64,000 nt of DNA from Macrolepiota albuminosa. Its lineage: Eukaryota; Basidiomycota; Agaricomycetes; Agaricales; Agaricaceae. This document shows, piece after piece, positions 1 through 64,000 of the stretch. The notes beneath the pieces are model-generated. The model was not told where the DNA came from, ran no database searches, and worked only from the letters and a program-made list of their open reading frames with translations. The translations under genes and the position numbers were made by a program. Location of the stretch: positions 1,395,534 through 1,459,533 of the forward strand of contig JAMWFC010000088.1 of the NCBI GenBank assembly GCA_027475525.1, in the 5' to 3' direction. Numbering within the stretch: the stretch's first letter is position 1; every line of letters starts with the position of its first letter.

Positions 1-206
1 CCACCGACAACTTCATCGATGAAGCATGGTCTACCTTTGCCCTGGAACCCGCCCAGCGACTCCCGGTCCCGGTACGACTCTGCCTCTTTGACGGAGACGC
101 CTCTACGGCGGGGGACATCACCCACTTCGTGCGTATGCCCGTTACCTTCGCCAACGGACAGACTCACACCCTCCGGATGTTGGTGACCAAACTTCACCCT
201 TCCGCA

Positions 207-362
207 CCCCTGGTCCTAGGGCTCCCGTGGCTCCGAGACACCAACCCCCGCATCGATTGGCGACACCTCACCCTTCGCCTGACCCCCTGGTCCTAGGGCT
301 CCCGTGGCTCCGAGACACCAACCCCCGCATCGATTGGCGACACCTCACCCTTCGCCTGACCC
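207..362. repeat. 77-bp tandem duplication
   Basis: Positions 207-285 match 284-362 exactly at an offset of 77 bp. It falls at the end of the first G1 protease and shifts its frame. Confidence 0.95.
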
Positions 363-500
363 GGGACCCAACCCCCGACGACCAGCAACTCCCCTTCGAC
401 ATCCCCCACTCCTCAAATCCAACCCCGAAGGACCCCCGGATGAGCCCCCACCACCCCCCGGACTCCAGTCTCGTTCGTCCCGATCCTTTGTCATCAATGC

Positions 501-656
501 CAGGCTGGACGGCGCCCCGGGACCGATATCGGCCCTTATCGACAGCGGAGCCACCGGGGTTTTCATCAGCGACGCCCTCAGGCTGGACGGCGCCCCGGGA
601 CCGATATCGGCCCTTATCGACAGCGGAGCCACCGGGGTTTTCATCAGCGACACCCT
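501..656. repeat. 78-bp tandem duplication with one mismatch
   Basis: 501-578 is repeated at 579-656 with one difference (574 g, 652 a). It doubles the DSGATG active-site segment of the second G1 protease. It is 26 codons long, so the frame survives. Confidence 0.95.
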
Positions 657-2437
657 CGACCTCCCCCACGACTCCCTCGACCAGCCCCTCCGCCTGCAAC
701 GCCTCGACGGCACCCCCTCCTCCTCCGGCCCCATCCAAAGGTCTCACTCGGGACGCGTGACCCTGGACAACAACTACGAGTTCACTTCCAACTTCCTGGT
801 CACGCGACTTCACGAATCGACTCCGATGGTGCTGGGACTACCCTGGCTGCGCGACATGAACTCCGACATCGATTGGAGGACGGAGTACGACTTCACGATC
901 CAGTATCGCCCAGGACGACTTGGAGCTAAACCCGACACCCTCACCCGTCAGCCGGACGTCTACCCCAAGAAGTCGTTTGAGGCGGAACGCAATGCGTTCA
1001 ACCATCGCGTGGTGATCTCTCCCAAACATTTAAATGCTGTATTGATCTTAAACGACGAAGGAACCCTGAGCCAGATCCGCCGCGCCCCCCGAGACAAGTA
1101 TTTCGCCGATCATGACCCCCGCAACCCTCCCGATGGAACCGACCGGGACCCCGCCTTTTTCTTGTCTCCCGACGAGAAACTCCTCCTCCGGGACGGCCGC
1201 ATTTACGTCCCAGATCACGCCCAACTCCGCTACAACGTCCTGCACCAGCACCACGACCACAAGCTCCAGGGACACCCTGGGATACATAAGACCCTCCAGC
1301 TTATCTCCCGGACTTACTTTTGGCCAGGATTGAAGAAGGACGTGACCCACTACATTCGATCATGTGAACCCTGCCTCCGGGCCAAGGTCCCCCGACACCG
1401 ACCATACGGACTCCTGAAACCCCTGCCAGTTGGACGACGCCCCTGGTCCTCCATATCCCTGGACCACATCGTCGAACTCCTGGAATCGGAAGGGTTCGAT
1501 GCCATTCTCGTCGTTGTGTGCAGGCTAACCAAACAGGGCATCTTCCTACCCTGCCACACCACGGATACCGCCCCGGACTTCGCCCGGCTGTTCCTCGAGC
1601 ACGTCTTCGCCAAACATGGACTCCCGGACGACATCGTCTCTGACCGTGGCCCTCTCTTCGTGTCCAAGTTTTGGACTTCCCTGTGTAAGGCACTTGAAGT
1701 AAAGACTAACCTCTCTACCGCCTACCACCCCGAAACCGACGGCCAAACCAAAAGGGTCAACCAGTCTCTCGAGCAGTACCTCCGACTGTACGTCAACTAC
1801 TTGCAGGACAACTGGCGCGCCGAGCTCCCCCTGGCCGAGTTCACCTACAACAACACGCCGCACTCTGCCACCGGGGTATCCCCTTTCTTTGCCAACAAGG
1901 GATACCACCCTCGACTAACACTCTCGCTCCGGGACATTCCGTTGCACGCCACCCACGAGGTCGCCCGGGATCTCCAATCCCTTCACAAGTTTCTCCGGGA
2001 AGAGATCGACACTGCGAACCGGACCTACGTGAAACATGCCGACCGGAAACGGGAAGACACCCCCAACTGGACCCCCGGGACAAAGGTATGGTTAGATCGA
2101 CGACACCTCCGCACCCGCCGGCCCTCCCCAAAACTCGATCACAAGCGTCTCGGCCCGTTCAAAATATTGAAGAAGGTCTCATCCCACGCCTACAAGATCG
2201 AGCTCCCTCCGGGACTAAAAGGTCTGCACCCGGTATTCCACGTCCGCCTCCTGGAGCGACACCCCCCGGATCCTTTCCCCGAACAACGCCCCGAGCCCCC
2301 TCCCCCGGTCGAGGTCGAGGACGAGTACCACTACGAAGTTGAAGACATTCTCAACTCCCAGAACATTCATGGACGACCCCACTTCCTCGTACGATGGAAG
2401 GGATACGGCCCGGAAGATGACACCTGGGAACCGCGTC

Positions 2438-2591
2438 GAAACCTCGAAGGCGCCCTCGACAAACTCCGGAACTTCCAACAACGGCACCCGGGAGACGACC
2501 TTCCCGGGCGCAGGGAAACCTCGAAGGCGCCCTCGACAAACTCCGGAACTTCCAACAACGGCACCCGGGAGACGACCTTCCCGGGCGCAGG
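2438..2591. repeat. 77-bp exact tandem duplication
   Basis: 2,438-2,514 equals 2,515-2,591. It lies just behind the G1 chromodomain and alters the C-terminal residues of the polyprotein. Confidence 0.95.
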
Positions 2592-2640
2592 ACTCACAGA
2601 TGGCAGTAGTGGGCGTAACCCCCGCCTCTGGGCTCAGTAG

Positions 2641-2892
2641 GGATTCAACTCCCATGTATACTTTCTGCTTTCCCTTTCTAGATCTTACTCTCTTTTAGTA
2701 CTTTCTCATAGTAGTGTCCCGGAGTCTGGACAAGGTGTTCTTCCCGGTCTCTTCTGTTCCCCTTACTCACACTTCCCGGGAGACCAAGTATGTACATTTT
2801 CTATAACTACAATATTCTACAGCGTAGGAACTGAACAAAAAACGATACGACAAAAACAAGGAACCCCCTAAGGCTGGGGCCCTGGAACCTCC
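2641..2892. other. G1 spacer between pol and the reverse-oriented gene
   Basis: No coding sense seen. It holds the convergent 3' ends of the plus-strand pol and the minus-strand gene. Confidence 0.6.
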
Positions 2893-4599
2893 TCACTTCC
2901 TTCCCCCTCCCCAGGCCACCCCCGGAACCCCTCTCCCCTTCCGCCTGGGCCATGCTCCCGCAACGTCTCCTCCACCAGTTGTTCCCAGGATGGCAGGGGC
3001 TCCCCCTCGTCCAAAACCCTCTCGAACCAGGAGCCCGGGGACGGTACGTTCCTCCGCCGGTGGGCCGACACCACCCGCCCCAGCAAGCCGAGGCCCCGCT
3101 CCACCCCAGAGGTCGTCACCTCTAGGCGCTGCCCCTCCTGCAGCGCCGCGAGTGCCACGGCCGCCCCGTCCAGGAGCAGACGATGCTCCCAGGCCCAGCC
3201 TGGGGGCGTCAGTGGAGGGCCGAATCCGAAGAAGGAGGTACTCACTCAACGACGCCATACGGGCGACCACCACGTCCCGACGCAGGATCTCCACCAGCCT
3301 CTCCTGACTCTCTGGGAACCCCGCCCCCTGTCCCAGCCTTGCCCTCAGCGCCTCCAGCTCAGCCTCGGCCTCCCCCCAGGCAACCCTGGCCTCCTCCAGG
3401 TCCCGGAGCGCCACCTCCCGACCCTCCTCCAGGCCCCTCCGAATGGCGACCTCCTCCCTCATCCCCTCCTCACGCTCCCGCTCGGCCCGCCCCAGGCGCT
3501 CCTGCAGGTCCCCGATACTGACACCCAGGGGCCTCCCGGACAGGGGGGAGAACACCGCTGGGGACAGGCACGGCGGGGAACCCGGGGATGGGGTCTCAGA
3601 GGGCAGACGCGCCCTCTTGGAAGGCCCGGGGGACGGGCTTGGCGACGCCCGCCGCTTCCCCTTGTCAGGGCGCCCCCCGCGCCCCTCCCGGCTCCCTCCG
3701 GCCTGGGTCACTCGGCGCGTGATGAGGACCACGGGCCGGCCCTGGCCCCCCACCCGAAAGAGACCCCCGCTCCCCGACTTCCCTCCTGGACCCTCCATGG
3801 GCACCCCCTGTGACCCCACCTCCGGCTCCGCCACCCAATCCCTCTCCTCGACGCCCATCCTCCGGGTAATTCCCCCCAGCGGCCACCCTTGCTCCCTCGA
3901 GACACAACACGCCCTCCACAACGCCGACACGGAACAACGTTCATGATTGAGGCGGCATGCCTCGCACACAGACGTGTTCCGGCGGGACAAGGGGCCCGGG
4001 GCCTCAAACGAGCAGATAACCCCCCGGCGGGTGCAGTGCAGACACTGTGCCGAGGTCAGCGGCGAAACCAGAGGTACGAACTCGCTTACCGGCCCGTTGC
4101 TCACACACCAGGCGTGTGTGGGCAGACCCCGAGGCCTCTCCAGAGCCTCCCCAAACTGTTCCTGCGAAGCGTCCGCCCACTCCACGCGCCGGTCCTTCGG
4201 GACTTCGGAAACAGCCCCCACCGCCATCCCGGAGCGGCGGAAACGGAGGGCGGTCAGCCTAGGACGAGGAGGGGGAGGTGGGCGCGGGGGGCGGACGGTC
4301 ATCCGCGTGAAGGTAGGCGCGGGACGACCGGATGACGACGCCGGGGGGCCACCAGAGGCGGGCTCTGGAAGACGGCTAGGACCCGCCTCCGGAGCGGGGG
4401 AAGATCATTGTTCTGAAGGGGAAAAGTCAGCCGCGGTAAGCGGACCATCGCGAAAGCACTCACGTTGTTGTGCGAGCGCCGCCACGCGCTCCCGGTCCAG
4501 GCAGGCTCGATACCGCACATCCCGGGCCTCCCAGGCCATAAGGGGCGCGACCTCGTTGGTTTGCAGGGGCGTCGGGGAATGCGTTGGTGTACGCGACAT
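2893..4599 (-). CDS. Reverse-oriented six-cysteine (Zn2Cys6-like) coiled-coil protein carried by G1
   Basis: Two exons can be joined with correct phase. Exon 1 is 4,599-4,464 (starts MSRTPTHSP). The intron is 4,463-4,365 (donor GTGAGT, acceptor TTCCAG). Exon 2 is 4,364-2,893. The product is about 535 residues. The middle carries C-x2-C-x6-C-x15-C-x2-C-x6-C (CLHC...C...CEAC...C), spacing close to the fungal Zn2Cys6 binuclear cluster. Next comes a Ser/Pro-rich basic patch (PSPSPGPSKRAR), then a long charged stretch from about 3,530 to 3,310 rich in Leu, Glu and Arg that should form a coiled coil, then an Ala/Gly/Pro-rich tail. Seen directly: the ORF, splice sites and motifs. Inferred: a nuclear DNA-binding or regulatory role. 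A gene of the same plan sits in the same place in G2. Alternative: a captured host gene with no element function. Confidence 0.65.
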
Positions 4600-4710
4600 G
4601 GTTGAACTTGACGATAAAATTTTTTCGATACGTGGCAAGTCAGGTACCGGATCCCACGGTTGGACCCCGGTCCGGACCACCGGCTACGCGCGCCTCGGAG
4701 GGTCTCGGTG

Positions 4711-4725
4711 CTGAAGGGGGGGTGA
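4711..4725 (+). other. G1 polypurine tract
   Basis: GAAGGGGGGG followed by TGA lies just upstream of the 3' LTR start at 4,726. This is the usual plus-strand primer of LTR retrotransposons. Confidence 0.7.
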
Positions 4726-4858
4726 TGTCACGACCCCTCCCCTCCGGGCCCACCCCGGGACACCCCCGGAACACCCTCCGGGACCCTCCCTCCGACCCCA
4801 CAGGACACGCCCCGCCATCACGACCGCCGACACCGCCATCACGCGCATCAAGGACCGT
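4726..4858 (+). repeat. G1 3' LTR, first part
   Basis: Starts TGTCACGACCCC and is cut at 4,858 by the G2 insertion. It continues at 16,543. The start is matched by the related LTR read on the minus strand from 54,468 (TGTCATGACCCC). Confidence 0.8.
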
Positions 4859-5811
4859 TGATAGGACCCTATACAGGTTAGGCGCATCAACGGCAGGCGC
4901 GGCACCGGCTCCGGAAACCTTGCCGCACTCGTTCCGAACTTGGCGCATGCGTTCTACCCATTTTAAGCCATTCCCGACGGCCGCGCACGGCAAGAAGCAG
5001 ATCCAATCAATGATAGCGCCGACGGCAGCAGGAATGACAACTGACAGATGGCATCAGTCACTGATGACAGCGCTTAGCGAGAAGCTTGATGATCTATCAA
5101 AAACTGACGGACAGCTTGGCGTTTGACCTTGGCGTCTGACACCGCTTACCGTCTCGATTTGGCGCCCAACGTCGCTTAGGTGTTCTGACAGGCAGAAGGG
5201 TGATGGATTGATGGTTTAGTACCGCGATCTGCCGCCTGGTGGCGCCAAGGGTCCTCCAAGGACGGTAGGGATCGGAAACCGTTGGAGCTACCCCTATGAA
5301 ATTTTCCAGTTTACCGCACTTTGGCGATGGTTGGTCACTGGCGACGGCGAACTCTTTGTAGTATAAAAGTACTTACCGACTTGTACAATGGACCAGCAGA
5401 CGAATAGACCAGAGTTTCCCCCACTTACTTCAGTCTCCCTTACGCTCAAGAGCTCATTTACGCTACGGTCGGCAACGTCAAAACTCATCGGCAGTTGCAG
5501 ACGTTCGCCAACACTCGACATACTCGCGCCTTGCAACTACGGCAGGCATTATCGACGCTTAGAACTTCGCTAAGCTTATCGTGCTCTTGCCGCTCACCCT
5601 TGCCGTCTTCACTTACCGCTTCTTCCTAGGCGCTTTACCTTAGCGCTTACACTTGCCGGCACCCGTTACCGACTTTACACCTTTTTCACAGACGCGTTCT
5701 CTGGGACCTGCCCGGGACTCCTCAAATCACTTTTAGCGCGCCCAACGCACACTCTTGGTACGGTAACACAATTGTTACATTTGTTACTGACCAAAACTTT
5801 GGGCGTCATCA
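4859..5811 (+). repeat. G2 5' LTR
   Basis: 953 bp, starts TGATAGGACC and ends GCGTCATCA; the copy at 15,590-16,542 is at a constant offset of 10,731. A TATA-like AGTATAAAAG occurs near 5,361, followed by a pyrimidine-rich stretch that could hold the transcription start. Confidence 0.93.
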
Positions 5812-5814
5812 AAT

Positions 5815-5831
5815 TGGAGCCCACCGCGAGG
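5815..5831 (+). other. G2 primer-binding site
   Basis: TGGAGCCCACCGCGAGG begins three or four bases after the LTR. TGG pairs with the CCA end of a tRNA; the tRNA species was not determined. Confidence 0.65.
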
Positions 5832-6191
5832 GATCTCTAGGGCAGAATTCCGCCAGAAACCCGTCTCCAGCGTAGGCGCCGCCTGCTAGATCAGTCGGCA
5901 GAAGGCATAGCTCCTTCCCACCCATCAACTCCACAACCACCTGGTGCCTTACCGGGTCTCTCTCTCGCCCAGGAACTACAGAACGCCACTGTAGACGCTT
6001 TTCCTGATCTCTTCCCGCATTCCCTCGATTATAGTACCGACGACCCCTTAGCGTCGCCCTTTACCTTACCGCAATCAATCACCCCCATTACTCCGCTAAC
6101 GCCTCTTTCTCAACTCATTTCTCTTACCCCGTCGCCAGTCTCTAGAACTCCTTCCCCATTACCGCTAACCGAACTCGCCAACACAGTCGCT

Positions 6192-8504
6192 ATGGAACAA
6201 CAAGTCCAGCGCATGCCGCCACGCAACCACTTCTCGGCACCGAAATGGGACGAGACCAAGCCACGGGAGCTCTCCCAGTATTTCAAGGAATTGGAGTATT
6301 TATTCAGAGATTGTAACATTACCGACCACACGCAGATGAAGGAGTACGCGGCAAGATACGTATCGTATGACACGGCAGAGACGTGGACAGGTCTTACCGA
6401 GTTTGCCGCCTTTGTCCCTGCCGCACCGCCAGCTCCAGCTCAAGGCGCTTCGTATGAGGACTGGAAGACGGCAGTTATCCAGCTGTACCCTGGCGCCGAG
6501 GAGGCTACCCGATACACGGTAAACGAGTTACAGAAACTAGTACAGGAATCTTTCGACAGTGGCACATCGTCGCTTGGCGCATTCTCTACATATTACCGCG
6601 AATTCCAGAAAGTCGCTAGGTGGCTTCTGCAGAACGGCAAGCTCTATATTAACGAGGAGCGTCGCCTATTTCAGCAGGGCATCCCGACTTCACTGTGGAC
6701 GCGTATTGCTCGTCGCCTAGAGATAGTTCATCAGGCTCATCACCCAGACGAGCCCTATAACGTTGCCGACGTCTTTGAAGCCGGTAAATGGGTTCTCAAG
6801 GGAACGGACACTGGCGTTGGACTGCAGCGCGCTAGGACGAGCCCACCCCCTGAGCGAACTAACGGTATCATTCCCATCCCGCCTCCTGTTGCCGACTTCG
6901 TTAAGAAAGAAGAGCTCAATGCTGCTATTACCGCCGCTGTCGCCTCCGCGATGACACGTATCGAAACTATGATTACCACCAACCTGACTGCTAACCGACC
7001 CGCTAACGTACCCGCACCTGGCCCTTGCCACTTCTGTGGGGAAATTGGCCACACCATGACTAGAGGACGCTGCGCTACCCTCGAGAATTACGTTCGCCAA
7101 GGTAGAATTCGACGAGCTATCGACGGCAAGATAGTCCTCACCACTGGCGCCACCATCCCCAACTACCCAGACAAGAAGTCCTTCCAGGAGCGAGTTGATG
7201 AATGGCATAGGCGCAACCCAGGACAAATCGTTACCGGCACGCTATCTGGCAACGCTAACCCCGACCCCGAACAGGCGACCCAACAGCAGATGATTCACGA
7301 GGTCCTACATTTCGACAGCGTTGGCGACCACCCTACTTTCTCGCGGGAAGAGCGTATCGCCAAGCTGCAGCAGGAATTAGATTCGCTAAAGAACCAGGTC
7401 TTTGATGGGGTTGAAGTTAAGCAGCCTAAACAACCTCTTAAAGGATACAAGCCAATGCCTCCCGCTAGCAAGTTACCGACACCTGCTCCTGCCGCACCTC
7501 CTGCCACTGCCCCTGCTCCTGCCTCAGAACCACCGTCGTCCGCTACCGCTCCCGACCCGCCTTTGCCGCCTCTCCATCCCTACTCCGGGATTCCCGACCG
7601 TTATCACGCTCCCGCACAACGAAACTTTGCCGCTCCCGAGAAACGTCCTGAGGGTGGCTACCGACCTACTGCGCCAATATTCGATATCGAGAAATCCAAC
7701 CACGTCTTTAACCGCATCATGAAAACCAATGTTACCTTATCAGTAGAAGAGCTTTGTAGTATTGCTCCCGACGTCCGCAACCAAGTCAAGACGGCAGTCA
7801 CTCCTCGACGACCCTTGGCGACAGCCGTTGCCGAAGTTGATGAACTCGACGACGCGCTTCCTGGTTTCTCTGTTACCATCGACGCTCCCGACACCAATGA
7901 ACCTCTTGCCGACCCCATCGCTAACGCCACCTCGGTGGACCCAGTGGAGACCTACCTTAGATCTGTAGACCATGGAGAGGACCCCGCCATCCTTACCGTC
8001 GCTCAAGAATCGCACGCTATCCGCTCAGTAGCGCTAACCGTAGACAACAAGCACGAAGTAGAGGCAATCGTGGATAGCGGGTCTCAGATTATTTCTATGG
8101 CAGCAGAAGTCGCTAACGATCTAGGCCTCATTTACGACCCTACCGTTATACTAAACATGCAGAGCGCTAACGGTACGGTGGACAGATCCCTAGGCCTCGC
8201 CAAGAATGTGCCGTGCACCCTTGGCGACATTACGTTTTATCTTCAGATCCACATCTTACGTTCACCAGCTTACGACCTACTACTGGGCAGACCCTTCGAC
8301 GTCTTGGCGCGATCAGTCGTCAAGACAGTTACCGACGAGGAAACGACCCTCACAATTAGCGACCCCAACTCCGGAATCCGACGAACGGTGCCAACGTTCC
8401 CTAGGGGACAACGAAAAGGCGCCCGCGCTAAGCCCCCAGAGTTTACCGACCAACACGCCAACGAGCCTCCACACCGGTGTTTTCACAGACCATCGAGGAG
8501 GTGA
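6192..8504 (+). CDS. G2 gag-protease polyprotein
   Basis: 770 residues from MEQQVQRMPP. The N-terminal 230 residues are a gag-like capsid region. A zinc knuckle of the form C-x2-C-x4-H-x6-C (CHFCGEIGHTMTRGRC) follows near 7,026, with the last spacing longer than the usual x4. A Pro/Ala-rich linker (7,450-7,650) precedes a retroviral-type aspartic protease with VDSGSQ near 8,073 and LLLGRPFD near 8,280. The stop (TGA, 8,502-8,504) lies inside the first copy of a 77-bp duplication, so the true end may be slightly different. Pol is in another frame, which suggests frameshifting or separate translation. Confidence 0.85.
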   Translation: MEQQVQRMPPRNHFSAPKWDETKPRELSQYFKELEYLFRDCNITDHTQMKEYAARYVSYDTAETWTGLTEFAAFVPAAPPAPAQGASYEDWKTAVIQLYPGAEEATRYTVNELQKLVQESFDSGTSSLGAFSTYYREFQKVARWLLQNGKLYINEERRLFQQGIPTSLWTRIARRLEIVHQAHHPDEPYNVADVFEAGKWVLKGTDTGVGLQRARTSPPPERTNGIIPIPPPVADFVKKEELNAAITAAVASAMTRIETMITTNLTANRPANVPAPGPCHFCGEIGHTMTRGRCATLENYVRQGRIRRAIDGKIVLTTGATIPNYPDKKSFQERVDEWHRRNPGQIVTGTLSGNANPDPEQATQQQMIHEVLHFDSVGDHPTFSREERIAKLQQELDSLKNQVFDGVEVKQPKQPLKGYKPMPPASKLPTPAPAAPPATAPAPASEPPSSATAPDPPLPPLHPYSGIPDRYHAPAQRNFAAPEKRPEGGYRPTAPIFDIEKSNHVFNRIMKTNVTLSVEELCSIAPDVRNQVKTAVTPRRPLATAVAEVDELDDALPGFSVTIDAPDTNEPLADPIANATSVDPVETYLRSVDHGEDPAILTVAQESHAIRSVALTVDNKHEVEAIVDSGSQIISMAAEVANDLGLIYDPTVILNMQSANGTVDRSLGLAKNVPCTLGDITFYLQIHILRSPAYDLLLGRPFDVLARSVVKTVTDEETTLTISDPNSGIRRTVPTFPRGQRKGARAKPPEFTDQHANEPPHRCFHRPSRR

Positions 8505-8589
8505 TTGGCGACCCAGAGTTTACCGACCAACACGCCAACGAGCCTCCACACCGGTGTTTTCACAGACCATCGAGGAGGTGATTGGCGAC
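8435..8589. repeat. 77-bp tandem duplication
   Basis: 8,435-8,512 matches 8,512-8,589 at an offset of 77 bp. It covers the gag-protease stop codon. Confidence 0.95.
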
Positions 8590-8964
8590 ATCACGGAGAT
8601 GTGGCGCTAACGCTGGAATATGACCATTCAACTGGTCTTGTAAATATTTTGTCTACCGCATATCTTGACAAAGAAGTTTTACTTTCCTCGACCGTTACCG
8701 ACGCTGAGCTTTCTCAGAAAAACCCAGATATTACCGACTCAGCTCTAGCGTACTTATATCTTACCGCCTCTGAATCGTTTCAAAACTTTCTCAGAAAAAC
8801 CCAGATATTACCGACTCAGCTCTAGCGTACTTATATCTTACCGCCTCTGAATCGTTTCAAAATATAGCGTCTACCGATACTTATCTCACCACTCTCCCGG
8901 AGCCTCGCCTCCTGCCGTTCTTGGACTTGCCGCTCCTCAGGCTACAGTTCCCCTTTCCACATCT
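8505..8964 (+). other. G2 linker between protease and RT
   Basis: Open in more than one frame. An acidic or hydrophobic linker (TLEYDHSTGL...) can be read after the duplication, but the exact junction with the pol frame is blurred by two 77-bp duplications. Confidence 0.5.
8709..8862. repeat. 77-bp exact tandem duplication
   Basis: 8,709-8,785 equals 8,786-8,862. It lies in the protease-RT linker. Confidence 0.95.
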
Positions 8965-11900
8965 GTGTATAACCAAGCTAACGCTCCCAAAAGGAAAGGG
9001 GTTCAAGTTAAAAAGAAATATAAGCCAGTTGCGCTTAAAACAAAACCCATTGCTACGCACTCTCCCGAGACTTTCAGAATCGAGCGCCAGATCATTGGCG
9101 ACCCTCTTGCCGACATGCCGGCCTTATCACCGAATCCGCCACCCTTTCAGCCCACAGGACGTTTTACCGCAGAACGCCAGCAGCAGTTCGCCAAGGAGCA
9201 CGACACAGGATTTTTGACCAAAGATGAGTTGAACGTCCTTACCGATCTCGTCGCTAAGCAAGACAAAGCCTTCGCTTGGGAGGACTCAGAACGCGGCAGT
9301 CTACGTACAGATTTCTTCCCGCCTGTCGTCATCCCGACCATTCCTCACGTACCGTGGACTGAGCACAACCGACCGTTACCGCCTGGGATCGAAGCCGAGG
9401 TCTGCCAGATCATTAGGACCAAAATACAGGCTGGCGTTTACGAACCCTCCAATAGTTCTTACCGCTCTCGTTGGTTTTGTGTCCTCAAAAAGAACGGCAA
9501 TCTACGCATAGTTCACAGTCTCGAGCCGCTAAATAGAGTTACAATACGACACTCTGGCGTACCGCCTTTCCCTGACCACGTTGCCGAGTCCTTTGCCGGG
9601 CGCATTTGTGGCGCCACCCTTGACCTTTACGTTGGCTACGACGAACGTCTGATACACCCTTCTTCCCGAGATCTCACCACATTTCAGACTCCGTTTGGCG
9701 CACTGCGCCTAGTCACCTTGCCGATGGGCTGGACAAACTCAGTCCCTATATTCCATGACGACATCACATTCATCCTCCAACCCGAGATACCGCACCATGT
9801 CCTTAGCTTCATTGATGACGTTGGCGTCAAAGGTCCCAAAGACTGGCGACTCGTTAACGGCTTACCGACGACCCATCCGGAGAACCCCAACATTCGCTTA
9901 GCGCTATGGGAGTTTTTCTTGCTGCTCAATCGAGTTCTCCAACGTATGAAGTATAGCGGTGGCACCTTTAGCGGTCACAAGCTCCTTCTTTGTGCGCCAA
10001 GGTTCAAAATACTTGGTCACATCTGCACTCCCGGCGGTCGCATTCCCGACGAGTCTCGCTTAGCACTCTTGGAGCGCTGGGGTCCTTGCCGCGACTTATC
10101 TGAAGTTCGCGCCTTTCTTGGTACCGTTGGCGTTCTTAGAATATTCGTCAAGAACTTTGCCCATCGCGCACATGCCCTTAACCGACTCACCCGCGCTAAC
10201 GAGCCCTTCGAATTTGGGCCAGACCAGGTCACTGCCCAACGCGACTTAGTAAAAGCCTTACAAGACGCCAAGCCCCTAGTCCCCATCGATTATACATCTG
10301 CCGACCCTGTTATCTTGGCGGTGGATACCTCGTACATTGCCGTTGGTTACTTCTTGTGCCAGTGCCTTAGCGACAATCGGAAACAGCGATGTTACAACCG
10401 CTTTGGGTCCATCACGCTAAACGACAGAGAGTCTCGCTACAGTCAGCCTAAGCTAGAGCTCTATGGACTCTTCAAAGCCTTCCGGTCGCTAAAGATGTAT
10501 TTGATTGGCGTGCGGAACCTTATTGTTGAGGTCGACGCTAGGTACATCAAAGGCATGCTGCAGAATCCCGATATCCAGCCATCCGCTAGCATGAACCGGT
10601 GGGTAGTCGCCATCCTCATGTTTCACTTTGAGCTGGTACACGTCAAGAGCTCTTTCCACGGCCCAGATGGACTCTCTAGGCGACCACGACAGCCTGGCGA
10701 CCCGGCAGTGGATCCACAGGCTGATAGCGATTTCGAGGACTGGATCGACCGACTCCATGGTTTCGTGCACCTTATACAACAGCCAATCCCCCTACTACGA
10801 CGGCAACAGCCTACCAGTATCTTTTTACATCCCATAGTCCCTTACCGCCCCGAGACCTTTAGCGCACCCCTCACATTCTACACGGCAAGCATCCTTAAAC
10901 AAGACTTGCCTCCAGTAAAAGTCGTACAGGAACCCCAGTCGCTAAGAGAAGACAGCAAAAACCTGACCTACGACGCCGTTCCCCGATCCGCCAAGGCAAA
11001 GGCGGAAGACAGTCGCTTGTTACTCGTTGAACAATGGCTACAAGACCTTAAGCGACCCGCCGACCTTACCGACGAACAGTACGCGACCTTTATCCGATAT
11101 GCCACCCACTTCTTCTTTACCGACAACCGCCTTTGGCGACGCAATCGAGATGGCGCTCACAAGCTGATCATCAAGCCAGAAAGTCGCTTACGAGTCTTAC
11201 GCGCCATGCATGACGAGCTAGGACATAGAGGTCTGTACGCTACGCGAGCTTCCCTGTTAGAACGCTTCTGGTGGCCACACGCTAGTGCCGACATCGCCTG
11301 GTACATTAGGACTTGCCACCTCTGCCAAATCCAACAGACACGCCAAGTGCTCATACCGCCAACCGTTGCAACGCCAGCTCCCCTCTTCAGCAAAATCTAC
11401 GTCGATACCATGCATATGCCCAAGTCTGGTCGCTACAAGTACATCATTCAAGGTCGTTGCTCGCTAATCCACTGGCCTGAATTTCGAATGCTTCAGAGAG
11501 AAAATACCGACGCGGTCGCCAAGTGGCTATTTGAGGACGTCATTTGCCGTTGGGGAGCGCTAAGAGAAATCGTCACGGATAACGGTGCGCCCATTATCAA
11601 AGCGCTAACGAGGACGTCATTTGCCGTTGGGGAGCGCTAAGAGAGATAGTCACGGATAACGGTGCGCCCATTATCAAAGCGCTAACTTACCTCGCCAAGA
11701 AATACAATATACATCATATTCGAGTATCTGGCTACAACAAGCGCGCCAATGGCCTGGTAGAGAGACCACACTTTGACGTTCGGCAAGCGCTCTTCAAGGC
11801 AGTCGATGGCGACGAGTCTCGTTGGAGTGAAGCGACATACTCAGTATTTTGGTCGGAAAGAGTTACTATTCGTAAGCGCATGGGTTGTTCTCCTTACTAC

Positions 11901-12455
11901 GCGGCTACTGGCACCCATCCGCTACTCCCTGCCGACATTATAGAAGCGACCTACCTTCAGCCAGCGCCCAACAGTATCTTAGCGACTACCGACCTTATCG
12001 CCAGACGAGCAATTGATCTCCAGCGAAGGAAAGAAGATTTGGAGCGACTCCACGAGGTAGTCTTTAGCGCTCGTCGCCAAGCAGCCCTGCGATTCGAAAC
12101 CGAGCATAGCGCCACTATCAAAGATTACAACTTCCCGAGAGGAGCGCTAGTGATCATGCGCAACTCCAAAATCGAGACCTCTTACAACAAGAAAATGCGC
12201 CCGCGCTATCTTGGACCTTTGGTAGTTATCTCCCGTAACCGTGGAGGCGCTTACGTGCTCTGTGAATTAGATGGTTCAGTACTGCATCGACCTGTTGCCG
12301 CTTTTCGCCTATTACCGTATCTCGCCAGGGAACAAATCGACTTGCCGCTTGAAGCGCTAGACATCGACACCGCCAAGCTTAGAGAACTTGAAGAAACCGA
12401 ATTATTGGACGATGATGACTTGCCGACTTTAGTTGAAGAAGAAGAAAATGATTAG
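8965..12455 (+). CDS. G2 pol: reverse transcriptase, RNase H, integrase
   Basis: Copies the element RNA into DNA and inserts it. RT motifs: LKKNGNLRIVHSL near 9,487, LDLYVGYDER near 9,630, PMGWTNS near 9,720, and the catalytic FIDDVGVKGP near 9,805, an unusual Phe-Ile-Asp-Asp box. RNase H spans about 10,310-10,690 (AVDTS, LELYGL, VDARY, HGPDGLSRR). Integrase has an HHCC zinc region at 11,205-11,330, Asp in VDTMHM (11,403), Asp in TDNGAP and Glu in NGLVERPH (about 11,750). The apparent stop at 11,640 comes from a 77-bp duplication at 11,533-11,686. Removing 77 bp puts the downstream part (to 12,455) back in frame, giving about 1,137 residues from 8,965. It ends in an acidic tail with no chromodomain seen. 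Confidence 0.88.
11533..11686. repeat. 77-bp tandem duplication with two mismatches
   Basis: 11,533-11,609 is repeated at 11,610-11,686 with two base differences. It breaks the integrase core of G2 between the first and third catalytic residues. Confidence 0.95.
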
Positions 12456-12670
12456 AAAAGAATATATTGATGAGCTCTCTTTTTCTATTACCTATCTTAC
12501 TTATCTCTCTTGCCGATACTTACTGTACTATATCCAACAGACAATTCTTTACATAGTCAAGTCGCAGCGCTAGCGTGTCGCCAACGCTTAGCGCATTGCG
12601 CAAATCTCGCCAAGGGTTTTTCGCCATGATGATTTACTGAGCGTTTCCCTTTTCTCAAAAATTTGTCTAA

Positions 12671-12824
12671 GTCCCACATCTACTACTCCTCTTACTTTCG
12701 AATACTTACCGCTTGCTTTCTCTTTGCCTTACTTTCTTGGCTCTCGGGTCCCACATCTACTACTCCTCTTACTTTCGAATACTTACCGCTTGCTTTCTCT
12801 TTGCCTTACTTTCTTGGCTCTCGG
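12671..12824. repeat. 77-bp exact tandem duplication
   Basis: 12,671-12,747 equals 12,748-12,824, in the non-coding segment after G2 pol. Confidence 0.95.
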
Positions 12825-12865
12825 CTGTTGCGCTAACTCAGGTTTCTGGGACTTATCTTTTCACT

Positions 12866-12866
<1 letters not shown>

Positions 12867-12916
<50 letters not shown>
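12867..12916 (+). repeat. Run of 50 adenines
   Basis: An uninterrupted plus-strand A50, about 410 bp after the pol stop and 80 bp before the stop of the reverse-oriented gene. It resembles a reverse-transcribed poly(A) tail of a pol-sense RNA, but simple slippage is possible and its length in the assembly is unreliable. Confidence 0.8.
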
Positions 12917-12917
<1 letters not shown>

Positions 12918-12996
12918 GAGGCGGCAAGACAAATATATATGAGACGGTAACAAAAGGAAAAATATACAAAAACGGCCTATCTACGCTAAGGTCCGT

Positions 12997-15420
12997 TTAC
13001 TCGCTATCGTCCTCTAATGACAGGGAATCGTCAGATACCGGCAAGGAAGAGTCGCGAAGGGGGAGAAGGTCGCCAGGAAGAATGTTATTGGCAGCTTGCC
13101 AATCCATGGCTGCTTGGCAATCCCCCTGGTAATCGCGAAGCACGCGAAGGCTACGACCCAGGTTGGAATAGCGCAGTCGCAGCGCCATCAGTTGACCGCG
13201 CACTCGCTCCCGTTCCCGACTCATAGTCGCCTCCATCGTTGCCGCTCTCCGGGAATAGCGCTCCAACATGTCGCGAGGATTGAGCGCTATAACCGGGTAA
13301 ACGAGGTCCTGGCCCAGCCACTGGAAAGCGTCGCCAGTCACTGTCGGCTGCGGCTGCGGGGTCCAGGCAGGATTAACCCTGGCGATCACGGGACGCCTTG
13401 GCTCCAGCCCTACAACGTCCTCAGGATCTGACACCTCCCAAGGGGCGACGTTGCCGTAAGGCGGCAGCCAACGCCACTGAGGCCCCTCCCGGGCGACTTC
13501 TGCCGCTGCCTCCCCTTCTCCCTTGCCCTCTCCCGCTACCATCTCCTCGTCACCTTGGCGCTGCGTCGCCAAGGTTTCGTCCTCCTCCCCTTCAGCGTCC
13601 TCATCTCCTCCCGTTGCCGCTCCCTCTGCCTTCTCTTCCCCCATCTCGATGTCGGCAGGGGCTTTTTCCAGCTCGTCCCGAGGCGCCGCGTCGCCAACCG
13701 CTTCCCGTTCTCCCTCCTCCTGTTCCCCGCCAAGAGATCTTGCCGCCAAGTGAATAGGCGACAAGAGACCGCTGGGGCCAGCCTCTGTGTCACGAGGCGG
13801 GAGGCGACTAGCCGCCAACGCCTTCTCCAGGTCGGCCATCTCGGTATCGCGAGGCGTTGGCGAGGGGGAAGGCGACGACGATACAACGCGGGGGCGCTTT
13901 GCTTTGCCCTTCCCCTTGCTTGGGGAAGGGGCTTGTCGTTTCTCTGGGACCGAAGTCCCTTGGCGCTCGCCGGCGCCTCGATTGCCGACAGATTCCGTCC
14001 CATCCCCTTGGCGCGTCGGTAACGCCAAGGAGGCTCGTCCAATTGCTGCCATGCCACCGGCAGCCACCTTCTTCCTCTGCCCCTCCACAAACTCCCTCGC
14101 CCTCCTTACCAACACCGCGCGGGAAAACGTCTTCTCGACGAGAGCGTCTGGCGCGCCGCCACGCTCGCGACTCTTCGCCCCGTCGATAGTGCAAGCGCGT
14201 TTCAAGGCGCCGCAACGATAACACGGCTGGGCCCCAGTCGGGAACCAACAGCCTTCCGGGTCGTTATCGGCCCAGCACTTGTCGCACTAGCGCAAAGAGT
14301 CAGAAAAAGAATAAAGACAGAAAAGTCACTTACCGCTCCCCTTGCCTCCTTGAACGCCTGCCGGGTCGCTAGGGAAACAGTCTTCTTCCCCTTCATCTCT
14401 TCCATGACAACCCCGGCCTCCTGCCCCTCGTCAAGGACCGCCTCCTCCCGACGCGCCAAAAGTAAACCTTTCAGTTCCTTGTCGTCGAAGGAACTTTGCG
14501 TTGGCGCCTCCAGACACAAGTTAGTAAACACCGCCTAGGTCCAAAAAGAACACTTACCGCGTACTGGGGGGCCTTGCCCTTGCGAGACTTGGAAACAGTG
14601 GTTAGCGTGGCACGGCAGCGGCAAGAATAGGCCAAAACTCACCTTCTTTAAAGCCTTTCCCGGCTTTAGTGGGGAGCCCTTCCTGCTAGCCGGCAGTGCT
14701 GGGCTCTGTGCACTGCCGGCGCGACCACCCTTGCCGGATCCCTCTGCTACCGCCTGCCTCTCGGCGGCAGGCACCCTCCCTGCGGCAACCTCCTCCATCT
14801 CTGCGGCCAACGCGGCAACCCGCTCTCGCTCCTCTAACGCCCTGGTGATCTCGCGGGCGTCTTGAGAAGTCGCCTCCTGCCTTGCCGCGATCTCCTCCTC
14901 CACCTGCATGCGCGCCAAGGGCGCCAGCACCTCTTGTTTGCTGTGGGGGGACAGATCAGACCAAAGCTAAGTTAAAAGAATGGGTTAGGAGTACTCACTC
15001 TGCCGCAGGCGCGCTTACCGTCATCGGCAAGGCACCGGACAGAATGTCCTCCAACTCGTCCTCGATCGTTGGGACGGGAGGAGGCGCCTGGCAACTAGAT
15101 CAGCTAGCGACACGGCAAGAACTGGAGGTACTTACAAAGCGAGCAAAGGGCGCTAGCCACTCCGCGCCACGATGATCCAAGTACCGCGATCGGCACCACT
15201 CCCGCACCTCTATCTCCCTGTCCCAGCCTACGCCAAGGACACGGACTTCGTACCAACGTTCCAATAACTTCATTACGGCAATAACAAGGTTTGTAGGCGC
15301 CTCCGCGCCCACACCATCGATGCGCTTAAGGAAATTGTTGGCCTTAACGATGTAGGCAGAGGCGGCGTCTTGAGCCTCACGGGACGGTACTGGAGGCGGA
15401 GTTGGAATTCGAAAAGACAT
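12997..15420 (-). CDS. Reverse-oriented six-cysteine (Zn2Cys6-like) protein carried by G2, six exons
   Basis: Six exons join with correct phase and GT-AG introns: 15,420-15,136; 15,087-14,999; 14,940-14,643; 14,578-14,558 (a 21-nt microexon); 14,534-14,334; 14,286-12,997. The product is about 727 residues. Exon 3 encodes an Ala/Glu/Arg-rich helical stretch. Exon 6 opens with C-x2-C-x8-C-x8-C-x2-C-x6-C (CDKCW...CYRC...C), related in spacing to fungal Zn2Cys6 clusters. Then come a Lys/Ser/Pro patch (PSKGKGKAKRPR), a long acidic Glu-rich region, and a C-terminal Arg-rich helix (ATMSRERERVRGQLMALRLR). The tail is acidic. Introns would be removed only from the reverse transcript, so the element RNA keeps them. 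Function unknown; a regulatory DNA-binding role is inferred from the cluster. Confidence 0.75.
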
Positions 15421-15576
15421 ATTTTTTTAATGGAGCGCCAGGAAAAGATGGGGAGGAGAAACGAAGTCCACACTCATGCGCCAGGACTATAAACCAAATC
15501 TCAAGAACGCACGGACCACTTGTCACAAAAGCGGTAACGGTAGCCTTATTTGGTGACTGAGGACAGTCAATTTTTC

Positions 15577-15589
15577 AGTTGGGGGGAGA
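15577..15589 (+). other. G2 polypurine tract
   Basis: GTTGGGGGGAGA abuts the 3' LTR start at 15,590. Confidence 0.75.
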
Positions 15590-16542
15590 TGATAGGACCC
15601 TATACAGGTTAGGCGCATCAACGGCAGGCGCGGCACCGGCTCCGGAAACCTTGCCGCACTCGTTCCGAACTTGGCGCATGCGTTCTACCCATTTTAAGCC
15701 ATTCCCGACGGCCGCGCACGGCAAGAAGCAGATCCAATCAATGATAGCGCCGACGGCAGCAGGAATGACAACTGACAGATGGCATCAGTCACTGATGACA
15801 GCGCTTAGCGAGAAGCTTGATGATCTATCAAAAACTGACGGACAGCTTGGCGTTTGACCTTGGCGTCTGACACCGCTTACCGTCTCGATTTGGCGCCCAA
15901 CGTCGCTTAGGTGTTCTGACAGGCAGAAGGGTGATGGATTGATGGTTTAGTACCGCGATCTGCCGCCTGGTGGCGCCAAGGGTCCTCCAAGGACGGTAGG
16001 GATCGGAAACCGTTGGAGCTACCCCTATGAAATTTTCCAGTTTACCGCACTTTGGCGATGGTTGGTCACTGGCGACGGCGAACTCTTTGTAGTATAAAAG
16101 TACTTACCGACTTGTACAATGGACCAGCAGACGAATAGACCAGAGTTTCCCCCACTTACTTCAGTCTCCCTTACGCTCAAGAGCTCATTTACGCTACGGT
16201 CGGCAACGTCAAAACTCATCGGCAGTTGCAGACGTTCGCCAACACTCGACATACTCGCGCCTTGCAACTACGGCAGGCATTATCGACGCTTAGAACTTCG
16301 CTAAGCTTATCGTGCTCTTGCCGCTCACCCTTGCCGTCTTCACTTACCGCTTCTTCCTAGGCGCTTTACCTTAGCGCTTACACTTGCCGGCACCCGTTAC
16401 CGACTTTACACCTTTTTCACAGACGCGTTCTCTGGGACCTGCCCGGGACTCCTCAAATCACTTTTAGCGCGCCCAACGCACACTCTTGGTACGGTAACAC
16501 AATTGTTACATTTGTTACTGACCAAAACTTTGGGCGTCATCA
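15590..16542 (+). repeat. G2 3' LTR
   Basis: 953 bp, I see no difference from 4,859-5,811. The short ORFs it contains are the same as in the 5' copy and are not genes. Confidence 0.93.
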
Positions 16543-16546
16543 CCGT
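16542..16546. repeat. G2 target-site duplication, right copy
   Basis: accgt here and at 4,854-4,858. The first a is also the last LTR base, so the duplication is 4 or 5 bp. Confidence 0.75.
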
Positions 16547-17106
16547 CATCAGCCGCCACCAGCCCCGATCAACGATCGGATCACGCGACTCGTTTCCGGC
16601 CATCGCGCATCATGCATCACGGCTCCATCCGCGCCAATTGATTGCGCGCTCCACACGCGCGATCCCGGTATGCAGCCCCTGCCGCTACTCAATGACCCCC
16701 GGAACCCATCCCAGACATCCTGGAACCCCGAGACCCGGCCCCGTAGTACTTATAGCGTAGCTCCCTGTTGTATTCGCCAGTCTTGATATTACATACACTG
16801 TTACTTGCTTTACTTTGGTTATTGCGTACCCTTTTGCTTGACTGGTACGCCTTGATTGGTATGCTTCGACTGGCACACCTAAGTATTCGCGTGCTCTAAG
16901 TTTTGGTACGCACTTCGCGACTCTTGATTTACTAACTTGGTCTCGTCTTAGAACCTCCGGTTCACGACTCGACCCCCTCTAACCTCAGTTACCTCCAACC
17001 CAAAACCCCCGGACTCTAGTCCCCTATCCCGGGATTACCCCTGTCCTCGTCTTGAACCCCGGAGTCCTAGCCCCGGAGTTCCAGACACCCGAGTATTCGT
17101 AGATCA
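16543..17106 (+). repeat. G1 3' LTR, second part
   Basis: Continues the LTR interrupted at 4,858. GTACTTATAGCGTAGC near 16,745 and TCTTGATATTACAT near 16,781 recur in the decayed LTR at 53,901-54,468, and both LTRs end GTAGATCA. The total LTR length without G2 is about 697 bp. Confidence 0.8.
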
Positions 17107-17168
17107 AGTCCGCATTGTAAGGGCGTCGCTTTCCTGGAAAGCCCCCGACTCAGCGAAACCTGACATAC
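17107..17168 (+). other. Leader-like sequence directly after the G1 LTR
   Basis: AAGGGCGTCGCTTTCCTGGA and neighbouring bases match, with CpG decay, the sequence inside the 5' LTR of G4 (minus strand from 53,900 down). The G1 3' LTR is therefore followed by a piece of 5' leader, as in tandem elements sharing an LTR. Similarity stops near 17,168. Confidence 0.6.
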
Positions 17169-17820
17169 ATAAAGGCACGAAAAAGCGAAAACTGGTCGTC
17201 TTTGTGCACTTCCACAGGCTTACACTCCTCATTGGATATACATTTGACAAGTTTCTGAAAACGAATATAAAGCAAGAAATCAGATCACTGACAACATGGA
17301 AACTGTCAGTACAACATACGTGTACCAACGTATCTTCTCCATAGCATGTTACAAGTCGTGCATCAGTGAACCACGAGTAGGATGAAAATGTTTTATTAAG
17401 TATGCGTGGATGACGGTGAGATGCAGGCATAGAGGCTCAAAGTACTGCAAATATAAAAGAACTGATAAGTGTTAATTGATAATGGAAGATGAGTGAGCAA
17501 ATGTTATGGTAGAGATGATCGTATAGTACGTCAATGATGGGAGTCAAAGAAAGAAAGATGCATGATATACAAGACCAAATATTATGAAACACTTGCACTA
17601 AACACAATCATGGATAATCAAGCGTCATCAAATTTAAACAATCTAAAAATACAGCGTAGTAATCTTCCTTGGGACAATTCGTCTAGCGACTGGAGTTCTT
17701 CACAGATTATCTACATATTGTAAGTACAGAACTGCAAATACACACTATTTAAGTGATATCAAAGTTTGAGGTGCATTGTATGAGTATTGCAATGAATATG
17801 GATAAAGACGTACTGATTTC

Positions 17821-17974
17821 ACTAAATTTGATATCAAATCAACTTTATTTTTTTCAACCTTGTACTTTTCTTAATCTAATTATCTTGATTCTATCATACT
17901 AAATTTGATATCAAATCAACTTTATTTTTTTCAACCTTGTACTTTTCTTAATCTAATTATCTTGATTCTATCAT
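17821..17974. repeat. 77-bp exact tandem duplication
   Basis: 17,821-17,897 equals 17,898-17,974, in non-coding AT-rich DNA, so coding selection cannot explain the length. Confidence 0.95.
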
Positions 17975-18142
17975 ATAGCCTTGAAGGTGTATACGAATAT
18001 GTATATTTGATGCATATACATAGACAATCAGAGCAAGATTTGAACCTCTATAATGATGACAGTGGTGAGTACTTCTCAAGTGTGACACATCATTGACACA
18101 ACTTAATTCTACTTGTGACATTCATTTCGGACCCCCACCGTA

Positions 18143-18344
18143 CACTGCTGATACTGGAAAGTGTTTCCAGTGAAAAAAGTGTAAAAGAAAGCTGATATGC
18201 TATTTCTGATGTATTAATTTCCACAAAAAAAGTCATTCAACAAAGGAAAGTGCCTTTTTCTTTTGAAAATTGACACATTGGAAATTGCATGACAGCTTTC
18301 TTTTCTAATTTTTCCAATGGAAACACAATCTGGTGCCAGCAGTG
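18143..18344. mobile_element. Foldback (MITE-like) element
   Basis: Inverted arms of roughly 70-80 bp begin with CACTGCTG and contain GTGTTTCCA and AAAGAAAGCTG. The right arm reads CAGCTTTCTTTTCTAA to CAGCAGTG. No ORF and no clear target duplication seen. Confidence 0.7.
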
Positions 18345-20234
18345 GTATTCACCTTTTTATAACTACTTAACATCCTTCAGATATTGATATAAATGCATAG
18401 ATATCTTCCTAAGTAACCTACCCATATGTCTGCATAGTTCAAAGTTTATTTATATTCTTGAAAATTTAGTTCTTAATTCACTTGTTATATGTTGGTGTCT
18501 CAAGAAAGGTTACTGCACTGTAATCCAATTGATTTCAAAATTTTATTTATATGTTTTTGTCAAAATAATAGAAAATTTGTAAAAACACAGTAAACATAAT
18601 CCAATTAATTTCAGAATTTTGTTTGTTAAAATTATAGAAAAAAATTTTAACTGAACTTAAAAGAATAATCGAATAAATTGCCACAGGAGGCTTACTCTGG
18701 TTCTTAGACTCAGGAATAACTAATACAGCCCTCTGCAATGCATTCAATAGCATCAGATCAAATACCATTAAAAGTTTGGTTACAATATTTTTTCTTGTAA
18801 ATATTTAAATAAATATTTGAAATCAGTTGGATTATTTTTACTTACTGTTTTTTTTTTGCCAAAGAATATTGTTCCCTGCACTCAGTGTTTATTCTCACCA
18901 ATGTTGAACTGTACTTTTCTTGCTGATTGAGTTTTTGCTGTCAGCTGAGTAAGTTCAATTACAATATGTTTTCTATGGTTTTGACACACCTGCACTGAGT
19001 TAGGGAGTGGTGGATGTGTTGTTATGTTGAGCATGTCTCAAAAGTTGTAAGTTTCAAAAATTCTATCACATATCATAACACTAATCAAGCAGCCAATTTC
19101 ATCTCCGCTCTAGCATGGTAAAATAGATTAAACATTTTAACATAACAAACACCTCACACCTCAAAATTCTGGATACACTATCTCTTATACTTATACTAGC
19201 ACGACTCTCAGAAAGTTTAGTTAGTATCTCTAGTAATAACTAAATCTAGAACAAGTTGATTGAATCTGCTTTTCTCATTTTCCTGGTATTGTTGGCAACA
19301 TCGCATGCAAAGTTCAACTAAATTCCTTCTTTCCTTTTGTGAACTATTGGACTATATTACAGTAGTATAGACCTTGATATATTGTGTAAAAGATCAATGG
19401 CTTTGTGTCTGGAATCTTCTTACAAAACTCTATTTGAAAATCACACCCTGAAGATAACAGAACTAGTTGGAAGTTAACATTGTTCATGATGAGGAATCCA
19501 TAGAGTGCTACCATACACAGCAAGTGGGTTTTTCTGGTAGTATATGTAGTATATGACACAAAGAACAGGGAAATGACCGAAACATATTAGCCATACATGG
19601 TACATGTAGTAATGGAACCAAGTCGTAGGACAAAAACGGCAGTCTACAAAAAAATAGAGAAAGATGCCGTGCAGCAGTCCTGCTTGAGCAAAGAGTCAAA
19701 AGCAGCTAATCCCGCAAGACTGCCATAACCTCAACGCAAAGTCCCCCCTGAAGGTTTGGGAAATGCTTTCACTTCGAGATAGCACGGTTGACTACTTCGT
19801 AAGTCTTATCAACTACATCAACAACAATATATACACAACAAGGTAAGATTATCTGCAATGGCTCGCACCTCCCTTTTTCTGAAGGGCTAAGAGAGTTCGC
19901 CACCACTCCAGCCCTAGTCACCGGAAATGAGAAATACGGAGGTGGATCCCCAACTGAACCAAATGAACAACACAACGTCCCGCACACACCCTCGTCTCCT
20001 TATCTTCCATACAAAGACTCAAACGCTCCCGAGACCTGGAGTTCGGAGGACTATTCACCATCCGTGTAACTAACAGCATCAGTGGTGGCGCAGAAGATGA
20101 TAACGCCCAGCAGCGCACAATACAAGGCCAAGGCTCAATCAGAAATGAAGTAAATATCACAACCTGCTCCCTGTAGAACTATTTTAGACGAGAAATCATC
20201 AGTAGAGGATAATAACTAAGAGAGCTCCTCACCA

Positions 20235-23200
20235 TTGATAGCAGCCCCTGAACCAGAAGGCCAAATAGAACGACCAGTTATCTGCTCCAGCCGAGTTTCA
20301 TGGAAGTCAACAGATACCCACACCACGAGATTGCCATCTCGCAAGCATAACAATGTAGCTTTGCATATAGGCTCTTTTGAAAGAAGGGACTTTGGAACAA
20401 CCGGAGCACCTAGATCTGAAAACAAATGGAACCATGTAAATCAAGTACCGAAAGACAAAAAGAAAATTGGAATTCTATCGGTCGAGGAGACCCACCTGTC
20501 AGATGGACGGAAGGAAGAGGTGAAGCAGCTCTTTGGTAAGAGATTGAAAATTTTCCACTCCCCTGACCCAGAGAACCCATCTGGAAAACGAGTAGTAGTA
20601 GTGTTGAAAAAAAATCTATTGAAAGTCCGAGGTGCGGGATTGAAGGTGATTGTCCCGAGACAAAGGAATCAATCAATTTTTTTGCAGTGTACGCACCGAA
20701 CATCACTGAAAGTGACGGCCAAGATAATGGAAACTTCTGGCTTACACTGAATAACTTCTTTACAGATAACCCAAGAGTTAAGGTAGATGTCATGGCCGGG
20801 GACCTCAACATGATGGAGAACGCCCAGGATAGATCTCCTACGAGAGAGGCAACTGAAGCTCTAGACCACTTCAAGTAAATCCTATACCTGAGGGATGCAT
20901 GGAGAGACGCTTTCCCAACCAAGAGAGCCTTCTTCTTCATCAAAGATGCTACATCGTCCATGTTAAGAATAGACAAAATCTACATGACGAACCCTCTCAA
21001 CTTATCATCGTGTGACTGGTCGATCTCGCCCAGTGGTATCCCAGGAACTGACCATCCACTCATCACGATAACGCACGCAGAGGCCCAATTGTGGGAAAAG
21101 GGAGATGGGTTATGAAAAACCACATAATACGTAATGATGGAAAATTCAGGAAATATGTAGTAGAGTCCGAATGGAATAGCACTAGATAAAATTAGAACTC
21201 TAGGCAACAACAGATTGTCAGGAGCAAATCTCCAGACTGTATATATGAAATGGAAAAGAAACCTATTAACCTATGCAAAAGAAAGGGATAAGATCCTAGT
21301 ACCAAAGTATATCATGGAGAAAAAGAAAATCAAGTTGCGAAGAACCAGAAGCTAGATGACCCAGACCTTGATGATGTAGAGAAAACAGAGACGGTTAAGG
21401 AAATAACAAAGAAACTGGAATCTCTTGAGAGGAAATATCACATGGCTAAGATGTAGAGAAAACAGAGACGGTTAAGGAAATAACAAAGAAACTGGAATCT
21501 CTTGAGAGGAAATATCACATGGCTAAAAGAAAGAAAATTGTGATTAAGAACAGGTTAGAAAGAGAAACAAATGTGCAAGTATTGCACAACATCCAACAAA
21601 CAAGCGGTCAATCCAGAGACGTAATATATGCCTTCATCATTCAAGAAAGAAAGCCCCAACATATCTTTGCCGGCATACAAGAGCAACTCAATTAAGATGG
21701 CCGAGATAGCCAGAAATTACCATAACGAACTCCAAAGTAAGCGCAAAGACATCACAGACCAAGAACATGAGGAGAAGACCCTAAAAGTTCTGGGCACAAT
21801 CAAGGCTTGCACATTGGAACAACGAAAAGAAGACTTGAGCAGTACAATTGAAATGAAGGAACTGCTGACGGCACTACAGCTCTCAAATAATAGCTCAGCA
21901 CCAGAACCAGATGGGATTCCATACCAATTCTAGAAGTCCTTCAATAACAAGTTTATAAATGACTCAACGCAGAACCTAAGGATTGTAAATCGTTAGCAGC
22001 CTCCCTCAAGGAATCCCACCTAAAAGGTTATGATATCCCAGGCCATGCCGAAAAGTTAATTGTGAACCTTTTTGCTGATGATACGACTACGTTCCTATTG
22101 ATGGAAGACAACAAGCAAGAAGAGCAGTAAAGTTTATGTGGGCTGGGAGGAGCTCCTTAGCTAATGAGAAAACAATGTACGAGCCCTTTGATAGTCGACA
22201 TCAGAACAAGAAATAAAGCAATGTAGCTGAAATCTTACTTGAAATTCGAAACAAACAGACCACTATGGGCCTTGGTGGCTGATGCAATCACAGCCGACAA
22301 CGCCCTGAAGTCAGAAGAAATAGTGGACAAGCAGATTAAGGTATCACCGTTCCTGCAATCGTGGAAGACGAAGGTGACTGTGCACGAGGGGACACGAGCC
22401 CGAATATAGCTTGCTTATTTATAGTGACAGCGGAGTTTAATGTAAGACTTGATGACTTGCCTTCATCAACAGGGAAATCCTGAGGAAAATGCCGATATGG
22501 TTACGGTATCATGTAGCCGCTGATGACCCAAGCAAGCGTCAGAAAAATAAACTGTGTGAAGGCAGCGGAGTGCCTCAAAAGCAAACACAAATTGGGGATA
22601 CAGAAATATTAGAGGGAAAGATAAAATGCGATATACTTACCTAGATTCCAACTGCGAGTGTAGTGACTGCATGAAGTTAGAAAACTCATTTGGGTGCATG
22701 CACCCAGCCTTGTATGTTAACCGAGCAAAAGACATGCTCACATTATAGTCTCAACGAAAGCAAACGCCAGGAAGTGGTTTTTAAATGCGACACTCTACCA
22801 AGGCCTAGATAAAACGATAAAAGCGATTGAAGGAATAAAGAAGGTTGAAGGAATAAAGGAGGCAGTGATGATGGTAAATAAGAAAACCCCAGCCTACGTG
22901 ACGAAGATCTTTCCAGAACAATGAGGGTCTTCCTGTGGAAATGTCAACACGATGCGTACAAGGTGGGATCATACTGGGACAAACAAACAATGAAGCTCGA
23001 CCTGAAGAGCCGGAGGATATGCAGCCATGATGGTAAAGTAAAGTAGACTCTCTGGATCACATTATCACTGAATGCTCCCGTGTTAGTCAGAAGATTGTAT
23101 GGGAAAAAGCGAGAAACGTATGGAGAAGAAGAACAAAGGAAACTTGGCCAGAGCGGAATTTATCCACCGTACTAGGCAGCCCTCCAATGAAGATTACGGA

Positions 23201-23290
23201 CGCTGAGAGAAGACTCTCCCTAGGTCTGACCCGGGTACACAAAATACTGAACCTAGAAGCGACCTATTTTATATGGACACTATAATTAAC
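20235..23290 (+). pseudogene. Decayed LINE (non-LTR retrotransposon)
   Basis: Recognisable pieces appear in order. An endonuclease lies at about 20,400-21,115 (ILSVEETHLSDGRKEEV, LAVYAPN-like FAVYAPNITES, MAGDLNMMEN, SGIPGTDHPL). The RT start is near 21,628-21,930 (NNSSAPEPDGIPYQF, the usual GPDGIP motif altered). The RT core near 22,070 has FADDTTTFL. A C-terminal zinc-knuckle-like region near 23,040-23,270 reads LDHIITECSRVSQKIVWEKA. Frames change repeatedly and stops are many, and the interval 21,930-22,080 lacks most of the RT. Dead copy, probably of the Tad-like group common in basidiomycetes. Confidence 0.8.
21373..21526. repeat. 77-bp exact tandem duplication
   Basis: 21,373-21,449 equals 21,450-21,526, between the LINE endonuclease and RT. 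Confidence 0.95.
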
Positions 23291-23496
23291 AGAGTAATAA
23301 GAAAAGATGAAGATGATAGTCCACATTCACCACTAGAAATAATTAACAAATGGAATAAGACTCTTCAAAATCACCTCCCTTCTCTAGTAGAAAAACCTGA
23401 TTTGAACCCCAGGTGAGCAGCACAGCGGGCAAGAGGGCCTTGCCAAGGACGTAGGCCATTAAGCCACTTGAAACGCTACTCCAAAAAAAAAACTCA

Positions 23497-23800
23497 CCCC
23501 ATTTTTGAAATGAAAATTGAATTTCCAACTAAACCCCACACACATGATTATATAAGCGTTCGTCTGGACGAAGGATTATATAAGCAGCCGTCCAGACAAA
23601 CGCTTATATAATCATGTGTGAGGTTTAGTTGGGAATTTAGTTTTTGTTTCTATTTCAAAAATGGACGAAGAATTATATAAGCAGTCGTCCAGACAAATGC
23701 TTATATAATCATGTGTTGGGGTTTAGTTGGGAATTTATTTAATTTTTATTTCTATTTCAAAAATGGAGTGTTCGTCTAGACGAAGGATTATATAATTGGT
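23497..23800. mobile_element. Foldback element with about 75-bp arms plus an adjoining partial arm
   Basis: Arms 23,497-23,570 and 23,589-23,664 are near-perfect inverted copies (TATAAGCGTTCGTCTGGACG against CGTCCAGACAAACGCTTATA) separated by about 18 bp. A third arm follows at 23,660-23,760, then a short piece GTTCGTCTAGACGAAGG near 23,770. Related short arms occur at 32,881-32,920 and 37,070-37,120. Confidence 0.8.
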
Positions 23801-24412
23801 TGTCAAACTTAATCGGTGTATAGATGACTGAGATGATTGAGGTATTCCTGATCTCCAGAATCTAATTCTAACAACATGTTCCTCAATTGTATAGTTTATT
23901 CTAATCTGTCCATCCGTCCACTCCGTCCCCCCCTTGCGACAACTACTCAACCTGGTTGCCTACGTGACATACACGTACCGCAATCTATTCTGATTTCTGA
24001 TTCTTTGACAACTCCACACTTATATTATTTCGTATGTGAATCCTACTTGTGATATACTATTCCACCCCTTTAGCTAGGAGAGTCCCCTCTGAGTCAGATG
24101 TCACTAAGGCATCATAAGGCGTTCATACTTAGGAAAATAAATTCACACTCCGCTACTCTGTAAAGAACTGGTCAATGAGACTGAGACGCAAAAGCCTTTG
24201 CTTTGAATTGACAGGCATGACAACTGGCTTGACCTTTTGCCATAAGGGACTCAGCAATGAGACTTCGTCTCACTCTAGACTAAGTCAAAAATACATTAGG
24301 TAACGTTTGTTCTATGTCTTATTTGAAGTATTAGGATAGCTGGTCGCGGTAAAAAATCGTATTGTCCAACTAAAAAAGGACTCTACGCTAAAGGGTGGAA
24401 TACATTTGACAA
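23801..24412. other. No gene seen
   Basis: Intergenic DNA between the foldback element and the 3' end of the minus-strand gene at 24,413. Only short ORFs. Confidence 0.5.
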
Positions 24413-26048
24413 TTATACGAAGTCTGCTTTGTCTTCTACTTCTTCAATTTCAACGTATTCATCATCTATTGGCAGATCAACCACGTCTTTAATCCACATC
24501 GGCAGCGAACGTACTGTAGCAGCACGACGATCGGCTTCTTCAGGGTCAGCAAGCAAAATAACGTCTTGAATGTTAAATGAAGTGGTGTCTCCAAAGCGGC
24601 CCTTGTAGACGCTGACTGTGAATGTAGCAATAACAGCGGACCAGTTTGCCACATCAACGTATGCATGAGGCAATGACTGATATTTTTCAAGGTTGAATTT
24701 TTGGTGTCGCCCATCATAAACTGGTACTAGAATCGTTATTCAATTATAATAAGCCATAATAGAAAAAAGTGAGTGAATTTTATGGCTTACCTGAATCTCC
24801 GTATGGTCTTACTGCATCAGACCAAGATAACTTGGTCTGGCTGCGATCACCCTTCTTTGTTGGAGAAGCAGGAGCTAGTCTTGTAGATGAACCCGGTTTG
24901 TCTAAAGAGTCGTTTGGCTGCGATCACCCTTCTTTGTTGGAGAAGCAGGAGCTAGTCTTGTAGATGAACCCGGTTTGTCTAAAGAGTCGTTAGCTTTCTA
25001 TATTAAGTGATGGTCGTTAATTATACTGTATACCTGAACGACTCGTGCTCTTTCTCGTGAGCATTGTTGTAAGGGAGACGCCATCTTGTTGCGTGATTAC
25101 TGACAAATTCTCCTTGTTGGAAACCGCTCCAATAAAGGCCATTGCACGAGGAAACGTGCGATCTGAAAAGGCAACTGATATATAATGTGGGTCGCCTTCG
25201 TCAACCAGATGGCTAAACATGACCATTCCAACAAGATAAAAGACGGAAAAGTTTCGCTTGGCTGTAGAAGATCTTTTTTGCTGGAAGACAAATCCTTGTT
25301 GGAAGTCTTGAGGGTTAGCAGCTGCGAGATTGATGACTTGAATGTTACTTGATTTAGGTACACGAACGTCCAATTCCATAAGACGACTTGCTACACTAGG
25401 AAAGGAGTATTCGAGATTGACAACAGCCTCTTCGGATACTTGGGAAGTTTTGGTGTCATAGCATGTATAATTGATTGCTTCTAGAACGATAGGTTGTGTG
25501 TCGTCGGACTTGGCATCTTGCCTAGAGTAATATATAAAAAAAGTCAGCTGATAAAGTGAAGTGATCCAAATATTTTGACTTACATATTTTGTGAAGTCGA
25601 ATCGTTTATGAATTCAGCATAAGGTAGTTCAGATACAACATCTTTAGCATGTAGCATTCTATAGATTATAGTTCAATTAATTGCGGTGGTTGCAAAATAT
25701 TCAACACGTACTGATTACTGGCACTGGCAATATTTTTTCCTTTATCAAGAATATAACTCAAACCGCTTTCGTCTGTCTCTTCCCTACAATGTCAATAAGC
25801 CTTATCATATCAAGAAAAGGGGTACGATTGAAAACAAACTTCGAGTCCGACTTATTAATATCTTCTTGCATGTTAGCTTCATTGGAAGTCATTCGCTTGT
25901 ACTTCTTCTTTGTTTTCTGCTCTAACATGGTAGCTTTGGTGTCTGATTCAGATCTTATTTGTCGTTTCCTGTACCGTTAATCGTTAGAATCAAACACTAA
26001 TATTGACAATGAAAGTAAAGTAACGTACTTGGCTGAAAGTCGGGCCAT
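24413..26048 (-). CDS. Seven-exon gene of unknown function (gene A)
   Basis: Exons join in phase: 26,048-26,029; 25,968-25,840; 25,783-25,712; 25,658-25,584; 25,521-25,034; 24,993-24,791; 24,726-24,413. The introns have GT starts and AG ends. Exon 6 contains a 77-bp duplication; only after taking 77 bp out does the total become a multiple of three (1,224 nt, 407 residues). The N-terminus is basic and rich in Lys, Arg, Ser. The middle has FPSVASRLMELDVRVP and FSVFYLVGMVMFSHLVDEGD. The C-terminal part has PHAYVDVANWSAVIATFTVS and VILLADPEEADRRA and ends in an acidic tail. I do not recognise the family and see no signal peptide or membrane segment. Gene B starts on the other strand about 0.8 kb away. 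Confidence 0.75.
24838..24991. repeat. 77-bp exact tandem duplication
   Basis: 24,838-24,914 equals 24,915-24,991. It sits in exon 6 of gene A and breaks its frame. Confidence 0.95.
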
Positions 26049-26422
26049 TTGGTTGACGCTATGAGAAAAACTGAAGGCAAAGGTATAAAGGGAGGTTCTT
26101 TTCAACCTGATTGTTTTAAAGCATATTTGTTATCCTCAAAAAGCGTTTTCACACTTACCATATTTAGAGCAATAACAAAAACAGTGGAGTCGCCGATCAT
26201 TTTTAAGCACGTTAATTTAACTAGAATTAGAAATTATTTTCACACTTGCTTGTGTTGATTAGAAGTCGTTTATTTTGCTTTCAACATTGGTTTGCTAAGA
26301 TCAGGTAATTTTTAGTAAGTTTCAACGTGTTAACAAGCAATGTGGCCTATTTCTATCAAAAGCAGTCTGGTAATTTTTAGCAAGTTTCAAGTTTTATGTT
26401 AGCAAGCAATGAGACCTATTTC
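26049..26422. other. Intergenic region between divergent genes A and B
   Basis: No ORF of note. The short direct repeat TAATTTTTAG-AAGTTTCAA occurs twice (26,307 and 26,371). It could hold the promoter of gene A. Confidence 0.45.
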
Positions 26423-26920
26423 TGTCAGAAGCAGCATCAGAAGATCATCAAAAGTATCTTCGGTAGCGTTTGCAACATCATTTTATATCAAATTAGAATT
26501 AGAAGTATAGAATAGAATTAGAAGTAGCATCACAGGATCATCAATAGCATCTTCGGTAGCGCTTATCATTGGTGCAACGTCAACATCAATTAGAAGTTGT
26601 ATCATGGGATCACAAATGTGTACTCTATAATAGTGTAATCGATGCAAGAGGCAACTTCACCATGGTGCATCAGTTTTTAAATGGTAAGACCCTTATTCTT
26701 ATATAATCATCATAGAGGACAACATGCTTTACTGCAAGTTTGCCAATGCCATATTTATATAGTTTCATTCAGATGTTCGAAATGGACAACCATCAAATGC
26801 AATCACTGTTGCAACTTTCCATGGATAAGAGGATTGAAATTTTGAATTGCGAAGATGCAGGAAAGTCAAAATACACATGTGATTTCTCATTATTCTGATG
26901 ATGTTTTGTATTCATTATAG

Positions 26921-28110
26921 TCAATCAAGCAACTTCTTTTGCGAACTTGCGACTCGCAGGTGCCTCCCTTTGTCGCCAACTTGCATACTATGATACAATG
27001 CAGAAAATTGAAGAGGCATTTGAAGTCAAGTCTGTCACCGGTGGCTTTAAATGTCTTGTTTATCGTGGAACGGATTCGGAAGTTTTGCTTGATTTCTCTG
27101 GCTTTATTCTAGAGTTCAGGCTTCCTCCTCTTCCAAACAATTATCGGTCTGTTGCCATATTTGCTGTTATTATTCAATTTTAACTTATTCAAGCTATTAT
27201 TTAGTGTTTGCTGAAACGAATCCAATTCATTAAATTACTTCGTTACCATTATCGCACCATACAATTGCGATTACTTTGATGACGATTTAGCAGCACTAGA
27301 TCTTATTTTCTCTTATTTCGATGGAACGTTTGCCGAAGGTGATATGAATGCGTATAAACCTTATCAAGTTCTTCCGGGGACACATGCTATTTGCCCAAGG
27401 ACAAGGATTTGTACACCAAAAGGGCAGAGTCATTCGCTCACTGAAATAGCACTTCCTGAGGCGGTAGACAATCACGGCGTTCTTACTGGTCTACTTCAGA
27501 CTGGTAGATATGTACATACTGATGACAATATTATTGTCTTTCACGAACTAGTTCCTAACCATGGAAGCAGGTAAGTTTGCTTTTATTGATCAATTAATTG
27601 AAAAATAAAGCAGTCTTTATAGGCAGACGTACAAGCAGATTGCTTATCCTGGAGTTTTTCGCATCGGGCAACTTGTTGAAGCAAGTATCAGTTTTTGCAC
27701 CGTCAAGATTGGGCGAAAGAATGCACCATTAATTCATCTAGATAAGTTACTTCTTGTCGCTAAACATGGAACTACGGTGAGACCCCATCAAGTAGAGTTT
27801 AAGTGCTATAAACTAAAACTTTTACTATCAGTTATTGGAAAATGAGCTAGCTAATGAGACCCCATCAAGTAGAGTTTAAGTGCTATAAACTAAAACTTTT
27901 ACTATCAGTTATTGGAAAATGAGCTAGCTAATCAGTCTCGCAATCTTGAATCTGCAGTATCTTGAGGAGTTCGGAAGCGTCATATTGATATTGATGAAGA
28001 TTTTCCACTTTGACCTACAAAGCGTACAAAATTGACTAGTGAGGCAGATTTCGATGAGGATAAAGACTTTCAAAGGGAGGCGCAGTACCAAGATGAATTG
28101 AATTAGTATG
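26921..28110 (+). CDS. Spliced gene of unknown function (gene B), intact-looking copy
   Basis: Conserved coding blocks with plausible introns: 26,921-27,140 (ATSFANLRLAGASLCRQL, YDTMQKIEEAFEVK); about 27,255-27,571 (NAYKPYQVLPGTHAICP, LPEAVDNHGVLTGLLQTGRY), ending at a GTAAGT donor; 27,623-27,779 (GVFRIGQLVEASISF, LIHLDKLLLVAKHGTT), followed by GTGAGA; a block after the CAG near 27,908 (LLENELANQSRNLESAV); then a basic/acidic end with HIDIDEDFP and SEADFDEDKDFQREAQYQDELN stopping near 28,110. An upstream exon with GQPSNAITVATFHG (26,780-26,830) is likely. The same blocks recur in decayed form at 55,055-56,270. Family not recognised. The acidic end and absence of membrane segments fit a soluble protein. 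Confidence 0.55.
27781..27934. repeat. 77-bp exact tandem duplication
   Basis: 27,781-27,857 equals 27,858-27,934, in a gene B intron. The homologous R1 copy at 56 kb has the segment only once. Confidence 0.95.
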
Positions 28111-28213
28111 CTACTATAAGTTGTTTTTTAAAGTACATAAAGACTTTCAAAGGGAGGCGCAGTACCAAGATGAATTGAATTAGTATGCTACTATAAGTTG
28201 TTTTTTAAAGTAC
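28060..28213. repeat. 77-bp exact tandem duplication
   Basis: 28,060-28,136 equals 28,137-28,213 around the stop of gene B. The second R1 copy (about 56,220-56,300) has it once. Confidence 0.95.
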
Positions 28214-29648
28214 ATGCTGAGAACTCTATATATTCTTCGAATTGCAGTCTGAATGAAGTGTATGTAATTGTTGAATGCAATTGAATATATTCACTTTGAA
28301 TGAAATAAAAGAAAAACACAGTTACATGCAAAAACAGGATTGAAAACTTCGCACAGAAGACCCTCACAACATTGTCTAATCTTTCAAATGAGAAAAAAAT
28401 CAAGTATTATAATTTTAGGAGTAAGACTTGTTTCTTCTCACTCAGCTGTTTGCCCATACACAAAGTCTTACATTCCATTTGACAATCTTCAAACACATTG
28501 CAACGATTTATCGTCGAAAAAGCTGAGATCCCTTACTTTGGCTACTCTTATCCACATAGGATGCTTGTGCCCAAGAGCTTGGAAATATTGAGCTAAACAT
28601 AAAATTATTCATTGATATGTTGGGTCATGGTTCCGAGATATAGCATAGATAGATTGTAGATCGAGGTTATTCCTTGCATGTCAGAAAATGTCTTCAATTT
28701 TTGAAGCCACGTGTTTAAATATTTAAGCTTAAGCTTTTTAAGCTTTAACTAAGATATGTGCTACGTTATCGCTTATTAGAAATAGGAATATATCAATTAA
28801 TTTGTCTTTCAGTAAGTATATTCATCATTCAACAAGAAGGACTAGTAAAACATACCAAGTTCTAACAAATATCATGACATTTCGTCGTCCTTATCAGAGC
28901 TGCCAGTCATGTCTACTCGTCATAGTTTCAGAATAGAACGTAAATTCACAACCACTGCACTGCCATATGCACACTGTACATGCATTCTTTAACAAATTAC
29001 CTAACAAAAGATGAATTTTTGAAATCAATTTGACTCATTTACACTAGCAGCAAAGTATGACGCTTTCTTAACACTAGAGATCTTTATTTAATAATATTAA
29101 TGAGAGTGCCGTGCCAACAGCAAAATAAACATGGTTGAGTACTCATTCTCAACACAATTTTTGGATTCGAACCAAAAGTCATTATCTAATTCAATATTAC
29201 CTGCACAGCCCATCTCAAGATTGACCAGGTGGTACATCTCAGATCACACACTCAGACTATTAGTATGTCCAATTACCTCTTCTGCGCGATGACTATTTTT
29301 TGATGATGTGCCTCCAACAAACAACCACCAACTTGAATCCACAAATGCCTTCAACAAATCACACAACAAAGACTCATCAATCCACTTTGTAAATCCAACG
29401 CCCTTCCATCCACCAACGTCTTTTGCAGTACCACCTCTTTGAATAAACACACCAAGTGCTAAGCGCTTATTTCTCAACCTTTTCGAATTCAGACCAAAAA
29501 GTCATTGTCCGATCCGTCCGATTCTCAACATTACCTGCACAGCCCAACTCAAAGCTGACAAAGTGACATAACCTTCTCAAATTATTCAGTACGTCCATTA
29601 CCTCTTCTATCTATATTCTAACTCAAGGCTAATCAAGTGACGTAAACT
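28214..29648. other. 3' part of R1, no gene seen
   Basis: AT-rich, matched by 56,290-57,950. Only short ORFs without conservation between the two copies beyond general DNA similarity. Confidence 0.55.
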
Positions 29649-29748
29649 NNNNNNNNNNNNNNNNNNNNNNNNNNNNNNNNNNNNNNNNNNNNNNNNNNNN
29701 NNNNNNNNNNNNNNNNNNNNNNNNNNNNNNNNNNNNNNNNNNNNNNNN
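29649..29748. other. Assembly gap of exactly 100 N
   Basis: A fixed-size scaffold gap. The left flank belongs to R1, and the homologous copy continues past 57,930 without a break. Confidence 0.99.
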
Positions 29749-29832
29749 TAAAATAAAAAGTAATAAAAGAAAAAGAAACATGTATGTATGTAAGAGTCGG
29801 GGACTGGCGCACACGTGCGCCGCTACGATTAG
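29749..29832. repeat. Terminal-repeat fragment shared with 36.9 kb
   Basis: AGTAATAAAAGAAAAAGAAA, then TAAGAGTCGGGGACTGGCGC, matches the left arm of the foldback element at 36,916-37,000 and its upstream flank. Only one arm is present here. Confidence 0.7.
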
Positions 29833-31056
29833 ATAATTGTCAACCTGATTAGATGCTCAGTAAACAGTTAAAGAGATGTCCCCCATGCAAACATCTGTCA
29901 ATCTCTCTGCCTCAACTCGATGGATACAGCGAAAGTGATTAACAAACCATACCTGGCAGGTGCGTAATTTTTACGATTGGCCAATCAACGTTCCAACAAC
30001 GCTCTCCATTTCACTCTTTTATCCAGTCTCATTGGCCAACTTCATGTATGGACCTTTTTTGGGCTTTCTTTTGACACCTAACTTCTATGCAGGCTCTTTG
30101 GAATTACATGCTCACAAATGGTCTACTACTTCTGCTTGTATCCTGGCAATGATAAATTCCTGAGACCAGTAGTGAGTAGCTCCTTCCTGATGCCTCTGGT
30201 TAATAACAAATTGGCATTCTAAAGATTGCAGTGCTTTTGTGAGTTCATTCACCAAGCGTTAAAATTGAAATATATACAATCTGCAACATTCCAGCATTTT
30301 GGAGGGCGTACATCTGGCTTTCTTGACGCAAGCCATATATGATATTTACATCATGTACAAGGTGCCTGAGACAGCCTTCCACATCACTTTGTTGGTCTTA
30401 TGATGTTGATAATCTGTAACAATAATCTTGATTTTTTACTTCTAGGGGTACCACAGTACGTAACCTACTCCACATTGAAGTGTTTAAAGCTGAACACTGT
30501 TGGTGCAGGTTTCCATAACAATCACTGTGCGTTATCACACAGTCTACTTCCTAGCCCTTGGCATTAACGATACTATAGTTCGTCATTGCATCAACAGTTC
30601 AGAGGTATGTTATGGCCATTGATGTTTGCTGCCTAATCTGAAAGTTATCCATACGGTTCATCAGTTTCTATGCGTAGAGAGTATCTTGTCGTGAATACCA
30701 TATCCTACATTTGACATCACATGTATTCACCTCAATTGTCCCTAGTCAGCACTGGCAATTGATGGAAATGTCCGTTTGTTGCGTTCATCATATGGATGTC
30801 CTATACATTTACCGGGATTCAAATGTTGATCACGTCCTCATAGCTGGCCACATCTCTTACCCAATTTTGTAGATGTCCTATACATTTACCGGGATTCAAA
30901 TGTTGATCACGTCCTCATAGCTGGCCACATCTCTTACCCAATTTTGTAGATTGAAATTTTTCCTTCAAATATATGTGCTAACTTTTCAGCCAGGTACCGG
31001 GCTAAGTGAGTTCATTTTGTATCAAATCGAAGCTTGTTCAACATACTTTGGGTGGA
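29833..31056. other. No gene recognised
   Basis: Short ORFs only; it may contain the promoter and 5' exons of the GAF-domain gene that follows. A 77-bp duplication is inside. Confidence 0.5.
30795..30948. repeat. 77-bp exact tandem duplication
   Basis: 30,795-30,871 equals 30,872-30,948, upstream of the GAF-domain gene. Confidence 0.95.
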
Positions 31057-32397
31057 ATGCGCAAAACACGTCGAACAAGTTGTTGGCAAGGTACCACTGA
31101 TGTTGAACACGATTCTAGTGCCCTACATAACGAGACACTATTGTCCTCACCACGATCTGATTCATCTTCGGATAGCACGTCCAACAGACTTTCGACACCC
31201 CCACAACAGGATCAACCCTTTCCCCCGCCGGCGCTGTCCAATAGCTCGAAGCACATATCAACCCCGTCGGCATCGCTTCTCAAGGTAGAGTGTGAATCAG
31301 GTCCAAGTGATTACTTTGGTGCGTGCGCGGTCCCTAACAGCGGTTCCTCGGCGAGTATCTCTGAAGTTTTCGCTTGTCCCGCATTGAGACCTTCTGTTCA
31401 GTCATTTAACTCTACGTCGAGCTCGCCAATGTCGGTACCTGCGCTTCCTAGGCGGGTATGTCTGACACGACAGACGTTGTCCCCGCTTCCTGAGGCGTCC
31501 CCTCGTGAGCCACCGTTGTCTGGAGGAAGGATAGCACAGGAGAGTATCACAAGTCTTCGAGTTAATCGTGCGGCGAAGGAGGAACAGATGTTCAGTGACC
31601 TTGGGTATCTTGCTCCGCCCAACCCTCCTGATGAGCTTGAGCGGAGAAGAGCATTGTACAAGTATGTTTTTGACCTTTACTATAAAGTCTTTGCTTCCTC
31701 ACTGCGACTCTAGGTTCAATATCTGGAACACGGGCTCCGATCTCAACTTTGACCGCATTGCGCATCTGGCAAAGTTGGTATTTAGTACCAAGGGTGTGGT
31801 AATATCTCTTATCGATGGCAATGAGCAGTGAGTACATTTAATCTGAATGGGGTCTTTACTGATCTGATATCCCCACACTCAGGTGGCACAAGTCGATATG
31901 TAAGTCCATTTCGGTGATAAGAATGCTTTCCGTGACGACTTTGGATCCACAGCTGGGTTTTGTGCGGGGGGCATTTCATCAACGACCATTGCGCGTGCTC
32001 ACTCCATCTGTGCACACGCTATTCTACAACGGTATGGCAGTCTTTCACACAAGCTTAGTGACACTGTGGCTTACGAAACCTTCCTTCAGGGGTGATGAGC
32101 CGATGGTTGTTCTTGATACCCTGAGCGATTGGCGGTTCGCCAAGAACGTGAGCTCACGCTTTCTCTGGCGCACTTGGCGAGCGTATCTTACGATTGTTTG
32201 CAGCCGGCCGTAATCGGTGCGCCACATGTTCGATTCTATGCGGGAGCACCTTTGAGGACCGCGTTACGATTGTTTGCAGCCGGCCATAATCGGTGCGCCA
32301 CATGTTCGATTCTATGCGGGAGCACCTTTGAGGACCGCGGACGGTTACAACATTGGAGTGTATGTTCATGTCGAACAGTCTACGGATACTCGTGATT
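31057..32397 (+). pseudogene. GAF-domain protein gene, 3' end lost
   Basis: Host-type gene with six exons joining in phase: 31,057 (or upstream)-31,661; 31,714-31,827; 31,883-31,899 (17 nt); 31,953-32,031; 32,090-32,147; from 32,204. The N-terminal 200 residues are Ser/Pro-rich and disordered. Then a GAF-type sensor domain reads FNIWNTGSDLNFDRIAHLAK, STKGVVISLIDGNEQW, HAILQRGDEPMVVLDTLSDW, APHVRFYAGAPLRT, DGYNIG. GAF domains bind small ligands or act in signalling. Exon 6 carries a 76-bp tandem duplication. After DGYNIG the family sequence stops and a short unrelated tail ends at 32,397, so the rest of the domain has been lost. AT-rich and repeat DNA begins here. The true start may lie upstream. 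Confidence 0.75.
32188..32339. repeat. 76-bp tandem duplication with one mismatch
   Basis: 32,188-32,263 repeats as 32,264-32,339. It doubles an intron acceptor (TTTGCAG) and part of the GAF exon 6. Confidence 0.93.
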
Positions 32398-32540
32398 AAT
32401 ATTATCGTTTTTTTCTTTTCAATCTGTCTTACATATGATGATTATTATATAATAATGATACACTGATTTTTTTAAGAGTGATAAATGTTTAAAAAATCTG
32501 AAAAATTCAATTCAGCTTACAATAATACTTTGACAAGTTT

Positions 32541-32856
32541 GTACCGAGTGCCTTAACCGAACGAAGTGAGGTTGAGGCCGGGATTGAGCACTGAGTTGGG
32601 AAATACCGAGGCCTTAACCGAACGAAGTGAGGTTAAGGTGGAGGCTGAATTACTTATACATACTTGGAGCCCTAACCGAACGAAGTGAGGTTAGGGTGGA
32701 GGCTTAGTTGGGGGGGGTTTGGGGGCGAAGCCCCCAACGAGATGCTAGCTGCGTGCCTTCGGCACGCAGCGCAGCTCGGCTTAGTTGGGGGGGGTTTGGG
32801 GGCGAAGCCCCCAACGAGATGCTAGCTGCGTGCCTTCGGCACGCAGCGCAGCTCGT
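32541..32856. repeat. Cluster of GC-rich hairpin repeats
   Basis: Three copies of AACCGAACGAAGTGAGGTT (near 32,555, 32,614, 32,673) are followed by a hairpin TTGGGGGC-GAA-GCCCCCAA and a hairpin GCTGCGTGCC-TTC-GGCACGCAGC. The last two hairpins are doubled by a 77-bp duplication. They form a GC island in an AT-rich neighbourhood. No ORF. Confidence 0.85.
32701..32854. repeat. 77-bp exact tandem duplication
   Basis: 32,701-32,777 equals 32,778-32,854. It contains both GC hairpins, so the true number of hairpin pairs is probably one. Confidence 0.93.
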
Positions 32857-32878
32857 TATATAATAATGATAATAAAAT

Positions 32879-32920
32879 TATTATGTAAGCGTTTGTCTGG
32901 ACAAACACTTATGTAATCAT
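32879..32920. repeat. Short foldback related to the 23.5-kb element
   Basis: ATTATGTAAGCGTTTGTCTG and its near complement ACAAACACTTATGTAATCAT meet at a TGTCTGGACA centre. Confidence 0.65.
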
Positions 32921-32940
32921 TTAACTGAGATGCTTGAGCA

Positions 32941-33020
32941 TGTAAAAGAACCCTTTCTCTTACCCTTTCTCTTACCCTTTCTCTTACTTATGTATAAGAG
33001 AGTCGGGGTTTCTAACTTGA
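32941..33020. repeat. CCCTTTCTCTTAC tandem repeat, part of a dispersed repeat end
   Basis: Three tandem CCCTTTCTCTTAC units are followed by TTATGTATAAGAGAGTCGGG. The single-unit form of the same end is at 35,700-35,735 and 38,828-38,875. Confidence 0.7.
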
Positions 33021-33382
33021 ATAATAACCAACCCTCTCACATGATATAGGAAACTCATTTACGACCAGTCATCATGATTACTTACCTCCACCATACCTCT
33101 CCGGAGCTTCCTCACTATCACGGGAAGGAATGGAACTTCTAGCGCTGCACTGCAGCTACGGTAGACTGTAACCTCCTCGGCTTGCAAGGATGTTTCTTCC
33201 TTCATGATGTTGCCTACTACCATATCATTCATCATGTAAGTTGCCTTTTCTTGCATTCGTATTCCAGGGTCTAACATACGAGTTCTCTTATCTAACAGTT
33301 CTTCCTCAAAATGCGGTTCTGTACATCATTTTCGGCACTTTTGTCAATCTTCCTTCTTAAGTTTACTTTTGTAGATCACGGA
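33021..33382. other. No gene recognised
   Basis: A 72-codon minus-strand ORF (33,277-33,059) has no recognisable feature; treated as chance. Confidence 0.4.
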
Positions 33383-33676
33383 CCTCAGGCTTTAGCATCT
33401 GAAGGCATTCATTGGAGACCATTACGCCTACTCTGACAAACCAGTTTTCAAGGCTCTCTGGGAGGGTTACAACAAGTGTCAGTTCATCGAGAATGAGGGT
33501 TTGTATCTGACGTCTTGTGCCTTCACCGCTCATATACATCTTTTTAGGTGATGTTCTATTCTACTGTGACAGGAAGGGTCAAGCTTTCAGTGTCCCGCTA
33601 AACAGGATTGTGTTGAAGACACCAAGGCTCAGTAGATGTGTATGTCTACCAGTTGATTCTCATTGTCGTCACTAGG
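33383..33676 (+). CDS. Small spliced coding fragment of unknown function
   Basis: Two blocks join in phase across a short intron (donor GTTTGT near 33,499, acceptor TTTTTAG near 33,547). The first holds GDHYAYSDKPVFKALWEGYN and CQFIEN, the second DVLFYCDRKGQAFSVPLNRI, with a stop near 33,676. A TAG acceptor just before 33,384 suggests upstream exons. Could be a fragment of a decayed gene. Confidence 0.4.
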
Positions 33677-34070
33677 TGGAATCTCCATGAAATGTATTCC
33701 AAGATGTAGACCTGTTACACTCATCTAGTGCAAGCACCATGTTCATGTAAAATACAATAGATCTCCAGTACATATATGAGTATAAATTGCCCAAATAAAG
33801 TATTAATTCAACAACTCCTAACTAGTGTTTTCTGTGTGTTTCCAAGTGCTTTGTAGGCTAGTGATCCCATAGCTAACCAATCTACCGGTAGCGAAGAAGG
33901 TTGTCTGTATTGGTCTCGGAACTGAAATTAGATGGTGATTCTCTCAAGGTAGAGAGGGCATTTTCATAAATGCGATGTAAAAGATTCGAGAATGTGTTGG
34001 AGATAGGTATGTAAAGGAGCATGTGCTGCCATTTATTTCAGTCAATTGGGTCGCTTTGTCTACTACTGCC
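33677..34070. other. No gene seen
   Basis: Intergenic, likely 5' region of the DnaJ-like gene that follows. Confidence 0.45.
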
Positions 34071-35406
34071 ATGTCCTCAGCCTCGTCCTCCAAGCCACTA
34101 GCTGTGCCAGCTTCCTCTAACACTGTTGAAACTGAGCTTGAGAAGCTTCTCAGCCGAGAGGAGTCTGCATTCAACAGAGAAGTAGAAGTAGAGCACATTC
34201 TGAAGGCATTCAAATTAAAGTTGTGCTGAAGACCTTTCTATCCTATAATCTCACCCTGTCTCACAGTCCATATAATATAATAGACATAGAAGAAAATGCT
34301 ACATCAGAGGCAATCAAGCGGCAATATAAGCAGTTGTCATTATGTGTGGCTCAGTTTACAGTTACTCAACAATACCCCATCGATCCGTTCACTCTAGTCA
34401 TTCATCCCAATAAGACCCCTCATCCTCGCGTGCCTGAAGCATTTGATTTGCTGAAGAAGGCATGCACCAGGTTTCTTATGCGAGTTGGTATGTGCTAATT
34501 AGAATTCCTGCAGGCCGAGTCAATTTGCTGAAGAAGGCATGCACCAGGTTTCTTATGCGAGTTGGTATGTGCTAATTAGAATTCCTGCAGGCCGAGTCAG
34601 AACTTTCAGACAAGGACAAATGCGAAAACTTGGACGCCATAATCAACTAAGCGTGCTTAATTTTGTTGAGATCCATGCACGTCATAGCATTACCGTGCAC
34701 ATTGATTGTTACTGTCAGGGTCGTGCGCTCAGGGCTGGGTGAAAAATATGAGGATATATTATATGGACGGGAACAACAATCACCCTCAGTCATTACACGG
34801 AGACTGAGGGTGAGCATGCAGTTTACTTAGAGAACAATGGACGGATTAACTTACGCATGCTATAGAGTGACCTCTGTGATATTAAGTATGCAAATATAGT
34901 CATTACACGGAGACTGAGGAGTGACCTCTGTGATATCAGATTCCTACTTCTAACAAATTTAATGATTCTTAAGGCTCTCAATCTCCCTTTATCCATGACC
35001 AATAACCGACCTGAATCTGAAGAACCTGAAACCGCCATACAAAGTCAGACTAGGTCTTCAATCTAAAGAGTTTCTCATTGATGAAGAAGTGTGACAAAGA
35101 AAGTAAGTTTCTGTTGTCTATATAATAAGTACTGTTTTTCGACTTTTTATGAGGGCCATTGAGATGAATTTGACAAACAAAGGCCTCGAGGCAAAGAAGA
35201 AAGATGAGGAAGTTGCTGCCAAGAAGCGGAAAGTGCAAGAGGACAAGCAATGGGAAGGTATGTCATCTGTTGTGGTTCTCATTTGCAATTGTTCATAGTC
35301 CTTTAAATCATTGGTAGATAATTGAGAGCAATGTGTTGACAGTTGGTGTGCTTTTACCAAGGACACAAGGAAGAAGAAGAAGGCCAAGGTCGCTGTTCTT
35401 GGATAA
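34071..35406 (+). pseudogene. DNAJC8/Spf31-like J-domain gene, decayed
   Basis: J-domain co-chaperones of the DNAJC8/Spf31 group stimulate Hsp70 and associate with the spliceosome. Exons 34,071-34,219, 34,267-34,343 and 34,398 onward join as ETELEKLLSREES, PYNIIDIEENATSEAIKRQY, IHPNKTPHPRVPEAFDLL. The invariant HPD tripeptide reads HPN. A 77-bp duplication lies at the third intron, which would have a GC donor (AAG|GCATGC). The J domain is cut by TAA after LDAIIN where the family has Gln (CAA). The downstream part is out of frame (NLKPPYKVRLGLQSKEFLID) and ends at TGA where Arg (CGA) is expected. Lys-rich helix (AKKKDEEVAAKKRKVQED) and tail (CAFTKDTRKKKKAKVAVLG) complete the family layout. Two nonsense changes and a frameshift make it a pseudogene. 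Confidence 0.8.
34446..34599. repeat. 77-bp exact tandem duplication
   Basis: 34,446-34,522 equals 34,523-34,599, spanning an exon end and intron of the DnaJ-like pseudogene. Confidence 0.95.
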
Positions 35407-35559
35407 CAACTTCATGTTTTGACTTTTTTGTATGTAATCTGCAACAACCTTCTTTATGCTACGGTTGAGTAGTGGGTTTTTAATGGTTGACCTTCAATTT
35501 GTGTATATTCAGGGTCCATATTGTACAACATCAATAACTTCGAAGAATTTGGAAGTAAA

Positions 35560-35737
35560 CGAGACAAAAGAAGTACTAATATAAGGAACTTAATAGAACT
35601 AATAAGGATAAGGAAATTAATAGAAACTTCTAGAACATTCCAGAGCATCACGTGATCTGCAACGAACTTGTGAGGAACTGAGACGTTCGAGCTTGTAAAG
35701 AACCCTTTCTCTTACTTATGTAAGAGAGTCGGGGATG
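35560..35737 (+). repeat. Dispersed repeat, copy 1 (LTR-like fragment)
   Basis: Shares GGAACTTAATAGAA, AGAAACTTCTAGA, TGTGAGGAACTGAGAC and ACCCTTTCTCTTACTTATGT with 38,730-38,878 and ends AAGAGAGTCGGGG. It may be a solo LTR or SINE remnant; no boundary motif could be fixed. Confidence 0.7.
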
Positions 35738-36915
35738 GAATCTATGTGGCTTGAAACAAAAATTTTCTGTGAGTACAACTATGGGAAAAACATTGTAAAC
35801 AACTATACAATGAAGCCTTATATACCAACCTGCTACAACAACCAAGATGTTTAGTTGACATTGTGAAGTATGACTTTAGTGAATACTCACTCACTTATAT
35901 GAATAACTATACGTAATTGTTATTTCCTCTCAACATCACTTTATATATGTTTACTTTTTTTTGATGTATAATTGTTGAACAACATCTTCACACAACATTC
36001 ATGTCTGAACTTCCACACGTTGATGATATACAGTATTGGTGCCTGTGCACATCTACCTACTCCTTCCATAGAAGCTGAATAAGGAAAATTGTGGACATTG
36101 GTTTAACCATCATTACTAGATGGTACCTCAACATTTTAACTTGTTATAACGTCAAAAATCTAGTATTTTGGTGAGTTTTTCTGCACATTTTACTTTACAT
36201 TAGCACTTTTTTTTTACATATTGATTCTTTCCAATATCAGCTCTTATACCCATCATGACCCATGCACATGCAACACCTCACCCTCAAAGAATTCGATCTA
36301 AACCAATGATTAGTCACTGCTTTTCACATACATCGTAGTGACAACAATCAATACCTTGACGAAGTGTTCACTTATACGTATTTGGACAATTCGTATAGCT
36401 GAACTGTGGAAAATAGTATTGTCAAGCACGTCATTCTCAGCCACGTACCTAACTTTCATGTTTGTCATAATTACAATCTGCTATATGTTTTTTTCAAACA
36501 GATTTTATTTTATTTATTTATTTTATTATTTATTTTTACTATATAATAATATAATATATTATGTATATTGTATCATACCACTCAATGTATGTATCATATC
36601 ATATCATTTATCATGATCATATCTATACATAAATTACTGTAATAACCATATATACCACTCAATGTATGTATCATATCATATCATTTATCATGATCATATC
36701 TATACATAAATTACTGTAATAACCATATATATATAACAATAATAAAGTAATAAAGAAAATAAAGAACGAAGAGAAGAGTACATACATACAATAAATAAAA
36801 TTAATAAAATACAAGTAATAAAAGAAAAAGGAACATGTAAGAGTGAAGAGAAGAGTACATACATACAATAAATAAAATTAATAAAATACAAGTAATAAAA
36901 GAAAAAGGAACATGT
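35738..36915. other. AT-rich non-coding stretch
   Basis: Low-complexity A/T runs; ORFs here are compositional. It contains two 77-bp duplications. Confidence 0.6.
36575..36728. repeat. 77-bp exact tandem duplication
   Basis: 36,575-36,651 equals 36,652-36,728, in AT-rich non-coding DNA. Confidence 0.93.
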
Positions 36916-36921
36916 AAGAGT
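36768..36921. repeat. 77-bp exact tandem duplication
   Basis: 36,768-36,844 equals 36,845-36,921, just before the foldback element at 36,916. Confidence 0.95.
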
Positions 36922-37000
36922 CGGGAACTGGTGCATATATGCGCCGCTATGATAATAATATTTTAAGTCATAGCGATACATGCACCGGTCACTGACTCTT
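36916..37000. mobile_element. Small foldback (MITE-like) element
   Basis: Left arm AAGAGTCGGGAACTGGTGCA...CGCTATGA and right arm TCATAGCGATACATGCACCG...CTGACTCTT are inverted copies of about 38 bp with about 10 bp between them. The same arm is found alone at 29,790. Confidence 0.8.
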
Positions 37001-37478
37001 ATTATATTTTTCTTTCTTTTATTGTTAATCATTTATATCTTACATATGATAATCATTAATAATAAATTTATTATGTAAGTGTTCATCTGGATGAAGAATT
37101 ATATAATTATTTGAGAACAGGTCTGCAGTGACTGTAATTTTCATTCTTACATGAAGTGATAAAAAATTTAAAAGAAAACTAGTCTTGAAAGTTATAAAAA
37201 TGCAATAAATTTTTTGGGAGTATTATTATGTACTCAGTCTAGATTTCAAGAGGAAAGAAGACTCAAAAATTGAGAGAGCCTATTGCACATTAAATGTGCA
37301 AAAAGAGTTGCTAATCCCAACAGATAAAAGTTCAGAGTTATACACAAAGAAAAAGCACAAATTCAGATCAGGTTCTATTGATACTGTAGCCAAATTGCAA
37401 GATGCTCAATTTGAACCAAGTAACAGACACTCAGACTCTGACTAGGAGAATGAACTTCAAGATTATTGGAGTATACCT
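37001..37478. other. No gene seen
   Basis: AT-rich; includes a short arm (AAGTGTTCATCTGGATGAAG near 37,077) related to the 23.5-kb foldback. Confidence 0.5.
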
Positions 37479-37682
37479 TGTAAGAGTGTGTCAATACACC
37501 TTAGTTAAAGCCCAGGATTATGCCTAAGCCTCTATTGACTGGAGCTAGAATAATACTAGTTGACAAAAAAAAGTAAGTAGTAACACAGGACTATGGTGTA
37601 ATGGTAACATGTGATACAGGTTCAAGCCCTGCTAGTTCCAGTTTTCCTGAGGTTGTCAGTTCAATCCTCTGGAAGTATTACA
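37479..37682 (+). repeat. TRIM 5' LTR
   Basis: 204 bp. It contains an A-box match TGGTGTAATGG (37,594-37,604) and a B-box match GGTTCAAGCCC (37,619-37,629). Confidence 0.9.
37588..37640 (+). other. tRNA-like Pol III module in the TRIM LTR
   Basis: Reads like a tRNA lacking its anticodon arm: GGACTA start, A box, B box within a T-arm hairpin (CAGG-TTCAAGC-CCTG), and TAGTTCC end that pairs imperfectly with the start. The second LTR has a perfect 5-bp T stem (GCAGG-TTCAAGT-CCTGC, about 38,032-38,048). Not a functional tRNA. Pol III transcription is an inference. Confidence 0.6.
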
Positions 37683-37684
37683 TT

Positions 37685-37698
37685 TGGTGGAACTACAG
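37685..37698 (+). other. TRIM primer-binding site
   Basis: TGGTGGAACTACAG starts two bases after the 5' LTR. Confidence 0.7.
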
Positions 37699-37878
37699 TG
37701 GCTGTGCTAGCATTGTATATTTGTGACCAAGCCTGTATCATGATCTAGGTTGATCTGCTGATATAAGGTGGCCTTTATCCTGGAACCTATAAGTTATGAA
37801 ATATTGGATGCATGGTCTGTGATTAGGATAAGGTACAAGGAGGGTGCACTTGGGATCCTGAGACTTGCCAGAACAAAT

Positions 37879-37891
37879 CTAGAGGGGAGAG
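37879..37891 (+). other. TRIM polypurine tract
   Basis: CTAGAGGGGAGAG abuts the start of the 3' LTR. Confidence 0.75.
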
Positions 37892-38097
37892 TGTAAGGGT
37901 GTGTGTCAATACACCTTAGTTAAAGCCCAGGGTTATGCCTAAGCCTCTATTGACTAGAGCTAGAATGGTACTAGTTGACAAGAAAAAGCAAGGAGTAACA
38001 CAGGACTATAGTGTAATAGTAACATGCGATGCAGGTTCAAGTCCTGCTAGTTCTAGTTTTTCTGAGGTTGTCAGTTCAATTATCTGGAAGTGTTACA
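37892..38097 (+). repeat. TRIM 3' LTR
   Basis: 206 bp, two bases longer than the 5' copy because of an extra GT in GTGTGTG. It keeps both box motifs (TAGTGTAATAG at 38,009; GGTTCAAGTCC at 38,034). Confidence 0.9.
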
Positions 38098-38729
38098 TAC
38101 CTATACACAGTTTGTTGCAGTCAGCAAGTCTGTGAATGAAGGGAAGACACATACAATGAGAAATTCCTGAGCTTGGATAGGGAAATTTTAGGCTTAGTCA
38201 TAACACTTTTTTGCATTGGATCAGAGAGTCTATATTATAAAAAGAGCGGCTTCCATCACAATCAGTCTGTATTATAGGCATATTAGACCTTGTGATGTGA
38301 GGGTCAGTCATTTTTGTCTCAGGAAGTCCTTCATCTGTTGGCTCTACAGCCATTTGATCTATCCTATTATCTGGTTGTTTAGTTATGGGGTCCCACTTTA
38401 TAGAAAAGGTGTTTAATATGTTTTTTGCTCTATTTACACATGGATGTGGGTGAAATTTCATTTGGTATTTTACATAATAGTATGTAAGCCAGACTACATA
38501 TTATATTACCAGCTAACTGTATATATGCATAGGAGAAAAAGAGAGAGAAGACTTAAATAAAAAATGAACTTGATACTTCCTATATGTCTGTTGGTATAGT
38601 ATTATTATTATTTATGACAAATAGCTGCTGAATATTAGCAGTAAGACAAATAGTAACAAAACAGACAAGTTTAAAGTCTTGTTGATAAAGTTGTTGATGA
38701 GTGAATAATAATTTGAAAAAAGTAAGTGA
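38098..38729. other. No gene; contains one arm of an inverted repeat pair
   Basis: AT-rich. Positions 38,200-38,475 form the repeat listed next; the rest shows nothing recognisable. Confidence 0.5.
38200..38475 (+). repeat. Dispersed repeat, inverted copy at about 58.87-59.14 kb
   Basis: TCCTTCATCTGTTGGCTCTA and TTTTTTGCTCTATTTACACA recur as reverse complement near 59,010 and 58,910. Moderately diverged, no ORF in common. Confidence 0.75.
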
Positions 38730-38878
38730 GACAAAAATACTAATAAGGAACTTAATAGAAACTTCTAGAGCATTCTAGAACATCACATGATCTGCAACAA
38801 CCTTGTGAGGAACTGAGACATTTAGGCTTATAAGAACCCTTTCTCTTACTTATGTAAGAGAGTCAGGAATGTCAAGTG
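38730..38878 (+). repeat. Dispersed repeat, copy 2 (LTR-like fragment)
   Basis: Partner of 35,560-35,737. CpG sites of the first copy are TG or CA here (CATCACGTGATC against CATCACATGATC). Confidence 0.7.
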
Positions 38879-39119
38879 TCTATACTACACACTACTGCTA
38901 TGGCCAGTGTCACTAACTCCCTACAGCTATGCAGTATATGTAATCACCTGATATCATGCACTTTCATGCAAGTTCATAGTTTCACCTGTCTCCTAAGACC
39001 AAGTATTTGGTCTTATTGGGTATGTAATAGAGCATCACATGTGTTATAAGTGTCAATGACACTACTAACATACAGTAGAGTATTGCATAAGACAACATCT
39101 TGTATTCACTCCAGTTTTA
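38879..39119. other. No gene seen
   Basis: Short non-coding stretch between repeats. Confidence 0.5.
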
Positions 39120-39423
39120 GTCAAATCTGATATAGCAATCTGATTTAGCACTTTGTAATCCACACAAGAAGGTTCTAGCTTGTAACCAACAGTTACAAGG
39201 GGGTTGTGGGAGTCATGATCAGTGAAGTACTTGTCTCAGGGGGCACAGCAGATCTGGTTCAAGGTTTCTTTGTCATTTAGAATCAGTATGGCATTCAGAT
39301 GTTTGGGGAGGATCACCATACAATGGTTGAACATATTCTGTTCCACCTTGAATGACATCTTGGAGTAGATGTTGAATCGCTGGGTGAGTGCATTGGGTTT
39401 GGCTCTGAGTCATCCTGGGCAGT
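39120..39423 (-). pseudogene. G4 pol, distal part (end of RNase H to start of integrase)
   Basis: Minus-strand reading gives LRAKPNALT, MSFKVEQNMFNHC, PKHLNAILILNDKETLNQI, DKYFTDHD, close to G1 ([38 protein letters not shown]). It continues in frame from the piece ending at 49,746 once G3 is removed. A TGA stands where the family has Arg. The rest of integrase is missing. Confidence 0.85.
39419..39423. repeat. G3 target-site duplication, left copy
   Basis: gcagt here and at 49,746-49,750. Confidence 0.9.
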
Positions 39424-39614
39424 TGAAACAGTGTCAAGTATAGAGGTAGCCTTACGGTCACACCAGCAGAACCAGATCGGTATTCGATTCTAGTACTACG
39501 AGTATGACAGTAAAATTGGCTGCCTTATGTAAGGCAGCCAGCATGTATGTAGAGTAATAATAATTAATTAATATAAGTGTATATTAATTAACTAACTAAG
39601 TATTATCTGTTACA
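39424..39614 (-). repeat. G3 3' LTR
   Basis: 191 bp, read on the minus strand as TGTAACAG...CTGTTTCA. It holds an AT-rich TATA-like tract and a 22-nt near-perfect palindrome (39,518-39,539). Confidence 0.93.
39518..39539. other. LTR hairpin GGCTGCCTTA-TG-TAAGGCAGCC
   Basis: A 10-bp stem with a two-base centre, present in both G3 LTRs (also 49,649-49,670). It could fold in the RNA near the polyadenylation region. Confidence 0.8.
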
Positions 39615-39628
39615 TGCCCCCCTTTGAG
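39615..39628 (-). other. G3 polypurine tract
   Basis: Minus strand CTCAAAGGGGGGCA abuts the 3' LTR. Confidence 0.75.
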
Positions 39629-39806
39629 ACTGGTAACCAGTCTCGATGTAAGGAGGAACACGTTTTTGTCCGGGTCACTAATTAAGTCAATGTGGAGGAT
39701 CGCTGATCCTCCACGGCTCAAAAATGTCCAAGTCATCTGTCAAAAAATACAACGCCGACGTTAACCGACAGTATGAATTGAAAAGGAGATGAGCCGCCTA
39801 CGAAAT

Positions 39807-42617
39807 TCACGCAGACGGCGGACGCGACAACTCGCAAGCCGTATCAATCCTCATCTCAGTGTCGACGTTAACCGAGGATGATGAGGCGACAGGACCCGAC
39901 GATGTTGAGGCTGTAGGAGCCTGAACTGACGTGGAAGGGTGTGACGGAGAGGGGGGATAGGGCCCGTGTCGAGAGCGGCGTTGCCATAAGTCTCGACGGT
40001 TGGGGTTCATCCCCACCGGATAATATAGTCCACTTTCAAGGTACTCATGACCTTGATCGGATTCGCGGGCGAGCAGTGCGTGGAGACGAATCATATCATC
40101 GTCCGTGGGCAGTCGCCAATCGTCCCACCGTGGTATGGCTGCGGGCTCTCCATAGAGGTCCAGTCGACGATGACGTTCATCGTCGACCTCACGGAACTGG
40201 TCAATGGAGGCTGTGGCCGCAAGGAATTGGTTTTTGAGGTAGACCACACCGAAGGTATAGGCGTGGTCCACCCACTCGATAGGTACGCGGTTGGCTATCA
40301 TAGCCCGTAGCACGTCAGCATCGGTGATGTTGACGGCATTAGCCACGTCAAAGTACGGGGGTCGGAACTGGACGTCAGTCCAGCTCATGGGTACGAATGG
40401 GTTGCTGGGGTTGGCGGCGTCGTAATCCGCAACCGCCTCACGATACAGCCCAGGGCGCACGAGAATCAAGGCTAACAGCCTTGCAAAGCGTCCCCGAGCT
40501 CTTCCCGAAGGGGACAGTCCACGCGTCAGGGCATGGCCCAGCAGAGTACGCCAGTGAATGCGGTAAGCCCTATCTACTGCGATACCGTATACCGAATTCA
40601 TCATCCCCGGTCGACAGAAGTAGAGAACATTCTGCGCCAGCTTGTCCAGATCGAAGGTGAAACGTACACCTTCGGAGTCAAACCCGGAGAGAGTAAAGAA
40701 CGGTCTGCCGGCTCGGTCCTTCCATCGCAGGTACCCGTCTGGGGTTGGCATGACCGCGATGTTCATGTGATGGGATGATAAATCGAGAGGGGGCGAAATG
40801 TGCTCGTACTCTGGTGAACACACCAGAGCCATCGTCCTATCCCTCACTGACGTATAGTAATTAATACTGATGCGCTGAAACTCGCGCAACAGATAGTAAG
40901 CCTCAGTGCGTAGAGACACCGAGGTGAACTTGTTCTGCGAAAGCTCATAAAGCTTTCGCAACTGCTGGGGATTCATCGGGAATCCCCGCGGTACCACTCG
41001 ACTCAACTCCTTCGAGGTATGGTAATACCTCTCTCCCCTTTCTTCCTCGTGCGTCTTCGTGGCCAAGGCTTCATCGCTCACAAATACCGTATTGGTGAGC
41101 TGGGAGTAATAAAAATGGCGGTCGAGTGCCCCGCCGTAGAACCAGTTGGAACGCTCCACCGACGTCCCGCTGACAAACACCCCGAGGCCATCAGGAATAC
41201 GGCCTGTGGCCTGCTCCTCCCGGTCTTTATCGACCTTTGCCTGCCGGGCGGCCTCGTGCTTCCTCCGAGCCTCTTTTTTGCGTTTCTTGTCTAAACGCAC
41301 TCGGCGTTTAGCGGGGGTTTCTCCTTCCGAGGGGGTCTCATCTGATGACTCCCCATAATCACTCCCGTCGCTCGGTTCATTTAGACCGAGCGCATCCAAC
41401 GTTAAGAGTCGCCCTTCGACCTCGGCGTCTGTCCTCGTGTCCTTTATGGGGACCGCGGACGCATATGCCCTCAGTGGTGCCTCAAACTGCACCACTGCTC
41501 CGAACCGCATCACAACTCTGTCTGCTCCTCGCGGGACATCCGCTCCGAACTCCACTTCCGACAGGACCACCTCATCCTGCCGCTTTGCCCCTGACTGCTG
41601 GGAAGGCGCATGTGTTGACAAGGACAGTCCTCGTAAACTATTGTCAACCTCCACCAGCTCGTCATGTAACTCGGCCAGGCTCGGAGTGAGTTCTCCAGAT
41701 TCCCGCACCCCAACTTCCGGTCCTGCATCACGCGCTCTGAGGCGTTTTGCCTCAGGTAGCTCCTCCGATGACGACGGACGCTTCTTCATAGCGTTCGTGA
41801 AGGTTTTGATAGTATTGTCGTTACGCTGCTGCAGCATAACGATCTCATCCAACAGACCCGTAATCACCACCTGAGCCACCGGATCCACTAAAAACGCAGA
41901 CTCCGGTGGCACTCGCTGGCCGGCAGATATGAGGCGTCTCCAGACTGCCTCTGCCTGAGGGTCCAACACCTCTGACGGCGTTCCGATCTCTCTTCCTTTT
42001 CCTTTCTCCGCGTACGATAAGCGCCGCGGAGATGGTGCACGATGGGGTGACGGAGAAGCTCGTCGAGGCAGTGTTCGAGGTCAGGGTTGACCTCGATTTT
42101 GCGTCCTCGGTGCCTGCTCATCCCGTCTGCGCCCAACCATTTCCCGAGGCCTGCCTCCTCGTGCCCCAGTACTCCTCGGAGGCGATTGCCTCCGGTCTCT
42201 TCTATGCGTCTCTCGTGGGGGCGGCGTCCTTTCTCGCTGTCGTCGAGGTTGCACCACCTCGCTCTTTACTTGCTGTTGGCGCCCCGCGTTATCGTCCACG
42301 TCCATGGGTGTTACACTCTGGGTCTGCGTCTGCTGCATCGGCATTGGCATTCCCCACATAACCTGTCCCCCCATCTGCTGTCCAGGACCAGCTGGTCCTG
42401 GGAAATACGGCATCTGGAAGAACGGCGGGTAAAACTGCGGAGGTTGTCCAAATTGGGCTGGGTTCTGCCCAAACTGGGACACCACTGGATACGACGCCAC
42501 AGTCGGCGTCGTTACAGGCTGCTGAATGTTTTGCTGGGGGCGATCCCCCCCTCCTCCAGAACCCTGTGGGTTCTGAGGCTGCTGCTCACTGGTCGTACGC
42601 TGGTAAGGGTACGACAT
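39807..42617 (-). CDS. G3 ORF3: large protein of unknown function with one in-frame TGA
   Basis: Sense ORF between pol and the 3' LTR. The first 178 codons (from 42,617, MSYPYQRTTS) end in TGA at about 42,081, but the same frame stays open after it to 39,807, making one 936-codon frame. The N-terminal part is rich in Gln, Pro, Gly and Met, then Arg/Pro (RRQRERTPPPRE). The C-terminal 720 residues have an acidic/basic charged region (KRRVRLDKKRKKEARRKHEA) followed by a globular-looking part (WFYGGALDRHFYYSQLTNTV, FTLSGFDSEGVRFTFDLDKL, PYFDVANAVNITDADVLRAM). No signal peptide or membrane helix is visible, which argues against an envelope protein. TGA could be a decayed CGA or a readthrough site. 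Not recognised. Confidence 0.8.
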
Positions 42618-42848
42618 GGTATCGCAAAAAACGTCGACGTGTCGGTGGGAAAAAACACATTAAATTCCCCATCATCAGGTTACATAATCTGATCCGACCC
42701 TCTCCTCCGCATCACAATCCGCGTTATCTCATCAGATAGATCAACTTCCATCTTATCTATCTGGACAACTTGTGATCCGATCAGAATCAGATACTTGGTC
42801 GATCCGAGATCCGATTGATCTGGCCTTCATCTTATCACTGCCATCGAT

Positions 42849-45800
42849 CTAAGCACGTGAGCGCTTAGCAAGCTGATTTGGGCGCTTCACGCCCTGCAGT
42901 TCTAAGTACCGATCCAATGCTGCCAACTTGGCACATGTGTGGTACGACTCCCATGTCGTATCACCTGCACTCCACCGCACCTCGAATTCGAGGTGCGTTC
43001 CTTCCTGCCACCGATGGCCCAGGATGTCCTCGACGAACCATTCTTGTTCGTCACTGGCACCGAAATCATATGGCTCGGGAGTCACCCGATTAGGGAACAT
43101 AGCATCATCGTTTGCGTTATACCGCCTAAGTAACGATACGTGGAACTTAGGCACAATCCGACGTGCTTGCAGAGCTGCAGGCAGCTCCAGGACATAGTTC
43201 GACGTGCTTGGTTCCGCGACCAAGACTCTGTATGGTCCAATGAATTTTGGACACAGCTTTCTTGCTCTTCCTTTCGGAAGGTTCAAGTTCTCTGTCGACA
43301 GGTACACTAACGTCCCAGGCGTTAGTTCTGGTTCCTCACTTCGCCTATCATTTGCATGTCGTGCCTGTACAACCCGCGCAGCTATGATAGCATCGTGTGC
43401 ATTGGCTAGATTCGCCAATGCTTGCTGTGCAAAGTCCTTTACCCCTTTGTGAACGACTCCGTCTGCCTTTAGTTCGCGCAGCATGGAGGGCATGTAACCT
43501 CCATTGAGCTCGAACGGTGCATATTTCGTGGTCTCAGACACACTTGCGTTGATCGCGAACTCAGTTAGCGGTATTCTATCCACCCAGTCACGTTGGTCCG
43601 GTCGGACCACCGTACGAAAGATCTGGGCAATACTTCTATTCGCTCGCTCCGTCTGTCCATCCGTCTGCGGATGAAACGATGTAGACATGAGTAGCTTAGC
43701 TCCCAGGAGCTTGTGAAGTTCTCGCCACCAGTGAGATGTAAACTTGGTGTCTCGATCGCTCACGATCGAACTTGGAAGGCCATGTAGCCTTACAATCTCC
43801 TTCAAGTAGATCCAGGATAACGCGGACGCCGTAATGGTTGTGTGCACTGGTATCAGATGTACCATACTCGTCATTCGGCAAATGACCACCCAAAGGTAGT
43901 TATACCCTTTGGACTCGGGGAATGGACCAACAAAGTCCATTCCAATGGAGTCCCACGGCTTCGTCGGGATGGGCAGGGAATGCAACTTCCCTGCTGGCTT
44001 CCTATTGCTGGTCTTCGACCGCTGGCAGGCCTTGCAGGTCTGGCAGAACTGCATCACTTCTTTCTGCATCTGAGGCCACCAGTACCATTGCCTCAGGTAT
44101 TCTAGTGTTTTGTTGGTTCCAAAGTGACCAACAACCTCATGAGCTTGAGTGACAACCTTAGTGAGCAGTGCTCGGTCGCGTGGTAAGCACACCACGTCGT
44201 GTCCTCGAACATTCGTTATCCGGACTAGTCCTTTCTCATCCACGCTGAAGCGTGGATGGGCGTTTGCGTTCTGCCGGATTTCTGTGTAGAACGCATCGTG
44301 TCTATAGCCCCTCATCACCTTCTGGAGGTACTCATTGGTTTGAGGAACAGGAGGGTTGCGATACTCTCCTGTAGGCGATAACACGTCAGCGAGCGTCAGG
44401 TTGTGGCTATCCGGTCCACAACTGCTTCCAGTCTCACTTTGGTGTGGCTTTGTCGCCTCCTTTTGCTGAGCCTGCTCTAGTTGCTCAGCCTCTATGTCGC
44501 GGCCCTCTTGCCGCTCTTGCAGTCGTTGACTGTGTCGCAGTTTGGTAGCTTGCATAGCCCGCAGCTCGACCACATGCTCCTTCACCTCTCTGTAACGATG
44601 ATACGGAAGATCATCGCCATGAGGATCAATGCGAATATCCGCATCGACGTATTCATGCGTATCATGGTGTTCGCCTGCTCTATCGCTCTCGAAGTACCTC
44701 GAGAGACAGTCCGCCACCTTGTTCAGTTCGCCTTTGACATATGTGATGTCAAAGTTGTAGCGAGACATATAGTCAATCCACCGGCGTTGCCGGGGGGACA
44801 ACGTTGCTTGAGTCTTGAAGAACTCAAGTGCTTTATGGTCTGTAATGATGTGGATCTTATATCCCATCAATTTATCTTCCCACTTAAGGAGCGCCTCAAG
44901 TATCGCCAGCGTTTCCAGCTCATGGACCGCATAATTCTGTTGGGCCGAGGTGAACTTCCTCGACATGAACCCAGCCGGTCGACAATTCTGCCAGGAACTT
45001 CCCTGACCATACATTGCTCCTACTCCGGTCTTTGAGGCATCACAGATGAGCCAAATCGGCTCATCACATCGGGGATCTATGGGACGAATGACTGGTGTCT
45101 TTGAGCAGATCCTCTTGATCATCTCAAAACATCGTTGGTGTATAGGTCTCCATATAAATGGAGCACCATTCTGAGTAATAGACATCAACGGTCCAGTATA
45201 TGCTGTTATATCAGGCAGACAATTGCCGATATAGTTCACTAGTCCCACGAATCTTTGCACATCATTATAGTTACGAGGCACACGCCATTCGCGTATGCGA
45301 TCGATTTTGTCCTGGTCAGGGTGAATACCCTGACTATCAATCTTGTGTCCGAGGCAATCCACTGTCTCGGCATATAGTTCGCATTTCTTCCACTTGAGGT
45401 ATAGCAAGTTAGACCTCAGTCGCTCGAAAATGACACGAAGATGCTCTTCGTGTTCTTCGATTGAATCGGAGTATATGAATATGTCGTCCAAATAGATATG
45501 GACGAACCTCCCGATAACATCCCGGAAGATGGAGGTCATCAACCTCTGAAATGTCGCAGGAGCATTGCAATCTCCTATCTGCATAATGTTGCTCACATAT
45601 GTTCCCGTGATTGACGAGAACACTGTCTTTGGGATATCAGACAAGCGAATTCTCACTTGCTCATACGCATCCGTCAGGTCAATTTTTGACCTGAACTTTG
45701 CTCTCGCCACATCTTCTCGAATCACTTCCTGATCCGGAAGTGGCGTCACGTCCTTCACGGTGTTGTCATTGCGTTGGCGTGCATCCAACGCCGTCCTTAA

Positions 45801-46724
45801 TGTACCATCTTTCTTCGGAATGCACAATAGCGGAGCAGCTTGGGAGGCTGGTTGAGCCTCCCACCAGTGGGCTCTCAGGTACCGATTGGTCTTGTCTCGG
45901 AGCTGCTGCTGCAGCGCCATTGGACATCGAGGCAAATGATATTTATACACCTTATTCTCATCAATAAGGTTGATTTCATGGTTGACCTCTCGCCAAGGAG
46001 GTAACTCCTCCTTGGTTCCGTTCAGAATATCCGCAAATTCCTGCTGCCACTGCAATCGTAGGTCCGGAATGTCCTCCTTCGTAAAACCACTGGTTTTACC
46101 TTTGCCCTTCCAGTCCACATCCTTGCATGGGCGCCCGGACAGCTTTGCTTGTACGGCTGGACGGCCATACTTCTCTCTGAGGGCAGTAATCCTCAGCTCG
46201 CTGTCATCCGGCGTGTGCAGTCGCACAGGCACTTCCTTCTTACTTCTCCGCGACGTCACAGATAGTCCGTCGAAGAACACCTCACTTGGCGACGATATCT
46301 CGTCGTCACTAGCCTGACGATACGACTCCTCCTTCGACGTCCATCGTGGTCCATTCCACGCATACATCGACGCCACTAGGTCATTCCACTCAGCAGGCAT
46401 TCGTGGATCAAATGCCCATTCAAATGTGGGATGAGGTACTGGTCGATCCCAGATTGACCGATTCGTATGTGTGGAGGACGCCTCATCCTCCATCAGTCGT
46501 TGATCGTCGTCATCTGTTACCAAGTCCTCAACCTTCACTTGCGACGACGTCGGTTGGCACTCTGTGCTTGCCGCATGCTGAGGCCGCTTGTCCTCAGACT
46601 TACTCTGCTTTTCACACTTCATCTCCTTCATCTCGGGGCTCTCCCCCCTCTTCAGAGTACGTTTGTACTCTACAGCTTCGCTTTCCAGCATCAACACCGC
46701 CGGACTATCCATGGGCAAGCTCAC
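42849..46724 (-). CDS. G3 pol: RT, RNase H, integrase, chromodomain-like end
   Basis: 1,291 residues, fully open. The N-terminal about 210 residues are acidic and variable. RT at about 290-500 has CIPKKDGTLRTALDAR, KIDLTDAYEQV and the catalytic YLDD at 411-414. RNase H starts near 540 (LICDASKTGVGA, LETLAILEAL, TDHKAL, NKVADCLSRY). Integrase has an HHCC region (HEVVGHFGTNKTL, CQTCKACQRSK) and the D-D-E triad in MDFVG, SDRDTKF and TDGQTERAN, all intact. The C-terminal segment EDILGHRWQEGTHLEFEVRW and WESYHTC is a chromodomain-like module near 1,225-1,275. A GPYRVL motif precedes it. Likely a functional polyprotein. Confidence 0.93.
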   Translation of the reverse strand: MSLPMDSPAVLMLESEAVEYKRTLKRGESPEMKEMKCEKQSKSEDKRPQHAASTECQPTSSQVKVEDLVTDDDDQRLMEDEASSTHTNRSIWDRPVPHPTFEWAFDPRMPAEWNDLVASMYAWNGPRWTSKEESYRQASDDEISSPSEVFFDGLSVTSRRSKKEVPVRLHTPDDSELRITALREKYGRPAVQAKLSGRPCKDVDWKGKGKTSGFTKEDIPDLRLQWQQEFADILNGTKEELPPWREVNHEINLIDENKVYKYHLPRCPMALQQQLRDKTNRYLRAHWWEAQPASQAAPLLCIPKKDGTLRTALDARQRNDNTVKDVTPLPDQEVIREDVARAKFRSKIDLTDAYEQVRIRLSDIPKTVFSSITGTYVSNIMQIGDCNAPATFQRLMTSIFRDVIGRFVHIYLDDIFIYSDSIEEHEEHLRVIFERLRSNLLYLKWKKCELYAETVDCLGHKIDSQGIHPDQDKIDRIREWRVPRNYNDVQRFVGLVNYIGNCLPDITAYTGPLMSITQNGAPFIWRPIHQRCFEMIKRICSKTPVIRPIDPRCDEPIWLICDASKTGVGAMYGQGSSWQNCRPAGFMSRKFTSAQQNYAVHELETLAILEALLKWEDKLMGYKIHIITDHKALEFFKTQATLSPRQRRWIDYMSRYNFDITYVKGELNKVADCLSRYFESDRAGEHHDTHEYVDADIRIDPHGDDLPYHRYREVKEHVVELRAMQATKLRHSQRLQERQEGRDIEAEQLEQAQQKEATKPHQSETGSSCGPDSHNLTLADVLSPTGEYRNPPVPQTNEYLQKVMRGYRHDAFYTEIRQNANAHPRFSVDEKGLVRITNVRGHDVVCLPRDRALLTKVVTQAHEVVGHFGTNKTLEYLRQWYWWPQMQKEVMQFCQTCKACQRSKTSNRKPAGKLHSLPIPTKPWDSIGMDFVGPFPESKGYNYLWVVICRMTSMVHLIPVHTTITASALSWIYLKEIVRLHGLPSSIVSDRDTKFTSHWWRELHKLLGAKLLMSTSFHPQTDGQTERANRSIAQIFRTVVRPDQRDWVDRIPLTEFAINASVSETTKYAPFELNGGYMPSMLRELKADGVVHKGVKDFAQQALANLANAHDAIIAARVVQARHANDRRSEEPELTPGTLVYLSTENLNLPKGRARKLCPKFIGPYRVLVAEPSTSNYVLELPAALQARRIVPKFHVSLLRRYNANDDAMFPNRVTPEPYDFGASDEQEWFVEDILGHRWQEGTHLEFEVRWSAGDTTWESYHTCAKLAALDRYLELQGVKRPNQLAKRSRA

Positions 46725-46826
46725 ATGAGCTTGCTCTTCATCCTCTCCATCCTCAACCGTAGGCGCTTTCTTGCCTCTGTCTAGTCAGTGTCGCCTGACT
46801 AGCACCTTCTTCTCCGTGGCGCGGTG

Positions 46827-47198
46827 TCAATGGAGACGTCCATCTCCATTATCTATGGTCACTCGCATTGCAGGGATGGTCGTGCCATCCACCACTATCT
46901 CATTCTTCTTGAAGTTCAGCAGAACGTTGTGCTTCCTCATATACGGCGTGCCTATAATCATGTCGTAACGATCAAAGTTCGCCACGTCAAGGTACTCCCT
47001 CGTCCTTGATTTCGCACAGGCGATACTCGCCTGCGTACCAAACTGTACCACAGCTCGGCTGCCCACAGTACCCAATTGAAGGAGTAGTGGCTCCTTCAAC
47101 TCACTGACAGAAATATCGTGCACTTGGCAAAACTGGGGTGTCACCCCAGTAGTCGTACTACCTGAATCCCACAATGTCCATGCCTTGTGGCCATTCAC
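46827..47198 (-). CDS. G3 aspartic protease
   Basis: About 123 residues with WDSGSTTTGV as active site and MIIGTPYMRKHNVLL as the second conserved block. It has no ATG at its upstream end (GTG) and is open upstream, overlapping the gag end in the -1 frame. It is therefore probably made as a gag-protease frameshift product. It ends about 100 nt before the pol ORF. Confidence 0.85.
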   Translation of the reverse strand: MNGHKAWTLWDSGSTTTGVTPQFCQVHDISVSELKEPLLLQLGTVGSRAVVQFGTQASIACAKSRTREYLDVANFDRYDMIIGTPYMRKHNVLLNFKKNEIVVDGTTIPAMRVTIDNGDGRLH

Positions 47199-49327
47199 CT
47201 CAACGTACGACGCCAGGCATGTAGCCCAAAGTGTCGTGCTATTTTGTGGGCTTGCTCGTAGCGCAATGCATGCGCTACGAATTCCTCGACGGTATTTACT
47301 TCGGGCGATAGTCCGTCATCACAAATGAGGGACTCTCTCATTGCGTCAGGTATTCCCCGCAGGAAGGTATCAATCATTACCCAGTTGTCTGGGTAAATAG
47401 ACATATTCTGTGCGTGGTCTATCAAGGTATCATAGAAACCTTGAACACCTAATCGTTCAGTGTAGGAGGTTGCAATAAACGCCTCCCGAGCATCCTGCAT
47501 GGTGGATGCACTCACAAACCGGTTATATAATTCAAGGATTACATCCTTGAACGTCCATTGCTGTCGTGCACGATTGTAGTGCAAGACATGATGACGGAAC
47601 CAGGCTTTGGCTGGTCCGTCCAGGAACTCCGGGAGCACGAACACACGTTCTCGATCCAGACGATCCCCTCCATACTGGCATGCTGCCAGATGGTTGCACA
47701 CATCCATCGTCCAATTTTCCAAGTCGCTAAACTTGGACTCCCCTCTGTACGGTTGGATGTGTTTTGACTCCGCCTTACGTGGTTTGATACCTTCGGGCAG
47801 GCGTAATGCTATGCCTACCGCATCGTCGATTATACTACTGAGGCGCTGGTGCATATTCTCAGTATACACCTTTGTCGCCTCAGTTATTCCAGGCGTTTTA
47901 TTTCTACCTTCCGCTGGAGGTACCACGGAAAATGCACGTACAGGTCGGTGACCTGTGTAGTGCACTTTCTCTGCACCCTTCCAATGCAGGGGGCTCTCCT
48001 GTCCCCCTAGCTCTTCTATCACCTGCTTTCCAGGGCCTCGGCTCGGATCCGCCGTGGGCGGGTCCCCTCTCCTGGTGTCAGGCTGTCGTGTCCGTTGGAC
48101 ATATTGCCTTCTCATCTCGTCGATGGGCGTTATCCCATCGAATACAATTCCCTGGTCGTCTATCCAGGAGTGTCCCTGGCGCTTCAGGTCTTGGTTCCGC
48201 ATGCGCTGATAAGCTACTCTCTCCGCAAACTTATCAGCCAACGGCACTTGATTTGTCAGTGGAACATTCTCCACTGATTCCTGTTTTGTGTGAGGGTGCC
48301 TTGACTCCCCCGCTTCGGGTAGGTTGCTATCTGCCACAGGTATGGTAGACACCGATTCCGATGTCGACAGAGGTCTCCTTCGCTGACCTCTGAATACATT
48401 CTGTCTTTGTGCTGCCGCGAACCTGGCAGCGAACTGCTCGTCAGACTCTCCTGCTTGCTGGGGCGCATATATGTTGCTCATTGCCTCTTCCAGATGGGGA
48501 GACAACTCTGGCTTTGCCACCGGGGGTATATTCGGAATCAAATTTGCCCCCTCTGGAGTCGAGGCAGCTGATCCTCGATTAGCCTTGCGATAAATGTATG
48601 CTTGGGCTTCCAGCTCAAGAATCTGAACGTACAATGTAATGTATTCAGCAGTATTCAATTGAGGTACATTTTCACCTCTAGCCTGTATTAACCGTATGTG
48701 TTTCAGTACATACAGTCCTAGTCGAGCACGCGTGGTATCCTTTGTAATGCTAGGATATCTCTTCCATAACATAGCACACTGAACCTGAAGGGTGGACTCA
48801 CTCCGTCCACTCTCTTCGTCATCGGATGTTTCGTCTTCCCAGTGTACTGCCGGCGTCCTTTGCTCAGGAATTGTCGTTTCCTGTGGCACTCCGGATCCCT
48901 GCTGACGTTGCGTCATGGGAGTGGATTCAGTTGGAACTCTCCAACTGCCCGCCTCTTGCCTCGGCATCTTCCCCAGAAAGTACGACGAAGGTCTGCGACC
49001 TTCGGTAGGTCCCTGAGCACTACTCCTGCTCTGGGATTGCCGCCCTGACCTCCCAGTCTGCATGGGAGATTCATGCTCCCTGCCGACCTGCTGTTCCAGG
49101 TCTTCCACAAATGCCCCTGGTCTCGCTGCACCGCTTGGCGCAGCTGTCGGCCGCACTTCACTCCATTGCGTCCCTCCTGGCATTCCCTGAGGCTGCCGGG
49201 AAGGCTCGGCCTCTGTGTATTCTGACCCGGGACGACCCGGGTCAGTCACCACAGATTGAGGATATGCCAACGACTGGTCGATGGTCTCACCATCGCGTGT
49301 CGGTTCAGTAGATTGATTGGTCTCCAT
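47195..49327 (-). CDS. G3 gag
   Basis: 710 residues from METNQSTEPT. The first about 500 residues are low-complexity, rich in Gln, Pro, Ser, Thr. The C-terminal 190 residues form a retrotransposon gag capsid domain (FSDLENWTMDVCNHLAACQY, GPAKAWFRHH, DVILELYNRFV, GFYDTLIDHAQNM, FLRGIPDAM). No CCHC zinc knuckle was found, which is unusual. The long N-terminal extension is also larger than in most Ty3 gag proteins. Confidence 0.85.
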   Translation of the reverse strand: METNQSTEPTRDGETIDQSLAYPQSVVTDPGRPGSEYTEAEPSRQPQGMPGGTQWSEVRPTAAPSGAARPGAFVEDLEQQVGREHESPMQTGRSGRQSQSRSSAQGPTEGRRPSSYFLGKMPRQEAGSWRVPTESTPMTQRQQGSGVPQETTIPEQRTPAVHWEDETSDDEESGRSESTLQVQCAMLWKRYPSITKDTTRARLGLYVLKHIRLIQARGENVPQLNTAEYITLYVQILELEAQAYIYRKANRGSAASTPEGANLIPNIPPVAKPELSPHLEEAMSNIYAPQQAGESDEQFAARFAAAQRQNVFRGQRRRPLSTSESVSTIPVADSNLPEAGESRHPHTKQESVENVPLTNQVPLADKFAERVAYQRMRNQDLKRQGHSWIDDQGIVFDGITPIDEMRRQYVQRTRQPDTRRGDPPTADPSRGPGKQVIEELGGQESPLHWKGAEKVHYTGHRPVRAFSVVPPAEGRNKTPGITEATKVYTENMHQRLSSIIDDAVGIALRLPEGIKPRKAESKHIQPYRGESKFSDLENWTMDVCNHLAACQYGGDRLDRERVFVLPEFLDGPAKAWFRHHVLHYNRARQQWTFKDVILELYNRFVSASTMQDAREAFIATSYTERLGVQGFYDTLIDHAQNMSIYPDNWVMIDTFLRGIPDAMRESLICDDGLSPEVNTVEEFVAHALRYEQAHKIARHFGLHAWRRTLR

Positions 49328-49364
49328 CCAATCAAGTGTTGCTACGTCTCGTTTTACCCGGAAG

Positions 49365-49518
49365 CGTGCGTCAAAGAAGTTGATACACTGTTCGATGCAA
49401 TCACAGTCTAGGCTATCAGTCTAGACCCGTAGTCTTTGTCCCGTGCGTCAAAGAAGTTGATACACTGTTCGATGCAATCACAGTCTAGGCTATCAGTCTA
49501 GACCCGTAGTCTTTGTCC
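49365..49518. repeat. 77-bp exact tandem duplication
   Basis: 49,365-49,441 equals 49,442-49,518, in the G3 leader between LTR and gag. Confidence 0.95.
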
Positions 49519-49554
49519 ATAGTATCAGAATTGAACCCGAAAGGTTCAAAAAAG
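49519..49554 (-). other. G3 leader next to the 5' LTR
   Basis: Minus strand starts CTTTTTTGAACC and carries a hairpin TGAACC-TTTCG-GGTTCA. No TGG primer site directly follows the LTR, so priming may use an internal tRNA part or self-priming; not resolved. Confidence 0.5.
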
Positions 49555-49745
49555 TGAAACAGTGTCAAGTATAGAGGTAGCCTTACGGTCACACCAGCAG
49601 AACCAGATCGGTATTCGATTCTAGTACTACGAGTATGACAGTAAAATTGGCTGCCTTATGTAAGGCAGCCAGCATGTATGTAGAGTAATAATAATTAATT
49701 AATATAAGTGTATATTAATTAACTAACTAAGTATTATCTGTTACA
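49555..49745 (-). repeat. G3 5' LTR
   Basis: 191 bp at a constant offset of 10,131 from the left copy, no difference seen. Confidence 0.93.
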
Positions 49746-51530
49746 GCAGTACTGGATCATGAAGTTGTACTCTGAGAGGATTTTGGACTACTAGGCCTGT
49801 TGCTGACTGAGTTGCTTAGTCATGGTGAAGTGCTGGAAGTTGTTGTGATCCAAATAGACCTATATCTGGTGCTGAGCCCCTTCAAGATAGGCTCACCACT
49901 GCTTGAAAGCTTTGACAATGGCAAGGAGTTCCTTGTCATATATGTTGTAATTGAGCTCTGCATCAATCATAAACTGGATGTAGAAGGTGACTGGCCGGGG
50001 TTCCCTGCCTTTGGGTTCTATCTGCAAGAGGATCCCAGTAATGGCATAGTCAGAGGTGTTGCACTCCAGGAAGATCAGGAAGGTGAGATTGTAGTGCCAG
50101 AGTACAGGGGCAGCTATGAAGGCCTCCTTGAGTAGGTTAAAGATGCTCTGGCACTTACTATTCCAGTTCTATGCAACATCCTTGTATGTGAGCTGGTTGA
50201 GGGGTTTTGTGATGCCAGAGTAATTGTCTATGAACCTCTGGTAGAAATTAGCAAAACCCAGAAAAGACTGTACTTCCTTGACATTCTGGAGTTGCAGCTA
50301 GTTGACGATGGCTTCAACCTTGTAAGAGTCTATGCAGATGCCATTTGGGGCATGATGATGCTGCGATACTCAACTTCCTTGGTGTGGAATGAGCACTTCT
50401 CAGGCTTGGCATGGAGGTTGTGCTCCTAGAGGCACTCCAGGACTTGCCAGATATGCTTTTGGTGATCTTCCTTTGAGTCAGAGTAGATGAGGATGTCATC
50501 CAGGTAGACAATAACAAAGACATTGCTCATGTCATGGAAGATATTGTTCATGAAATATTGGAACGTGGCAGGGGAGTTAGTCATTTCAAAAGACATTATA
50601 AGGTACTCAAACAGACTATACTGTGTGCAGAATGCAGTTTTTCACTCATGTTCCAGGACGATGTGGACGTTGTTATAACCAGAGCAGAGGTCAATCTTCA
50701 TGTAGACCTTGGCAATGCAGAGTTTGTCAACTAGATTGCTGATGAGCAGGAGCAGATAGCAGTTCTTCTTAGTGATTTTATTAAGTCCTTGGTAGTTGAC
50801 ACAGAGTCAGAGCAATCCATCCTTCTTCTTGGTGAATAGAACCAGAACTCTGGTGGCAGAGGCCAAGGGGTGGATGAAACCTTTTTTAAGCATTTTGTCA
50901 AGATAGTCCTTGAAAGCATGGAGTTTGACTTCTGACATGTTATATACTTTGCCAAAGGGTGAGGAGGCCCCTTCTTCAAAGTCAATGTTGTATGGGTGGT
51001 GAGGAGAAATCTCCTTGGTGTCTCCTTCAGAGAACACATCAGCAAATTCATGGTACTCTGGGGAAACTACTTCTTGTAAGATCTGCTCCTCAGTTTTTCT
51101 CTCCAGGGGAATAGTATCTATCTGTAGGTGTTCTTCTGGAAGAGAGGGTAATGTGTGTACCTGGAATGTGGGGGTTCCCTCTTGCATAAGGCATGTGAAG
51201 GAGGTGGCTCCAATGATCTTGATGTCAAGCACCTCCAGGTCAATCAGAGATGTCAGGCTGCAAGTTGGAATGGAAATAACATATGTCTGAGACCAGTTCA
51301 GATAATTTGGTCCCTTGTACTAATATAGCACAGCGTGTCATCCATACTGGCAGTGTCAGTCTGAGGTCTCTGGGAAGTCATCAGGGGTGGGGATTGGGCA
51401 TTGTATATTTGCAGGAGCGGTTCCAGGAGTCTTTGGGGTTGCCCCCAGGTCTCAAAGGTGCTAGGGACAGAGTTAGCCCTGCAATAAGCCAACAAACCTA
51501 CTGTATAGGCAGCAGGCTAATTGAATAGTC
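49746..51530 (-). pseudogene. G4 pol, proximal part (protease end, RT, RNase H)
   Basis: Old chromovirus related to G1, CpG-depleted and frame-broken. Minus strand from 51,232: YHEFADVFSEGDTKEISPHH, FGKVYNMSEVKLHAFKDYLD, LFTKKKDG. The catalytic VIVYLDDILIYSDS can still be read near 50,510. The RNase H region runs to 49,746, ending YNFMIQYC, where G3 is inserted. Interrupted by many stops. Confidence 0.85.
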
Positions 51531-52479
51531 TGCCCATCAGGTTGAGGGATTGTAGTATAGCCAAGGCATTTTGCCATTGATACGACGCTGTACCAGCAGT
51601 CAGGGACACACCATGCACCAGAAGTCAAAATAAACATTTAATTATGGGCTGAAAACTGTAAGCCTCCTGGTAGCAGTCTCAACAAATTATATCTCCAAAA
51701 ACACCCCAATAAATACACAGAAAAGTACAGAACAACAGGCAGGGACCAGCTCAAACTATCAGCTCAACAATAGTCCAACCACTGTAAAGGGGAGGGGAAG
51801 CATGGGAGCTGGCAGAAGTGACGAAATGGGATCAAAATGTGGTGATCTGGATCAAAGATCAGATCTGACAATGACACAACCAAAAGGGGAAAGAAGGATC
51901 TATAAATGGGATTGTGCTAAATGGAGCTTGCACAAATGGAGAAGTGGCAATCAGAGACATCTGGAAGAATGATGGAACAAGAAGTTGAATGGTGGAATGG
52001 GTGCACCGAAACAGGCCTCTCAAAAAGGAAATTGGACTATCAAATATGTTCCGGAGGTTGGGGAGTTTACAACAAAGGGTCATATGTAGATAGTGGTCTG
52101 TGCACCAGAAGAACAGTATAAATAGCCCAAGTTTAGTAGAGAATAGACAGGCAATTGATAGGCAAAGGCTCGGTGATTCCCAGGGAGTGAATTGCTTAGG
52201 CTGGAGTTTGTTGAGAACCCTCTGCATTCCAGAAGATTAGGATTTGCAACTCAAAACATTAATACATCAAGTTCATTATCAAGTCAGTGTGGATTGAGGA
52301 GTCATACTCTACACCCAGAACTATTAGTAATACTCACACCAAGTACTACACCGTTCTTCCTGTTGCCATTGTTCCAGAGTTGGGACCGTGAGGGGTGCTA
52401 GGATCAGCTCTGAGGATTCCTGTCAGATGTGGATCAAGTGACTGGAGTCTTCAGGGTTGTTGAGAGGTTGGGGAGAAAG
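51531..52479. other. Decayed G4 internal DNA, no domain recognised
   Basis: CpG-poor and TG/CA-rich, between the protease end and an inserted LTR-like fragment. Short ORFs only. Confidence 0.5.
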
Positions 52480-52930
52480 TGTAATGGCAACCTCTAGAAG
52501 CTGTGGCTCAGTCACACAGCTAGCAGAGGGAGATCCAAAGTGTATTAGAGTATGTACTGACAATATCATAATAACTACTCATCTGGCAGAGGGAGATCTA
52601 AAGAGAACAAGTCTAGGGATTCTCTATGCCAGTTTGGATGCTTCTGGGGCTTCTGAAGCATGGGAAACAACTGTACAGTACAACAAAACCTTAAAAAACT
52701 CAAAAATTGACTAAATGCTTCTGGGGCTTCTGAAGCATGGGAAACAACTGTACAGTACAACAAAACCTTAAAAAACTCAAAAATTGACTAAGTGAACAAC
52801 TGTGCAAACAAGGCAGGAAAACTCCAGACTTTAGAAGTCAGAAAGGCAAACTCTGGCTTATATAAGCAGTCTGGAAGCAGTGCTGAAGGGCCCACACTTG
52901 TCTGAATGGTAGCTAAAGAACCAGAGCACC
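52480..52930 (-). repeat. LTR-like fragment of the G5 family
   Basis: From TGTAATGGCAACCTCTAGAA, then GCAGAGGGAGATC and AACAAGTCTAGG, it matches the G5 LTR at 60,320-60,530. A minus-strand TATATAAGCC near 52,858 suits an LTR promoter. The upper boundary is uncertain. It contains one 77-bp duplication. Confidence 0.65.
52638..52791. repeat. 77-bp exact tandem duplication
   Basis: 52,638-52,714 equals 52,715-52,791, within the LTR-like fragment. Confidence 0.95.
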
Positions 52931-53900
52931 TCAAGGGCTGAGAATAGTACTAACAGATAGTTTTGAAAGAATAGAAACAGTAAAATGAAATAATGTCAGC
53001 AGAAATAAGAGAACGAATGAAGGGAGAGTGAAGAGATAAGAAGTGAGAAAAGGAAGAAATGAGGAGTCCCCTGACAGAGAGGGACACATGAACCTTATTG
53101 AGCAGTTGCTGCAATTCTTCACAGAGAATCATGTTGCACCTATACTTGACCATGGTTTGCTCTAGAAGCTTCCTGCAGGCAAGTTTTTCTCTGAACTTGA
53201 CCAGGCAGTGTGCCCAGTCTTCCAGAGTGCCCTCAAAGTCATTGTGTCTGCATTCCATGAGTAGCATCCTAGTCCATTGTGCAAAGGCCTCCAGTGAGAT
53301 TCTGAGTGAGTAGAGCATCTCATTGTGTTGATGTTTGTACTTCTTGAAGCATTATTGTTTCAAGGGCAATGGAGATGTCTATGCAGGTGGAGCAGCAGCC
53401 AGGTAGTATCAAGGTTGGTAGTCATAGTTGGGAGGCTCATAAGGTTGGGGGGGTGGGGTGCTGATAACTGTAGTAGGGGGTGAGGGCAAAGGGACCCTCA
53501 CTTGAGAAAATTGGGTGAGGTCTGCTAGGGATGTGTGGAGTCTCCAGTGGACCCCCAGAGATGCTCCAGTATAAAGGGACATCCACTGGTCATGCCATGG
53601 CTAGGTTGGGCAGAGAGACCCAGCTGACCAAGGGCTCTAGATCATAGCAGGATGGGTTGGGGGCCCAGTGGCGGTGGATGTGTTGATGTTTGTATGGAAG
53701 AGTTGGATAGATGAGGCAGGGGTCTGTGTAGAGTAGTGGTCAGGCACTGGGCATCTGTAAGAGTGGTCTGGTAGCCTGTAGAGTAGTAGGTATGAGTATA
53801 CATAGCCATCAAGAATACTGTAAGGAGGAGTCTTGATATTATGTCAGGTTCTGCTGATTCAGAGGCTTTCTGGGAAAGCAATGCCCTTATAAGGCAGATT
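52931..53900 (-). other. Decayed G4 gag region
   Basis: By position, just inside the G4 5' LTR, this should be leader and gag. Minus-strand ORFs such as ASEFGAL-type pieces are too broken to assign; EELQQLLNKVHVS near 53,100 is the longest helical stretch. No capsid motif could be confirmed. Confidence 0.4.
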
Positions 53901-54468
53901 TGATCTACATGTACTCAGGTGTCTGGAACTTTGGACCATGCTCTGAAGTTCAAGGAATGAAACAGGGGATTTTCAGAGGTCAGGGACTTAGTCCAGGAAT
54001 CAAGAAGTCAAAGAGGATTCAATCTCAGAAGTACACATGCTAGTCAAGCATGCCAGTCAAGCATACCAGTCAATGTGTATTAGTCAAATCAAAGGGGCAT
54101 GCAAACAGTAAGTGTAATATCAAGACTAAGATAATACAAAAGCATGGCTACTCTATAAGTACTGCAGAGGTTACTCCAGGTTCCTGAGGAGTTCCAAGAC
54201 GTCTGGGACAGTTTTTGGGAGTTAATGGGTAGTGGTGGGTGGAAGGAGAACTGTATTCTGGAGATCATGCATGCATAATGCATGATGGCCAGAGTAATTG
54301 GCATGATACAGTCATTGATCATGAGGCAAGGGTCATGATGGTGGGTGATTCTGGGGTCCATAATGCAAGGCTGTCAGCAGATGTGTGTGATGGCAGTGTT
54401 GGTGGTCATAATGGTGGGAGTTATACTGTGGGGTCAGTGAGGGAGTTCTGGATGGAGGGGTCATGACA
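53901..54468 (-). repeat. G4 5' LTR (same family as the G1 LTR, decayed)
   Basis: Minus strand starts TGTCATGACCCCTCC and ends GTAGATCA. It shares GTACTTATAGAGTAGC and TCTTGATATTACACT with G1 positions near 16,745 and 16,781. About 568 bp, shorter than the G1 LTR. Nearly all CpG of G1 are TG or CA here. Confidence 0.85.
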
Positions 54469-55054
54469 GCATCACAAGATCATTAAAAGTATCTTTGATA
54501 GTGCTTGCAACATCACTTTATCTGTTAAAAATCTATTAACAGGAATTAGAAGCAGCATCACAAGATCATCAAAAGTATCTTTAGTGATGCTTGCAACATT
54601 ATTTTACCTGCTGAACATCTATCAAATTAGAATTAGAAGTAGCATTACAGTATCATCCATAGTATCTTTGATAGCGCTTATTATTGGTGCAATGTCACTT
54701 TACCTGTTGAAAATCTATCAACATCAATTAGAAGTTATATCATGAGATTACAAATGTACTCTTAATAGTGTAATCAATGCAAGTGGCAACTTTGCTGTGG
54801 TGTATCAGTTTTTAAATAGTAAGACACTTATTCTTATATAATTATTATAGAGGACAATGCACTTTACTGCAAGTTTGCTGATGCTATATTTATAGTTTTA
54901 TTCAGATGTTTAAAATTGGACAACCATCAAATGCAATCAGTGTTGCAACTTTTCATGGATAAGAAGATTGAACTTTTGAATTGTAAAGATGAAGAAAAGT
55001 TAAAATACACCTGTGATTTCTCATTATTCTGATAATGTTTTGTATTTATTGTAA

Positions 55055-56270
55055 TCAATCAAGCAACTTCTTTTGTGAACTTGCAACTTGCAGGTGCCTT
55101 CCTTTGTTGCCAACTTGCATACTATGATACAATGCAGAAAATTGAAGAAGCTTTTGAAGTCAAGTCTGTTATTCATGGCTTTAAGTATCTTGTTTATCAT
55201 GGAACAGATTTGGAAGTTTTGCTTGATTTTTGTGGCTTTATTTTAGAGCTCAGGCTTCCTCCTCTTCCAAACAATTATTGGTTTGTTGCCATATTGCTGT
55301 TATTATGCAATTTTAATTTATTCAAGCTATAATTTAGTATTTACCAAAATGAATCCAATTTATTAAATTACTTTGTTACCATTATTAGTTTGTTGCCATA
55401 TTGCTGTTATTATTCAATTTTAACTTATTCAAGCTATAATTTAGTATTTGCTAAAATGAATCCAATTTATTAAATTACTTTGTTACCATTATTGCACCAA
55501 ATAATTGCAATTACTTTGATGACAATTTAGCAGCACTAGATCTTTTTTTCTCTTATTTTGATGAAATGTTTGCTGAAGATGATATGAATGTGTATAAACC
55601 TTATCAAGTTCTTCTCGGGGCATATGCTATTTGCTCCAAAACAAGGATTTGTATACCAAAAGGACAAAGTCATTTGCTTACTGAAAAAGTACTTCCTGAG
55701 GCAGTAGATAATCATGGTGTTTTTACTGGTCTACTTCAGACTAGTAGATATGTTTATACCAATAATAATATTATTGTCTTTCATAAACTAGTTCCTAATC
55801 ATGAAAGCAGGTAAGTTTGCTTTTATTAATTAATTACTTGTAAAATAAAGCAGTTTTTATAGACAGACATATAAGCAGATTGCTTATTCTGAAGTTTTTT
55901 ACATTAGACAACTTGTTGAAGCAAGTATCAGTTTTTGGACCATCAAGATTGGGCAGAAGAATGCACCATTAATTCATCTAGATAAGCTACTTCTTGTTGC
56001 TAAACATGAAACTTTGGTGAGACCCCATCGAGTAAAGTTTAAGTGCTATAAACTAAAACTCTTACTATCAGTTATTGAAAAATAAGCTAGCTAATTAGTC
56101 TCACAATCTTGAATCTGCAGTATCTCAAGGAGTTTGGAAGTGTCATATTGAAATTGATGAAGATTTTCCACTTCAACCTCCAAAGTGTACAAAATTAAGT
56201 AGTGAGGCAGATTTTGATGAAGATAAAAACTTTCAAAGGAAAGCGCAATACCAAGTTAAATTGAATTAGT
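55055..56270 (+). pseudogene. Gene B, decayed copy
   Basis: Same blocks as at 26,921-28,110: LAGAFLCCQLAYYDTMQKIE, MNVYKPYQVLLGAYAIC, LPEAVDNHGVFTGLLQTSRY, LIHLDKLLLVAKHET, then DEDKNFQRKAQYQ. Codons with CpG in the first copy are changed by transitions (RLAG to QLAG, CRGT-type Arg to His). A 107-bp duplication lies behind the first block. Missense changes and the loss of surrounding signals suggest a dead copy. Confidence 0.6.
55281..55494. repeat. 107-bp diverged tandem duplication
   Basis: 55,281-55,387 and 55,388-55,494 are alike with several base differences, unlike the mostly exact 77-bp set. Copy 1 of R1 has the unit once, so this one looks genuine and older. Confidence 0.8.
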
Positions 56271-56770
56271 ATGCTACTATAAGTTGTTTTCTAAAGTATA
56301 TGCTGAGAACTCCACATATTTTTTGAATTGCAGTCTGAATGAAGTGTATGTAATTCTTGATTATAATTGAATATATTTACTTTGAATGTGATAAAAGAAA
56401 AACACAGTTATATGCAAAAACAGGATTGAAAACTTTGCTTGAATGCTTCTATTAGGATTACATAGAAGACCCTCACATCATCATCTAATCTTTTAAATGT
56501 TCAAATGAAAAGAAAGTCAAGTATTATAATTTTAGAAGTAAGACTTGTTTCTTCTCGCTCAGCTGTCTGCCATACACAAAGTCTTACATTCTATTTGATA
56601 ATTTTCAAACACATTGCAATGATTTATTGTCAAAAAAGCTGAGATCTATTACTTTGGCTACTCTTATTCACATGGAATGCTTGTGTTCAAGAGCTTGGAA
56701 ATATTGAGCTAAATATAAAATTATTTATTGATATATTGGGTCATAGTTCCAAAATATAGAATAGATAGAT

Positions 56771-56978
56771 TCACTTCAGGGCATGCCAGAGATTTCTGAA
56801 GAAACATCCATTAAAAACAGGTCATGTAATTTTTAATGAGTATTTCTCTAGAAACTTTCATAAAAATTTCCTACTAAGGCAATTTTTTCAGAATTTTCTA
56901 GAGAAATACTTGTTAGAAATTATCTGACCTGTTTCTAATTGGTGTTTCTCCAGAAATCTCTGATATGCCCTGAAGTGA
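56771..56978. mobile_element. Foldback (MITE-like) element with about 85-bp arms
   Basis: Arms start TCACTTCAGGGCAT and end ATGCCCTGAAGTGA (with ATATGCC in the right arm), and both contain AGAGATTTCTG.AGAAACA and AACAGGTCA. Copy 1 of R1 lacks it, so it inserted after the R1 copies separated. Target duplication unclear. Confidence 0.85.
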
Positions 56979-57960
56979 TTATAGATCAAGGTTATTCCTT
57001 GCATGTCAGAAGATGTCTTTGATTTTTGAAGTTATGTGTTTAAACATTTAAGCTTTAACTAAGGTATGTGCTATGTTATCGCTGATAGAAATAGGAACAT
57101 ATCAATTAACTTATCTTTTAGTAAGTATATTCATCATTCAACAAGAAAGACTAGTGAAACATACCAGGTTCTGACAAGGATCATGGCATTTTGCCATCCT
57201 TGCCAAAGCTGCCAGTCATGTCTACTTTGTCATAGATTAAGAATAGAGTATAAATTTACAACCACTGCATTGCCATATAGACACTGTACATGCATTTTTT
57301 AACAAATTACTTAACAAAAGATGAATTTTGAAATCAATTTGACTCATTTACACTAGCAGCAAAGTATGATGCTTCTTTAGTACTAGAGATTTTTAATGAT
57401 ATTAATGAGAGTGCCATGCCAACACCAAAATAAACATAGTTGAGTACTCATTTTCCAATACAATTTTTGCATTCAAACTAAAAGTTATTATCTAATTCAA
57501 TATTATCTGCAACAGCCCAGCTCAAGACTGACTAGGTGGCATAAGCTTCTCAGACTATTAGTATGTTCAATTACCTCTTCTGTGATTACTATTTCTATTA
57601 AATAACGTACTTCCAACAAACAACCACCAACTTGAATTTACACATGCCTTCAACAAATCACATAACAAAGACTCAATCCACTTTGTAAATCCAATGCCCT
57701 TCCATCCATCAATGTATTTTGCAGTACCACCTCTTTGAATAAACACACCAAGTGCTTAGCGCTTATTTCTCAACATTTTCAAATTTAGACCAAAAAGTTA
57801 TTGTCCAATCCAATTCTCAACATTACCTGCATAGCCAAACTCAAGGCTAACAAAGTGGCATAACCTTCTCAAATTATTCAGTATGTCTATTACCTCTTCT
57901 ATCCATATTCTAGCTCAAGGCTAACTAGATGATGTAAACTTCTCAGACTATTCAATATGT

Positions 57961-60319
57961 GCATCACCTTCTTCCAACTCAGGACTGAACATATGGCATG
58001 AACTTCTCAGACTATTAAGTACATCCATTACCTTTTCTGCAATTGCTATTTTTATAAATAAAGTTAAAAAATACTCTTTAGTATACTAGTAACCTAATTC
58101 AATTGATATCAAATCACCATTGATCTCATGACTCTTGTAAAAATCTTTTGCAACTATACAATATACTGATATAATGTGCAAACATATCTCAATCACTGAC
58201 ATGAGACAACCACTATTAAAACACATCTCAACACTCTATTTGCGACTCATATCTCCTCTCATGAATACAAATCAGAACCAATCTTCTGCACCAGCCAACT
58301 CCTCATTTTCTTCAATTGACAGAGATACAAAGATGGAGCTAAAATCCATAACAGAAAAGTATTGTGCTATAAAGAAGAAAAACAAAAAATGTATGTGACA
58401 ATCTTATTTATTGCTTCTTTTGGATACAACTTTGATTGATTGCTTACAGTATACAGCCTCTTAGCCTGTGCAGAAAAAGTCATTGATAATGCAGGCAAGC
58501 ACCATTCTCATTATTAAATTTTCTACCAATATACTAATATTATAGCCTTACTTATCAGAAATAGCTGTCAATAAAGTAAAAATCAAGAATGAGCAGTTGA
58601 CAACTCTAGTACAAAAAATAGGTACATAAGTGACATCACATTTAAATTAAATAATGATAGCTAATGCCAATTGCACTAGAGTCCTACTGCTAAGAGTTAA
58701 TTAATAACAACAAATATTTGATGGATGCATACTTTTCAGAAAAAAGTGACAATTGAGATGATGATGATGGTACTATTATAATAACAAATATAGGAACTAT
58801 CAAGTTTGTTCTATGCATATACAGTTACTCAGTATACCTGGTATATGTAATCTGTACTGTATATTATATGTATAAAATACCAAATGATGTTTTATCTACA
58901 CCTGTGTGTAAATAGAGCAAAAAACATACAAACATCCCTTCCAGAAAGTAGAACCCCATAACTAAGCAACCAGACAATAGGCTAGATCAGATGACTGCAG
59001 AGCCAATGGATGAAGGACTTTCTGAGACAAAGATAGCCAACCCTCAAATGACAATAACAAGGTCTAACATGCTTATACAGACTGATTATGATGGAAGGTG
59101 CCCTTTTCATAATATAGACTCCAATGCAAAAGAGTGCTATGGCATTTCCAAATTTTGATATGATAATGTTGATTTATACATCTCAAATGACTGGATTAGC
59201 AGACCAGAATACAACAACAATTATTTGCCTTATAATGAGAATATCTACAGTTGCTTACAAAAACATGCTTTGTATGCTTTATCAAGAAATGATCAAGTAT
59301 TCTGATCCATGTGAAGGACTGGACAATCTATTGTCAATGATATAGCCCATCTGTTTATTTGTAATCTTCTTGTTGTGAGTAAACATGACATGAACATGAG
59401 TCTGAGTATGAGCATGAGAGTGAGGCTTGACTTTAATAGATGTGTCAAGTTTCACTTTGGCTTTAGCTTTGACAACAGGAACAAGGAAACAGGTACAGAT
59501 ATGACACAGGCACCTCTCTCCACCCCTTTTGAGTCTTCTTCTCAGCATCTATCCTGCTTGTTGTACTGGAAACAGAGGCAGAGACATAAGCACCTAGAGC
59601 CAGAGCTGAAGAAGCATCTGGAGATACACACACAAGCATGTTAGCCAATGGTGAGGATACAGACAGCAGCATGAATTTATACAAAGTACATTAGCACATG
59701 CATGGGCTATGGTCACGTCTGTCAAAGTTCAATGTCATGTGCTGTCAAATGAATAGGTCATTGCTTGAAGTTTTTCAGTAGCTAATGGGGGTGAGCTCAG
59801 TGTGAACAAGGATGAGAATGCAGTGCACCACTATGACTTAAACTCAGGGTTGGTAAGGATTGAATGTTGAATGTTGACCTAGGAATGGCTAGAATGCTCA
59901 CAGGATGAAATGGGCAATGCTTCTTAAACTCTGAGATGTTGTCATGTTTGTTGCTGATGAGAATGGCACAGCTGATGCATGCTTCATGCTCACATGTGTA
60001 TAATCGTAGCTGCTGAGAATAAAGTCAACAAGAACCTTGGTGTTGTTTGGAAGTCTTGAATGTAGATGATGGAAGACAATGTGACCATGATATTGTGATG
60101 CAATGATATGATATGGTTAGATCACATGTATAAAGTTGAAAGTTCAAAATTTGATATTGCAACCTAATGACATGTGATGTTGTCTTTTGACCAATCTCTC
60201 TGTACACCATACCCTTATAGTAAGCCTCTGCTGTAGTTCAGTGGAATATTTATAAATTGATAATATTCTATATTGTGCACAAGTGGTGGGTTTAACTCCT
60301 CCACAGTGCATCATAATAT
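57961..60319. other. AT-rich, no gene recognised
   Basis: CpG-poor. A small Ser/Lys-rich ORF (58,174-58,398) ends near a possible intron but shows no known domain. The repeat at 58,870-59,140 is listed separately. The remaining ORFs look like chance. Confidence 0.5.
58870..59140 (-). repeat. Dispersed repeat, inverted partner of 38.20-38.48 kb
   Basis: TGTGTGTAAATAGAGCAAAA and CCAATGGATGAAGGACTTTC are the reverse complement of the copy near 38 kb. Confidence 0.75.
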
Positions 60320-60530
60320 TGTAAGAGCAACCTCTGGGGGTTGTGGCTAATTATGCAACTGGCAGAGGGAAATCCAAAGAAAACAAGTCTAAGAATTCCT
60401 CTGCTGATGTGGTGCATCAGTATGGGGGGTGGAAGCATGAGAACAACTGTACAGTTATCCCTGGAGAACTCCAGGGCACGGGAATGCTCTGAAGATCTCT
60501 GGAACTTCTGGAAAAGGAAGTTCCCTGACA
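60320..60530 (-). repeat. G5 3' LTR
   Basis: Minus strand starts TGTCAGGGAACTTCC after a purine tract AGAGGGGGGG (plus 60,533-60,545) and ends GGTTGCTCTTACA. About 211 bp. Confidence 0.7.
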
Positions 60531-63500
60531 TCACCCCCCCTCTAGTGTGTGGTATCTCGATGTGCAGGGTAGAAGAACTTGCAAATGGTCTGGCCTGCTA
60601 GGAAGAAGGAGTAGACACCTTGTATGGTCTATGGAGCATTGGGGTGCTGGCAGTAGAAGTCATGAACGAGGGCTGGAGCATGGACATCCTCTGCAGGTTC
60701 CCAAGAGATGTCTTTGATACCATAGCCCTTTCACTTTATCTTGTACTGTAGCTTGTGGTAGAATAAACAGCTTTTCAGGATCTTCTCCACCTTGTACTCT
60801 ACTCTGATGTCAGCAAGGACAGGCAGCAAAGGCGGTGGTGCTTGTCACTCAGAGATTGGGTTCTCCAGATCTGGGGACAGCTTAACTACGTTGAAGACCA
60901 GGTGGAGTTGACACATGCTGGCAAGCAACCAGAGATGGTAGGCTAATGGCCCTACCTGATGTTCAATGGTGTATGGCCCAAGTTGGTGGTGGGACAGCTT
61001 CTTTGAAGGTCTGGTGATCAAGATGTCTGAGGCATTGAGGAATACCTAGTCACCAGGCTTATACTTGGAGGCTGAGGTCTGTCCTCAATTGACTAGTAGT
61101 TCCAAGACACCAGCTCCAGCATCTTCCAACATCCAGGATGCCCAGCAATGTGAGAATTGTAGTGTTGCTTGACAATGCATCTCTAGAGCTCCAGGTCATT
61201 GGGGATGTAGATGCAGCTGCAGAAGGTGAGGAGTCCATCCTGGAGTCCCCACTTGCTGGTGTGTATGGACCTGGTACCTGCTGGATGGCTAAAGCATAAG
61301 GCAAGCATAGCCTTGGCTACAGAGTCCTCCTGCATCCCCTCTTGGTTTTCCTGGCATATGTCCCAAAGAATGTCAACCTCATCTTCCTGGGCAGTGATCT
61401 CCTCTAGGGCTTGCATGATGAACAACTCCAGTCTCAGGAGAGTGATGTTGTCATTGTCTCTGGCTCTGGAGCTGTGGTTGGCATGTTGCAAGAGCATGTT
61501 GGGTTTTTTCATGGACCTGCCAGGCTTGTGATGCAGCAAGAAGTCAAAGTTGGTGAGGTAGAGGGACCACCAGGCCTGGTGGCAGTTGAGTTTCTTAGCC
61601 ATCCGGAAGTACTCCAGGTTCTTGTGGTCCATCCAGACTTTGAACTTGTGCTGGGCTCCCTCCAGGAAGTGGTGCCACTCCTCCAGTGACTGGATGATTG
61701 CCAGCATCTCCTTGTTATGGATCTCATAGTTCTGCTCCATGGCATTGAGACTCTTTGAGTAGAAGGCAACTGGGTGCCATTTGCCATCATCCCAGGACTG
61801 TTGGGAGAGGACAGCATTGGTGGTGAAGTCAGAGCTGTCTGCCTCAATGCAAAAAGGCTGGTTGTCATCTGGAAAGAGTAGCACTAGTTTGCAGATAACA
61901 GCAAGCTTCAGGGTGTTGAATGCTTGCTGCTCTGCCTTTCTCCAGCTCCAAGCCACATTCTTCCCAGTGAGATTGAAGAGCAGGCATGCATAATGGGAGA
62001 AATTCTGGATGAATCACTGGTAGAAGTTTGTGAACCCCAGGAAGGCCTGTACTTCCTTCTAGTTCCAGGGCTCCAGCCACTTTCACTGGGTCCATCTCAA
62101 TGATGAGGCCGAGGTACTCAATCTGAGTCCTCTCAAACTCGCACTTCTCTAGCTTGAGGTAAAGTTGATACTGGCAGAGATGGTCCAGGACTATGCACAT
62201 GATCTAGTGATGCTCCTCCAGCATCTTGGTGTAGATGAGAATATTGTGCAAATACATGCACACAATCCCATTGGCAATGAGGTCCCAGAAAATGTCATTA
62301 ATCATGGTCTGGAAGGTGGCAGGGCTATTGGTGAGCCCAAAGAACATCACCAGGAGTTTGAACAGCCTGTGGTTGGTCCAGAACATGGCCTTCCACTTAT
62401 CTTCTTCCTGGTGTGCACATTGTTGTAGCCCCAGTGGATGTCCAACTTGGTGAAGTAGCATGCACTCCAGAGGTTGTTGATCAGTTTGGAAATGAGGGGG
62501 AGTGGGTAATGGTTCTCAATTGTCATCACGTTGAGCACTCAATAATCTTGAACCAGCTGGAGGGAACTAACTTTCTTCTTGATAAGAATACAGGTGAGGC
62601 CATCAGCAACTTTGAGGGGCAGATTTTGCCTGTCTCCAGGTTTTCTCAGAGAAAGGCATCCAGCTCATCCTGCTTCTTGGATGCAAGTGGATACACCTTG
62701 CAGTTAGCAGGCTTTGAGTCTGGCAGGAGCTCAATGGCATGATCCTACTGCTTGCACTCTGGAAGGGAGTCAAATGAGGCCTTGGAGAAGACGTCCTCAA
62801 AATCATGCAGATGGCCTGAGACAGCATCCTGAAACGGGCATGGCAAGGTATTGGTGGCAAATGCCTGGGCCAATTGCTGAGAAGTGGTCTGGCTGGTCCA
62901 GATCTCTTCCACTATTGGCAGGGGGTGTAGGGCTGTGGCATAGACATGGTCCCCTACCTCAATGGCCTTATTTGGGAGCTCTGGGTCAGGGGTGGGCAGG
63001 AACTCTCCCTTGCAACCATCTTCCTCAGTGGTCTCCTTGTAGAGGGCCTCTCTATAAGGGAACACCAGAGGCAGGGGGTCCAGGAGGTTGAGGTTGGGAG
63101 ATGGAGCATGTAGTGCCCAGCAGGCCCAGATGGCTGCGCATTCCCATACAGCAGTGCATCGCTCTTTCCTTGCCTCCTTTATACATGTGGCGCAGCATTG
63201 GGGGCATTGGCTCATGCTTACTTCTCTGGTGGTCCAGTCAATCTCTGGATTGTGCTTCTGAAGCCATATGTACCCCAGGATCTTGTCCTGCCTCCCTAGG
63301 CTAGTGACCGCAAAGGTGGCGTGTTTAGTATAAGCCTTGTAGTGCAGGACTAAATCCACCACCATGCAGATTGCACTGGCTTTGTTGGGGATATCATTGA
63401 TGTTGTAGACCAGAATAGGAGAGAGGAGAGGTTGAGTGGTGAGCTGGTGCTTAGTGACATAGTTGGCATCCACAAAAAGCCCAGTTGCCCTGGAGTCCAA

Positions 63501-63593
63501 AAAAGCAACCATGCTCTGGGTCTGCTGTGTATCGGTCATCTTAACCTCCACCCTTAGCTGGAGTGAGTTGCTTGAAGGAGTGGAGACTACCAT
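60531..63593 (-). pseudogene. G5: decayed chromovirus (protease to chromodomain)
   Basis: Minus strand. The protease near 63,500 has FLDSRATGLFVD, with the active-site DSG changed to DSR. RT at 62,540-62,100 has YPLPLISKLINNLW and FGLTNSPATFQTMINDIF, and the catalytic YLDD is YLHN (near 62,245). RNase H spans 61,960-61,300 (FCIEADSSDF, HPVAFYSKSLNAMEQNYEIH, HHKPGRSMKKPNMLL). The integrase core is missing: the frame goes from a short zinc-region remnant near 61,130 to the C-terminal part. A chromodomain at 60,800-60,640 (EYKVEKIL, YKIKWKGYGIKDISWEPAED) is still readable. Many stops and TG/CA changes. Inactive on several independent grounds. Confidence 0.88.
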
Positions 63594-64000
63594 CACTTCG
63601 GGGCATGGTGGAGATTTCTGGAGAAACATCCGTTAGAAACAGGTCATGTGACTTTCAACAAGTGTTTCTCCAGAAAAACTAAAAGTATAAATTGAGAAAT
63701 AGTAAAAAAACACTTATTGTGTTTTTTGTGTGTTTTTTGAGCTATTTTTAAAAATTTTCTTTCTCTATTTCTCAAGAAATACGTGGGGAACACAAATTGT
63801 GTTTCTAGACTGTTTCTTGAAAAATATGGCACATGTATCTTTTGGTTTTTCTAAAGTTATCTTTGTAATTTTTTTATCAAATGTTTTTCAATAAACTTTC
63901 TTTGTGTTGTTTTAGAAAAATAAATTGTAAAAACATGATGTATTTCTAAAAAAAGACCGATTAGAAATTCTTTAAATGTTTCTCAAGAAAGATCAATTAG
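63594..64000. mobile_element. Foldback-type element running off the window
   Basis: CACTTCGGGGCATGG, then AGATTTCTGGAGAAACATC and AACAGGTCATG, equals the arm of the element at 56,771. It has cut the 5' part of the G5 protease frame. The interior here is different and longer (T-rich, CTCAAGAAA repeats), so this may be a larger family member. Confidence 0.7.

Follow-up and report, generated by a model that had tools for sequence, protein, structure and literature searches.

A short non-coding LTR retroelement of Macrolepiota albuminosa whose tRNA-like LTR module may yield its own reverse-transcription primer

Positions 37479–38097 of the window, the whole 64,000 nt stretch of DNA analysed, hold a complete TRIM of 619 bp, recognized by direct reading from its LTRs, target-site duplication, PBS and purine tract. 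The preliminary description had listed the same parts, with LTRs of 204 and 206 bp and a TACCT duplication, and all of them could be read directly. The element has the short direct LTRs with TG...CA ends and the short non-coding interior of the TRIM class, as well as the PBS at the 5′ LTR, the purine tract at the 3′ LTR and the target duplication that belong to that class. Its interior is 209 bp long, with TT separating the LTR end from the TGG that opens the PBS at 37685, and no ORF of ≥200 aa among those of the window overlapped the element. The features of the locus are the following.

37474–37478, plus strand: target-site duplication TACCT, left copy (direct reading).
37479–37682, plus strand: 5′ LTR, 204 bp, TGTAAG...TTACA (direct reading; family matches).
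37587–37640, plus strand: tRNA-like module of the 5′ LTR, with acceptor, D arm, T arm and discriminator A and without anticodon arm (RF00005, 30.1 bits, model positions 1–71).
37594–37604, plus strand: A-box-like TGGTGTAATGG of the 5′ LTR (direct reading).
37619–37629, plus strand: B-box-like GGTTCAAGCCC of the 5′ LTR, 14 bp past the A box (direct reading).
37633–37640, plus strand: 3′ acceptor strand and discriminator of the 5′ module, TAGTTCCA, complementary to the PBS once CCA is added (sequence comparison).
37642–37645, plus strand: TTTT, resembling a Pol III terminator, one base past the module (direct reading; at least four T in 54 of 75 LTRs).
37658–37667, plus strand: second B-box-like site AGTTCAATCC, 53 bp past the A box (direct reading).
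37685–37695, plus strand: PBS TGGTGGAACTA, exact 11 nt complement of the 5′ module end plus CCA (pairing comparison).
To about 37702, plus strand: bulged pairing beyond the PBS 11-mer (pairing comparison).
37881–37891, plus strand: polypurine tract AGAGGGGAGAG, adjoining the 3′ LTR (direct reading).
37892–38097, plus strand: 3′ LTR, 206 bp (direct reading).
38002–38055, plus strand: tRNA-like module of the 3′ LTR, ending in TAGTTCTA, one letter off the PBS match (RF00005, 42.3 bits; minimum-energy fold with acceptor, D and T arms).
38009–38019, plus strand: A box TAGTGTAATAG of the 3′ LTR (direct reading).
38034–38044, plus strand: B box GGTTCAAGTCC of the 3′ LTR, with 14 bp between A and B (direct reading).
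38057–38061, plus strand: TTTTT after the 3′ LTR module (direct reading).
38098–38102, plus strand: target-site duplication TACCT, right copy (direct reading).

The 54 nt modules of both LTRs were fitted by RF00005, the tRNA model of Rfam, over their full length, above the cut-off of 29 bits and with E-values of 0.03 (5′) and 1e-5 (3′) when the whole 64 kb was scanned. The 17 anticodon-arm positions of the model were absent from both, in agreement with the initial reading of a tRNA-like module without an anticodon arm in each LTR. A permissive scan of 16 related loci gave 30 RF00005 matches of 33.7–44.8 bits, two per locus except for one each in L006 and L084; with the default fast filters of Rfam, only four TRIM modules were reported among the ten TRIM loci given, and ARAGORN called no tRNA in the window. 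The common module consists of a 7 bp acceptor stem whose third pair is G-U, a 4 bp D arm with GG in its loop, five linker bases and a 5 bp T arm with a TTCAA loop, followed by the discriminator A, one G and a T-run. It contains G3-U70 together with A73, which are identity marks of alanine tRNA. Neither module was more stable in RNAfold than shuffled sequence (z of 1.73 for the 5′ module and −0.21 for the 3′ module). The minimum-energy structure of the 3′ module was tRNA-like; that of the 5′ module alone was not, and this, together with the stability values, counts against the proposal, developed below, that the module gives rise to a primer.

Module variability was assessed in 75 aligned LTRs, representing 61 distinct rows, across 204 circular shifts. 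The non-CpG paired columns of the module were third-lowest in variability, a rank that was unchanged without the 12 LTRs from loci picked via the acceptor pattern (49 distinct rows). Once CpG sites were counted as well, the paired columns came only 12th of 204, again to the detriment of a primer function. Strong conservation of the 3′-acceptor block was considered and rejected, its conservation being equalled by 35 of the 197 windows compared. The support from conservation of the module columns is modest, given a young family, mutually dependent shifts and an unexceptional acceptor block.

The module was aligned to 50 sampled host tRNA genes and scored highest with tRNA-Gln(TTG), at 41 of 54 letters, which is compatible with the earlier suggestion of Gln; the Ser(CGA) and Ile(AAT) tRNAs shared 42 letters with the module at lower scores. 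Introns of host tRNA genes that had seemed to be repeated proved not to be: of five searched, the four with a match are found once per locus. Rfam 5S gave no match at E up to 10 in the modules or up to 0.5 in the 64 kb. Elsewhere in the genome, tRNA-like units are clustered at L129, L130 and L131, where the B boxes lie some 80–290 bp apart; the Rfam tRNA model did not report these units at cut-off with default filters. Other B-box repeats, among the matches listed, include tRNA-like tandem units for which an LTR structure was not demonstrated.

The genome searched comprised 100,137,612 bases in 129 contigs, and yielded at least 48 matches to the family (40 of 68 candidates scored). The 209 bp interior had 37 matches from 35 candidates, all scored, which look like TRIM copies or fragments judging by their place and length. 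A pattern for the module body, with up to three mismatches allowed, matched 90 times in the genome, each time within two letters of the pattern, and its reversed control not once; the check for other LTR copies foreseen in the preliminary description thus led to a repetitive family. No free-standing module was found among 14 places located via the module or acceptor pattern, all 14 being LTR-length matches. Other families with the same module body were sought and discounted, as the 90 matches were all near-identical and the 14 places compared were LTR-length throughout. One module pattern searched against viral contigs gave 0 matches.

By eye, a perfect 5 bp duplication flanks seven of the eight full copies L001–L008, L004 being the exception. 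LTR pair identity ranged from 91.3 to 100 % across 17 measured copies (18 were given, of which L086 gave no value, and some were aligned in part), and the LTRs of L003 are identical over 204 bp. From these identities and duplications we infer that the family moved by retrotransposition, in part recently, as at L003. A TRIM copy lies inside a larger amplified repeat, with the flank CTTCATTCACAGACTG (or CTTCATTTACAGACTG), at L069–L071, L073–L078, L080–L085 and L087, and this shared flank indicates that many TRIM copies descend from one insertion. Tandem duplications with a 77 bp step occur at varying TRIM positions (C67:178452-179145, C115:1072163-1072856, C60:63382-63662 and C73:445916-446023) and also in an unrelated repeat (L129:969-1122); they resemble an artefact of assembly, built on a 77-base word, more than a biological feature.

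The window contains other LTR elements. The one at 4859–16542 has identical 953 bp LTRs, a CCGT duplication and a PBS that matches a host tRNA at 18 of 18 letters. The one at 39424–49745, on the minus strand, has identical 191 bp LTRs and a GCAGT duplication; there is no TGG directly past its 5′ LTR, where the perfect hairpin TTGAACC-TTTC-GGGTTCAA is found instead. Both look Gypsy-like, judging by their ORFs.

The reverse complement of the TRIM PBS is TAGTTCCACCA, which is identical to the last eight letters of the 5′ LTR module (LTR positions 155–162) followed by CCA. The CCA is not encoded by the LTR, which reads CCAGTTTT, and the match is therefore to the processed, CCA-tailed form of the module. 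The preliminary description correctly placed a TGG primer site two bases inside the LTR, but had not noticed its complementarity to the CCA-tailed module end. The PBS and the tailed 5′ module form 11 contiguous pairs, ending at the boundary between acceptor and T stem, and 14 of 18 when ungapped. With two one-base bulges, the module end pairs to the PBS over 18 nt, the usual length, at −27.5 kcal/mol, and none of 2000 shuffles paired as well. The window and 30 sampled tRNA loci together contain 5274 TGG sites, of which that of the TRIM alone has 11 matching letters; two have 8 and none has 9 or 10. As a positive control, a second element in the window was run through the same script, and its PBS matched a host tRNA at 18 of 18 letters.

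The complementarity extends to other copies of the family. Thirty loci gave 30 PBS rows: L088 contributed two and L086, where the PBS is damaged, none. Each of the 18 TGGTGG rows, by eye from about 13 different flanks, has an exact match in one or both LTR modules of its own copy (the 5′ module in 16, the 3′ module in 15). The other 12 rows read TGGCGG and match at 10 of 11 letters, and 11 of them share the flank of one duplicated lineage. Their mismatch at the discriminator is not accompanied by a matching module change, which counts against a primer encoded by the element, as does the fact that in the window copy only the 5′ module matches the PBS, the 3′ module being changed by one letter. 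The PBS pattern CANNTGGYGGAACTA matched the genome 30 times (reversed control, 1), at TRIM copies only, so that no autonomous element shares the PBS in that form.

That the PBS is complementary to the CCA-tailed end of the module points to a second, perhaps main, role of the module, as a primer of reverse transcription. The 3′ terminus of the primer fixes where U5 ends in an LTR element, and trimming before integration usually removes two bases. The order LTR-CA, TT, TGG in the window TRIM is the standard spacing, and with TT ahead of TGG the implied primer has CCA as its last letters. On the strength of these sequence comparisons, we rather favour the interpretation that the locus is a non-coding TRIM of the Helenus type, in which the tRNA-like gene of the LTR would yield the element's own reverse-transcription primer.

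Excerpts of Kojima 2024 (PMC10886601) describe Helenus as TRIMs with tRNA-derived sequence in their LTRs, grouped with Cassandra as TRIMp3, and name basidiomycete fungi, with Pucciniales and some Agaricomycetes, among the hosts. The principal alternative is that the window TRIM is an ordinary Helenus element, in which the module serves only as a Pol III promoter and priming falls to an unseen or imperfectly matching host tRNA, such as tRNA-Gln or one cleaved within the anticodon loop. The same excerpts assign host tRNA primers to fungal Helenus, mostly at anticodon loops (Kojima 2024, PMC10886601), and the host tRNA sample was incomplete, with 63 of 4905 candidates scored and 50 read and many isotypes missing. 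Over the first 11 PBS letters the host tRNA-Gln has 8 matches, and over 18 letters it has 11. Set against this, the best of 22 distinct sampled mature host tRNAs had 7 contiguous letters in common with the PBS. Within the first 11 PBS positions, the module and tRNA-Gln differ at three, and at all three the PBS carries the letter of the module; this is as expected if PBS and module changed together, a comparison that takes Gln as the relative of the module. Further along, position 12 has the letter of Gln and not of the module, and position 18 that of the module. By plain arithmetic, the chance of an 8-letter match beside TGG is near 4^-8.

Genome-wide patterns for host tRNA ends also speak against an ordinary host primer. 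The patterns cover 3′ ends and assume a T-loop of GTTCRANNC (GGTTCRANNC for TTCCA), which places loops such as that of the initiator tRNA, as well as anticodon-loop primers, outside their scope. A tRNA-type end in ...TAGTTCC had 77 matches in the whole genome, of which 76 carry the LTR module letters and one was not called a tRNA. For ...GTTCCA there were 83 matches, 76 in the LTR module and seven in non-LTR loci, at all seven of which ARAGORN called no tRNA. The sole tRNA call of that run lay inside TRIM copy L126, with a 454-base intron. The ...TTCCA end likewise gave 83 matches, 76 LTR and seven non-LTR, four of the seven being checked and without a tRNA call. Hence none of the three patterns recognized a genuine host tRNA gene with a standard T-loop and a 3′ end matching the PBS (three non-LTR TTCCA matches being unchecked), and we regard the ordinary Helenus explanation as unlikely.

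A second alternative is self-priming in cis as in Tf1, in which the acceptor strand of the module would fold onto the PBS within the TRIM RNA and be cleaved into a primer, without a separate mini-tRNA. In the predicted leader, TAGTTCCA indeed pairs with the PBS in cis at a probability of about 0.99, and Tf1 is described, in excerpts of PMC7175516, as priming with its own first 11 bases after cutting by RNase H. Such cis pairing is an automatic consequence of self-priming by an LTR-encoded RNA; equally, the complementarity could serve the predicted hairpin instead, which counts against a separate primer. However, the PBS match runs through TGG, whose complement CCA is missing from the LTR. If the primer stopped at the encoded A, the LTR would terminate in TTTGG, but the observed 3′ LTR end, TTACA, abuts the target duplication; under the U5-end rule this speaks against Tf1-like cleavage in cis. 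Moreover, the Tf1 primer is the 5′ end of its RNA, whereas here the primer stretch lies inside the LTR. We therefore consider cis self-priming distinctly improbable. That the complementarity arose by chance, or from a structure without a role in priming (such as a hairpin for packaging or dimerization beside the PBS), is more doubtful still. The family is young and of low divergence, which gives shared letters little weight as independent signs of selection, and related copies dominate the counts; but no shuffle among the 2000 paired as well, and the register fits the tRNA 3′ end, the CCA and the canonical PBS position together.

We return to the reading in which the module itself supplies the primer. 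In its general form, the model is of a retroelement whose LTR would contain the gene for the element's primer. That primer, a mini-tRNA lacking the anticodon arm and tailed with CCA, would be transcribed from the LTR and match the PBS; the element would need no host tRNA for priming, and primer and PBS would co-evolve. We rate this model at about even. Pol III would make the mini-tRNA directly, or a longer transcript would be cut by RNase P and RNase Z, and the CCA enzyme would finish it. The mini-tRNA would then anneal to the PBS of the TRIM RNA and prime minus-strand DNA. A single promoter could give two products, the primer when transcription stops at the T-run and the template upon read-through. 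A precedent for the maturation steps is provided by mascRNA and menRNA, tRNA-like RNAs that, according to excerpts of PMC11693755, keep the elbow and acceptor, are cut by the tRNA-processing enzymes RNase P and RNase Z, and are then CCA-tailed. Unlike the candidate described here, they derive from nuclear long RNAs. We know of no part played by mascRNA or menRNA in retrotransposition.

The transcription signals are in partial agreement with this model. A Pol III promoter in the LTRs, as put forward in the preliminary description, is possible, but less straightforward than was stated: the 14 bp between the A and B boxes of the module fall below the 31–93 bp of natural yeast spacings given in excerpts of PMC11724288, which counts against a module-encoded primer, and it is the second B-box-like site, at 53 bp, that fits this range. 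In the LTR majority sequence the second site reads GGTTCAATCC. With a run of four to five T directly past the module, a short transcript of tRNA size would be expected more readily than a full-length one. In 19 of 75 LTRs, however, GCTTT takes the place of the T-run, a further point against the model. In the 40 bases downstream of 30 host tRNA loci, the longest T-run was 4 in seven, 5–7 in 22 and 2 in one, which puts four T at the weak end of the host range without being unusual. By inference, leaky termination could allow the short primer and the long template to be made side by side. Depletion of T-runs was explored as proof of Pol III read-through and set aside; other T4 runs are absent between the L003 modules, without significance (P = 0.59).

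Proteins would have to come from a helper LTR retrotransposon, most likely Copia, as excerpts of Kojima 2024 (PMC10886601) propose for other fungal Helenus. Copia reverse transcriptases are abundant in the genome (150 of 989 candidates were scored and listed, above cut-off), so a helper exists in principle. Genome pattern and interior searches found no autonomous partner with either the same PBS after a 2-base spacer or the same interior.

By the accepted view, LTR retroelements and retroviruses prime with a tRNA taken from the host, and Tf1-like elements with a piece of their own mRNA. The window TRIM resembles Tf1/sushi in that the primer would come from the element's own RNA; it differs in that Tf1, as excerpted, uses the first 11 bases of its mRNA, whereas the candidate primer here is a CCA-tailed tRNA-like RNA inside the LTR. 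With Cassandra and Ajax, the TRIMp3 of 5S rRNA type, it shares a Pol III-type small-RNA sequence within TRIM LTRs, which in those elements is derived from 5S rRNA and here has no Rfam 5S match. The preliminary description had regarded a tRNA-type fungal counterpart of Cassandra as a novelty. This claim fails, because tiny fungal LTR elements with tRNA-like LTRs are already described as Helenus in the excerpted text of Kojima 2024 (PMC10886601).

The likeness to Helenus, as portrayed in those excerpts, extends to a short non-coding LTR element, tRNA-like LTRs with A and B boxes, a PBS, a purine tract and 5 bp duplications. The differences are that the window TRIM has a module without an anticodon arm, that its PBS had no full match at the host 3′ ends sampled or checked by pattern (the Helenus PBS is reported to match host tRNA), and that its module and PBS match exactly over 11 nt through the CCA, which the excerpts report for no Helenus element. 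According to the same excerpts, no complementarity was found between the tRNA-like sequence of Helenus LTRs and the PBS, and this sequence was judged not to contribute to priming (Kojima 2024, PMC10886601), which counts against the present proposal. Judged by its sequence, the window TRIM is a candidate exception to that conclusion. A search of open-licence PMC papers found no report of a self-encoded tRNA primer.

If the proposed reading is true, a dedicated tRNA-like primer encoded by a natural element would constitute a third route of priming, and the published view that the tRNA-like sequences of Helenus are not involved in the initiation of reverse transcription would have an exception. 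Promotion would then not be the only function of such LTRs in Helenus.
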